Below are positions 1 to 39,192 of a DNA stretch of 39,192 bases, one piece after another. Origin of the DNA: a virus. The notes under the pieces were generated by a model. It ran no database searches. It was given only the letters and a program-made list of their open reading frames with translations, and had not been told where the DNA came from. The translations under genes were made by a program, and so were the position numbers. The stretch lies in IMG/VR virus record IMGVR_UViG_3300020735_000020, positions 1 through 39,192 of that record. One strand, given 5' to 3'. Positions within the stretch are counted from its first letter, which is position 1; each line of letters begins with the position of its first letter.

Positions 1-1
1 G

Positions 2-622
2 AAGCGTTTAGCAGATTTAAAGAAGAATAATCCAGAAGCTTATGCTCGTGAAATGGCAAAAGAAAAATCACGCAGTCGTATTCCACCTGTAAGCACATTT
101 GAAGAAGATTCTAACTCCAGATACAACATTATTAGAACTAACGGACACGGTAAAAAAGACGTTTTTGCTGGAAACTATTCGCTTGAACAAGCAAAAGATG
201 AGTTAGCAAAATGTCTTGCCCATCTATTACACACAAAATATGGACACAAGTTTGAGATCGTTAAGCGAGATCAACAAGGTGTGGCGGAGGGCAAGAAAGC
301 ACAAGATCTTTCAATATACTGTAAAAACCTTGTGGCCGAAATGGGATGGAAGTCTGCATACAAACATGCCTTGATGATGGCTAATATGGGAAGAGATCCT
401 TCATGGAACGGTGTGTTGAGATGTCTTGATGCCATGAAAAAAGGTGTTAAAGAAGCCTCTACAGTTGATGGGCAACGCCAAGATCCAAAAAGCTCAGTAT
501 GGAAACAGACTAGTATGAGTCGTGAAGCGGCCGTGGCCGAGTATGGTAGCCAGCGTGTGCGTAGCGGGGGTAAAAATCGCATGGGACAAGAGATTATACA
601 AGTGTTAGTTCCGCTGGGATAA
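2..622 (+). CDS. Hypothetical phage protein, 5' end outside window
   Basis: The reading frame is open to the left edge of the window, so the gene starts upstream. The first internal ATG is at 53, but the 17 codons before it are open and encode a lysine-rich stretch consistent with the rest of the protein. At least 206 residues are visible, hydrophilic and basic, with no signal peptide or membrane segment. The middle contains a short QQGVAEG peptide encoded by an unusually GC-rich stretch (about 275-295). The C-terminus is rich in Ser, Arg and Gln and ends in a hydrophobic IIQVLVPLG tail. I do not recognise the family. An intrinsic terminator follows the stop, so this is the last gene of its unit. 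Confidence 0.75.
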   Translation, partial: KRLADLKKNNPEAYAREMAKEKSRSRIPPVSTFEEDSNSRYNIIRTNGHGKKDVFAGNYSLEQAKDELAKCLAHLLHTKYGHKFEIVKRDQQGVAEGKKAQDLSIYCKNLVAEMGWKSAYKHALMMANMGRDPSWNGVLRCLDAMKKGVKEASTVDGQRQDPKSSVWKQTSMSREAAVAEYGSQRVRSGGKNRMGQEIIQVLVPLG

Positions 623-624
623 TT

Positions 625-642
625 TGTAGTCTAAAAACAACA
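625..642. repeat. Left arm of an exact 18-nt inverted repeat
   Basis: The sequence TGTAGTCTAAAAACAACA just after the stop of the first gene is the exact reverse complement of 3362-3379. The two arms bracket the first P1 and P2 transcription units (about 2.7 kb). No function is assigned. Confidence 0.7.
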
Positions 643-646
643 CCCT

Positions 647-671
647 AAAGCCCCGTAACTGGGGCTTTTTT
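647..671 (+). terminator. Rho-independent terminator after the first gene
   Basis: An 8-bp stem AAAGCCCC/GGGGCTTT with a 6-nt loop GTAACT is followed by a run of Ts. It lies 25 nt after the stop at 622 and just upstream of promoter P1, separating two transcription units. Confidence 0.9.
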
Positions 672-688
672 ACGGCCGTATATTATGG

Positions 689-717
689 TTGACCCAAAAT
701 TCCCAATAATGTATAAT
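689..717 (+). promoter_or_regulatory. Sigma70-type promoter P1
   Basis: The -35 box is TTGACC (689-694) and the -10 box is a perfect TATAAT (712-717), with a 17-bp spacer. The element from GACC through the Shine-Dalgarno (691-741) aligns without gaps to P2 and P3, so promoter and leader have been duplicated together. The -10 box rules out any protein start upstream of about 725 for the next gene. Confidence 0.88.
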
Positions 718-747
718 GTATGTATAGTGAAAATAAAGGAGCAGATG

Positions 748-909
748 ATGGTTAATTTGAACGAGCTATTCAACGCAATCGTAGCAGGCGAAATGACTCT
801 TGACCAATTCGAAGCAGAATGGGACGAGAGGCGGCAGAATGCGTATGACAATGGATACGATGCCGGTTACGATGCGGGACAAGCGGTTAACGATGGATGC
901 TTTGGTTAA
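748..909 (+). CDS. Small acidic hypothetical protein
   Basis: 53 residues, starting MVNLNELFNA. The open frame extends back to an ATG at 685, but that codon lies upstream of the P1 -10 box. The Shine-Dalgarno AAGGAG (736-741) is 6 nt from the ATG at 748 and 3 nt from the ATG at 745, so 748 is preferred and 745 is possible. The C-terminal half has a Tyr/Asp/Gly repeat (YDNGYDAGYDAG). It is first in the P1 operon and could be an early host-interaction protein. The family is not recognised. Confidence 0.75.
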   Translation: MVNLNELFNAIVAGEMTLDQFEAEWDERRQNAYDNGYDAGYDAGQAVNDGCFG

Positions 910-931
910 CTGACAATTAAGGAGGCAAGTA

Positions 932-1132
932 ATGAACACTGGACTTAAAAAACTTTTTGAGCAGTTTGAGCGCAATGCAGAGTTTGAGCGCACTAAAGAA
1001 ACTGTTTATGTTGTAGTCGACAACACCGAAGTTATCGGAGTGTTTACTGACAGTAATAGAGCGCACGAAATCGCATACAATCGTAAGGCAGTAGTCAATG
1101 AATCTTATATAGATAGAAAAGGTTTAATTTGA
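932..1132 (+). CDS. Small hypothetical protein
   Basis: 66 residues, charged, with a central beta-like segment (ETVYVVVDNTEVIGVF) of the sort found in small phage accessory proteins. A strong Shine-Dalgarno (AAGGAGG, about 920-926) precedes the ATG. Its stop overlaps the TTG start of the next gene by 4 nt (TTGA), indicating translational coupling in the P1 operon. Function unknown. Confidence 0.75.
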   Translation: MNTGLKKLFEQFERNAEFERTKETVYVVVDNTEVIGVFTDSNRAHEIAYNRKAVVNESYIDRKGLI

Positions 1133-1383
1133 ACAATAAGATTAAACAACTTGCTGAACAAGCTGGAATGAATCCAATAGGTGATATGTCTAAATTTGGA
1201 ATGGGCGAATCAATGAATACATATAATTGCCAAGGATTTATGCTAGAAAAGTTTGCTGAATTGATTGTTAAGGAATGTGCTAAGTTGATTACCGAGGATA
1301 ATCCGCATACTTGCTATCGTGAAATTAGAGATGATAGGAAAATTCAAGCTATGCGGATTAAACTTGAATTTGGAGTTGAGTGA
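1129..1383 (+). CDS. Small conserved-type phage protein, TTG start
   Basis: 84 residues beginning at a TTG in a 4-nt overlap with the preceding stop. It opens with NNKIKQLAEQAG and contains a KFAELIVKECAKLI helix, a pattern common in short phage proteins of unknown function. A second, weaker relative in this window is 5182-5385 (SKIEDLAEDA and FAESIINICIAE). Its end overlaps the GTG start of the lipoprotein gene. The TTG start is inferred from the overlap; no better start lies nearby. Confidence 0.7.
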   Translation: MNNKIKQLAEQAGMNPIGDMSKFGMGESMNTYNCQGFMLEKFAELIVKECAKLITEDNPHTCYREIRDDRKIQAMRIKLEFGVE

Positions 1384-1697
1384 AATACCTGGCTATTCTT
1401 ATTGTTTTACTGTTACAAGGGTGTGCTGTGCCAATGCTAGTATCGATGGGCATTGGTGCCGCAAGTGTAGCAGTAAACGAAACTACAGGTAAGACTGTTA
1501 CAGACCATGTTGTTAGTACTGTAAATGGTCAGGACTGCAAGGTATCGAGAAGTTTAGAACATAAAGATATGTGTCAAGATGTTACTCCAGCAGTTGCTAA
1601 TAATACTAAAAGTAAACCTATTGTAATTAAGGTAACTAGTACGAGTAGTGTAGATGATATGGAACGTATTATGGCGCAACGCAGGAGTCAAAAGTGA
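1380..1697 (+). CDS. Putative phage lipoprotein
   Basis: 105 residues with a GTG start in a GTGA overlap. The N-terminus is a type II signal peptide: MKYLAILIVLLLQG followed by Cys15, with a lipobox L-Q-G-C. A small-residue-rich segment (SMGIGAASVAV) and a soluble region with two further cysteines (NGQDCKVS and KDMCQD) follow. The mature protein should be anchored to the cytoplasmic or outer membrane of a Gram-negative host. Phage lipoproteins can act in superinfection exclusion or lysis; nothing here decides between them. Confidence 0.75.
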   Translation: MKYLAILIVLLLQGCAVPMLVSMGIGAASVAVNETTGKTVTDHVVSTVNGQDCKVSRSLEHKDMCQDVTPAVANNTKSKPIVIKVTSTSSVDDMERIMAQRRSQK

Positions 1698-1948
1698 GAT
1701 TTTGGAACGGATATCAAGTTAAGACCTTAGAGGATCGTGGGTGGGCAAAGGTATGCCTTCCGATCGCTGTTGTTTTCACCCCTGCGTATAAAGAACTCAT
1801 GAGCTGGCTAGAGGAGGACCAGCCTGGTAGATATTTTGCCCATAATGTTACTGGCCCTGGATTTGCCACGAATGTCACAGACTGCGATAGGTATTATTAT
1901 TTCGAGGATCACCAAGTTGCTACACTATTTGCATTGAAGTTTTTATAA
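1694..1948 (+). CDS. Small hypothetical protein, tandem paralogue family member 1
   Basis: 84 residues with a GTG start overlapping the previous stop by 4 nt and a CAGGAG ribosome-binding site. The C-terminus (YYYFEDHQVATLFALKFL) matches the pattern at the ends of the next two proteins: an aromatic beta strand, Asp, then a helix ending in Phe-x-Leu. The three are therefore probably diverged tandem duplicates. Function unknown. Confidence 0.68.
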   Translation: MRFWNGYQVKTLEDRGWAKVCLPIAVVFTPAYKELMSWLEEDQPGRYFAHNVTGPGFATNVTDCDRYYYFEDHQVATLFALKFL

Positions 1949-1949
1949 G

Positions 1950-2231
1950 ATGAAAATAATTAAACTAGATCGTCGTTATACACAATGCAAATTTAATAAT
2001 TATTGGGTAGCACTACACTTTTATGAACCATACGATGGTAATCCATATCGGTCATATATTGTCAAGTGCAAGTTGCAAGAACTTTATGGTCCTACTAAGT
2101 TTGCTATGTATAATAATCCGCATCCTTGGTATAATGAGTATCCAAGCAATAGCGTAGAAATAATCTATTTACGTGATCCAAGTGTGTTGACTTTCTTACA
2201 GTTAAGTGGAGCACTAGATGAAAGTAACTAA
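1950..2231 (+). CDS. Small hypothetical protein, tandem paralogue family member 2
   Basis: 93 residues starting MKIIKLDRRYTQC, very close to the start of the next gene (MKVTKLDRRHTCY). It shares a middle G-P segment (LYGPTK versus VFGPGC) and a C-terminal IIYLRDPSVLTFLQL pattern with its neighbours. It is rich in Tyr and Trp and soluble. It overlaps the next gene by 14 nt. Function unknown. Confidence 0.7.
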   Translation: MKIIKLDRRYTQCKFNNYWVALHFYEPYDGNPYRSYIVKCKLQELYGPTKFAMYNNPHPWYNEYPSNSVEIIYLRDPSVLTFLQLSGALDESN

Positions 2232-2532
2232 GTTAGATCGACGCCACACTTGCTATAATATTATGGCGTATCACGTAGAAGTTACGTTTAATATTTGGGG
2301 TAGCGAACCCAGGATAGAACGGTTTAAAGAATGGCGTAACTGGTGCCACGAAGTGTTTGGTCCAGGTTGCGAAACCAAGTGGATTGTACTAACTGCAAAA
2401 CCACGTGGCAATGACGGGCAATGTGCAATGGAATCAACAACTCGTTGGGCCTGGCAAACCGAACATAACGAAATGCGTTTATATTTTAAAGACGACGAAA
2501 CGCTGAGTGCGTTTATGTTGCAATGGGGGTAA
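2218..2532 (+). CDS. Small hypothetical protein, tandem paralogue family member 3
   Basis: 104 residues, homologous at both ends to the 1950-2231 product (KLDRRHT at the start; RLYFKDDETLSAFMLQWG at the end). Together with 1694-1948 it forms a run of three related genes in the P1 operon. It contains several Trp and Cys residues but no motif I recognise. Confidence 0.7.
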   Translation: MKVTKLDRRHTCYNIMAYHVEVTFNIWGSEPRIERFKEWRNWCHEVFGPGCETKWIVLTAKPRGNDGQCAMESTTRWAWQTEHNEMRLYFKDDETLSAFMLQWG

Positions 2533-2533
2533 T

Positions 2534-2989
2534 ATGGAAGATGAATTATTTTTTAAAAGATTTCCTGCAGAAAAGCAGGACCAAGTTCGTGGTTTAGTTG
2601 AATACGCTACTCTCATGGGCTTGACAGGCAAGGACCTTGTTAGTATCGGCGGCAAGTTAGATCGCATGAAAGCGCAACAAGAACGCACTCGTAATATGGA
2701 GATTATTAAAAGTTTTAAGATAGAAACTATCGGCGACGATAAACGGTACAAAGGTATCAATCGCGAGGACGCATTAGATAACCGCTTTAAGGTTCGTACT
2801 GCCACAGGTGCGTATAACTTCCGGTATAGTTACTACGGATGGGAAGTGCAGAGTCTTAAAACCGGTGCTGTGGTGCGGCATGCAATTAACGTACACGAGT
2901 ATGAACTAGGTGATCGTAAATGGAACCGATTGTGTCGTTACACTATGACATTAGACGTTGCACACGGTAAAATCCAGCTAAATTTCTAA
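2534..2989 (+). CDS. Hypothetical protein, last gene of the P1 operon
   Basis: 151 residues from the ATG at 2534, two bases after the previous stop and preceded by GGGGGT (2525-2530). The frame is open to an ATG at 2507 inside the previous gene, but 2534 has the ribosome-binding site. The N-terminal part is helical (EKQDQVRGLVEYATLMG), a basic linker follows, and the C-terminal part is beta-rich with aromatics (FRYSYYGWEVQSLKTG). A terminator follows. Family not recognised. Confidence 0.72.
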   Translation: MEDELFFKRFPAEKQDQVRGLVEYATLMGLTGKDLVSIGGKLDRMKAQQERTRNMEIIKSFKIETIGDDKRYKGINREDALDNRFKVRTATGAYNFRYSYYGWEVQSLKTGAVVRHAINVHEYELGDRKWNRLCRYTMTLDVAHGKIQLNF

Positions 2990-2992
2990 TTA

Positions 2993-3019
2993 GAGCCCCT
3001 GTTTATGGGGTTCTTTTTT
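2993..3019 (+). terminator. Rho-independent terminator of the P1 operon
   Basis: Stem GAGCCCC/GGGGTTC (one G-T wobble) with a 7-nt loop, followed by six Ts. It sits immediately after the stop at 2989 and directly upstream of promoter P2. Confidence 0.88.
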
Positions 3020-3021
3020 GG

Positions 3022-3050
3022 TAGACCGTTAATTCCCAAAATGCTATAAT
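3022..3050 (+). promoter_or_regulatory. Sigma70-type promoter P2
   Basis: -35-like TAGACC (3022-3027), 17-bp spacer, and -10 TATAAT (3045-3050). The region 3024-3074 aligns base for base, without gaps, to P1 (691-741) and P3 (3380-3430), including the transcribed leader GTATAGTGAAA and the AAAGGA ribosome-binding site. The weaker -35 box suggests a lower basal level or an activator. Confidence 0.85.
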
Positions 3051-3080
3051 ATATGTATAGTGAAATTAAAGGATCGTTAA

Positions 3081-3359
3081 ATGTTTGAAATTATCGGTAA
3101 AATTACAGTTGGTTTCGTTGCATTAGTTTTACTTTTAGTTGTAGCATATAATATATATCTAGTAATCCGTGCAGTAGTATTGGCAACAGACTTTACTCGT
3201 TGGTATTTGGCTCAAAGTAAGGCCTACAATCCAGAGTATAAGATGAAGCATCATGTTCGTGGATACTTACAAATAATTGGCCAGATGTATAACTATAGCC
3301 CAGATACTACCCGCATCCACAAAAATGGTGCTGTTTACAAACCATTTAGTCGAGTTTAA
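3081..3359 (+). CDS. Small membrane protein
   Basis: 92 residues with one strongly hydrophobic N-terminal segment (about residues 9-34, GFVALVLLLVVAYNIYLVI), then a basic, Tyr-rich soluble tail. It is the only gene between P2 and P3 and so has its own promoter, with AAAGGA about 7 nt upstream of the ATG. The topology suggests an inner-membrane protein with a cytoplasmic tail. Function unknown; a role in host membrane takeover is only a guess. Confidence 0.72.
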   Translation: MFEIIGKITVGFVALVLLLVVAYNIYLVIRAVVLATDFTRWYLAQSKAYNPEYKMKHHVRGYLQIIGQMYNYSPDTTRIHKNGAVYKPFSRV

Positions 3360-3361
3360 TC

Positions 3362-3379
3362 TGTTGTTTTTAGACTACA
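3362..3379. repeat. Right arm of an exact 18-nt inverted repeat
   Basis: TGTTGTTTTTAGACTACA, exact reverse complement of 625-642. It begins 3 nt after the stop at 3359 and runs into the -35 region of promoter P3. Confidence 0.7.
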
Positions 3380-3406
3380 GACCGTTAATTCTCAATATGT
3401 TATAAT
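3378..3406 (+). promoter_or_regulatory. Sigma70-type promoter P3
   Basis: -35-like CAGACC (3378-3383), 17-bp spacer, -10 TATAAT (3401-3406). It is the third copy of the promoter-leader element, ending in AAAGGAG (3424-3430) upstream of the metallopeptidase gene. Its -35 box touches the right arm of the 18-nt inverted repeat. No obvious terminator separates it from the P2 gene, so read-through is likely. Confidence 0.85.
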
Positions 3407-3437
3407 AGTTGTATAGTGAAAATAAAGGAGCATTTTA

Positions 3438-4706
3438 ATGTCTACATTAGCAGAAAAAAGCAAAGTCAAAACAGTAACAGATCCCAAAGTAGACGCATCA
3501 GCTCGTGAGAAGCTGATTACTGCACGTATCGGTTTGTTACTTCGTGCCCCATTCTTTGGTAACTTAGCTACCCGTATGGGCTTAATTAACGCCGACGAAT
3601 GGTGTCCTACTGCCGCAACAGACGGACGTCGTTTTTATTACAATAGTGAATTCGTTAATAACTTGCCATTGAAGCAGTTAGAATTCTTAGTAGGCCACGA
3701 AGTATTACATGCTGTTTATGACCATATGGGACGTCGTGGTAATCGTGATCCTAAACTGTGGAATATTGCCGATGACTATTGTGTAAACTGGGACTTGGTA
3801 GAACAACGTGTTGGTGATAAGATCCCTGTTGCATTATACGATTCTAAATACAAAGGTATGTGCGCCGAAGAAGTTTACGACGACTTATATGCAAACGCAG
3901 ATAAAATCAACGTTGATCAATTGCTCAAGCAATTACTAGATGAGCATTTAGATGGTAACGGCGAAGGAGAAGATGGTGACGGCGACGGCGAGGAAAACGA
4001 CAAATCTGGCCAAGGTAATGGACGTCCTAAACTTACAGAAGCTGAAAAGAAAGAAATTCGCGACGAGATCAAAGAAGCTGTATTAGCCGCGGCAACTAGT
4101 GTAGGTGCAGGTAATTTGCCAGGCGGTGTTCGTCGAATGATCAAGGATTTGATCGAACCCGTAATGGATTGGCGCGAGCTGTTGCAACAACAAATTGAGT
4201 CTACAGTTAAATCTGACTTTACTTGGGCACGTCCAAGTCGTAGAAGCTGGCATATGGATGCTGTTATGCCAGGTATGAAGCCAGGCGAACAGATTGATGT
4301 TGTTATTGGTATTGATACGTCTGGTAGTATTACAGATCAAGACTTAAAGATCTTCTTGTCAGAAATCAAAGGTATTATGGAAGCATACGATGAGTATAAG
4401 ATCACAGTCATGGGTTGGGATACTGAAGTTGGTAACGTAGCTGTATTCAGTTCAGATAATTTAGACGATATCTCTGGCTTTGAACCCGGGGGCGGCGGTG
4501 GTACAGATCCGCATTGTGTTTGGAACTATTTGCGTGATCACGATATGGAACCTAAGAAGTTGATTATGTTCACTGACTTTTGCTTTTACGGATGGAGTCC
4601 TGCAGAAGTAGAACTATATTGTGATACTGTTTGGATTATTAAAGGTAACAAATCAGCAGAACCAGAGTTTGGCGTATGGGCTCACTACGAGGATGCTGAA
4701 AAGTGA
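3438..4706 (+). CDS. VWA-like predicted metallopeptidase (DUF2201-type)
   Basis: 422 residues. An N-terminal metallopeptidase-like domain carries HEVLH (residues 87-91), a zinc-type HExxH motif. Residues about 172-195 are an acidic Gly/Asp/Glu linker. The C-terminal VWA domain has the MIDAS motif DTSGS (293-297), a later GGGGGTDP loop (351-357) and FTD (378-380), consistent with divalent-metal binding. In bacteria and some large phages such proteins are usually encoded beside a MoxR-type AAA+ ATPase that remodels partners; none is visible here, though it could lie outside the window. First gene of the P3 operon. The domain call is firm; substrate and role are unknown. Confidence 0.88.
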   Translation: MSTLAEKSKVKTVTDPKVDASAREKLITARIGLLLRAPFFGNLATRMGLINADEWCPTAATDGRRFYYNSEFVNNLPLKQLEFLVGHEVLHAVYDHMGRRGNRDPKLWNIADDYCVNWDLVEQRVGDKIPVALYDSKYKGMCAEEVYDDLYANADKINVDQLLKQLLDEHLDGNGEGEDGDGDGEENDKSGQGNGRPKLTEAEKKEIRDEIKEAVLAAATSVGAGNLPGGVRRMIKDLIEPVMDWRELLQQQIESTVKSDFTWARPSRRSWHMDAVMPGMKPGEQIDVVIGIDTSGSITDQDLKIFLSEIKGIMEAYDEYKITVMGWDTEVGNVAVFSSDNLDDISGFEPGGGGGTDPHCVWNYLRDHDMEPKKLIMFTDFCFYGWSPAEVELYCDTVWIIKGNKSAEPEFGVWAHYEDAEK

Positions 4707-4885
4707 ACTTTTTTGAATACTTGTTCCTGAGGTTTTGCCATAGTGCAGTAGGTAAGACCTTAGGCGCATTATTAATGCTACCGTTGCTTATTGTATCCAT
4801 CCCTGTATTAATTGTTCTTAGTCCGTTTGCTTGGGCTTGGGACGTATACGATGAATGGAAAGCGTTTGAGGACAAAGATGTTTAA
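4703..4885 (+). CDS. Small membrane protein
   Basis: 60 residues, GTG start in a GTGA overlap with the metallopeptidase gene, so translation is coupled. A long hydrophobic stretch (about residues 17-45, GALLMLPLLIVSIPVLIVL) is followed by an acidic tail (VYDEWKAFEDKDV). It may be a membrane partner of the metallopeptidase, but that rests on position only. Confidence 0.68.
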   Translation: MNFFEYLFLRFCHSAVGKTLGALLMLPLLIVSIPVLIVLSPFAWAWDVYDEWKAFEDKDV

Positions 4886-5192
4886 CTTTAAGAATTTATT
4901 TAGAAACCCCGATGATCGGTTAGATGATTTAATTGATCGTATTAAAAATGGAACCGAGGAGCAACCTAATATGAATTATGTTACACCAGTAGAAGTACCG
5001 GGACAGAAGAATCCTACCCAAGCATTGTTTACTGTAGGAATAAATGACGATGGACGTACTCAGCTTACCGTTGGTTATCCTACTAGTATTACACTTACAT
5101 TAAACGATGCGGCTGTAGCACATTTGATTAAACTGTTAGCAGTTAATATCGATACTAATTATGAAGTAACGGTTAAAGAACATGCACAGTAA
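4878..5192 (+). CDS. Hypothetical protein
   Basis: 104 residues from the ATG at 4878, overlapping the previous gene by 8 nt and preceded by a GAGG-type site (about 4868-4871). The frame is open further upstream, but only through the membrane-protein gene. The N-terminus is helical and acidic (NPDDRLDDLIDRIKNG), followed by a beta-rich region (QALFTVGINDDGRTQLTVGY) and a C-terminal helix. Family not recognised. Confidence 0.7.
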   Translation: MFNFKNLFRNPDDRLDDLIDRIKNGTEEQPNMNYVTPVEVPGQKNPTQALFTVGINDDGRTQLTVGYPTSITLTLNDAAVAHLIKLLAVNIDTNYEVTVKEHAQ

Positions 5193-5385
5193 AATTGAAG
5201 ACTTAGCTGAGGATGCATGGGGCAGAGAAATGGAAAAGATGGCAGATGTTGACTATCTTCCAATTGAATCTTTTGCTGAAAGTATTATTAATATCTGCAT
5301 TGCAGAGTCCGACAGCGTAAGTTGTCGTGCTCGCATCAGAGAAATCTTTGGCATGAAAGCCATAGAAGATAGGACAACATTATAA
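5182..5385 (+). CDS. Small hypothetical protein
   Basis: 67 residues, overlapping the previous gene by 11 nt and the next start codon by one base. It starts SKIEDLAEDAWG and has FAESIINICIAES, resembling the 1129-1383 product in layout (KIKQLAEQAG, then KFAELIVKECAK). Mostly helical. Function unknown. Confidence 0.68.
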   Translation: MHSKIEDLAEDAWGREMEKMADVDYLPIESFAESIINICIAESDSVSCRARIREIFGMKAIEDRTTL

Positions 5386-5564
5386 TGGTAAGTTCCATCG
5401 ACAAATTAATGATTTTATGTTATAATTTATTATTGTTTGGGCTTGCAAGTTTCTTAGTTTTTAAGTGCGATGCAAGTGCATGGATTTTTGTAGTGGCAAT
5501 TATTTTCAGCGGAAGCTGGTCAGAAAAAGATAAGGAAGAAACAAATGGAATTTCAAAACCCTAA
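5385..5564 (+). CDS. Small membrane protein (59 aa)
   Basis: An open frame from ATG 5385 to TAA 5562-5564. The start shares its A with the preceding TAA (TAATG), typical of coupled phage genes. The product has two hydrophobic segments (about residues 9-26, MILCYNLLLFGLASFLVF, and 32-43, AWIFVVAIIFSG) and a charged tail (WSEKDKEETNG). It overlaps the next gene by 20 nt and fills an otherwise empty 160-nt gap on the coding strand. Function unknown. Confidence 0.6.
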   Translation: MVSSIDKLMILCYNLLLFGLASFLVFKCDASAWIFVVAIIFSGSWSEKDKEETNGISKP

Positions 5565-5940
5565 AGATTTAAAACCTAAGGCCGCACGTCAATTGGCATT
5601 AGACTTGCAAATCCGTATGCTTGATATCGAAAACTGTTTAGATGATCTTATGCGAGCTGTAGAGATTGCACAATATACCAAACAGTATAATGTTACCGAA
5701 GTGTTTGTACGTCAAGCAACCGACTTGCTTAACGATCGTCTAATCATACCAGAACACAATCAAAGCGATCAAAAGTTCACTATTGTAGAAGCAAGCGAGG
5801 ACGGTATTGAAAAAGGATTAGATATTCTTAATCAAGACCCTACAATTGAGAAGCGTAAACATGGTAACATTACCGGTATTGTAGATCAAGACGGGTCCGC
5901 ACACGAGCCCAAGAAACGCGGTAATATTCACGATGCTTAA
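5545..5940 (+). CDS. Hypothetical protein
   Basis: 131 residues. The N-terminal half is helical and may form a coiled coil (AARQLALDLQIRMLDIENCLDDLMRAVEIA). The C-terminus is basic and polar. A GGAAG site (5534-5538) precedes the ATG. It overlaps the next gene by 8 nt. No recognisable motif. Confidence 0.72.
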   Translation: MEFQNPKDLKPKAARQLALDLQIRMLDIENCLDDLMRAVEIAQYTKQYNVTEVFVRQATDLLNDRLIIPEHNQSDQKFTIVEASEDGIEKGLDILNQDPTIEKRKHGNITGIVDQDGSAHEPKKRGNIHDA

Positions 5941-6223
5941 ATACGGCGAGGCTAATCCCTTAGCTGTATTTGGCTTACGACAATTAGAGCATTGTCCTCC
6001 ACATTTTACCCGTGTGGATTTTCAGTTAACTGCAACCGAAAAGACTATATCCGATTGGGTATGGTCTAACTTAATGGGACGTTTTTGGTACGGAGATCGT
6101 TACTATAAAGACGACAAGGGTAATGTAAACTTTCAAAAATGTGTGGCATTTGAAATCCCCGGAGAAGCTAGTATGTTTAGCTTAATACTAGATCAAATTA
6201 ATAAGCACGATTTCGAGTGGTAA
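5933..6223 (+). CDS. Hypothetical protein
   Basis: 96 residues, rich in Phe, Trp and Tyr (SDWVWSNLMGRFWYGDRYY), soluble, possibly alpha/beta. Overlaps the preceding gene by 8 nt. It ends the P3 run; 62 nt without a gene follow. Family not recognised. Confidence 0.7.
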   Translation: MLKYGEANPLAVFGLRQLEHCPPHFTRVDFQLTATEKTISDWVWSNLMGRFWYGDRYYKDDKGNVNFQKCVAFEIPGEASMFSLILDQINKHDFEW

Positions 6224-6249
6224 AAATTTTTCCGGTCTGGCTATAGGTA

Positions 6250-6257
6250 TTAAATAT
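6250..6257 (+). promoter_or_regulatory. Possible late-type promoter element
   Basis: The 62-nt gap before the next gene holds an AT-rich stretch with TTAAATAT, a loose match to the T4 late -10 (TATAAATA), then a CGGAG ribosome-binding site (6275-6279). No convincing -35 box is seen, which fits a late promoter, but two mismatches to consensus keep this tentative. Confidence 0.25.
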
Positions 6258-6285
6258 ATGTATATTTTATACCACGGAGATACAA

Positions 6286-6525
6286 ATGTCAGACCAAGCA
6301 ACAACACCAGCAGTAGAAACAGAACAAACAGCAGTTCAATTACAACTGCAAGATCTATTACTTGCAGCACAAGTAATTCAACTTGCAAGTCAGCGCGGCG
6401 CAATCAAAGCAGAAGAAATGGAAGCAGTGGGCGGATTATATACACGCTTAGTTGCATTCCTACAAGCTAGTGGTGCACTACAACCAGCACCAGCTACAGA
6501 TGCTCCGGCACCTGCGGCAGAATAA
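6286..6525 (+). CDS. Small T4-like phage protein of unknown function
   Basis: 79 residues. The core LQDLLLAAQVIQLASQRGAIKAEEMEAVGGLY is a single amphipathic helical region, followed by FLQASGAL and a Pro/Ala-rich tail. From memory this core resembles small proteins conserved in T4-like cyanophages and other marine myophages, next to a gene like the following one; that resemblance was not tested. Good CGGAG site 6 nt upstream of the start. Role unknown. Confidence 0.75.
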   Translation: MSDQATTPAVETEQTAVQLQLQDLLLAAQVIQLASQRGAIKAEEMEAVGGLYTRLVAFLQASGALQPAPATDAPAPAAE

Positions 6526-6535
6526 GGAAAATTAA

Positions 6536-7255
6536 ATGATTAAGCATGTCGGTAAACACAACAGTAAAAAGATTGTGTTGTTATGGCGCAAGGTTCCAAA
6601 TGAACACCATATGGCACTAGTAGCGTATAGCGATACTCTTCCACGCATGATTCACGACGAAGTGATGAAGGCATTGGAAAGCCCAATTGGACAAAACGCC
6701 ACAGACTTTAGTGATGTATTGTTTCGTACAGTAATGGCCGATGGCCGTAACGCATTAGAAGTAATGCACCGTGAAGGTTTTATTAAGAAAGTGCCAACAA
6801 GCCAGATCTTAATTACTCCTACAAGTAAAAGCTCTGTGCGTTTAGATGAACTAAACAATATCTTAGATGAGATGGAAACTGGTGAAAACGCAGTTAAGCG
6901 TTTGTCCGAGTTAGACAAAGAAGCAGGAATGGCTCCACGTAAAAAAGTACGTGAAGGCCGTGAAGTTGGTATGCCACCAAATAATACAAGTCAAAGTCGT
7001 ACAAATCTTGATGTTGATGCAAATGCTAGTGCTGTTGCATACATCAAAGGTGTACTACCAGAAGATGCTGTATTAAGTGATAGCGATATCGCCGCCCAAC
7101 GCTTGACTCAAGCCGAAGCGATGCAAAAACAAGCCATGTCATTGTTAGCGGAAGCTCAACGATTGACAGAAGAAGCAAAATCACTAACCCCTGCGAAAAA
7201 TGTCAAAACCACAAGAGCCAAAAAAGCCACGCCGACCAAAAAGCAAGCGTCTTAA
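6536..7255 (+). CDS. Conserved T4-like phage protein of unknown function
   Basis: 239 residues. The N-terminal domain (about 1-105) is compact and alpha/beta (GKHNSKKIVLLWRKVPNEHH). A helical segment follows (RLDELNNILDEMETGENAVKRLSELD), then a disordered basic linker, a coiled-coil helix (about 180-215, Ala/Gln/Glu-rich) and a lysine-rich tail. From memory this layout occurs in T4-like cyanophages next to homologues of the flanking genes. Preceded by AAGGA. The last 56 nt overlap the next gene in another frame. Confidence 0.75.
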   Translation: MIKHVGKHNSKKIVLLWRKVPNEHHMALVAYSDTLPRMIHDEVMKALESPIGQNATDFSDVLFRTVMADGRNALEVMHREGFIKKVPTSQILITPTSKSSVRLDELNNILDEMETGENAVKRLSELDKEAGMAPRKKVREGREVGMPPNNTSQSRTNLDVDANASAVAYIKGVLPEDAVLSDSDIAAQRLTQAEAMQKQAMSLLAEAQRLTEEAKSLTPAKNVKTTRAKKATPTKKQAS

Positions 7256-7547
7256 TATAACAAGTAAAGCCAAGTGGGAAAAGCTCTTAAAAGAAGTAAA
7301 CAAAGAGCAAGTCCCAATTGGTGTGCTACTATACATTACAGTTAATCTAAAAGACGGGACCAGTGTTGACGTTAACATCCAAGAGATGATTGAAGAAGGC
7401 GAAGATCCTGCTCTAATAGAAAAATTAATTAATGCAAAATTAGAAGCACTAGACGATGTAATTGAAGATGTAGATTTTCATATCAGTGTCGAAGCAGTAT
7501 CAAAAGTAATACAACCTTTCACTGATCAACTCCTAAAAGACTTATAA
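7200..7547 (+). CDS. Conserved T4-like phage protein of unknown function
   Basis: 115 residues. A Lys/Arg/Pro-rich N-terminus encoded inside the previous gene precedes a folded domain (RLNITSKAKWEKLLKEVNKE ... TVNLKDGTSVDVNIQEMI ... KLEALDDVIEDVDFHISVEAV). This resembles small proteins I recall from T4-like cyanophages. No in-frame Met lies after 7200, so the 56-nt overlap seems genuine unless a non-ATG start is used. Its stop shares a base with the next start. Confidence 0.72.
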   Translation: MSKPQEPKKPRRPKSKRLNITSKAKWEKLLKEVNKEQVPIGVLLYITVNLKDGTSVDVNIQEMIEEGEDPALIEKLINAKLEALDDVIEDVDFHISVEAVSKVIQPFTDQLLKDL

Positions 7548-8398
7548 TGTTTGACTACCAAGGACGTTTGTTTACGTTTGGGTGCAGTATGACTTCATAT
7601 ACATATCCAACTTGGGCAGATATACTTGGTAGTAACTTTAATTACTACGAAAATTGGGGGAGACCTGGCGCCGGCAATAATTATATTTTTAATTCTATTA
7701 TTGAGTGTTTACAACGAAATAACATTTCAAGTACCGACACTATATTAATTATGTGGTCGGGAATTGGCAGAATAGATGCATATCAATTTAACGAGTGGAG
7801 TCATACTGTTAATCAATATGTAAATAAAAATAATTCTAATAATTTATTAAGTTGCCCCAGGGGTTATGAAATACTAAGTTATGCGTACTTTAATGCCGTA
7901 CATCAATTACTAGAACTAAAAAAAATAAATTATCAAATGTTATCTTTTATGGATTACGACAAAGACTTTCAAGCAGGTAAAATTTATACTCCTACATTAG
8001 ATAAAATTAAAAAAGTAAAATTTAACTTTAATACTAAAACAATTAAAAAGTTAAACAATAGAAATCTATTAGATTTATATAATAGACTATCCGGTAGTGC
8101 ATGGCCTTCCTTGGATGATATATTAGATAACAAACTATCTAATTTAGATAATGATATTGTTCTTGAAATACAAAATTTTAAAGAAATAGTTAATAAAAAT
8201 AGACATTTATATTATAATACAGACGATGCAATCGATTTACATCCAACCCCACTTCAGCACTTAGAAATGCTCACTAACTATTTTCCAACCATAGAACTCT
8301 CCCCAGAGACTATATCGTATGTCAATGATATAGATTACAAATACGTAAATAGTATTAACTTTGATTTTAAAAAATCAGAACCAAAAGAAAGATTATAA
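7547..8398 (+). CDS. SGNH/GDSL-type hydrolase-like protein
   Basis: 283 residues. Block I is GCSMT (12-16, candidate nucleophile Ser14), block II is GRPGAGNN (38-45), block III is IMWSGIGRID (68-77), and the catalytic Asp-x-His is probably D230-L-H232 in AIDLHPTP. The family removes acyl or acetyl groups from sugars and lipids. An inserted segment (about 178-218, LSGSAWPSLDD ... EIQNFKEI) is shared with the N-terminus of the radical SAM protein at 23886-25139. AT-rich, Asn/Lys-rich codon use compared with its neighbours hints at later acquisition. The first gene of a chain into DHFR. Confidence 0.72.
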   Translation: MFDYQGRLFTFGCSMTSYTYPTWADILGSNFNYYENWGRPGAGNNYIFNSIIECLQRNNISSTDTILIMWSGIGRIDAYQFNEWSHTVNQYVNKNNSNNLLSCPRGYEILSYAYFNAVHQLLELKKINYQMLSFMDYDKDFQAGKIYTPTLDKIKKVKFNFNTKTIKKLNNRNLLDLYNRLSGSAWPSLDDILDNKLSNLDNDIVLEIQNFKEIVNKNRHLYYNTDDAIDLHPTPLQHLEMLTNYFPTIELSPETISYVNDIDYKYVNSINFDFKKSEPKERL

Positions 8399-8899
8399 AT
8401 GATTAATGCCATATTTGCTGTTGACTTTAACGGCGGTATGGGGTTTAACGGTACATTGCCGTGGCCTCATAACACTGAAGATTTACAACATTTTAAAACC
8501 TTAACTACAGGACAAGTAGTTGTAATGGGTCGTAAGACTTGGGATGATCCTAAGATGCCTAAACCATTGCCTAATCGTACAGTATATGTTGCTACTCATA
8601 GACCAGTAACGTATGCTATGCCCTTTAGTGGAGACATTAAAGAGCAACTACTAGCAATCGAAAAGCAACATGCTGGACAACATATATTTGTTATAGGTGG
8701 GGCCGAATTAATCGAGGTTGCAAAACCATTATTAGATAGAATATATTTAACTCACATTAAAGGAACTTATAGATGTGATACACGTATATATGTAAAAGAA
8801 TTCTTAACAGGATTTAGCCCAGTCAGAGCGCATGTAAGCAAAGATTTTCAATCAACATTTACCGTATATGAATCAATCTTTAAGAGAATCCCGTCCTAA
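8399..8899 (+). CDS. folA: Dihydrofolate reductase
   Basis: 166 residues, typical bacterial DHFR length. Visible motifs: AVDFNGGMGFNGTLPW (Met20-loop region with the conserved Gly and Pro-Trp), an acidic residue in TEDLQHFK (Glu27/Asp27 position), VVMGRKTWDD (NADPH binding), IFVIGGAELI (second Gly-Gly) and YLTHIKGTYRCDT. It reduces dihydrofolate to tetrahydrofolate, regenerating the cofactor oxidised by the thymidylate synthase two genes downstream. Starts one base after the preceding stop and overlaps the next gene by 32 nt. Confidence 0.95.
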   Translation: MINAIFAVDFNGGMGFNGTLPWPHNTEDLQHFKTLTTGQVVVMGRKTWDDPKMPKPLPNRTVYVATHRPVTYAMPFSGDIKEQLLAIEKQHAGQHIFVIGGAELIEVAKPLLDRIYLTHIKGTYRCDTRIYVKEFLTGFSPVRAHVSKDFQSTFTVYESIFKRIPS

Positions 8900-9611
8900 A
8901 ATTTTCATCGCTGGTGATAGTTGGGGGGGTGGTGAATACAATAACGTTAACGGAACTGTAACAGGAATATCTCACAAAGGAATAGAACAATATTTCACCA
9001 ATGATGGATATACTGTTAACAATTCTTCCGTTGGCGGCATGTGTAATCGTACTGCTATACAAAGATTAAGATTAGATTTAGAAACATCGCACAAAGATGG
9101 CGATATAATATTTTGGATTCAAACCGAGGCAGTTAGGGATCTTGTTATACCCGACCCCGATGATAAAAATCGAGTTATATATCCGCTAACTAATCCAGTT
9201 CAACTTGCAGGTGGTATTATTAATCTATATAGGCAATTATCAAATACTCGCTATAACGAACTTGATACTTTATCAAAACAATTTAATACTGTTATATACG
9301 CAATCGGCGGGTGTGGTAGTTTATTCATTGACGATATTATTAAATATTCTAATTTAATACCATTGATTCCTTCATGTGTTGAATTGATATCTGGTAAGTA
9401 CCCAGAGTTTCAATTCATTGGATTATGGGGTATTGATTCTATTAAACTGGCAGAATATCCACAACAATTTGCTAGACATATAATCGATGAATTTGACTCA
9501 ATTGTTCAAATGGAAGAAATTTTTAAACAACCGGGATTTATTAATAGACATCCCGACCGTCATGGGTATAAAATAGTATATGATTACATTAAACAAGAGC
9601 TAAACTTATGA
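8868..9611 (+). CDS. SGNH/GDSL-type hydrolase-like protein
   Basis: 247 residues. Block I is AGDSWG (15-20, Ser18), block II is NNSSVGGMCNRT, block III is DIIFWIQTEAVRD, and the terminal catalytic pair is probably D230-R-H232 in HPDRHGYK. It is wedged between folA and thyA with 32-nt and 4-nt overlaps. No alternative start is available between 8868 and the GDS motif. Its substrate is unknown; nucleotide metabolism is not implied by its location alone. Confidence 0.72.
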   Translation: MNQSLRESRPKIFIAGDSWGGGEYNNVNGTVTGISHKGIEQYFTNDGYTVNNSSVGGMCNRTAIQRLRLDLETSHKDGDIIFWIQTEAVRDLVIPDPDDKNRVIYPLTNPVQLAGGIINLYRQLSNTRYNELDTLSKQFNTVIYAIGGCGSLFIDDIIKYSNLIPLIPSCVELISGKYPEFQFIGLWGIDSIKLAEYPQQFARHIIDEFDSIVQMEEIFKQPGFINRHPDRHGYKIVYDYIKQELNL

Positions 9612-10522
9612 AACAATACTTAGATGCGCTAAAACAAGTTCTTGATCAAGGACAACAAGTAGACGATCGTACCGGAGTAGGTACTATTAGTATGTTTGGT
9701 ATGCAACAACGGTACGACTTATCAAAATCATTCCCGGCAGTAACTACTAAAAAATTAGCATGGCGAGCTTGCGTGGGCGAGCTACTATGGATGATTGAAG
9801 GCTCGGGCAGTGATCAAAGACTAGCAGAAATTACATACGGAATTGCCGATAGTTATAAGCCAACTATATGGACTCCTAATGCCCAAGCACCATATTGGAA
9901 ACCCAAGGCTAATTATAAGGGCGACTTAGGTCGTGTATACGGAGTACAATGGCGTCACTGGCGGACCCCTGTGGAACATAAACAAGAAACATTTAAGAAT
10001 GATTCTGGCACTTGGTTTAATCGTAAGGGTAGCACACATTTTAAAGAAATCGATCAATTACAATTACTCATTGACGGCTTAAAGCAAGATCCACATGGAC
10101 GAAGACATATCATATCTGCATGGAACCCTGGTGAATTAGACCAAATGGCCCTGCCACCATGTCATGTTCTTGCACAGTTTTATGTTAGTAAAGATCAGAA
10201 GTTGTCATGCCAACTATATCAACGATCATGCGATATGTTTCTTGGAGTTCCGTTTAACATCGCATCCTACTCACTCCTTACACACTTGATTGCTCAAGTT
10301 TGCGGATTGGGTGTAGGCGAGTTCGTTCATGTACTCGGAGATGCACATATATATTTGAATCATGTAGAGCAGGTTAAAGAACAATTGGATCGTGAACCAT
10401 TTCCTGCACCACAACTTCTATTAAACAAGGATATCACAGATATCACTGAGTTTACTATGGCAGATATCAATCTAGATGGATATACTAGCCATGCATCAAT
10501 TAAAGCAGAAATGGCAGTATGA
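9608..10522 (+). CDS. thyA: Thymidylate synthase
   Basis: 304 residues. Phosphate-binding Arg in DDRTGVG (21), GELLWMIEG, TIW, DLGRVYGVQWRHW, DPHGRRHI, catalytic Cys185 in ALPPCHVLAQF, QRSCDMFLGVPFNIASY and HVLGDAHIYLNH all fit ThyA. Asn217 in PFNIASY is the residue that reads dUMP; dCMP hydroxymethylases have Asp there, so this is a genuine dUMP enzyme. It methylates dUMP to dTMP using methylene-tetrahydrofolate, producing dihydrofolate for the nearby DHFR. An insertion before residue 150 makes it longer than the 264-aa E. coli enzyme. Confidence 0.96.
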   Translation: MKQYLDALKQVLDQGQQVDDRTGVGTISMFGMQQRYDLSKSFPAVTTKKLAWRACVGELLWMIEGSGSDQRLAEITYGIADSYKPTIWTPNAQAPYWKPKANYKGDLGRVYGVQWRHWRTPVEHKQETFKNDSGTWFNRKGSTHFKEIDQLQLLIDGLKQDPHGRRHIISAWNPGELDQMALPPCHVLAQFYVSKDQKLSCQLYQRSCDMFLGVPFNIASYSLLTHLIAQVCGLGVGEFVHVLGDAHIYLNHVEQVKEQLDREPFPAPQLLLNKDITDITEFTMADINLDGYTSHASIKAEMAV

Positions 10523-11472
10523 ACATATTAGTAACTGGAGCAGCAGGATTTATTGGGCATAATTTGATGTACAAGTTTGATAACTTAGGGCATCATACTA
10601 AAGGGGTAGATAATTTTACTAATTACGGTATTGTGCCCGAGAAGGAAATTGAAGCGTTACATGATGCAAGACTTTGCGGTATGTTAAATCATACAGTAGA
10701 CCATGTAGATATTAGAGATATCCAAGCAATGCGAGAAGTGTTCGCTAAGTTTAAACCAGATTTAGTTGTACATTGTGCTGCTTTCCCTAGAGCCAAAGTA
10801 GTAGACGAGAATCCAGCCGAGGGTTGTAGTGTCCTAACACACGGATTAGTAAATGTATTAAAGTGTTGCAAAGATTGGAATGTTGATAAGTTTGTATATG
10901 TTAGTTCTAGTATGGTATATGGCGATTTTAATATGTATGGATATGAAGACATGGAGTGTAATCCAAAGGGCTTATACGGTATCCTTAAATTAGCCGGCGA
11001 AACGATTACTCGAGATCATTGTAGTCGTACAGGCATGGAATATAGTATTGTACGTCCTAGTGCAGTATATGGACCCAAGGATGTATTAGATCGCGTAGTA
11101 AGTAAATTCCTAACTAGTGCTATGCGTGACGAAGAATTGAATGTATGCGGCCCAGATGAAATATTAGATTTTACCTACATAGACGATTGCGTAGATGGTA
11201 TTACTAAAGTTTCGTTGAGTAGCAAATCCAATGGAAGAGTATATAACATTACACGCAGTAATGGTCGTACACTATTAGAAGCCGCGGAACTTGCTGTTAA
11301 AATTGCCGGTGGAGGCAGGATTGTTATAAGTGAACCTAACGCACGTTATCCTAGTCGCGGCACAATGAGCAATATTCGTGCAGGTCAAGATGTTGGGTAC
11401 CATGGACGAATTGACATTGAACAAGGTTTCCAACAATATTATACTTGGTTACAATACTTTAATTCACTATGA
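10519..11472 (+). CDS. NAD-dependent epimerase/dehydratase (extended SDR)
   Basis: 317 residues. The Rossmann motif GAAGFIG (7-13) is followed by DIRD, HCAA (85-88), SSSMVYG and the catalytic Tyr153-x-x-x-Lys157 (YGILK). These are hallmarks of UDP-glucose 4-epimerase-like and dTDP-sugar dehydratase-like enzymes acting on nucleotide sugars. ATGA overlaps join it to thyA and to the aminotransferase downstream, which points to synthesis of a modified sugar. Exact substrate not determinable. Confidence 0.9.
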   Translation: MNILVTGAAGFIGHNLMYKFDNLGHHTKGVDNFTNYGIVPEKEIEALHDARLCGMLNHTVDHVDIRDIQAMREVFAKFKPDLVVHCAAFPRAKVVDENPAEGCSVLTHGLVNVLKCCKDWNVDKFVYVSSSMVYGDFNMYGYEDMECNPKGLYGILKLAGETITRDHCSRTGMEYSIVRPSAVYGPKDVLDRVVSKFLTSAMRDEELNVCGPDEILDFTYIDDCVDGITKVSLSSKSNGRVYNITRSNGRTLLEAAELAVKIAGGGRIVISEPNARYPSRGTMSNIRAGQDVGYHGRIDIEQGFQQYYTWLQYFNSL

Positions 11473-12584
11473 GTTACGATATACCCTTTATTGGTATCGC
11501 AAGACAGTACAAGGAAATTCGAGATGAAATCCTTGATGCTAGTGATCGTGTATATCTAAGCGGGCATGTATTAGATGGGCCTTACACACAGATGTTTGAA
11601 CGTCAGATGGCTGCACGGTGTATGCGTCAATATGCTGTAGCAGTTAATTCAGGAACACAAGCGTTAATCTTCGCCCAACATGCACTGGGATTACATTCTA
11701 ATATTGCTCATCAGTGTCGCATTATGATACCAGGTATTAGTTTTGTTGCTACACTTAACTCCGTACTAATGGCAGAGAATACTCCTGTGTATTGTGATGT
11801 AGACCATAATGCATTACTAGATATAGAAAATATAGACTATGCATTAGATGGCGACATTGATGCTATTATGTATGTTAATACGTTTGGAAATGTATTAGAT
11901 TATGATAAGCTACAAGTGATTAGTAAGTTTTTTAGTAACGATATTAAGATAATTGAAGATGCGGCACAATCATTTGGCGCTACATATAAAGGTATTCCTA
12001 GTGGCAAGCTAGGAGATGTAAGCGTACTAAGTTTTGATCCCACAAAGAACTTACCTAACTATGGTTCGGGTGGTATGATACTAACAGATGATTATGATAT
12101 ATACCAGACTTGCCTATCTTTGCGTGACAATGGTAAAATAAATCAACACGACTGGGCTGGCACAAATAGCAAAATGAGCGAAGCAGATTGTGCTCAAATG
12201 CTTGTTAAGTTAAAGTACTTCGATACCTGGCAACGACGTCGTCGAGAGATTGCCAATTTCTATGCAGAACATTTAACTGATTGGGTGGATGTATTACTGC
12301 CTAACCGAGATGTAGAACATGCTTGGCATAAGTTTGTTATACGTACAGGCAATCGTAGTCAAATGCAAGGGTACTTAGCTAGTAAAGGCATCGAAACTAA
12401 AATACATTACGAACAACCATTGTTTGAACATCCAGTGGGATGGGATTATATCGACTATGCAAAAGATTTAATGCGTGGTAGTAGTGCTCACGCACAGGAA
12501 GCACTTTCATTGCCCATATACCCAGAGCTCTCAGACTACCAAGTAGAGTTAGTAGTTGATAGTATTACTGCTTACTTGAATTAG
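11469..12584 (+). CDS. DegT/DnrJ/EryC1/StrS-family sugar aminotransferase
   Basis: 371 residues, normal family length. Conserved elements include LSGHVLDGP near the N-terminus, NSGTQAL (60-66), IIEDAAQSFGA (Asp164 holds the PLP ring nitrogen), the PLP lysine in SFDPTKNL (K193), GSGGMI and a C-terminal IHYEQPLFEHP. Such PLP enzymes transaminate keto-sugars on nucleotide carriers, a natural step after the epimerase/dehydratase just upstream. It is the last plus-strand gene of this unit and its stop overlaps the convergent gene by 4 nt. Confidence 0.9.
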   Translation: MSYDIPFIGIARQYKEIRDEILDASDRVYLSGHVLDGPYTQMFERQMAARCMRQYAVAVNSGTQALIFAQHALGLHSNIAHQCRIMIPGISFVATLNSVLMAENTPVYCDVDHNALLDIENIDYALDGDIDAIMYVNTFGNVLDYDKLQVISKFFSNDIKIIEDAAQSFGATYKGIPSGKLGDVSVLSFDPTKNLPNYGSGGMILTDDYDIYQTCLSLRDNGKINQHDWAGTNSKMSEADCAQMLVKLKYFDTWQRRRREIANFYAEHLTDWVDVLLPNRDVEHAWHKFVIRTGNRSQMQGYLASKGIETKIHYEQPLFEHPVGWDYIDYAKDLMRGSSAHAQEALSLPIYPELSDYQVELVVDSITAYLN

Positions 12585-12913
12585 GATTGTTGCCCTTCGT
12601 GTTCTCCACGAATAGCACGGTCTACATACTCATCACTAACAGGTTGTTCTAAGTCTATAGAAACGCCTAACTGTTTTGCTAACATTAGAATTTTATTACG
12701 GGCATTACGATCTTTGTATATTGCACTTAAACTTAATTGACCTTCGCTGTAATCTCCCCATTCTTGCCATAAAGGAATAACTCCAGGAATTTTTTGTAAC
12801 CCTGCATACATCATCTTTTGCAATGCAGGATCAGTTGCATCTGGGAATTTAGGGTTTACGCAAACAAATTCAATTTCTTTATACTGTGCAGAGGTAACTT
12901 CAGTTATAATCAT
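12581..12913 (-). CDS. Hypothetical protein
   Basis: 110 residues, soluble, alpha/beta, with an acidic Gln-rich C-terminus. The ATG follows the stop of the upstream 1143-aa gene with no gap (TAAATG), so the two are probably co-translated. The mid-region IPLWQEWGDYSEGQLSLSAIY is distinctive but I cannot place it. It ends in a tail-to-tail 4-nt overlap with the aminotransferase gene. Confidence 0.68.
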   Translation of the reverse strand: MIITEVTSAQYKEIEFVCVNPKFPDATDPALQKMMYAGLQKIPGVIPLWQEWGDYSEGQLSLSAIYKDRNARNKILMLAKQLGVSIDLEQPVSDEYVDRAIRGEHEGQQS

Positions 12914-15900
12914 TTAGTATTTATTATCGAAATGCTGTTTTAGCCAAGCCCATTCAAAACTTAGTTTCAACTTTTCGTAGTCTCCACTAACTTCATTATA
13001 GTACGCTACTGCATCAAGTGCACCACGCACACTCCACTCAGCAAACTCCACATGCTTTAAATAATTTTCATCCGACCATATACGCAAACGATGCTCTGTT
13101 TCTAGTGTAGGTTGTACAGCCATAAAGTGTTTAAGTTTAACTACTTCGCGGAACGCAGTACGCCATGTCATCCACTCACTTTGATTATAGTGTGCGATAC
13201 CACTAAGTATAGGAACTACTTCGTGCAGCTGGCTCAATGTAAAGTCGATACCCGGTGCATTAGTTTCTAATACCAATCTCTTATTGTACGCAACGACGCC
13301 TTGATGTCCGTATTCTAATCCGTTAACAGGGTTACGACTATTAAAGATATAGTGCTTAGGTTCTTGGAAGTAATCTGGTTGCCAATGGAACCACGGGAAG
13401 TCGCTACCTAAAACTTCTAACTTAGCAAACACAGCAAAGAACCAAGGTGTTGTACTTTGTCTAGCAGCTTCTTGATAAGCAGCAGTACGCCCGTTTACCC
13501 CGCGAACCCATTTAACATTATAGTTAGTCATATAGCAAGTATGCTCGTACCATTTCTCTTCGTCTGGTTCGCCATTGGATATGTATATTATCTCTATTCC
13601 AGAGAATTTTTTGCCTGGATAATATTCATTTAGTATAGGTTTTTCGTCACTTATGAAGGGGTAATCGTAAATTTGCGACTTCAAATCAGCTTTGATATCA
13701 CGAGGTACTACACAGGTAGCCCCGGAACGTGTTAGTCGACGAATTGTTCGATCTTTTTTAGTCCATAAGCATGGTGTAACTTTAAGTTGTAGATCCTTTT
13801 GGTTTGTGAATGTTGCATATGGAAATTTAAAATCGTAGTTCTTGACTTCTGTTATTAAATCATCTGTTTCGTAATAATGTACAGGATCTGGGAAACGTTC
13901 TATAATCTGGTCGTGACAGTAGTTAATAACATTAAACCAATCTAATAGATCTAGTTCAATCATTTGTGCTTTAAATGATTCTACATGTATGTAAAACGTA
14001 TCACCACGATCTTCTAATCCACTAGGAAATACATGTATCATTTCTTTTTGCCAAGGCTCTGGTTGCCACGTAAAATCAAATGTACTGTAATCGCATACAG
14101 AGTTAATAATCCATACATACTCTGTTTCTGCTGTTGTCATAATACGCTTAAACGTATCTAAGTAGTTGTCCACAAAACGTGTATTAACAATATCAGGATG
14201 CTGAGTACGTAAGTATTCATATTGATGGCGGCTTGTTTGATTACCATGGTCAACATAGTAGATATTATGCAAGTTATCGGGCTTGCTTACAGTTTGATCC
14301 TTAACAAAGTTTAAGTTAGGGAATTGGTCCAATGATTCTGCCCACTTACCATGACGTTCAAACTCCCACTTGTTTATTAAGAATGTATCCGACCACTTTT
14401 GATGCTGGCTAGGGAATACATGAGTCATGTACGTTTGCCAAGGTTGTGCATGCCACGCAAAATCAAACTCTGTATAATCATACTCACTACTAATAACCCA
14501 AAACTTATTAGTTTTAGCACGAGTAATGCAACGTTTAATAGTATCCATTATGTTATTGGCATAACGTACCTTTTGTATCTTAGGATACTTAGTCTGCAAT
14601 AGTTCGTAACGTGTTTGTGCAGTGGCATTACTTTTATCTATAAAGAAGATGTCTAATACCTCTATAGATTTCTTTTCTTTTATAATCTTAGGAGGTTCCC
14701 CGACAAACTTTAACTCTGTTGCACCAGGTACTGTGTATGTTAATCCTGTACTAATTTGATAGTCACTACCAAAATGATATATGTACGGAGTTTCGTTGGG
14801 GTCTGGCACCCAACTAAAGTCAATATTAGTAGCATCTATTTCTTCCGGTAATGCCCACGGCTCTTTGTTGACTAATAACTTGGCTGTAGGATATTCCATG
14901 TACTTGCGTTCTGTGGCACCCGCGACGTGGTATTCTACAGTAGGCATTTTAATTGATGGCCACCATTGATTACCGAATACATATATCATTGGAGGATCAC
15001 CTGGGTCTGGTACCCATGAATAATCCCATTCGCAATCTTCTAATGTATGCCAGTGGTTATCATGATAATCAGGGAGTGTTGCACGTGGTTCATCTACAAA
15101 CTTAGTTTCCGTTGCACCTGTCATTGGATATTCTACTGTAGGCATGATCTCAGCAGGATACCATTGATTGCCAAATACATAATTGTAAGGAGGGCTACCA
15201 GGATCTGGTTCCCACGAGTAATCAAACGTACAAGGATGCTTAGGATGGAACTTACTTGGATCACCTGTGCGTTTTGCTTTGGGTTCATCTATGTACTTGA
15301 TTTCTGTAGCGCCAGCAACATGATACCGTAATGCAGGACGCATCTCTGGAGTTAGCCATTGATTACCAAATACGTAAGTGTAAGGAGGATCAGTTGGGTT
15401 AGGACGCCAAGAGTAATCAAACTCAATGACATCATCTAATAATTCCCACGGAGTCATATCTTTGGCTACTCGAGCAACAACATCGTCTATGTATTTTATT
15501 TCTGTTGCGCCAGGTACTGTATAAACAACCGTAGGTTCTAGCACAGCAGGATTCCATTGATTGCCAAATACATAAGTCATTGGCGGATCAAATGGATTAG
15601 GTTCCCACGAGTAATCAAACTCTGCTACGGCTATATTGTGTTTAAATAACACAGGTTGTGGTAAACGTACAGTACGTTTATCCATGTACTTTGTTTCTGT
15701 TGCTCCAGGTACACGATAACGCACACTTGCTTTATATTCGGGAGGATTCCATTGATTACCAAAGTCGTATATATAAGGAGGGTCTTTAGGGTTAGGGACC
15801 CAAGACCAGTCCCACTCAGTTTCGTCTATAGGTTCAAGTATTTCCCAATTGATTCTATCTTCTGCTAAGTGTGCTGTTGGGAAATCCATATACTTTGTTT

Positions 15901-16345
15901 CTGTTGCGCCAGGTACTGTATAAGTTATAGTAGGCATAATAGTAGCAGGATAGTGTTGGTTGCCAAATACATATATTAATGGAGGATCCCACGGATGCGG
16001 ACTCCAGGAATAATTAAACTCCCCAGATGCTAATGTTTTGTAATTTTCCGGGAAATGTTTAGTTGGCAATACAACAGGATGTATATGATAATCAAATTGG
16101 GTAATATCTTTACGTACTAGATATGCACCGTAAAACTCTACCCACTGAGTAGGCCATACATGCGTAAATTGAGATTGCCATGGTGCTGGTATATAATCAA
16201 AGTCAAAGCCTTTGAAATCGTTGCCACCATAAATATACCAGTAGTATTCAGTTCTACTTTTACCAGAAGCATCGTCAAGACTAGTCGCAGGTTGTTCAAA
16301 AGCAAACAAGCCGGGTTTTGGTCCAAAATAAAAAACATCAAACAT
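12914..16345 (-). CDS. Giant modular repeat protein with a glycosyltransferase-like C-terminal domain
   Basis: 1143 residues. An N-terminal unit (1-80) ends in PWQSQFTHVWPTQW. Residues about 109-551 are seven tandem repeats of about 66 residues with the core DYSWxPxPxDPP, YVFGNQW, PTVxY, VPGATExKYMD. Residues 561-660 and 691-790 are two longer units, each with an upper half (FFIDKSN, YELLQT, DTIKR, FWVIS) and a lower half (FDFAWHAQPWQ, THVFPSQ). The C-terminal part (about 915-1075) aligns with the glycosyltransferase-like protein at 32351-33250 (IEIIYISNGEPDEEKW, NGRTAAYQEAA, NGLEYGHQG, WMTWRTAFREVVK). No signal peptide. Probably a concatenated, partly degenerate glycosyltransferase-fold array; an adhesin-like role cannot be excluded. 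Good coding continuity, no frameshift seen. Confidence 0.85.
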   Translation of the reverse strand: MFDVFYFGPKPGLFAFEQPATSLDDASGKSRTEYYWYIYGGNDFKGFDFDYIPAPWQSQFTHVWPTQWVEFYGAYLVRKDITQFDYHIHPVVLPTKHFPENYKTLASGEFNYSWSPHPWDPPLIYVFGNQHYPATIMPTITYTVPGATETKYMDFPTAHLAEDRINWEILEPIDETEWDWSWVPNPKDPPYIYDFGNQWNPPEYKASVRYRVPGATETKYMDKRTVRLPQPVLFKHNIAVAEFDYSWEPNPFDPPMTYVFGNQWNPAVLEPTVVYTVPGATEIKYIDDVVARVAKDMTPWELLDDVIEFDYSWRPNPTDPPYTYVFGNQWLTPEMRPALRYHVAGATEIKYIDEPKAKRTGDPSKFHPKHPCTFDYSWEPDPGSPPYNYVFGNQWYPAEIMPTVEYPMTGATETKFVDEPRATLPDYHDNHWHTLEDCEWDYSWVPDPGDPPMIYVFGNQWWPSIKMPTVEYHVAGATERKYMEYPTAKLLVNKEPWALPEEIDATNIDFSWVPDPNETPYIYHFGSDYQISTGLTYTVPGATELKFVGEPPKIIKEKKSIEVLDIFFIDKSNATAQTRYELLQTKYPKIQKVRYANNIMDTIKRCITRAKTNKFWVISSEYDYTEFDFAWHAQPWQTYMTHVFPSQHQKWSDTFLINKWEFERHGKWAESLDQFPNLNFVKDQTVSKPDNLHNIYYVDHGNQTSRHQYEYLRTQHPDIVNTRFVDNYLDTFKRIMTTAETEYVWIINSVCDYSTFDFTWQPEPWQKEMIHVFPSGLEDRGDTFYIHVESFKAQMIELDLLDWFNVINYCHDQIIERFPDPVHYYETDDLITEVKNYDFKFPYATFTNQKDLQLKVTPCLWTKKDRTIRRLTRSGATCVVPRDIKADLKSQIYDYPFISDEKPILNEYYPGKKFSGIEIIYISNGEPDEEKWYEHTCYMTNYNVKWVRGVNGRTAAYQEAARQSTTPWFFAVFAKLEVLGSDFPWFHWQPDYFQEPKHYIFNSRNPVNGLEYGHQGVVAYNKRLVLETNAPGIDFTLSQLHEVVPILSGIAHYNQSEWMTWRTAFREVVKLKHFMAVQPTLETEHRLRIWSDENYLKHVEFAEWSVRGALDAVAYYNEVSGDYEKLKLSFEWAWLKQHFDNKY
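14693..16021 (-). repeat. Seven tandem coding repeats (about 200 nt each)
   Basis: Encodes residues 109-551 of the 1143-aa protein. Unit starts at residues about 109, 177, 242, 307, 373, 438 and 507. At DNA level, phrases such as CCATTGATTACCAAATAC recur roughly every 200 nt. The seventh unit is shortened and has lost FGNQW (it reads FGSDYQ). Confidence 0.88.
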
Positions 16346-17510
16346 GTATAATCTTAACAGTCATTATGAGAATATCTTTCAATACTTAAACACTATTGTA
16401 ACAGATCCTAGGTTACTTTACCTAATGCCTTATGGATCAACTCAACCAGAAAACTTAGAATTCTTAATGAATAATATGAGTCATTGGCCCGGAAAGCGTG
16501 GACCATTATTTGTATTCTACGATCAAGAACCTATTCTGGGCGAGTATAATTATACGTTACTTGATTATGTATGCAATAACTTTCTAGATGGTGATAAATT
16601 TATATTAGTCACAACCGAAAAGCATAGTCCCACAGTCGATCAAATTCGAGCAAAATATAATTGCCCAGTGGTCTACTATTTTCATCATGTATTTGCTGCA
16701 CACGATTGGTTCCGCGGAAGTAAATACGATTCAAGTTTAGTTATCCCTAGTCAACGCCAACTAACTAAAAAGTATGTTAGCTTTAACAGATTAACTAGCG
16801 GCATACGTGCTTATCGTAGTTTACTTATTAGTGAATTGATTAAGCATAATATATTAGATCAAGGATATGTTAGTTATAACGATACTTGTATACTTGGCGG
16901 GACATATCAAGACAACATACAAGAATTAGTTACTCAACAGTTAATACCACAGAGTGTCGCTACCGATGCTATTAGTAATATAAACAATATCAAACTACCA
17001 CTTCGTGTTGATTACCGAGATCAAGAATACATACCAAATCATAGTTTTGTGTTAAGTGCTACTAAACAAACTCAAGAAAGTTTTTGCTATGTAGTAACCG
17101 AAACATGTTTTTGGCATACCCGCGATCATTTAACTGAGAAAATTTTTAAACCTATTGTAAGTCGTATGCCATTTATACTAGTGGGACCTGCACATAATTT
17201 AAAATATTTACGTAGTTATGGATTCCGTACATTTTCACCGTGGATTAACGAAAGTTATGATGATATTGAAGATCCTATGCAACGACTAGAAGCTATTAGT
17301 AACGAACTAGCAAGAATATGTGAATTTAGTTTACCAGAATTAGAAACTATGTTAACTGAAATGCAAGCAGACTTAGATTATAACTATGAGTTATTTCACA
17401 GTCCCAAATTTCTAGATAGTTGTTGGAATGAATTAACTATTAATCTCAAAGCGTCTTTTGATTTCAATGATTTTAAAGACATTGTTGTATCTCAAGTACA
17501 TTCTCAATGA
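16344..17510 (+). CDS. Putative glycosyltransferase-like protein (GT10-like C-terminus)
   Basis: 388 residues. The C-terminal region (ETCFWHTRDHLTEKIFKPI, MPFILVGPAHNLKYLRSYGF, TFSPWINESYDDI) resembles the donor-binding half of fucosyltransferase-like GT10 enzymes and matches the 31390-32349 product (FFPTEKTIRPMYGLTPFIVFG, KARYGFKTFDKWWSEDYD). The N-terminal half holds FVFYDQEPILGEYN and a His-rich FHHVFAAHDW. It is an isolated plus-strand gene between minus-strand units; its ATG overlaps the ATG of the repeat gene head to head, and no Shine-Dalgarno is visible. Its end overlaps the convergent kinase gene by 38 nt. The enzyme class is tentative. Confidence 0.6.
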   Translation: MYNLNSHYENIFQYLNTIVTDPRLLYLMPYGSTQPENLEFLMNNMSHWPGKRGPLFVFYDQEPILGEYNYTLLDYVCNNFLDGDKFILVTTEKHSPTVDQIRAKYNCPVVYYFHHVFAAHDWFRGSKYDSSLVIPSQRQLTKKYVSFNRLTSGIRAYRSLLISELIKHNILDQGYVSYNDTCILGGTYQDNIQELVTQQLIPQSVATDAISNINNIKLPLRVDYRDQEYIPNHSFVLSATKQTQESFCYVVTETCFWHTRDHLTEKIFKPIVSRMPFILVGPAHNLKYLRSYGFRTFSPWINESYDDIEDPMQRLEAISNELARICEFSLPELETMLTEMQADLDYNYELFHSPKFLDSCWNELTINLKASFDFNDFKDIVVSQVHSQ

Positions 17511-17907
17511 ACCATTTAGACCAGTACTCTGCATCAAACTCATCTACTTTTAAATCCCACCGATCGGGTTCAACAAATATTTTGTTAGTATCCTCAAACC
17601 TTCCTTCATCTATTGTGTTAACCCATATTAGATAGTCGGGAAAAAAGATATCACGCATTTCGGGCAACGGTGCTATAAAGTCTGCAATAACATAATCCGA
17701 TGTACTGTTATCTGCTAACTCGCGCATACGTACACTTTGTCTAATTCGCCCGGCTTCACTAAAGTCCCAGTCGTTATACTGCTTACGTACATCGTCGGCA
17801 TTAAACCATTCTACAGTATGTCCTAGTTTGTGTAATTTACTTAATAGGTTTAATGCTAATGTAGTTTTTCCGGATCCCGGAAGTCCCATTATTAGTATGC
17901 GTATCAT
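17473..17907 (-). CDS. P-loop kinase, adenylylsulfate-kinase-like
   Basis: 144 residues. Walker A GLPGSGKT (8-15), then FNADDVRKQYNDWDFSEAGRIRQSVRMRELAD and VIADFIAPLPEMRD, a layout like APS kinase (CysC), where the DDVR and the DF...R segments bind the nucleotide substrate. It is shorter than CysC (about 200 aa) and the end is divergent, so the substrate may be another hydroxyl, for instance on a nucleotide or sugar. It overlaps the carbamoyltransferase by 4 nt (translational coupling). Last gene of the long minus-strand block. Confidence 0.72.
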   Translation of the reverse strand: MIRILIMGLPGSGKTTLALNLLSKLHKLGHTVEWFNADDVRKQYNDWDFSEAGRIRQSVRMRELADNSTSDYVIADFIAPLPEMRDIFFPDYLIWVNTIDEGRFEDTNKIFVEPDRWDLKVDEFDAEYWSKWFIENVLEIQQCL

Positions 17908-19385
17908 GAATGTACCTTAACTCCGTATCGTTGTTCGAATCGGTCTGCATCTAACCGGTCGTTAACCATTGGTTCACCTTTAATGTTTAGGCTGGTATTA
18001 AGCAACATAGGACAACCTGTTAATACATACCACTTCTCTAATAGTTCTCTAATTCCCGATCCATCTTTTGGTACTGTCTGTATACGGCTAGTCCCATCAT
18101 GGTGAACGATAGCAGGAAATAATTCAGGATACCGACAAATACCAATGACTTGCATATACCTAGTATCAGTGAAGCCATCAGGCATAATAAAATAATCATT
18201 GACATGCTCTTCCAAAATGATTGGCGCAAATGGTCTAAATTCTTGTCTGTGTTTAATTGCATTAACTTGATCCTTTATATTTGGTCCTCTTGGGTCGGCG
18301 AGGAGACTTCTATTACCAAGGGCCCTGGGACCAAATTCGGCTCTTCCGGAAGCAACTCCAGTGATTTTATCGCCGAGTAAGCTATCGAGGATGGCATTGA
18401 TAGGGTACGGTCCGCTAATCTCTGTACCGAGGAACGCATTGTTAAACTTAACTGGTCCGCCGTAAGCGAGTGCGGCTGCACCAAGAGAACTACCAGCATC
18501 GCCAGGATTAGGCATGATCCAAATTTTTTCAAAATACTCACCAAGGTTTCTATTAGCTAAACAATTAAGGGCAACACCGCCCATATATACCAAATTCGTA
18601 CTAAAGTTAAAATCCTTTGCACGACGTATTACATTATATATCAAATTCTCACAAAGTTCCTGAGCAGAACTGGCAATATCTGCTATATCATAATGCTCTC
18701 GCCAGTCCCAGCTTAATCCTGTATGCAAGTTTTCTTTAAATGTAATATCATGCTCGTTTTCTACTAACTGCATTTTCATTAAAACGCTTGCTACCTTACT
18801 ACCATATGCTGCCATGCCCATTGTGATGTATTCATCTTCGTTGGGCTTTAATCCTATTTCCTGTGTCATGGCGGTATAGAACAATCCAATACTATGCGGA
18901 TACTTTTGTCCCCACAACCTTTTATAGGTTGCACGACCCATGTTGTATTCTGCACCCCAAATACTGATAGTGTCCCATTCTCCAATTGCATCAATAACAA
19001 CTACTGTAGCACTATGAAATGGACTTGTTTGGAATCCTGCTGCCGCATGACTTAAATGATGATTGTGTGTACTAACCGAGGAATCTTTAAAAAATCCACG
19101 CAACTGATCTTTTAGTATCCTGTTGGTAGTTAGCTTGTTCCACTCTATGCCCTGCCCCGAATATAGTTGACGCAACTGTTTCTTCCACGGAGTTTCATAG
19201 TATGCAATGTGATTGATATCCCATTGCCCTAACTCTGCTATTAAGTCAATATGTATATCGGGATCGTTCTTTTGCTTGCTGTAGCGTTCTGAGTGCCCAG
19301 CAAATAAGATTTCTCCTTGATTGTTTAATATTGTTGCGGCGGCGTCATGAAAGCCAGCCGAGATTCCTAATATATTCTTTGACAT
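17904..19385 (-). CDS. Carbamoyltransferase, NodU/TobZ/CmcH family
   Basis: 493 residues. N-terminal Kae1-like ASKHA domain: NILGISAGFHDAA (4-16), the metal-site HNHHLSHAAAG (107-117), MGGVALNCLAN and NPGDAGSSLGAAA. C-terminal YrdC-like part: SGRAEFGPRALGNRSLLADP, FRPFAP and LLNTSLNIKGEPMV. The family makes carbamoyl-AMP from carbamoyl phosphate and ATP and transfers the carbamoyl group to a hydroxyl, usually on a sugar. Phage members that carbamoylate 5-hydroxymethylcytosine in DNA are also known. It is somewhat short of the 550-600 aa typical of NodU, with an abbreviated C-terminus. Key motifs look intact. Confidence 0.93.
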   Translation of the reverse strand: MSKNILGISAGFHDAAATILNNQGEILFAGHSERYSKQKNDPDIHIDLIAELGQWDINHIAYYETPWKKQLRQLYSGQGIEWNKLTTNRILKDQLRGFFKDSSVSTHNHHLSHAAAGFQTSPFHSATVVVIDAIGEWDTISIWGAEYNMGRATYKRLWGQKYPHSIGLFYTAMTQEIGLKPNEDEYITMGMAAYGSKVASVLMKMQLVENEHDITFKENLHTGLSWDWREHYDIADIASSAQELCENLIYNVIRRAKDFNFSTNLVYMGGVALNCLANRNLGEYFEKIWIMPNPGDAGSSLGAAALAYGGPVKFNNAFLGTEISGPYPINAILDSLLGDKITGVASGRAEFGPRALGNRSLLADPRGPNIKDQVNAIKHRQEFRPFAPIILEEHVNDYFIMPDGFTDTRYMQVIGICRYPELFPAIVHHDGTSRIQTVPKDGSGIRELLEKWYVLTGCPMLLNTSLNIKGEPMVNDRLDADRFEQRYGVKVHS

Positions 19386-20007
19386 GTTCTGCTATTCGTT
19401 GATGTCCTAATTCTAGCGGATGTCCGCCTGGGCCTTTAGGACAATCGCCCATCCAATCTACTAATGCGTATTGCGGCCACCCAATATAGTAATCTGTATC
19501 AATTTGATCTATTAGATGCTGAAACTCTTTATCCACTGGATACCGCATTGGCACCATATTTAAAAATAGGTAACGCTGGTTCATTAATTTAAAATGGCTC
19601 TGTAATGCAATTAATTGCGTTATCCATGTTTGATAACTATGAGCATCATCATAATGATTTTTAAAATAATCTTTTATCCAGGGAAATTCTTGGTCAAGCC
19701 ATCTACTGTTTGCTGTGACTGGAAAATCTCGTTGATTGTATCTTATATCTAATCTACTAATGTCAGTCCATTGACATATAACTAAATCATAATGTTCTCT
19801 AGTAGAATTATCCATTACTGTGCGAAAAATTCTACTATTACTACCACCAGGTAAACTTAAATTTACAAGTTCTGCATTTAAATCATTTGCTAACAATTGA
19901 GGGTAAGCTAACTTACTGGCAAATTTTCCAACGTAAAATGTATCGGGTGGACAATCCGGTAGTTCCATGCCAAATGTGAAACTACACCCTACTGCTAGTA
20001 TTTTCAT
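19345..20007 (-). CDS. SGNH/GDSL-type hydrolase-like protein
   Basis: 220 residues. Block I GCSFTFGMELPDC (Ser9), block II LSLPGGSNSRI, block III ICQWTDISRLDI, terminal GPGGHPLELGH (His196). Clearly paralogous to the 20077-20883 product (GGDSFIWGSELSDC, APGGHPLEQAH). It overlaps the carbamoyltransferase by 41 nt. Likely an esterase or acetyl-hydrolase of the same modification pathway; the substrate is unknown. Confidence 0.75.
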   Translation of the reverse strand: MKILAVGCSFTFGMELPDCPPDTFYVGKFASKLAYPQLLANDLNAELVNLSLPGGSNSRIFRTVMDNSTREHYDLVICQWTDISRLDIRYNQRDFPVTANSRWLDQEFPWIKDYFKNHYDDAHSYQTWITQLIALQSHFKLMNQRYLFLNMVPMRYPVDKEFQHLIDQIDTDYYIGWPQYALVDWMGDCPKGPGGHPLELGHQRIAEHVKEYIRNLGWLS

Positions 20008-20105
20008 TTGTAAATAAATGGATCTCGTTTACGTAGTTCTTTTAACTTTTTACGGTAACGTAACTCTAATGTAATTCTATTGTATATGCTTTTTAACCAA
20101 TTCAT
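20004..20105 (-). CDS. 33-aa basic microprotein
   Basis: ATG at 20105-20103, stop 20006-20004. The product reads MNWLKSIYNRITLELRYRKK, then LKELRKRDPFIYK: a single strongly basic amphipathic helix and a DPFIY tail. It overlaps the upstream gene by 29 nt and the downstream ATG by 4 nt (ATGA), and it fills the only gap between these two genes. Small basic proteins ending in a DPFIY-like tail occur, as far as I recall, in other phages. Function unknown; it could bind RNA or a membrane. Confidence 0.62.
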   Translation of the reverse strand: MNWLKSIYNRITLELRYRKKLKELRKRDPFIYK

Positions 20106-20883
20106 TGAATTTCTCCTGCATTATGTTGGATGCGTCTAAATGTGCCTGCTCTAATGGATGCCCACCCGGGGCTATAGCATATTTATTCTCTACTGCCCAC
20201 TGGTAAAAACCTCTTGAAGTTTTGGTATCTCCCCAGTTAGTGCCCGGTTTAAAAAAAGCCCAATTAGTCAAATCAATTTGATTTATTAGATCTGTTATGT
20301 ACGGATCTTTCAATTTTTCAACTGTATAGTTATATAATATACTTGACGCATCAACACAACTAAACATGTACGGAATACCTTTATTTTTTAAATAATTTTG
20401 TAAAAATACAATCTCTTTAAGTGTAGAATACACGGGCCAGTATTCCTCTGCTCCTACATGTTTAAAAAATATATTAGCTAATTCGTTAATACCCGAATGT
20501 TTTGCAGTTTGTTTATTCTGTTCTGCGTAATTAAATAGGACATCATCTTCAGTTAACTCGTTCCCAGGTCTATGTTCTTCATCGGCTTGCCAGGGACCGA
20601 TAGTTTCCCACCGGTTGTTGGCAACCGTAAAATCAAATCGAAATGGCCATGTCCATTGCACTATCGGAAATACATCTGTGTTTGTTTCACAAAAATTAAC
20701 AACATTTCTAGTAATAACAGTATTTCCAGCTCCGGCTTTAGCAACACAAGCGTATTCAATATTTTGTTGTTCAGCTAATTTAGATATCCAAGTTGATCGG
20801 CTATACCCGTTAGGGCCGTGATGTAGGCAATCACTTAATTCAGATCCCCAAATAAAACTGTCACCGCCGCCAAGTATGATCAT
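20077..20883 (-). CDS. SGNH/GDSL-type hydrolase-like protein
   Basis: 268 residues. Block I GGGDSFIWGSELSDC (Ser9), block II AKAGAGNTVITRN, block III PIVQWTWPFRFDF, terminal APGGHPLEQAH (His242). Longer than its 220-aa paralogue because of a middle insertion (about 95-150, acidic). Overlaps the upstream unknown gene by 4 nt. Same assignment and limits as the neighbouring SGNH protein. Confidence 0.75.
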   Translation of the reverse strand: MIILGGGDSFIWGSELSDCLHHGPNGYSRSTWISKLAEQQNIEYACVAKAGAGNTVITRNVVNFCETNTDVFPIVQWTWPFRFDFTVANNRWETIGPWQADEEHRPGNELTEDDVLFNYAEQNKQTAKHSGINELANIFFKHVGAEEYWPVYSTLKEIVFLQNYLKNKGIPYMFSCVDASSILYNYTVEKLKDPYITDLINQIDLTNWAFFKPGTNWGDTKTSRGFYQWAVENKYAIAPGGHPLEQAHLDASNIMQEKFNELVKKHIQ

Positions 20884-21962
20884 CTAGTTTCGTAAATTAC
20901 ACGGACTTGTTGATCGATATAATCTTTATCTGACCAATTATAATTATATGTTGCTGTGGCATCGCCAGTTGTAATGCTGTGTACATTTAAATGACTTCCC
21001 ACTAAAGACCATATATCTTGATAGTTAGTAGATCCAAAACTCTTAACGAGATCTACTTGCCCTACTTGTGGATGCCCAATAGTTAGACTTTTATCGTTGG
21101 GATCAATATTATTGTTAATCAACCATTGTCTAAACTCTGCTAAACGTTGTATTTGCCAATGGTATGCACCTGGATCATTTGCCCACTCAATGTCAAAATC
21201 GCCGGCGGCTTCTGTTTGACTATTTAATGTACTAGTAGTTAAGTTATCGACATCGGTTCCCCACATACCTTCGTCCATGAATACTTCATAATGATGTTTA
21301 CCTACTGCTTTGTTTACTCCCACAAATACACCACCCAACGGGCGATTGATTGTTTCAATACCAAATAATTCATAGTCTTCTTTATCTAGTAGAAAGCGCG
21401 GCGCATTAAACCAACACATTAATTGACTAGGTCTGCGCCATTCTGGTGCATGTACTGCCTTACGCATACTCAATACTAAACTTTCATACTCATGGCATAA
21501 CAAATTTAATTGACGTATATGCCAACGTGTGCGATTATCTGCCTTATTGTAGAACTCTGACATATGGCCGCTAACACCCTGTAAATCTTCAAAGTATCTG
21601 TGTAGCATGTTTAACTTATCATGTACTAGTGGGCCAGTAATATTATCATCATCAACATCGGGTGTAATAGTATTAGCTACACTAAAATAATCATCAATTT
21701 GGTATCCCAAACCAGCTAAGTTAATAGCAGATATACTATGATTAACTTGATTCATTATATACTCTGCGTTACGAGCACTTTCAATAAATCCAAGGAAACA
21801 ATAGTTCTTTTCCAAATGGTAATTTTTTTTAATTAGGTCGTTTAGTGCAGTAAGCCATTTGCGACTTAGACTATTATCACTGACATTGATATACACCGGC
21901 AACAAATTACCAGTGGTGTCATTTTTTAAAGTTATTGTTATTTGATCAAGCAATTGAGTCAT
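20880..21962 (-). CDS. Hypothetical protein linked to the radical SAM genes
   Basis: 360 residues, soluble, no signal peptide, mixed alpha/beta with few cysteines (C55 region, C156 region, C183 region), so not an iron-sulfur protein. Notable stretches: WRRPSQLMCWFNAPRF, RPLGGVFVGVNKAVGKHHYE and TIGHPQVGQVDLVKSFG near the end. It overlaps the radical SAM gene upstream by 17 nt and the SGNH gene downstream by 4 nt, so it is translated together with both. It could be a partner or substrate carrier of the modification system, but no family is recognised. Confidence 0.72.
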   Translation of the reverse strand: MTQLLDQITITLKNDTTGNLLPVYINVSDNSLSRKWLTALNDLIKKNYHLEKNYCFLGFIESARNAEYIMNQVNHSISAINLAGLGYQIDDYFSVANTITPDVDDDNITGPLVHDKLNMLHRYFEDLQGVSGHMSEFYNKADNRTRWHIRQLNLLCHEYESLVLSMRKAVHAPEWRRPSQLMCWFNAPRFLLDKEDYELFGIETINRPLGGVFVGVNKAVGKHHYEVFMDEGMWGTDVDNLTTSTLNSQTEAAGDFDIEWANDPGAYHWQIQRLAEFRQWLINNNIDPNDKSLTIGHPQVGQVDLVKSFGSTNYQDIWSLVGSHLNVHSITTGDATATYNYNWSDKDYIDQQVRVIYETR

Positions 21963-23250
21963 ACCATTCCAATGCGTCCGGTCTTTCAGACATTATATCT
22001 CTAAAAGTATACACGTCTTTTCGAATTTTTTCAAGTTCTTCTATACGGAGTTTGCCCTTTAATAAACCCGCTTGATATTCATTGGGCCATTGTTCAGCAA
22101 AAGTGGGTCTAGTTTTAAGTTGAATTAGTATGTCCCGCATAGGGGCTGTTCGCAATGTCTCCGGGAGGCCATCCAATAGTTCGTCTATCCACGGGTGTAA
22201 TATATTCCGGGGTAGTGCTAAGGGCGACATAATAATATCAGGTGAAAAACTAAAAACCACTTTAGCTAAAACATCTACTCCGAGTTCTTCGGCAAGCGTT
22301 TGTATCTTTTGAACTTCAAAGAGTCCTGGTGTAGTAAGAGTGAAGTCCAAACGGATCTGGCGGCTGTGATTGTGGTATGTAATTCCTTCGCGGATGTTCT
22401 CAAGCCATGAACTAAAATTAAGACCTGATCTAATATACTCTCCAATTCTGCCCGTGCCATCGATGCTTGCACAGACTTGCCAGTCACGAAGCCCAGATAA
22501 AATATCCCTGAACAAATTAATACCGCGATAATTAATGCGACTAAGATTAGTGTTATATCTAGCGTAAACATTTTTTCCATCTCCAAGTTCAATAATCCGT
22601 TTCATGTACCGCCAGTGTTGCTCGTACATTAACGGCTCACCTCCCACCCAATACACCTCCTCTATTCGGTGCTCCTCAACAGCAGTAGCAAACTCTTGCT
22701 CTACCTGGGTGTCTTGAAATTTTTCAATCTCTACCTTGACTTCAGGACGCATCCAATTATTCTTAGGATTCGTCAAGTCGATCATTCCATATTGTTTTTG
22801 TTCGCTTTCCCAAGCACTAGACAACATGTCGCCGCACATGCGGCACTTAAAATTACAAAGATTGCTAAATCTGTAATCCCACGAGACTGGTTTCATTGTC
22901 GTGTAGCCTGTTACATCAGTATGTTCCATAGCTTGTAAGTACTTATGACCGAATAAACTGTCAAAATACGAGCGGTAAACACTGGTGTTAAGTAGCTTGT
23001 CGTTACATACCTCACACTCTGGTAATACTTCCCCGGCCATCATACGAGTCCTCACTGATTTCATGTGGTCACTGTTCCAATGTTCATCCAGAGTGATTGG
23101 TATATATTTGCCAGTACCAGCTTTTGTGTCTATATATTGCGTAAAGTTTTGTGCAGGTTCTCTGCTGGCGCAACACATGCGGCGTTCAGTTTGCGGACTT
23201 AGATACGTATGTACCCACGGTGCCATGCATAGTGTTTGTGGCTTATCCAT
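21946..23250 (-). CDS. Radical SAM protein with an N-terminal twitch/SPASM-like cysteine segment
   Basis: 434 residues. The core cluster motif is C132-NFK-C136-RM-C139 (CNFKCRMC), and WVGGEPLM supplies the GGEP that contacts SAM. The N-terminus carries CMAPWVH (Cys8), RMCCAS (Cys26/27) and ECEVCN (Cys79/82), the pattern of a second, auxiliary iron-sulfur site. The reaction is unknown; members typically modify peptides or sugars. Overlaps the next upstream gene by 8 nt. Arrangement matches 25139, 27351, 28676 and 30012. Confidence 0.9.
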   Translation of the reverse strand: MDKPQTLCMAPWVHTYLSPQTERRMCCASREPAQNFTQYIDTKAGTGKYIPITLDEHWNSDHMKSVRTRMMAGEVLPECEVCNDKLLNTSVYRSYFDSLFGHKYLQAMEHTDVTGYTTMKPVSWDYRFSNLCNFKCRMCGDMLSSAWESEQKQYGMIDLTNPKNNWMRPEVKVEIEKFQDTQVEQEFATAVEEHRIEEVYWVGGEPLMYEQHWRYMKRIIELGDGKNVYARYNTNLSRINYRGINLFRDILSGLRDWQVCASIDGTGRIGEYIRSGLNFSSWLENIREGITYHNHSRQIRLDFTLTTPGLFEVQKIQTLAEELGVDVLAKVVFSFSPDIIMSPLALPRNILHPWIDELLDGLPETLRTAPMRDILIQLKTRPTFAEQWPNEYQAGLLKGKLRIEELEKIRKDVYTFRDIMSERPDALEWYDSIA

Positions 23251-23893
23251 TTAGTTTTACCATTTTATCTGTTGTGTAATTTTTGTAATAGTCGCGGTCA
23301 ATGATAAGCAGTTCTTTCGCTTGATCAATTGAGTCCGTATACGGAAGACAACCTGTTTCTAACTTTATAATACCTAGACACCAACCTAACCATTCAATTG
23401 AATCGTAGTTATCAAAATATAATTCTGGATTAGCACATGTTTTTTTATATTCTGCTATTGCTTGATAGCAAATATCTTTATTTTTTGTGTATATTATGTG
23501 CCTGCTATCTAATATATTAAATAAATTATCAATAAATTTATTCTCATCTACAAAGATTAAATTAAAATCTATGTCGGTTTTCATCGATTTATAACTTAAA
23601 AGATCAGCCGCACGAATAGCTGCAATATCAATGTAGTTCCCAATTGATGTACTACTTATTTCATTCTTTTTTATAAAATTTAAAAAAATATTAAAGTATG
23701 CAGCTCCATTGAATAAAATTGCAGTTGTACTATTTCGATTATGTGTTATATATACTTGCATTGATTGTATATCAGAATGAAATGTATTAGTAATAGGTTT
23801 TACTACAAACTTATTAAATTCCAATGATATAATAAGTAGTCTGAGCCAATGGCCCCCACCGCCGGGGACAAAACATATTTCTTGATTATCCAT
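23243..23893 (-). CDS. Hypothetical protein with a Gly-rich N-terminus
   Basis: 216 residues. Begins MDNQEICFVPGGGGHWLRLL, a Gly-rich loop after a beta strand that resembles nucleotide- or PAPS-binding loops of sulfotransferase-like phage proteins, but without the usual Lys or Ser-Thr, so the assignment is not made. The rest is Asn/Ile/Lys-rich. Placed between two radical SAM genes with 8-nt overlaps on both sides. Codon use is more AT-rich than its neighbours. Confidence 0.68.
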   Translation of the reverse strand: MDNQEICFVPGGGGHWLRLLIISLEFNKFVVKPITNTFHSDIQSMQVYITHNRNSTTAILFNGAAYFNIFLNFIKKNEISSTSIGNYIDIAAIRAADLLSYKSMKTDIDFNLIFVDENKFIDNLFNILDSRHIIYTKNKDICYQAIAEYKKTCANPELYFDNYDSIEWLGWCLGIIKLETGCLPYTDSIDQAKELLIIDRDYYKNYTTDKMVKLNG

Positions 23894-25139
23894 TTAATAT
23901 TTGTTTGCCTGCTAATTGATAATAGTATTTAAGGTCTTCGTATAACGGATGGTTAGGATTATAGATATTATTTTGTTCAAATGTTATATTGTCCCATGTC
24001 CCCCAATTCCACATTTTTTGTAAATTAATATTGTCAATGCCTAATTCTGTACATAATTCAACAAACGCAGGGATTTCTTTATAATTATCTAACTGTACTA
24101 CAAAGTCTGCAGAAATTTTAGTTGATACATTTAATTCTTTTGTTAATTTTGTAATGTATCTGACATTGTCTAATAATTTAGCCCAGTTACCGTTTACTCG
24201 TGTTTTTGCATAAGTTTCAGCAGAAGCTGCATCAAAGCTAATACGTAGTTCGGCAATATATGGTAACAAATTTTGAACTACCTTACTGTTTAAGTAACTC
24301 CCGTTAGTTTGAATTATATTTTGTATGTTTGTTTTGCCAGATTTAATTATGTAATCAAATATTTCAAGATAAGGTTCGCTTAAAAATGGTTCTCCACCTG
24401 CCCATCGTATTGATATAGGTTGAGCCTCAATTTTATCAATTATTAAATGCTTAATACGCTCTACTATTTGATCATTAATTGGACGACGTAAATGATCATT
24501 ATTCCAATTAATCATTTCTATTCTACAGCTAGGGCATTTAAAATTGCATGTATAATCAAAGTCAAAAATTATATCTCTAGGAATTTGGGTTACTAATAAT
24601 ACATCACTAGTTATAACTGTAGGTATTGTAGTATCTGCAATATTAATATTATACTCTGTTTTAGGTAACTGTGCAAAGAATCCGCATATTTTCTCATTGC
24701 AATAATGATATGTACCGGATAAAATCTCTTGTCTGATACTTTGTGCAATCTCAGAATTTAATGCTGTGTATATATCATCTAATTTAGTTATGTTGCCAAC
24801 GAACTTTGGAATCCAACTTGGACTCTGGCAAATAAAAATTTCACCATTATTGTTTATGCCCAATGTATTCCATGGCACCCTACAAGTTTGAGTGGCAGTA
24901 ACATTTTTACTATAGAATATTTGTTGTTGGCGTTGTTGATTTTCTTCTGCCAGTGCGGTGCCATCACTAACACGTAGGTTACTATATCGTGATGTTGCAA
25001 TATTAATAAAATTTTGAATTTCAGCAATAATTTTATCAGCTGATCCTTTTTCGCCTGCAATAAATTCTTCGTAACTAGGCCAACTTGTTCCAGCAAATTG
25101 TTTATACATCTTAGGATCAACTAACTTAGATAAATCCAT
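23886..25139 (-). CDS. Radical SAM protein with a recognition module at its N-terminus
   Basis: 417 residues. Core motif C198-NFK-C202-PS-C205, WAGGEPFLSEP (the GGEP), QTNGSYL and RISFDAA typical of the barrel. Here the accessory cysteines (Cys86, Cys104, Cys147, Cys152) precede the core. Residues about 10-50 (FAGTSWPSYEEF ... EIQNFINI) form a module shared with the SGNH protein at 7547-8398. The barrel sequence is closest to SPASM peptide- or sugar-modifying enzymes. Reaction unknown. Confidence 0.9.
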   Translation of the reverse strand: MDLSKLVDPKMYKQFAGTSWPSYEEFIAGEKGSADKIIAEIQNFINIATSRYSNLRVSDGTALAEENQQRQQQIFYSKNVTATQTCRVPWNTLGINNNGEIFICQSPSWIPKFVGNITKLDDIYTALNSEIAQSIRQEILSGTYHYCNEKICGFFAQLPKTEYNINIADTTIPTVITSDVLLVTQIPRDIIFDFDYTCNFKCPSCRIEMINWNNDHLRRPINDQIVERIKHLIIDKIEAQPISIRWAGGEPFLSEPYLEIFDYIIKSGKTNIQNIIQTNGSYLNSKVVQNLLPYIAELRISFDAASAETYAKTRVNGNWAKLLDNVRYITKLTKELNVSTKISADFVVQLDNYKEIPAFVELCTELGIDNINLQKMWNWGTWDNITFEQNNIYNPNHPLYEDLKYYYQLAGKQILNG

Positions 25140-26362
25140 TAGTAACCCATTGCTTGTGCTATCTCGGGATGGGTATCCATAAAGTTTTCTTTACGATGTG
25201 CATCTGTGCGTTGCATTTTAAATAAGAACTCTTGACCATCACTGCCTGCGCCATTTTCGATAAACTTAATCACATTATCTATTTCTTGCTGGTAGTGAGC
25301 ACGACGCCAAAATGTTGTTTTTAGTTTATTAAGAACTAACTCTTGTGCAATAGGAGTCATCTGTTGTACACTCATATGATCTGGGCTATGCATCATGTTA
25401 AAGTATATGCTACCAAAGTTTTTAGTTTCTGCCCAGTCTAATAATTCATCTAAATAATAAACATTCTGTATGTTTATAGTAAAGCATAATTGCGTAGTGA
25501 TGTTGGGAATACTATTATTTTTATACAAATGTACTTCGTCGATAATTCTATTTGCTATACTCCAGTCGGCACCATAACGTTCGTATTCGAATCTATCACC
25601 CACATTGTCTATGCTAAATGCAATGTCTACACGACCAAATTGTTGAAATAATGTATATGCATCAAAGTCTTTTGTACGTGGCCATTGTGTTGCATTAGTG
25701 TTATAATGAATATCAATATCTTTACTGTAGCCACTATCTACTGCATATTGCAATAAATCCCAATGCTCTTGTATCATCCAAGGTTCGCCGCCTGTAAATT
25801 CAAAGTACTTGATGTTAGGCAATAATGCTTTCATATTATCCCAGAACGTTTCGGTCTTACGTGGCCATGCACCTTGCTTTAACCAAGTATAGGCAATATG
25901 CTCTTTCTTGTTAAAGTCTTTAGGCATGTATGCAAGTTCTTCTTCGGCCCATTTACTACTAGACCACGAACCGCATATACGACATTTTAAGTTACAGATA
26001 TTGCCTAGCTTTAAATCAACAAACCATAATTGATCAGGGTCATCGTTTGCCCAGTCTACTTGTTTATATAGTTCTTTTAAACGAACTTGACTGTGTATAC
26101 GTTTACTATCTCGGCCAGCATCTTCTTCTTCCCAGCAACGATTACATGTTGCAGGCTTTTCTCCGCGGCGGAATTGTCTGCGCAGGTCTTGCATATACTC
26201 ACTATGATATGCTACTTCTAAATTAGTTTCATTTAACTCGTATTTCTTGCCGGTAGCATCTGTAATTTCTTCGTGTGCCATGCAGCACGGGCGTGTTGTG
26301 CCCATTGGACTTGCTTCGATGCTAACCCACGGTAGCATACATATTGTTTTTGGTAGCGTCAT
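25139..26362 (-). CDS. Radical SAM protein with an N-terminal twitch-like cysteine segment
   Basis: 407 residues from the ATG at 26362, which makes an ATGA overlap with the upstream gene; a further in-frame ATG at 26377 would add five residues. Starts MTLPKTICMLPW. Core motif C123-NLK-C127-RI-C130, with TGGEPWM. N-terminal Cys8, Cys26/27 and CNRCW supply the probable auxiliary site. A single stretch in the barrel (DIAFSIDNVGDRFEYERYG) fits the substrate-facing strands. Its stop is 1 nt from the next start. Confidence 0.9.
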   Translation of the reverse strand: MTLPKTICMLPWVSIEASPMGTTRPCCMAHEEITDATGKKYELNETNLEVAYHSEYMQDLRRQFRRGEKPATCNRCWEEEDAGRDSKRIHSQVRLKELYKQVDWANDDPDQLWFVDLKLGNICNLKCRICGSWSSSKWAEEELAYMPKDFNKKEHIAYTWLKQGAWPRKTETFWDNMKALLPNIKYFEFTGGEPWMIQEHWDLLQYAVDSGYSKDIDIHYNTNATQWPRTKDFDAYTLFQQFGRVDIAFSIDNVGDRFEYERYGADWSIANRIIDEVHLYKNNSIPNITTQLCFTINIQNVYYLDELLDWAETKNFGSIYFNMMHSPDHMSVQQMTPIAQELVLNKLKTTFWRRAHYQQEIDNVIKFIENGAGSDGQEFLFKMQRTDAHRKENFMDTHPEIAQAMGY

Positions 26363-27354
26363 TCTCTTATTCCACATGATTCATTACAGGCAAATATTTT
26401 ACCCTCTGGTACTGTTAGGTTCCACGTTTCTTCTATTTTATTAAACCATTCAATTGCTTCTTTAATGCTGTATTCTAATGCATTGTTATTAGATATAATA
26501 GGTTGTAACTGTCTGTTACTCGATCTCCGATTACTATTAAGAGGATAGAACCCTAAGTAACAGCATGGATATACTTCTCCATTGGCACATACATAAATTT
26601 CTTTATTCTTAATAGAATAACAATCAATTTTTCTATTAACGTGTTCGTCACGTACTGCGCCGCCTGGATCACTAAGATATACATGGCTATCTTTCCATAG
26701 CTCATCAAAATCTGTTTTGCCCTGGAAGTTGCCAATTACATGACTTAATCTACGATCTGGTGTAAACACAGGAAACGCATTGCGCCCATGATCAACTAAC
26801 CAAAACTTATCAAATCCTAACTGTTTACTTAATGTACGACATTCTTCAATTTGGTGCTCGTTATGGTCAAATGCAATCATTGCCCATGTCGCACATCCGC
26901 CGGCAACAATGAACTTCTTGGCGTTACTTAGTATAAACTCAAAGTCGGTGTTTTGTCTATACAATGCATGAGTATCAGCAAGGCCATCTAATCTAAAATC
27001 AACCCGAACTTGTTTTAACTTACCTAACCGTTCCCAAATATTAGGTTTAGCACTACCGTTAGTACTAATTTCAATTTGTATATTGGGGTTAGAATCAATG
27101 AAGTATTCGACTATTGCTAAACCGTCTGATGCTGTAACAAAGTCTCCATGATTACCATTTATTAATAGTGTATCTAGTTGTTGAATAAATTCTACAGAAA
27201 ATAGTTGTTTTACTTGTCCTAACTTCATATCAAGTACAGGGTACGTATCTAAAATATCTACGCCACGAAAGTTGCGTGGGCAATCCGGGCATGCCGCATT
27301 ACACCGTGTGCTTATTTCTAAATGTACACTACGTATATCACTATAGTTAATCAT
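26359..27354 (-). CDS. Radical SAM/SPASM protein (compact, C-terminal SPASM)
   Basis: 331 residues. The core motif is at the very N-terminus, C18-NAA-C22-PD-C25, unlike its neighbours. NGNHGD replaces GGEP, then STNGSA and FRLDGLAD follow. The C-terminal CYSIKNKEIYVCANGEVYPCC and CNESCG are a classic SPASM twin-cluster signature. Closest in layout to peptide-modifying SPASM enzymes or anaerobic sulfatase-maturase-like enzymes. Four-nt overlaps at both ends. Confidence 0.92.
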   Translation of the reverse strand: MINYSDIRSVHLEISTRCNAACPDCPRNFRGVDILDTYPVLDMKLGQVKQLFSVEFIQQLDTLLINGNHGDFVTASDGLAIVEYFIDSNPNIQIEISTNGSAKPNIWERLGKLKQVRVDFRLDGLADTHALYRQNTDFEFILSNAKKFIVAGGCATWAMIAFDHNEHQIEECRTLSKQLGFDKFWLVDHGRNAFPVFTPDRRLSHVIGNFQGKTDFDELWKDSHVYLSDPGGAVRDEHVNRKIDCYSIKNKEIYVCANGEVYPCCYLGFYPLNSNRRSSNRQLQPIISNNNALEYSIKEAIEWFNKIEETWNLTVPEGKIFACNESCGIRE

Positions 27355-28679
27355 TTTAAACTAGCAAACTCAGGAAAGGTATCCCAAAAACTTTCGTTAC
27401 GTAAATTATCAAGCAATTGGGTTTCTTCTACAAAGCGTGGCCAATGCTCTATAGCATGATTATCTTTCATTAAACTTAATAAACTTTGATAACCTGTTGT
27501 TGCTCTACGTAAACTATCTTGCGGTTCTAACCAGGCGATGTGTTCTTCGTATGCAGGGTAAATTACACTCTCTTTAAATTCCTTAGGGAATATATCGCAA
27601 CGATACCATTCGGGACTTTGGCAAATATTAATATTCCAATCCTTTGCTTGTATCAATCCCAGTCGAGTCCACTCTTTATGGAAGTCTAGTACATGCAATA
27701 CATTCATTGAGCTAACCGTGGAACTAACGTAAAAATCTACATGCGGGACTTCCTTCATCATTCGTTCACGATTTTCTACTGTTTGTTTCCAGTTTGCACC
27801 TTTGCGGATTAACTCTGCTTGTGGGCCCATGCCATCTAAACTTGCGCCCACGCTAACATTCTTAAAATGTTTCCAATATTCAAATACATGCTTGTCTTTA
27901 AAACGCATTTCGCTGAAGTTTGTATTATACTGTAAACGAATATCTGTTTTACCTGCATCAATTAACTTCTCTAATAGAGCGTAATGCTCTTTCATGATTA
28001 GAGGTTCACCTCCAGCAAAGTATACTTGTTCAAGGAACGGAACATGCTCGAGCATTTGTGCTTCCATTGCATCTTCATTCCCAGCAGCATACTCTACACG
28101 TTCCATGTCACGACCCAATACATCAGGTTTGCGATTATATAACTTTACATGATCATTATACCAGTTACTGCTAAAGATAGGCCCACAACTGCGACAACGG
28201 AAATTGCATAAGTTACTAAAGCGAACATCCCAGTAACGAATTTTAAATTCATCGTGCGTACCATCTGCGTGTGTTTGTTCTATTTCCTTAATCATATGGC
28301 CATAATTACGGTTAGCATCGTTACGCATACTAAATGCACCGTGCTTCTCTTGTTCATAACACTTAGTACATTCTACACAAGGTTTATCTTCGAGCATATT
28401 GCTACGCATTGTCTTATACTTGTCTTGGTTCCAAACTTCACGCATTGTGTTCTTGCGTAGGTCTCCAACCGGATGCCAATAGTCTGCTAAACAACAAGGA
28501 TATACACGCCCATCCGGAAAGGCATGCATGTGCATCCACGGAAGCATACAAAATGTTTCGCTATGTGTTAGTTTACGATATTCTTCTTCTGTTAATTCAC
28601 TACGCTCAATGAAATACGGGGCACGTGCATTGTAGTCATACCCTTTATCATAAAACCCTGCTACTGTATTGTCTGTCAT
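27351..28679 (-). CDS. Radical SAM protein with an N-terminal twitch-like cysteine segment
   Basis: 442 residues from the ATG at 28679, in an ATGA overlap; a GTG at 28694 would add five residues. Core motif C158-NFR-C162-RS-C165, FAGGEPLIMKEHY, and an N-terminal auxiliary set: CMLPWMHMHAFPDGRVYPCC and CVECTKCY. The barrel has GASLDGMG and INICQSPEWYRCD. Closest paralogue in the window is 21946-23250. Confidence 0.92.
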   Translation of the reverse strand: MTDNTVAGFYDKGYDYNARAPYFIERSELTEEEYRKLTHSETFCMLPWMHMHAFPDGRVYPCCLADYWHPVGDLRKNTMREVWNQDKYKTMRSNMLEDKPCVECTKCYEQEKHGAFSMRNDANRNYGHMIKEIEQTHADGTHDEFKIRYWDVRFSNLCNFRCRSCGPIFSSNWYNDHVKLYNRKPDVLGRDMERVEYAAGNEDAMEAQMLEHVPFLEQVYFAGGEPLIMKEHYALLEKLIDAGKTDIRLQYNTNFSEMRFKDKHVFEYWKHFKNVSVGASLDGMGPQAELIRKGANWKQTVENRERMMKEVPHVDFYVSSTVSSMNVLHVLDFHKEWTRLGLIQAKDWNINICQSPEWYRCDIFPKEFKESVIYPAYEEHIAWLEPQDSLRRATTGYQSLLSLMKDNHAIEHWPRFVEETQLLDNLRNESFWDTFPEFASLK

Positions 28680-30025
28680 AATGTATTGTACCACTCTGCT
28701 AGCGATGGAAATGCTGTTGTAAAGTTCTTACCACGACGGTGATCGTATTGTTCAAAAAACTGTTTAAAGTCCTGTTGTAGTACTGATTGTTCCGCGGCGC
28801 CAAGGTGTGGAGTTTTAACTACATCCAGATAATCAATTAATCGTTTCAATTGATCACGCTCAAACCCGTGCATAAATTCACTGCTATAATTGTGGTCTAA
28901 CCACTCTTGTAATTTTTCTCTGTAGAAAGTTCTAGTAGAATCGGGTAACACTAACGGTGATTGAAAACTTGGGAATCGTAATATATTTAGCGAGAAGTTA
29001 ATTGCATCCTTGCCATACTCACGTTTCCAATTCAATACCATTTCTAAGAAACTATCTAAACTATCCAAGCATAATGCATTAATTGTACACATAACATGAA
29101 GACCACGGAATTTACCACTATTGAGTAAACGTTCTACATTGTTTGCCCAATCATCAAATACTAGTCCATCACGGATGTATTCTGCTTGTAAGCTCATTGC
29201 TTCATTGCTAGTGTATAAGTCTATTTCTACCCCATCTATTGCATCAAGTAACCGACTGATATCTACGGCTGTGCCCAGGTTACTATTAATAGCAAGTCGG
29301 GTACTACTCTTACCTTTGTTAGTTTTAAACCATTCGATTAGCTTCCAAGTTTCCCCGGACATTAACGGCTCGCCGCCAGTTATTCTGAGTTCTTTGAGTG
29401 TTCTGTGCAAGTCGGATTCCCACCACTTGAAGAAGGCATCTGTGTACGGATTAACCTCACTGAATTTATACAATTGACTACTATCATGAGTATGAGTAAA
29501 GTGATTTCTACCATCTGAAACCAATGCGGTGTAAGGCCCATTGTTCTTAATATCTTTAACCCAAGTACTACTAAAAGCAGGATTACAGTAACTACAAGCG
29601 AATTGGCAAGTACGATCAAATGCAATCTCCAAAGTCTGGAGATCAACATCTTCAGTTGCATCCAAATTGTACGCATCATTTAAATCCTTATCATCATATA
29701 TAACTGTTTTGTAAACGCGATCACTTATGTTATCACGTCCTATATCTTCAATCTTCCAACAATACTCACAACCGCTAGGGCGTTCGCCCGTTTGCATTTG
29801 AGCACGTTCCAATTTCTTCTTGGCGGTATTGTGCAATGCCTTGGGGTTTGCTAGTACATCTTCCACACTTACTTTATGCGGTAATGGATGATGGCAACTT
29901 GTAGTCATCCCCGACCCTAACCAAATAGTAGCATTATACCATTTTGCTCCGCAGAAGGACTCTGACTTGATGTCAATTACTCTGCGTTTGTATTCTAAAT
30001 CCGATTCGTTATTAATTCTGGGCAT
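28676..30025 (-). CDS. Radical SAM protein, tandem duplicate A
   Basis: 449 residues. Core motif C140-QFA-C144-SY-C147, TGGEPLMSGETW, and an N-terminal CGAKWYNATIWLGSGMTTSCHH plus GCEYCW auxiliary set. It is plainly a tandem duplicate of the gene at 30012-31400: both have the LHNT, CSYC, FSSTW, NPYxDAFxxWW, ITGGEPLM or MTGGEPLM, AEYIRxG and TTFP or TAFP stretches. Start at 30025 with a 14-nt overlap. Reaction unknown. Confidence 0.92.
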   Translation of the reverse strand: MPRINNESDLEYKRRVIDIKSESFCGAKWYNATIWLGSGMTTSCHHPLPHKVSVEDVLANPKALHNTAKKKLERAQMQTGERPSGCEYCWKIEDIGRDNISDRVYKTVIYDDKDLNDAYNLDATEDVDLQTLEIAFDRTCQFACSYCNPAFSSTWVKDIKNNGPYTALVSDGRNHFTHTHDSSQLYKFSEVNPYTDAFFKWWESDLHRTLKELRITGGEPLMSGETWKLIEWFKTNKGKSSTRLAINSNLGTAVDISRLLDAIDGVEIDLYTSNEAMSLQAEYIRDGLVFDDWANNVERLLNSGKFRGLHVMCTINALCLDSLDSFLEMVLNWKREYGKDAINFSLNILRFPSFQSPLVLPDSTRTFYREKLQEWLDHNYSSEFMHGFERDQLKRLIDYLDVVKTPHLGAAEQSVLQQDFKQFFEQYDHRRGKNFTTAFPSLAEWYNTL

Positions 30026-31400
30026 GGTATTTACATTCGTTCCAAAACTCTTTCATTTCAGGAAAGGTCGTTAAAAAATCTGTTTGCCTACGTTTGTCGT
30101 GTTCATTGAAGAACCGATAAAAGTCTGCTCGTTGCAGTTTAACATAATCTTGGTCCAAATTGCGACCTTCCTTCATCCAGTCTATGTCACGACGCATACG
30201 TTGTACTTCGTAATCTTTAAAGCCCTGAAATGGGTTGTCTGCTGTTTCCAAATTAAGTTCCATCCAATCTGCTACACGTTCTAATACACCAACGTACACT
30301 TCAGGTAGTATTTGTAAACTTTGCCAAGTGGGTGTGCGTAGTAGTGGTGTATCAAACCAAACACGTTGATAGGTTGTGCTATGTTTTTTACGCAAGCCCA
30401 AGATCCATTCTAATTGTCTCTGTATTGCTAAGACACTTAGATTATTCATTGTAATAATAAAAGTTAAACTATTACGATATGGAATTTCTGTTAGGAAACG
30501 ATCAACATTTCGTGTTACCCGTTCAAAGTTCATTCCATGTCTAATATATTCAGCGTGTTCTCGTTTACCAGAATCCAAGCTAACAAACTGCATAAAGTGT
30601 TCAATTTGGGTGTTGCATAATTTCTTAACATACCCTAGATACTTTTCCATTAATGCATCTTCTACACTGAAGTTACTAGTTACATTTAAGTGTAGTTCTG
30701 GATTAGGTAACGCCAGCACATAGTCAAATACTTTATATGTATTCTTATCCATTAATGGTTCGCCACCAGTCATGCGAAAATGTTTTAGCTGTGGATACAG
30801 CTCGGGCCACCACTCCCAAAATGCATCAACATAGGGATTGGCATCGCGACTAGGTATAGGACGGTTGCGACCAGTAAAGTGACTGCTATCGTTATGAATA
30901 GTGCTTGTAGGATATCCTCCCCACTTATCGACTTCTGCTTGCCAAGTCGATGAAAACTGCGGGCTACAGTAACTACAAGCCAAATTACAAGCGTGGTTAA
31001 AATTAACTTCCACATAACTAGGAATAACATTATTTTCTTCTCCGGTAGAGTTTTTGATTACATCGTAATCTTCAGCAGCCCACTTTTCACCCGATCGATA
31101 GTGACGATCACTTAATTGTCCGTGTGCTTCTATGTTCCAGCAATAACTACACTCGCTAGGCTTTTCTTGTTTAAGCATAATAACACGTTGTTGTTTCTTA
31201 TGCTCAGTATTATGCAATGCGCCAGGATTATCTTTAAGCACACTAGCATCAATTGGGTGCAGTGGTGGGTGATAGCAGGAGTTATTAAGTCCTGTGGGTA
31301 AGTGTAGGCTTACTTGTTTCCATTTAGCCAAGCAGAGTGCAGGACCTAAATTGTCCTTCATCCATTCTGCTGATGCCATAAAGTCACTTTTATTTGTCAT
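30012..31400 (-). CDS. Radical SAM protein, tandem duplicate B
   Basis: 462 residues. Core motif C138-NLA-C142-SY-C145, MTGGEPLMDKNTY, N-terminal CLAKWKQVSLHLPTGLNNSC and CSYCW auxiliary set. Closest relative is the gene at 28676-30025. Coding density and codon use match the block. Overlaps the upstream gene by 11 nt. It is the first of the seven radical SAM genes to be read. Confidence 0.92.
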   Translation of the reverse strand: MTNKSDFMASAEWMKDNLGPALCLAKWKQVSLHLPTGLNNSCYHPPLHPIDASVLKDNPGALHNTEHKKQQRVIMLKQEKPSECSYCWNIEAHGQLSDRHYRSGEKWAAEDYDVIKNSTGEENNVIPSYVEVNFNHACNLACSYCSPQFSSTWQAEVDKWGGYPTSTIHNDSSHFTGRNRPIPSRDANPYVDAFWEWWPELYPQLKHFRMTGGEPLMDKNTYKVFDYVLALPNPELHLNVTSNFSVEDALMEKYLGYVKKLCNTQIEHFMQFVSLDSGKREHAEYIRHGMNFERVTRNVDRFLTEIPYRNSLTFIITMNNLSVLAIQRQLEWILGLRKKHSTTYQRVWFDTPLLRTPTWQSLQILPEVYVGVLERVADWMELNLETADNPFQGFKDYEVQRMRRDIDWMKEGRNLDQDYVKLQRADFYRFFNEHDKRRQTDFLTTFPEMKEFWNECKYHAQN

Positions 31401-32349
31401 ATATTTCCATTAATCTAGCATGATTGTGATCTAGTGTACCTTGCATATCTGCGTACATGCTTTGTAATTCTGAGCTAGATAAACTGTCAAGTTGGTCAAT
31501 GACTTGATACATCAGTTTAACTCTGTCGTAATTCTGATAATTATCGTAATCCTCGCTCCACCATTTATCAAATGTTTTAAAACCATATCTAGCTTTTAAA
31601 TTTGTTAGGTACCCCTGCGGACCAAATACTATAAACGGTGTCAACCCATACATAGGTCTAATTGTTTTTTCTGTTGGGAAAAAAGTAAGTCCGCTAGTAT
31701 ATGTTTCGCATACTAGTTCAATGAAAAAGCTATTGTAATGTGACAATGCCGACACATTAGTATGAAAATTCTCTTTATCAAATACTGCGTTAGGCAACTG
31801 TATTGGATTCAATTTGAGAAACTTTTGTATATTTTCTAACTCTGTAGGACAATATTTTACTATGTCGTCATATCGTATAACATTATAATCATCGTGATTC
31901 CATGACCCATTGCACGAAATCAATGAGTCGCAACTTGTGTTAAATGTTAAATGCGATAAAAGACATAATCTATTCCAATTTGGCCTACCCACAAACAAAC
32001 CAAACAGGTTATCTAATTGTTTTTTATTTCTAAATACATCGGAATAATATTTACTATGTAATACCGAATCATGTGTCCATGTAAACCACGGAGATTCAGT
32101 TACTCGAATATCGTATTCGTTGTGGTGTTCTTCAAGATTGCTGGTTATTATCGTTATATTTGATTTTTTAAAGTTTAGCGATTCGCAAATATTATCTAAT
32201 ATAGTATAAAAACCATTAGTTCTACAGCACGGGCCTTCCTCATTGAGGGATATAGTTACACTTCCTGTGGTATTGTACTCAACAATAATTTCAAGAATTT
32301 TTTGTTCTATTTCCCATATCTTAGAGTTAAGAGTTTTTACAATAACCAT
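31390..32349 (-). CDS. Putative glycosyltransferase-like protein (GT10-like C-terminus)
   Basis: 319 residues. C-terminal CETYTSGLTFFPTEKTIRPM, TPFIVFGPQGYLTNLKARYG and KTFDKWWSEDYDNYQNYDR resemble the donor-binding region of fucosyltransferase-like enzymes and match the 16344-17510 product. The N-terminal half (FVGRPNWNRLCLLSHL, SCNGSWNHDDYNV) differs. Located just ahead of the seven radical SAM genes and behind a second glycosyltransferase-like gene. Class tentative. Confidence 0.6.
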   Translation of the reverse strand: MVIVKTLNSKIWEIEQKILEIIVEYNTTGSVTISLNEEGPCCRTNGFYTILDNICESLNFKKSNITIITSNLEEHHNEYDIRVTESPWFTWTHDSVLHSKYYSDVFRNKKQLDNLFGLFVGRPNWNRLCLLSHLTFNTSCDSLISCNGSWNHDDYNVIRYDDIVKYCPTELENIQKFLKLNPIQLPNAVFDKENFHTNVSALSHYNSFFIELVCETYTSGLTFFPTEKTIRPMYGLTPFIVFGPQGYLTNLKARYGFKTFDKWWSEDYDNYQNYDRVKLMYQVIDQLDSLSSSELQSMYADMQGTLDHNHARLMEIYDK

Positions 32350-32350
32350 C

Positions 32351-33250
32351 TTATTCTCTGGCCATTGGCCCTAAGTTTTTAAATATCGATTTATAATGAT
32401 GCTTAAAGAAACAACTTTCTTCTGCACCCATATTAACAATAGGCAATCCTAAGCGTGTGCGTAGTGTACTGCCGATACGTCTACATGCATCTGCATCGTC
32501 ATCTTTAAATATATCCCATAACTTAGCTAGTGTATCAAAGTTTTGCACTTCCTTATAGTTCCAACCTTCTAACATGATCATATATGTTCCAAGACGTGCA
32601 CCATATATAGCCCAGAAGCCATTATCTGCGTCTGCTCCAACTGTTTGCCAAATACACAAATGATCGTAGTTGCGACTATGTACACGACTTTCAAATTGTT
32701 CTAATGTAGGTTTAGTTCCGCGATCCAAGCACATCTTAACACCTTCGCGGAACCCAGCTCGCCAGGCCTGGAACGGAGTTTGATTAGGGTATGTTGTTGA
32801 GTAGCAATCGTTCATTGCCCAATAGTTAGGATAGAAGCAAAATTCCACATCATTTTCATCTGTGCCATCACTTGCTTCATGTGTCCGCATTGCATAGATA
32901 AAGTCTTTAGTCCAACAGCTCATGCCGCCATTACCGTACATTAAGCCGTTAATAGCGTTACGTGCTCGCCAACGGAATACGCAATCTTTATTCGACTCGT
33001 CTAAAGTGAGCTGTGCATTGAAGAAAGTAGGGTCTGGCAGATTGTCACCGTCAATAAGAATAAAACGGTTAGTATCACTTGCATCAGCGGCCGCCTTATG
33101 TGCCGCATCAGAACCTTTAACGCCGTCCACTCGTTTTGCCCAAGGCACCATATTTTGAATAGCAATCCAGTTAGCCTCTTTATTAGGTTCATCATATGTT
33201 AAATAGATGCAGTCTAAATCTGCTACGTCAATTATTTGTTTTTCTATCAT
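32351..33250 (-). CDS. Glycosyltransferase-like protein (GT-A fold)
   Basis: 299 residues. DCIYLTYDEPNKEANW (first strand and nucleotide contact), VKGSDAAHKAA, then RFILIDGDNL with D67-x-D69 as the metal/nucleotide-sugar DxD motif, FRWRARNAINGLMYGNGGM and FQAWRAGFREGVKM. The C-terminal domain of the 1143-aa protein (12914-16345) is homologous to this protein, and its long repeats echo the first half. Donor and acceptor unknown. Two nt from the next gene. Confidence 0.75.
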   Translation of the reverse strand: MIEKQIIDVADLDCIYLTYDEPNKEANWIAIQNMVPWAKRVDGVKGSDAAHKAAADASDTNRFILIDGDNLPDPTFFNAQLTLDESNKDCVFRWRARNAINGLMYGNGGMSCWTKDFIYAMRTHEASDGTDENDVEFCFYPNYWAMNDCYSTTYPNQTPFQAWRAGFREGVKMCLDRGTKPTLEQFESRVHSRNYDHLCIWQTVGADADNGFWAIYGARLGTYMIMLEGWNYKEVQNFDTLAKLWDIFKDDDADACRRIGSTLRTRLGLPIVNMGAEESCFFKHHYKSIFKNLGPMARE

Positions 33251-33596
33251 AATACTCTATGTTGTTATATTCTTCTTCCGGGTATAATACTAGTGCCGCA
33301 TTGCCTGCTACTACTCGTTGTCCTTGTGTGCTCTTTATTAATTTAGATGTCAGCGGTATTTTAAAATCAAGTTTTTTTAATTCACCATTTATTACACGAA
33401 GCTGTGCAGTATTAGTAGTATGGAAAAATCCAGTATCGTCTAAGACAATATAGTTGCCCTCTGGGTGGTCAGACTCCCATAACCCAATTATACTACCATC
33501 TTCGTTGTAATACAACCTAAACTCTTTTACAACTTTAGGACGTTGTTGATCATATTCGGCTACTAGCTCAAGTGCTTTTAAGAATTCTGGATCCAT
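33228..33596 (-). CDS. Conserved T4-like phage protein of unknown function
   Basis: 122 residues. KVVKEFRLYYNEDGSIIGLWES, NYIVLDDTGFF, LRVINGEL and a later RVVAGNAALV form a small beta-rich fold like hypothetical proteins I recall from T4-like marine phages. It overlaps neighbours by 23 and 29 nt. Not obviously tied to glycosylation. Confidence 0.7.
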   Translation of the reverse strand: MDPEFLKALELVAEYDQQRPKVVKEFRLYYNEDGSIIGLWESDHPEGNYIVLDDTGFFHTTNTAQLRVINGELKKLDFKIPLTSKLIKSTQGQRVVAGNAALVLYPEEEYNNIEYYDRKTNN

Positions 33597-34401
33597 AGTC
33601 TTTTTCGTAATAGTGGAATGGGTGTAACTGGTTAATGTTATTAACGCGAATCATATCGCCAACTTTCTCTGTAACAAATGATTCCGTAAAGGTTAAATCT
33701 TCTGCATAACCATTTACAGCAGGTTTCATATGGGTAAAATTTAAAAAATCCATACTAGGCATTGTGCAAGTTTCTTCCCCGACCATTATTGCTGCTAGTG
33801 CATACAATACATCGGTACTAGGTTTTTCTTCTATACACTTTTTAAGTCCGGCTTTTACGTATTGCCATTCTTGTTGGATATATCTAGCGGCCTCAAAAAA
33901 CTTACTTGCTTCTTGACTAAATCTAAAATACATTAATCCATTATACACATCTGGTAAATTGTTTTCGTCAAACAACTCTCTGTATTTGCGTACAGTACTA
34001 TTGATGCCAATATAATTCTTACACCCAGTACTTAAACAAATATTTTTTAATCTAAACGCAGTCCACCAATGATCTATGCTACGTGTAAACAATAAATCGC
34101 TTTCTAATTTTATCGTTTCTTTAAATGGTGTAAGATAAAAGACTTGATGTTCGTTAGCAAACTTTCTAGTATCAGTGGGATCATTATGATCCACAGGAAT
34201 ATCAACGACGTAATCAAAAACATTATAATGAGTTTCAGTTAGCTTCTCCTTAGTTGCGGCGTCAACAATTACCGCATACTGATTATTTTTTTGTGTTGCT
34301 TTTATGTTTGTTGCTTGTAAATAGGCTAGCTCTAAATAATCTACGTTACAAGTATTCTGTGCAAAAGTTACAAAGCCTTGTTGTTCTTTATGCCAACTCA
34401 T
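33568..34401 (-). CDS. Glycosyltransferase-like protein (GT8-like)
   Basis: 277 residues. N-terminal GFVTFAQNTCNVDYLELAYLQA, then VFYLTPFKETIKLESDLLF, where E100-S-D102 takes the place of the DxD motif, and DVYNGLMYFRFSQEASKFFE, all as in GT8 or nucleotide-sugar transferase folds. Paralogous to the next upstream gene (VVAFAANTETTDYVSIAERT, ETIVIDADYLVLD). The altered DxD raises the possibility of a changed or lost activity. Overlaps neighbours by 29 and 14 nt. Confidence 0.65.
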   Translation of the reverse strand: MSWHKEQQGFVTFAQNTCNVDYLELAYLQATNIKATQKNNQYAVIVDAATKEKLTETHYNVFDYVVDIPVDHNDPTDTRKFANEHQVFYLTPFKETIKLESDLLFTRSIDHWWTAFRLKNICLSTGCKNYIGINSTVRKYRELFDENNLPDVYNGLMYFRFSQEASKFFEAARYIQQEWQYVKAGLKKCIEEKPSTDVLYALAAIMVGEETCTMPSMDFLNFTHMKPAVNGYAEDLTFTESFVTEKVGDMIRVNNINQLHPFHYYEKDYGSRILKST

Positions 34402-35182
34402 GGTCTATAAACTCCTTAAATTGTTCGCTTTGCAAATACTGTTTGCTCATTACATGTAAGTTAGTACGAGGTACTACATACGCACGTGTATTATCTTTAA
34501 TAACCAGCATATTATTCAGTGGTGTTATACTGTTTATACTTTGATCTACGTGTAACATTGGCCCAGGGATTCCGTAGTTGCTTACAGCATACCCATTTAA
34601 AATTATATCTGCCATAGCAAATGCAAAGTCATTTCTAAAGTTGCGTTGTTCTATGTTAAACAGTTCTCTGTAATACCCATAATGGTCTTGAATTCGTTTA
34701 ACAAGTTTAAAAAACATTTCTGCGTGAGCGGTACGTCTAAATGCAAATACTGTGGCCCATACATACGGCAAACTTGTTGGTCCCATTGTTGTGGGGAATT
34801 CCTGTGTTAATGCATGTGCAGATTTCATTATTCGATAATCCCACTCGCATTTAAATAACTTTAATAAATTGTCATCTAACACTAGATAGTCTGCGTCGAT
34901 TACAATCGTTTCATCATACGGACTAAGTTCGTATGCTTGGTAACGACCAGCATTGCGCCATTGTACAAATTCGCCTGTATCTATATCGTACCGAGAATTC
35001 CCCTCCAATTGCGACTCAGGGGTAATTAAGGTATACGGCAATCCTAAAGTCTTACTAGCCAGCTTTAGTGTACGTTCGGCAATTGAAACATAGTCGGTGG
35101 TTTCTGTATTAGCAGCAAATGCTACTACGCCCCTAGACTTTGCGGATTTTTTTGAGTTCGTCATGTTCTTGATGCCAAGCAT
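34388..35182 (-). CDS. Glycosyltransferase-like protein (GT8-like)
   Basis: 264 residues. VVAFAANTETTDYVSIAERTLKLA, then DETIVIDADYLVLDD with D96-A-D98 as DxD, VWATVFAFRRTAHAEMFF and HVDQSINS. The start at 35182 is one of two close Mets (the other at 35164); neither has a strong ribosome-binding site. It overlaps the upstream gene by 50 nt with the first start. Paralogue of 33568-34401. Confidence 0.7.
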   Translation of the reverse strand: MLGIKNMTNSKKSAKSRGVVAFAANTETTDYVSIAERTLKLASKTLGLPYTLITPESQLEGNSRYDIDTGEFVQWRNAGRYQAYELSPYDETIVIDADYLVLDDNLLKLFKCEWDYRIMKSAHALTQEFPTTMGPTSLPYVWATVFAFRRTAHAEMFFKLVKRIQDHYGYYRELFNIEQRNFRNDFAFAMADIILNGYAVSNYGIPGPMLHVDQSINSITPLNNMLVIKDNTRAYVVPRTNLHVMSKQYLQSEQFKEFIDHELA

Positions 35183-35453
35183 TCATTACTTTTTGATAGT
35201 GTTGCTGTGCTTGAACTAATAATATTTTACGGTCTGCTTCGATTGGATTACTATAAGTATCTTCTAAATAAATTACCTCAACCTCTTTGGGCCAGCTATC
35301 AAGAAATGCAATTAACTCGGGGGTAATTTTAAACAGGCCACCGCGGTGTGCAATATGTAAATCCGTTTGGATCTTTTCGCGTAAAATGCGTTTATTAATT
35401 TGATAGTCAGTAGCAAGGCGTACTTGCTCCACAAGTTGATTTATTTCAGTCAT
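35133..35453 (-). CDS. Conserved T4-like phage protein of unknown function
   Basis: 106 residues. QINKRILREKIQTDLHIAHR, GGLFKITPELIAFLDSWP, VIYLEDTYSNPIEADR and HYQKVMNAWHQEHDELKKIR are stretches I recall from small proteins in T4-like cyanophages, near their structural genes. First gene after the terminator that ends the fibre unit, so transcription of the long minus-strand block probably begins around here. Function unknown. Confidence 0.8.
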   Translation of the reverse strand: MTEINQLVEQVRLATDYQINKRILREKIQTDLHIAHRGGLFKITPELIAFLDSWPKEVEVIYLEDTYSNPIEADRKILLVQAQQHYQKVMNAWHQEHDELKKIRKV

Positions 35454-35463
35454 TTGATTGTAT

Positions 35464-35500
35464 AAGAAAAAGGCATAATATAGTTTACACTAATTATGCC
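35464..35500 (-). terminator. Rho-independent terminator of the tail-fibre unit
   Basis: On the minus strand, a long stem GGCATAATTAGT/ACTA-ATTATGCC (with one bulged base) and a 4-nt loop is followed by TTTTTCTT. It lies 24 nt after the stop of the structural gene ending at 35524 and just before the next minus-strand gene. The rest of the 70-nt gap shows no clear promoter. Confidence 0.85.
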
Positions 35501-35523
35501 CGGATGTCAACTACTATAAAGTA

Positions 35524-36474
35524 TTATAGTGAGGTGATAGTCACTGTACCCCAGGTATTAGTTAAGTTGGTTGTTTCTGGATAAGAAATATCAATTGAAC
35601 GAATTACATTGATGCCTAAACTGTCATCAAAACTTAGGCCGCCGGCACCCTGGGTACTGTTTAATGTAACCCAAAAGTCTACGTTTAACCCATGATCGTT
35701 GTTCGTGCCTTGTGTACCGTTTGTTACAACCGAAATACTCGCGGTATCTGTTGTATACGAAGCCGTGGTACTTGTTACACTTACTAATGTTACGTTAGCA
35801 TTATATGTACTTGTATGATACCCAATTGTAGTAGCATTGGTCCCTAATGTACCACCCGTGCCTGTGCGGCCAGCATTTGTATTAGCCGAAAATAACCCAA
35901 CACCACCTAAGTCTGTACATAATGCGATTGCAGCATTAGTACGTGCTGTTGTACTTGCACTCTGAGTTCCGCTTACATTTAATTTTAAGCGACCGCCTGC
36001 ATTAAAAAAGTAACGTGCTTGATCGGCTGAAGCAAAAGCAGCTCGAGCGCCAAATGCACGTGTCAATGTCACTGATGTTGTTGCATTAGTCCACGTTGTG
36101 CTTAATGCACTACCTGTTGTAATTGCAGCGTTTGAAGCAAAATTTAAACGGTTCGTCCATGCTGTACCAATACTTGTAGCTAATGTAGCTAGATATGTAA
36201 TTGTTGTTCCTGCTGTAGTTGCACTAATACCCGAGCCAGCGCCTGCTTGGTGAGTAAGCACACTATTTAATGTGTTAATTAATGTTGCCCATTGTGCGGC
36301 AGTGACTGTACCACCAGTAGCAGCAGCTTGACTAATTGCAGTCTGGCCATACCCTGCACTACCGCTACCAGTTGACCAAACAGAGTTTATTGTCCCTGTT
36401 CCAATTGATGGGTTGGCGCCCACAAAGTTATTATAGTCTGTGGCTTGAATTAACCCGCCTTGTGAGTACGTCAT
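35524..36474 (-). CDS. Phage structural protein, tail-fibre associated
   Basis: 316 residues, very rich in Thr, Ser, Ala and Gly with few Lys and Cys, as in fibre or head-decoration proteins. Opens MTYSQGGLIQATDYNNFVG and contains INSVWSTGSGSAGYGQ, a beginning I associate with virion proteins of marine T4-like phages. Beta-rich throughout with no membrane segment. Third gene in the fibre unit, 15 nt after the long-fibre stop, with an AGGA site upstream of the start. Confidence 0.75.
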   Translation of the reverse strand: MTYSQGGLIQATDYNNFVGANPSIGTGTINSVWSTGSGSAGYGQTAISQAAATGGTVTAAQWATLINTLNSVLTHQAGAGSGISATTAGTTITYLATLATSIGTAWTNRLNFASNAAITTGSALSTTWTNATTSVTLTRAFGARAAFASADQARYFFNAGGRLKLNVSGTQSASTTARTNAAIALCTDLGGVGLFSANTNAGRTGTGGTLGTNATTIGYHTSTYNANVTLVSVTSTTASYTTDTASISVVTNGTQGTNNDHGLNVDFWVTLNSTQGAGGLSFDDSLGINVIRSIDISYPETTNLTNTWGTVTITSL

Positions 36475-36489
36475 ATTTTAATTATCCTG

Positions 36490-38046
36490 TTACGAATTTA
36501 TCTTTACGATTGCTTCTATTACGCCTTCGTCATTAGTAGTTTTATTAACCAATGAACGGCCAATTACGTTAAATGAAGTTAATTCTGATTTTTTACCCGA
36601 GCGAGCCAGACCGTTACCGGCACTAACTAACCGATCGCCTTTGGTAACTAGCCCGATTACACGAACCGGAACACGTCCACTCATTGCAATTGGAGGGTGT
36701 GTTACATCATCGCCTGCCCCAGAATTCATTAAGTAAGCAGCATTAGTACTTATGACACCAAACACTTGCTCGCTTAAATCTTCCACCACTTGAGTAACTT
36801 CGTTTATACCGCCCATTTCAACCACTGTCCCCGGTGCATATTCTGCATCGGAATGGAAACGTTCTGCTAAGTCGGCATATTGAGCGTGTATAGCGGTACC
36901 ATAAATGTTTCTAAACCATGAACTCGAAGTGCCAATATCAACTGCTACGTTAGCAGCTGGAAGAAAACTGGTATTAACAGTTAATGTAGTAAATGTACCA
37001 GTATTAGGTGATGCGTTACCAACCGGTATACCATTAATGGCTGGTTGGGCGCCCGGAATACTAGATAATGTAGCAATTTCTGTACCGTTATACTTAACTA
37101 AACCATTTAAGTTTGATGTTCCGCTTGTTGTTAAATTAACAATAGTACCCACACTAGTGATATTTGGTTGACTAGCAGTTAAAAGTGTGCCAGTATATCC
37201 AGCACTGGCTGTTATACCGCCAGTTTGTATGTTTGTGAATGTACCAGTTGTTGCCGATTGTACGTTACCCACTAAGTTACCAGTAAATGTACTTGTTCCA
37301 GTTGGCGAGCTAATACTTGTAGCAACAATGGCGCCTGCCGTAATGGTACCGGTTGCATTAAGATTATATACGTTGGCTGAGCCATCACCTGTGCGTACTA
37401 TTAATGTGCTAGGAGTTGCATTAACATCCTGTGTACTTATTCCCCAACTTGGACTAGCAGTTGTACTAAAATTGATACCAGCTTTAATTGTAGCGAACCC
37501 ACTTAAACTACTAGCAAATGTGTCTTTAGAGAAAATAGCATAGATAGTACCAGAAATTTTAAATTGTATTACAATATGTGTCCCGGCACTAGTGTCTGAT
37601 ACTAATGCAGGAATAGCACCGGTGTCGCCAGTTGCTGGAGTAGTTGTAGGTCCCACTACTATCCACGCACTACCTGAGTATACCTTTAATTGACTATTTG
37701 TAGTATCAAACCATAAATCTCCGCCCAGGGCACTTAAATCACCAGGAGGGCTACTTGCTGGGCTACTTGTAGCACCAGTAGAAATTTTCCAACTTGATCC
37801 AGACCAAACTTTTAGAATATTATTAGTGGTATCCCACCATAATTGCCCTTTAAGTGGATTTGCTGGACTAGATGTATTGGCAAAATTCTCTAAGAGATAT
37901 ACAAAATTTTCGTTTAAAAATTGTCCGTACCCAGCGTAATCTCTCCCAATCAGAGTCAAGCTCGAATGGGTAGTATCAACTGTACCATCTGATAGTCCAG
38001 CTGGTATTAACGATGTTCCGTTGGTTAAATTAATGGTATACGACAT
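36490..38046 (-). CDS. Tail fibre protein
   Basis: 518 residues. Two related units near the N-terminus (LWWDTTNNILKVWSGSSW, about 69-86, and LWFDTTNSQLKVYSGSAW, about 111-128) are followed by a long Thr/Ser/Gly-rich beta-structured shaft. From residue 390 a conserved C-terminal domain begins (YADLAERFHSDAEYAPGTVV, GVISTNAAYLMNS, RVPVRVIG, INS end), as in T4-like long fibres. It forms the host-recognition apparatus. Ribosome-binding site AAAGGAT, 7 nt upstream of the start. Confidence 0.85.
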   Translation of the reverse strand: MSYTINLTNGTSLIPAGLSDGTVDTTHSSLTLIGRDYAGYGQFLNENFVYLLENFANTSSPANPLKGQLWWDTTNNILKVWSGSSWKISTGATSSPASSPPGDLSALGGDLWFDTTNSQLKVYSGSAWIVVGPTTTPATGDTGAIPALVSDTSAGTHIVIQFKISGTIYAIFSKDTFASSLSGFATIKAGINFSTTASPSWGISTQDVNATPSTLIVRTGDGSANVYNLNATGTITAGAIVATSISSPTGTSTFTGNLVGNVQSATTGTFTNIQTGGITASAGYTGTLLTASQPNITSVGTIVNLTTSGTSNLNGLVKYNGTEIATLSSIPGAQPAINGIPVGNASPNTGTFTTLTVNTSFLPAANVAVDIGTSSSWFRNIYGTAIHAQYADLAERFHSDAEYAPGTVVEMGGINEVTQVVEDLSEQVFGVISTNAAYLMNSGAGDDVTHPPIAMSGRVPVRVIGLVTKGDRLVSAGNGLARSGKKSELTSFNVIGRSLVNKTTNDEGVIEAIVKINS

Positions 38047-38077
38047 GTCTATCCTTTGATTACTCTGTTTATTGTTA

Positions 38078-38085
38078 TATTTATG
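38078..38085 (-). promoter_or_regulatory. Possible late promoter for the tail-fibre gene
   Basis: The 59-nt gap between the two fibre genes reads CATAAATA on the minus strand, one base away from the T4 late consensus TATAAATA, about 30 nt upstream of the fibre start. No -35 box is evident. Suggestive only. Confidence 0.35.
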
Positions 38086-38105
38086 AGTTTATTATTCATT
38101 TATCG

Positions 38106-39192
38106 TTAGAACATCTTTTGTATGTAACATAGCGCATAATATGGAGGTAATATGCTAAATGGTGTCCCGGACCCCGTTGCTATAGTATTACCCGACAAAC
38201 TTGCACTTATACTATGACTATGATCACTAGCAGTAGCTAACCCAGTTGTAACACTAAGTCCAGTAGTTGCAACATTTAATGTAAGTCCAGTTGTCGCAGC
38301 CCCTAACGTAATACCAGTTGTTGCTGTTTCCGTAGTGCGTGTAGCACCCTGACGTTGGCCTGGATCTCCTACTAAATCGTTAGCAGCATTGACTGATCCA
38401 TTGCCGCCTTGGATACCAATATTGTGCCTGTGCCCGGAGTCGGCTACACTATGATTATGTGCAGATTCTGATGTACTATGGGTATGCCCCGAGTCGGATA
38501 CTGTTGATGATGCGGTATGCGTATGTCCTCCAGCTAATCCAGTTGTTCCTGTAGCTGTTACTCCTGATAAACTATGTATATGCGATGGTAAATTGCCAAT
38601 GGCTAGTGTCACTGACACATCGCCAGCAGTTTGATTAGGAGGGTATGTTCCGCCTGCGCCAATAATAAATTGTCCACGTAGATCAGGCGTACTATTTGTT
38701 CCATCACACAAATGCCATCCTAGAGGAATATTCGCAACCGATCCTGCCCACATTAATATAACACCTTGTGGGATCACGCTTTGTACAAAAGCTGTAGTTG
38801 CCACAGCAGTATTACTTGAAGAGTATGGTAATGTCGGTGCGCTGGCTAATGCGCTTACTGTTCCGTTAAACGATCCGGTAATGTTACCGCAACTAAAATT
38901 AGTTGCTGTGGCTGTTGTAAAACTAGCATTAGTAACCGCAATATTAGCAGAACTAAAATTAGTTGCTTGTGCTGTTGTTGCTTGTAGTGTAGTCAACCCG
39001 TTTACATTGCCGCTCAAAACTAAAATGTTACTTGTTGATAAATTGGTTACTTGTGCGGTAGTTGCACTCAACGATAATAACCCAATTGCTTTACCGCCAG
39101 TTACTAAAATATTACCACTTGATAAATTAGTTGCCTGTGCTGTTGTGACACCCAGTGTAGTTAGTCCGTTTACATTTCCGCCAGAAACTAAA
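38106..39192 (-). CDS. Short tail fibre / collar-domain protein, 5' end outside window
   Basis: Open to the right edge; at least 361 residues are visible. The apparent start at 39071 is a TTG inside an open frame, so the gene begins beyond the window. The N-terminal part has roughly 32-residue repeats (TTAQATNLSSGNILV, NVNGLTTLQ). Then comes a phage tail-collar domain: PQGVILMWAGSVANIPLGW, LCDGTNSTPDLRGQFIIGAG. The distal part has six H-x-H motifs (HIH, HTH, HTH, HNH, HRH, HSH), which bind metal along the fibre axis in T4 gp12-type tips, and ends PPYYALCYIQKMF. A short tail fibre or host-receptor fibre tip. Confidence 0.88.
   Translation of the reverse strand, partial: LVSGGNVNGLTTLGVTTAQATNLSSGNILVTGGKAIGLLSLSATTAQVTNLSTSNILVLSGNVNGLTTLQATTAQATNFSSANIAVTNASFTTATATNFSCGNITGSFNGTVSALASAPTLPYSSSNTAVATTAFVQSVIPQGVILMWAGSVANIPLGWHLCDGTNSTPDLRGQFIIGAGGTYPPNQTAGDVSVTLAIGNLPSHIHSLSGVTATGTTGLAGGHTHTASSTVSDSGHTHSTSESAHNHSVADSGHRHNIGIQGGNGSVNAANDLVGDPGQRQGATRTTETATTGITLGAATTGLTLNVATTGLSVTTGLATASDHSHSISASLSGNTIATGSGTPFSILPPYYALCYIQKMF

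Follow-up and report, generated by a model that had tools for sequence, protein, structure and literature searches.

Clusters of radical SAM genes have been described in several phages. The Campylobacter phages CP220 and CPt10 encode 11 and 12 radical SAM proteins, respectively, five of them in one module that was described as interchangeable (PMC2853527), and 12 radical SAM genes were reported for the T4-like phage TARA_ERS488813_N000010 (PMC5332604). In pelagimyophages, a host-recognition cluster includes 'radical SAM cassettes' (PMC7029224). Among carbamoyltransferases of phage type, a metagenomic representative carbamoylates 5-hydroxymethylcytosine (5hmC), and Asp177 was reported in modified contigs whereas glycosyltransferase neighbours were reported in unmodified contigs (PMC8670742).

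Radical SAM proteins with an N-terminal twitch domain (NF033640, N_Twi_rSAM) are numerous, with 81 matches in one Elusimicrobia MAG, and yet no reaction is on record for the family. Our literature search uncovered no paper on the NF033640 reaction and no family member with a known reaction. Herein we describe a module in which five such enzymes recur, in fixed order, with the same partner genes. The novelty lies in this strict recurrence, as radical-SAM-rich phages were already known.

Gene content of the window

The window, which is the whole stretch of DNA analysed, comprises 39,192 nt of an uncultured virus record (IMGVR_UViG_3300020735_000020) and carries the module genes on its minus strand (Table 1). 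An initial annotation had proposed seven separate radical SAM proteins, each with a CxxxCxxC cluster motif. All seven ORFs (R7 to R1, 21946-31400) were found intact where they had been placed, and each encodes a single CX3CX2C motif; when the seven protein sequences were shuffled, on average 0.03 proteins carried this motif, compared with the 7 observed. The positions listed for the motifs do fall at the genes, but they mark the low-coordinate (3') gene ends rather than the motifs. The tight packing is likewise evident, with overlaps of 1-19 nt in place of the 4-19 nt reported, and one ORF that does not encode a radical SAM protein separates R1 and R2. Translation of R5 probably begins at the ATG at 28679 instead of the GTG at 28694, which gives an ATGA overlap with R6. 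No T4 late promoter (TATAAATA) is present within the window.

Additional N-terminal cysteines, noted previously for six of the proteins, are seen in R1, R2, R3, R5, R6 and R7. As to the C-terminal SPASM site proposed for one protein, R4 has six C-terminal cysteines but no match to Pfam SPASM (PF13186). High radical SAM gene density had been considered unusual for a phage, and this is true only in relative terms, since T4-like phages with 11-12 such genes were reported in 2010 and 2017 (PMC2853527, PMC5332604).

Table 1. Features of the module and its flanks, listed in the direction of the minus strand
Feature	Position	Strand	Description
Tail-fibre / tail-collar genes	35524..39071	-	flank block; PHROG tail families for 36490-38046 and 38106-39071
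O264	34388..35182	-	conserved, 48/51 loci; GT-A-like by eye
O277	33568..34401	-	glycogenin (GT8)-like glycosyltransferase; profile against PDB, glycogenin E=0.001
O299	32351..33250	-	conserved gene upstream of R7; motifs resemble those of glycosyltransferases (by eye)
O319	31390..32349	-	accessory protein, TEK..P signature; related to ORF 16344-17510
R7	30012..31400	-	core radical SAM, N-terminal twitch domain; NF033640 E=4e-90, 302.7 bits
R6	28676..30025	-	core radical SAM, N-terminal twitch domain, sister of R7; NF033640 E=1e-85, 287.8 bits
R5	27351..28694	-	core radical SAM, N-terminal twitch domain; NF033640 E=3e-118, 395.4 bits
R4	26359..27354	-	accessory radical SAM without twitch domain; C-terminal cysteines; NF033640 27.2 bits
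R3	25139..26377	-	core radical SAM, N-terminal twitch domain; NF033640 E=6e-102, 341.7 bits
R2	23886..25139	-	accessory radical SAM, twitch-family-like; NF033640 97.8 bits, under the 170-bit cut-off
216-aa ORF	23243..23893	-	accessory, between R2 and R1; no family
R1	21946..23250	-	core radical SAM, N-terminal twitch domain; NF033640 E=9e-86, 288.5 bits
O360	20880..21962	-	conserved companion; predicted cyclophilin-like barrel with helical insertion
SGb	20077..20883	-	SGNH-like; SGNH-type motifs read from sequence alone
DPFIYK microprotein	20004..20105	-	33 aa, C-terminal DPFIYK, overlaps both neighbours
SGa	19345..20007	-	SGNH-like, DUF6071; Pfam PF19547 E=2e-10
Carbamoyltransferase	17904..19385	-	core neighbour; O-carbamoyltransferase (TobZ/novobiocin type), PF16861 + PF02543

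Five radical SAM enzymes recur as one set

In an NCBIfam profile search, R1, R3, R5, R6 and R7 all score well above the NF033640 membership cut-off (170 bits, whole-protein score) along their length. We looked for disruption of the cysteine motifs in several copies as a possible refutation of the initial annotation, and instead found CX3CX2C and GGE intact in essentially all distinct orthologues of these five enzymes (93-115 per enzyme; 93/93 for R7). These motifs are under purifying selection. The N-terminal pattern C-x(15-22)-C...CxxC is nearly as constant, occurring in 108/108 orthologues of R1, 115/115 of R3, 108/108 of R5, 109/111 of R6 and 88/93 of R7, and Pfam assigns the N-terminal region of R2, R3 and R5 (residues 49-112 of R5) to a SPASM-type cluster domain. 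A twitch/SPASM-like cluster site with four cysteines is thus predicted near the N terminus of each of the five core enzymes.

The block was also found in other large phages in the same gene order, as the initial annotation had suggested examining; its second ground for refutation, unrelated genes lacking a conserved neighbourhood elsewhere, was thereby survived as well. Its carriers are hundreds of uncultured T4-like phages from freshwater and marine sources, a label that rests on the relatives (gp20-type portal PF07230 in 13/20 of their records) given that the window itself is too short. Across the 51 loci that span O299 to the carbamoyltransferase gene, R7, R6, R5, R3 and R1 are present in every one with their order kept. 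A scan anchored on O360, with no radical SAM anchor, placed R1 directly upstream of O360 in 75/76 loci and the carbamoyltransferase gene downstream in 61/62, and recovered R3, R6, R1, R5 and R7 in 69, 69, 68, 63 and 62 of 69 loci, respectively. The five core enzymes, O360, the DPFIYK microprotein and the carbamoyltransferase constitute a strict module that recurs beside tail-fibre and glycosyltransferase-like genes, and its place between these genes and the carbamoyltransferase gene is constant in freshwater and marine phages. A search for relatives in cultured phages gave weak ones of R5 and R3, confined to K566/K567, which infect Vibrio, and to a marine single-cell virus, and none of R6 or O360.

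The remaining radical SAM genes are accessories of separate or unsettled origin. R2 occurs in 3/51 loci and forms a long branch outside the five core clades. R4 occurs in 7/51 loci, falls under all NCBIfam cut-offs (best TIGR04317, 3e-8) and appears to be a different, SPASM-like type of radical SAM enzyme; GGE is absent from it and from 5/7 homologues. The 216-aa ORF has no Pfam match and a weak NCBIfam match below cut-off, and in three further loci ORFs resembling it separate R5 from R3.

Origin of the core enzymes

In quick trees, each core enzyme forms its own clade with representatives from freshwater phages, marine phages and Bdellovibrionota; R6 is approximately 55% identical to its Bdellovibrionota orthologues. 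Because each has orthologues of this kind, and because an AU test rejects a single clade of phage enzymes (p-AU 1e-6), a recent expansion within the phage is rejected, and the duplication and divergence formerly proposed finds no support there. They are ancient paralogues that form a matched set.

R6/R7-type genes are present in 59/241 Bdellovibrionota genomes; an alignment of all seven sequences was too diverse to serve as a genome-wide query. The O360 homologues in this phylum are confined to genomes that also have R6/R7-type genes (12/12), and in one bacterial case the two genes overlap by 4 nt. Core-type enzymes are partly scattered in these bacteria, and some sets lack adjoining sugar genes. 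Other relatives adjoin GT2/GT1 glycosyltransferases, ABC exporters and DegT/carbamoyltransferase-like genes. Among 20 loci inspected, a minority are recognisable polysaccharide loci and many have housekeeping surroundings.

Companion and flanking genes

O360 has no family match in Pfam or NCBIfam searches. Its structural model (pLDDT 85) gave no significant match with Foldseek, and with VIA twelve cyclophilin-type chains head the list (Z 7.3-8.4; next rows 5.2), which suggests a cyclophilin-like barrel. The DPFIYK microprotein was identified in 148 loci, amounting to approximately 100 distinct sequences in which DPFIYK is invariant, and its pN/pS is 0.14, with pS saturated. SGb is present in 35/51 loci and has no Pfam match.

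On the other side of the block, relatives share the same tail-fibre flank. The genes that flank the block also include those for an NDP-sugar epimerase and for a sugar aminotransferase of DegT type. O299 is found in 50/51 loci. O319 aligns with ORFs that interrupt the series of radical SAM genes; such GTx-like ORFs are the commonest insert there in relatives (80 ORFs), where epimerase, cytidylyltransferase and DegT genes also occur. Neither Pfam (30 members) nor a PDB profile search matched the O319/GTx-like family, O299 has no family or PDB sequence match, and O264 has no PDB sequence match. The assignment of the GTx-like inserts and O299 as glycosyltransferases thus rests on motifs.

Candidate products of the module

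The initial annotation envisaged several modifications of one product, which would fit the obligate co-occurrence of the core enzymes. We tentatively favour a conserved tailoring pathway for successive radical modification of a phage-specified surface glycan, located in a T4-like 'host-recognition' island. The five enzymes, cyclophilin-like O360 and the carbamoyltransferase would act jointly on a sugar or glycan, itself synthesised or altered by the products of nearby genes of glycosyltransferase-like, epimerase and sugar-aminotransferase type. Each enzyme presumably attacks unactivated positions through a radical derived from SAM, so as to oxidise, epimerise or link them. The glycan would decorate the virion or the host surface, perhaps in order to select a receptor or to keep competing phages out. 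This proposal is supported by the constant co-occurrence of the core genes, by the tail fibres, glycogenin-like glycosyltransferase, TobZ/NovN-type carbamoyltransferase, epimerase and DegT in the neighbourhood, by the sugar-related inserts of relatives, by the Bdellovibrionota relatives that adjoin glycosyltransferases or exporters, and by CP220 and Mosig, two cultured phages in which sugar genes accompany radical SAM clusters unrelated to this one. The predicted model of R5 has a radical SAM fold, and BlsE and DesII, both radical SAM enzymes acting on sugars, are among the best structural matches, level with SkfB, a RiPP maturase. These matches do not tell sugar enzymes from peptide enzymes, and this weakens the glycan proposal, as do the GTx-like and O299 proteins without family match, the minority share of recognisable polysaccharide loci among the 20 from Bdellovibrionota, and the search result that gave no family member with a known reaction.

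The main rival, which we regard as possible if doubtful, is modification of a protein or peptide (cross-links, thioethers, epimers or hydroxylations), for instance of a tail-fibre protein, O360 or, in RiPP-like fashion, the DPFIYK microprotein. Most characterised SPASM/twitch enzymes mature peptides, and sactipeptide maturases, anSME and SuiB join SkfB among the structural matches. The highly constrained 33-aa DPFIYK protein is in the operon of almost every locus, and O360, with a putative fold able to bind X-Pro peptides, accompanies R6/R7-type genes in bacteria. As a dedicated radical SAM precursor, however, the microprotein seems doubtful: an unbiased scan anchored on the peptide pattern places it after the carbamoyltransferase gene in 67/80 loci and after radical SAM genes in 20/80, its usual upstream neighbour elsewhere being a primase-like gene. 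It is absent from the 241 Bdellovibrionota genomes, and no other small ORF fits the block.

It seems unlikely that the enzymes serve separate auxiliary or counter-defence purposes, such as viperin-like nucleotide modification, and are clustered only for co-expression. Several members weakly resemble the viperin model NF038283, viperins are among the structural matches, and related phage records carry 6-14 N-twitch genes, several outside the block. The best viperin score is nevertheless 58.9 bits, far under the cut-off of 180, and all five stay side by side in a set order at each spanning locus, which would not be required of enzymes acting independently. It is similarly improbable that the core enzymes, O360 and the carbamoyltransferase build a new modified product on a protein-borne carrier (DPFIYK or O360), by a pathway common to T4-like phages and Bdellovibrionota with chemistry unlike known RiPP, glycan or DNA modification. 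A host-derived cofactor or redox cassette without relation to surface chemistry would be compatible with the bacterial sets that lack sugar genes, but given the constant placement in phages we consider it quite improbable.

Least probable, and disfavoured, is DNA base hypermodification, wherein radical SAM enzymes would further remodel carbamoylated 5hmC: despite the enzymatic precedent (PMC8670742) and N-twitch genes that adjoin gp32-, uvsX-, gp46/47- and primase-like genes in some relatives, the window and 14 relatives (records possibly incomplete) each encode a single thymidylate synthase, in which the residue equivalent to position 177 is Asn where dCMP use requires Asp, and no hydroxymethylase-type homologue; the reported Asp177/glycosyltransferase contrast (PMC8670742) also counts against this reading.

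Comparison with known systems

Reconstitution of the module would reveal how large aquatic phages chemically alter surfaces or proteins. The window's carbamoyltransferase is homologous to TobZ and novobiocin O-carbamoyltransferases, with NovN, GdmN and TobZ as its PDB relatives. TARA_ERS488813_N000010 is an uncultured T4-like phage whose overall density of radical SAM genes is equal by gene count. The pelagimyophage cluster, which likewise brings radical SAM genes together with tail-fibre, sugar, aminotransferase and carbamoyltransferase genes, sits between VrlC and gp14, both outside this window, in which tail-fibre adjacency is seen. Pelagibacter phage Mosig also combines radical SAM genes with aminotransferase, carbamoyltransferase and epimerase genes near a tail fibre and VrlC, but its enzymes are annotated as MoaA-like and none matches N_Twi_rSAM. 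CP220 is likewise T4-like and has a run of five radical SAM genes next to two nucleotide-diphospho-sugar transferases, but its radical SAM proteins miss the N_Twi cut-off (best 31 bits). Finally, NF033640, to which R1, R3, R5, R6 and R7 belong, is a catalogue entry, whereas here five of its sub-clades make one obligate set with fixed partners, so that a loosely drawn family yields a definite pathway open to reconstitution.

Seven radical SAM ORFs and their conservation

The initial annotation described seven radical SAM enzymes in a single run of this virus record (39,192 bases), and the CX3CX2C motif is indeed present in each of seven minus-strand ORFs, R7 through R1, whereas shuffled copies yield 0.03 hits. 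All neighbouring ORFs of the run overlap by 1-19 nt, and a 216-aa ORF sits between R2 and R1. R1, R3, R5, R6 and R7, the five core enzymes, pass the cut-off for NCBIfam NF033640 ('twitch domain-containing radical SAM protein'). R2 is similar to this family but scores below the cut-off. In R4 neither the N-terminal domain nor the GGE motif is present, but there are C-terminal cysteines. Pairwise identity among the seven is approximately 20-30%. The T4 late-promoter core TATAAATA occurs 0 times in the whole window, compared with 7.9 (s.d. 2.7) expected from shuffles.

Features of the radical SAM block and its surroundings
Feature	Coordinates	Strand	Assignment
O264	34388-35182	minus	glycosyltransferase-like, by eye only
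O277	33568-34401	minus	similar to glycogenin
O299	32351-33250	minus	glycosyltransferase-like, by eye only
R7	30012-31400	minus	CX3CX2C
R6		minus	CX3CX2C
R5		minus	CX3CX2C
R4		minus	CX3CX2C
R3		minus	CX3CX2C
R2		minus	CX3CX2C
R1	21946-23250	minus	CX3CX2C
O360	20880-21962	minus	predicted cyclophilin-like companion
DPFIYK microprotein	20004-20105	minus	33 aa
Carbamoyltransferase	17904-19385	minus	TobZ/novobiocin type
Repeat protein	12914-16345	minus	1143 aa
Tail-fibre genes			flank of block
SGNH-like proteins			around block
Small kinase-like protein			around block
Thymidylate synthase, DHFR		opposite	by eye
NDP-sugar epimerase, DegT sugar aminotransferase		opposite	

The five core enzymes look active from their sequences. 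None of the distinct orthologues (93-115 for each enzyme) has lost CX3CX2C or GGE, and the N-terminal four-cysteine pattern is found in 88/93 to 115/115 of them, depending on the enzyme. Values of dN/dS against the closest relative are 0.03-0.13 for six of the window's radical SAM genes (R2 has no orthologue there). The model of R5 has a pLDDT of 78 and is poor near the core-cluster loop; it resembles known radical SAM structures, among which BlsE, SkfB, DesII and anSME are tied (Z of approximately 9.2-9.5).

These five enzymes, O360 and the carbamoyltransferase form an obligate set beside host-recognition genes. An IMG/VR scan anchored on R5 gave 76 loci from the best 80 hits, and a conserved neighbourhood is evident: all 51 loci spanning O299 to the carbamoyltransferase carry R7, R6, R5, R3, R1, O360 and the carbamoyltransferase in identical order. 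These loci hold 5-8 radical SAM ORFs each, and the accessories R4 and R2 are present in 7/51 and 3/51. Because this set was obtained via R5, a second scan was anchored on the non-radical-SAM neighbour O360. Among the best 80 of at least 543 relatives, R1 adjoins O360 in 75/76 loci, each of the remaining core genes was recovered in 62-69 of 69, and the carbamoyltransferase follows in 61/62. The viral records are fragments, and each scan took the best 80 hits, so diverged or incomplete blocks are under-sampled. The sole broken core gene noticed is an R1 seemingly split into two ORFs (L021, 12951-14245), possibly an assembly error.

Marine contigs binned into bacterial MAGs (L078-L081) retain the tail-fibre genes, the ORF O106, O264, O277, O299, R7, R6, R5, R1 and R3, together with the carbamoyltransferase wherever the contig extends far enough; from the tail-fibre flank, we infer that they are phage contigs. 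A T4-type portal is encoded in 13 of 20 parent records, and each of the 20 has 6-14 NF033640 matches.

Companion and inserted genes

No family was found for O360. Its model (pLDDT 85) is a barrel with a helical insertion, closest to cyclophilins (twelve rows at Z 7.3-8.4, next 5.2); given that Foldseek alone returned no significant match, this resemblance is suggestive only.

Inserts between relatives' radical SAM genes belong mostly to one family of no assignment (GTx-like). Less common are SGNH-like proteins, epimerases, a cytidylyltransferase, DegT and a B12-binding radical SAM enzyme, whose gene lies between R5 and R3 in L051 (11690-13459). Extra radical SAM genes also occur among or beside genes resembling, by eye, gp46/gp47, gp32 and UvsX (L263 10254-17884, L264 15915-18480, L268 6074-11140), one of these regions also having an AMP-ligase-like ORF (by eye). 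The L268 record also has another carbamoyltransferase, its second, which lies in the recombination region and is followed by DegT and epimerase-like genes (13427-19452). The window's 1143-aa protein has about seven tandem repeats (FDYSWxPNPxDPPYxYVFGNQW...VPGATExKYMD), no family match, and a C-terminal part that by eye resembles O299.

The sole small ORF fitting within the block encodes the DPFIYK microprotein, MNWLKSIYNRITLELRYRKKLKELRKRDPFIYK. It is present in 148 loci, usually overlapping its neighbours, and its DPFIYK residues are invariant despite varying codons. It first looked like a radical SAM precursor peptide, a reading disfavoured by a separate scan anchored on its C-terminus. In those 80 loci, several of them short so that neighbour counts are lower bounds, at least 67 have the carbamoyltransferase, against at least 20 with any radical SAM gene. 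The microprotein is therefore best seen as a putative carbamoyltransferase partner that also belongs to this block. Outside the block it usually lies downstream of a gene for a primase-like protein. Microprotein and carbamoyltransferase together form a unit that is widespread in viral contigs lacking radical SAM genes, often after such a primase-like gene (L301-L380).

Origin of the enzymes

In quick trees with some long branches, there is a separate clade for each core enzyme, and each clade unites sequences from freshwater phages, from marine phages and from Bdellovibrionota chromosomes. The R6 and R7 clades are sisters, and R2 and R4 lie on long branches outside the core clades. The duplication and divergence proposed initially is not supported as an expansion within the phage: AU tests reject a single clade of phage enzymes, with p-AU of 1.2e-6 when all phage rows are constrained and 6.5e-7 when the freshwater rows are. 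This rejection and the mixed-origin clades indicate that the five-enzyme set differentiated before these phages diverged.

Phage and Bdellovibrionota R6 share approximately 55% identity, which implies gene exchange in one direction or the other. Among the 241 Bdellovibrionota genomes covered, 59 carry R6/R7-type genes, and all 12 genomes with O360 homologues fall within these 59 (Fisher p 1.8e-8, uncorrected for shared ancestry); one homologue overlaps an R7-type gene by 4 nt. Beside R6/R7-type genes, eight Bdellovibrionota loci, L219 (2873-3835) among them, encode a recurring protein of about 320 aa whose SDLDLT motif looks, by eye, like that of nucleotidyltransferases. Density can be higher still in bacteria: one MAG has 26 NF033640 matches and another has 81. 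In the latter, Elusimicrobia MJ-2014_bin-0981 (G027; L092, L104; 2.9 Mb), many N-twitch radical SAM proteins are TPR-fused and lie in head-to-tail arrays.

Possible function and comparison with known systems

Since no core enzyme is missing from the spanning loci and extra copies occur only as additions, we infer that the five enzymes would act in series on one product. Tentatively, this product is a glycan. This reading is favoured by the sugar genes around the block, by what the inserts encode, by the location of some Bdellovibrionota homologues beside polysaccharide-type genes, and by the cultured phages CP220 and Mosig, which pair sugar genes with radical SAM clusters unrelated to the window's. 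The main rival, that the enzymes modify a peptide or protein, is considered less likely. DNA modification is disfavoured because DNA-modifying carbamoyltransferases accompany the Asp form of thymidylate synthase (PMC8670742), whereas the window and each of 14 relatives encode a single thymidylate synthase, in every case with the dUMP-type Asn.

The open-access literature yielded no description of the five-part orthologous set, the O360 partner, the Bdellovibrionota counterpart or the DPFIYK microprotein, although with this coverage their absence does not prove novelty. The abundance of radical SAM genes in T4-like phages is already known, and the NF033640 family is already catalogued. CP220 and CPt10 have 11 and 12 such genes, five in one module (PMC2853527), a TARA genome has 12 (PMC5332604), and radical SAM cassettes lie within pelagimyophage host-recognition clusters (PMC7029224).
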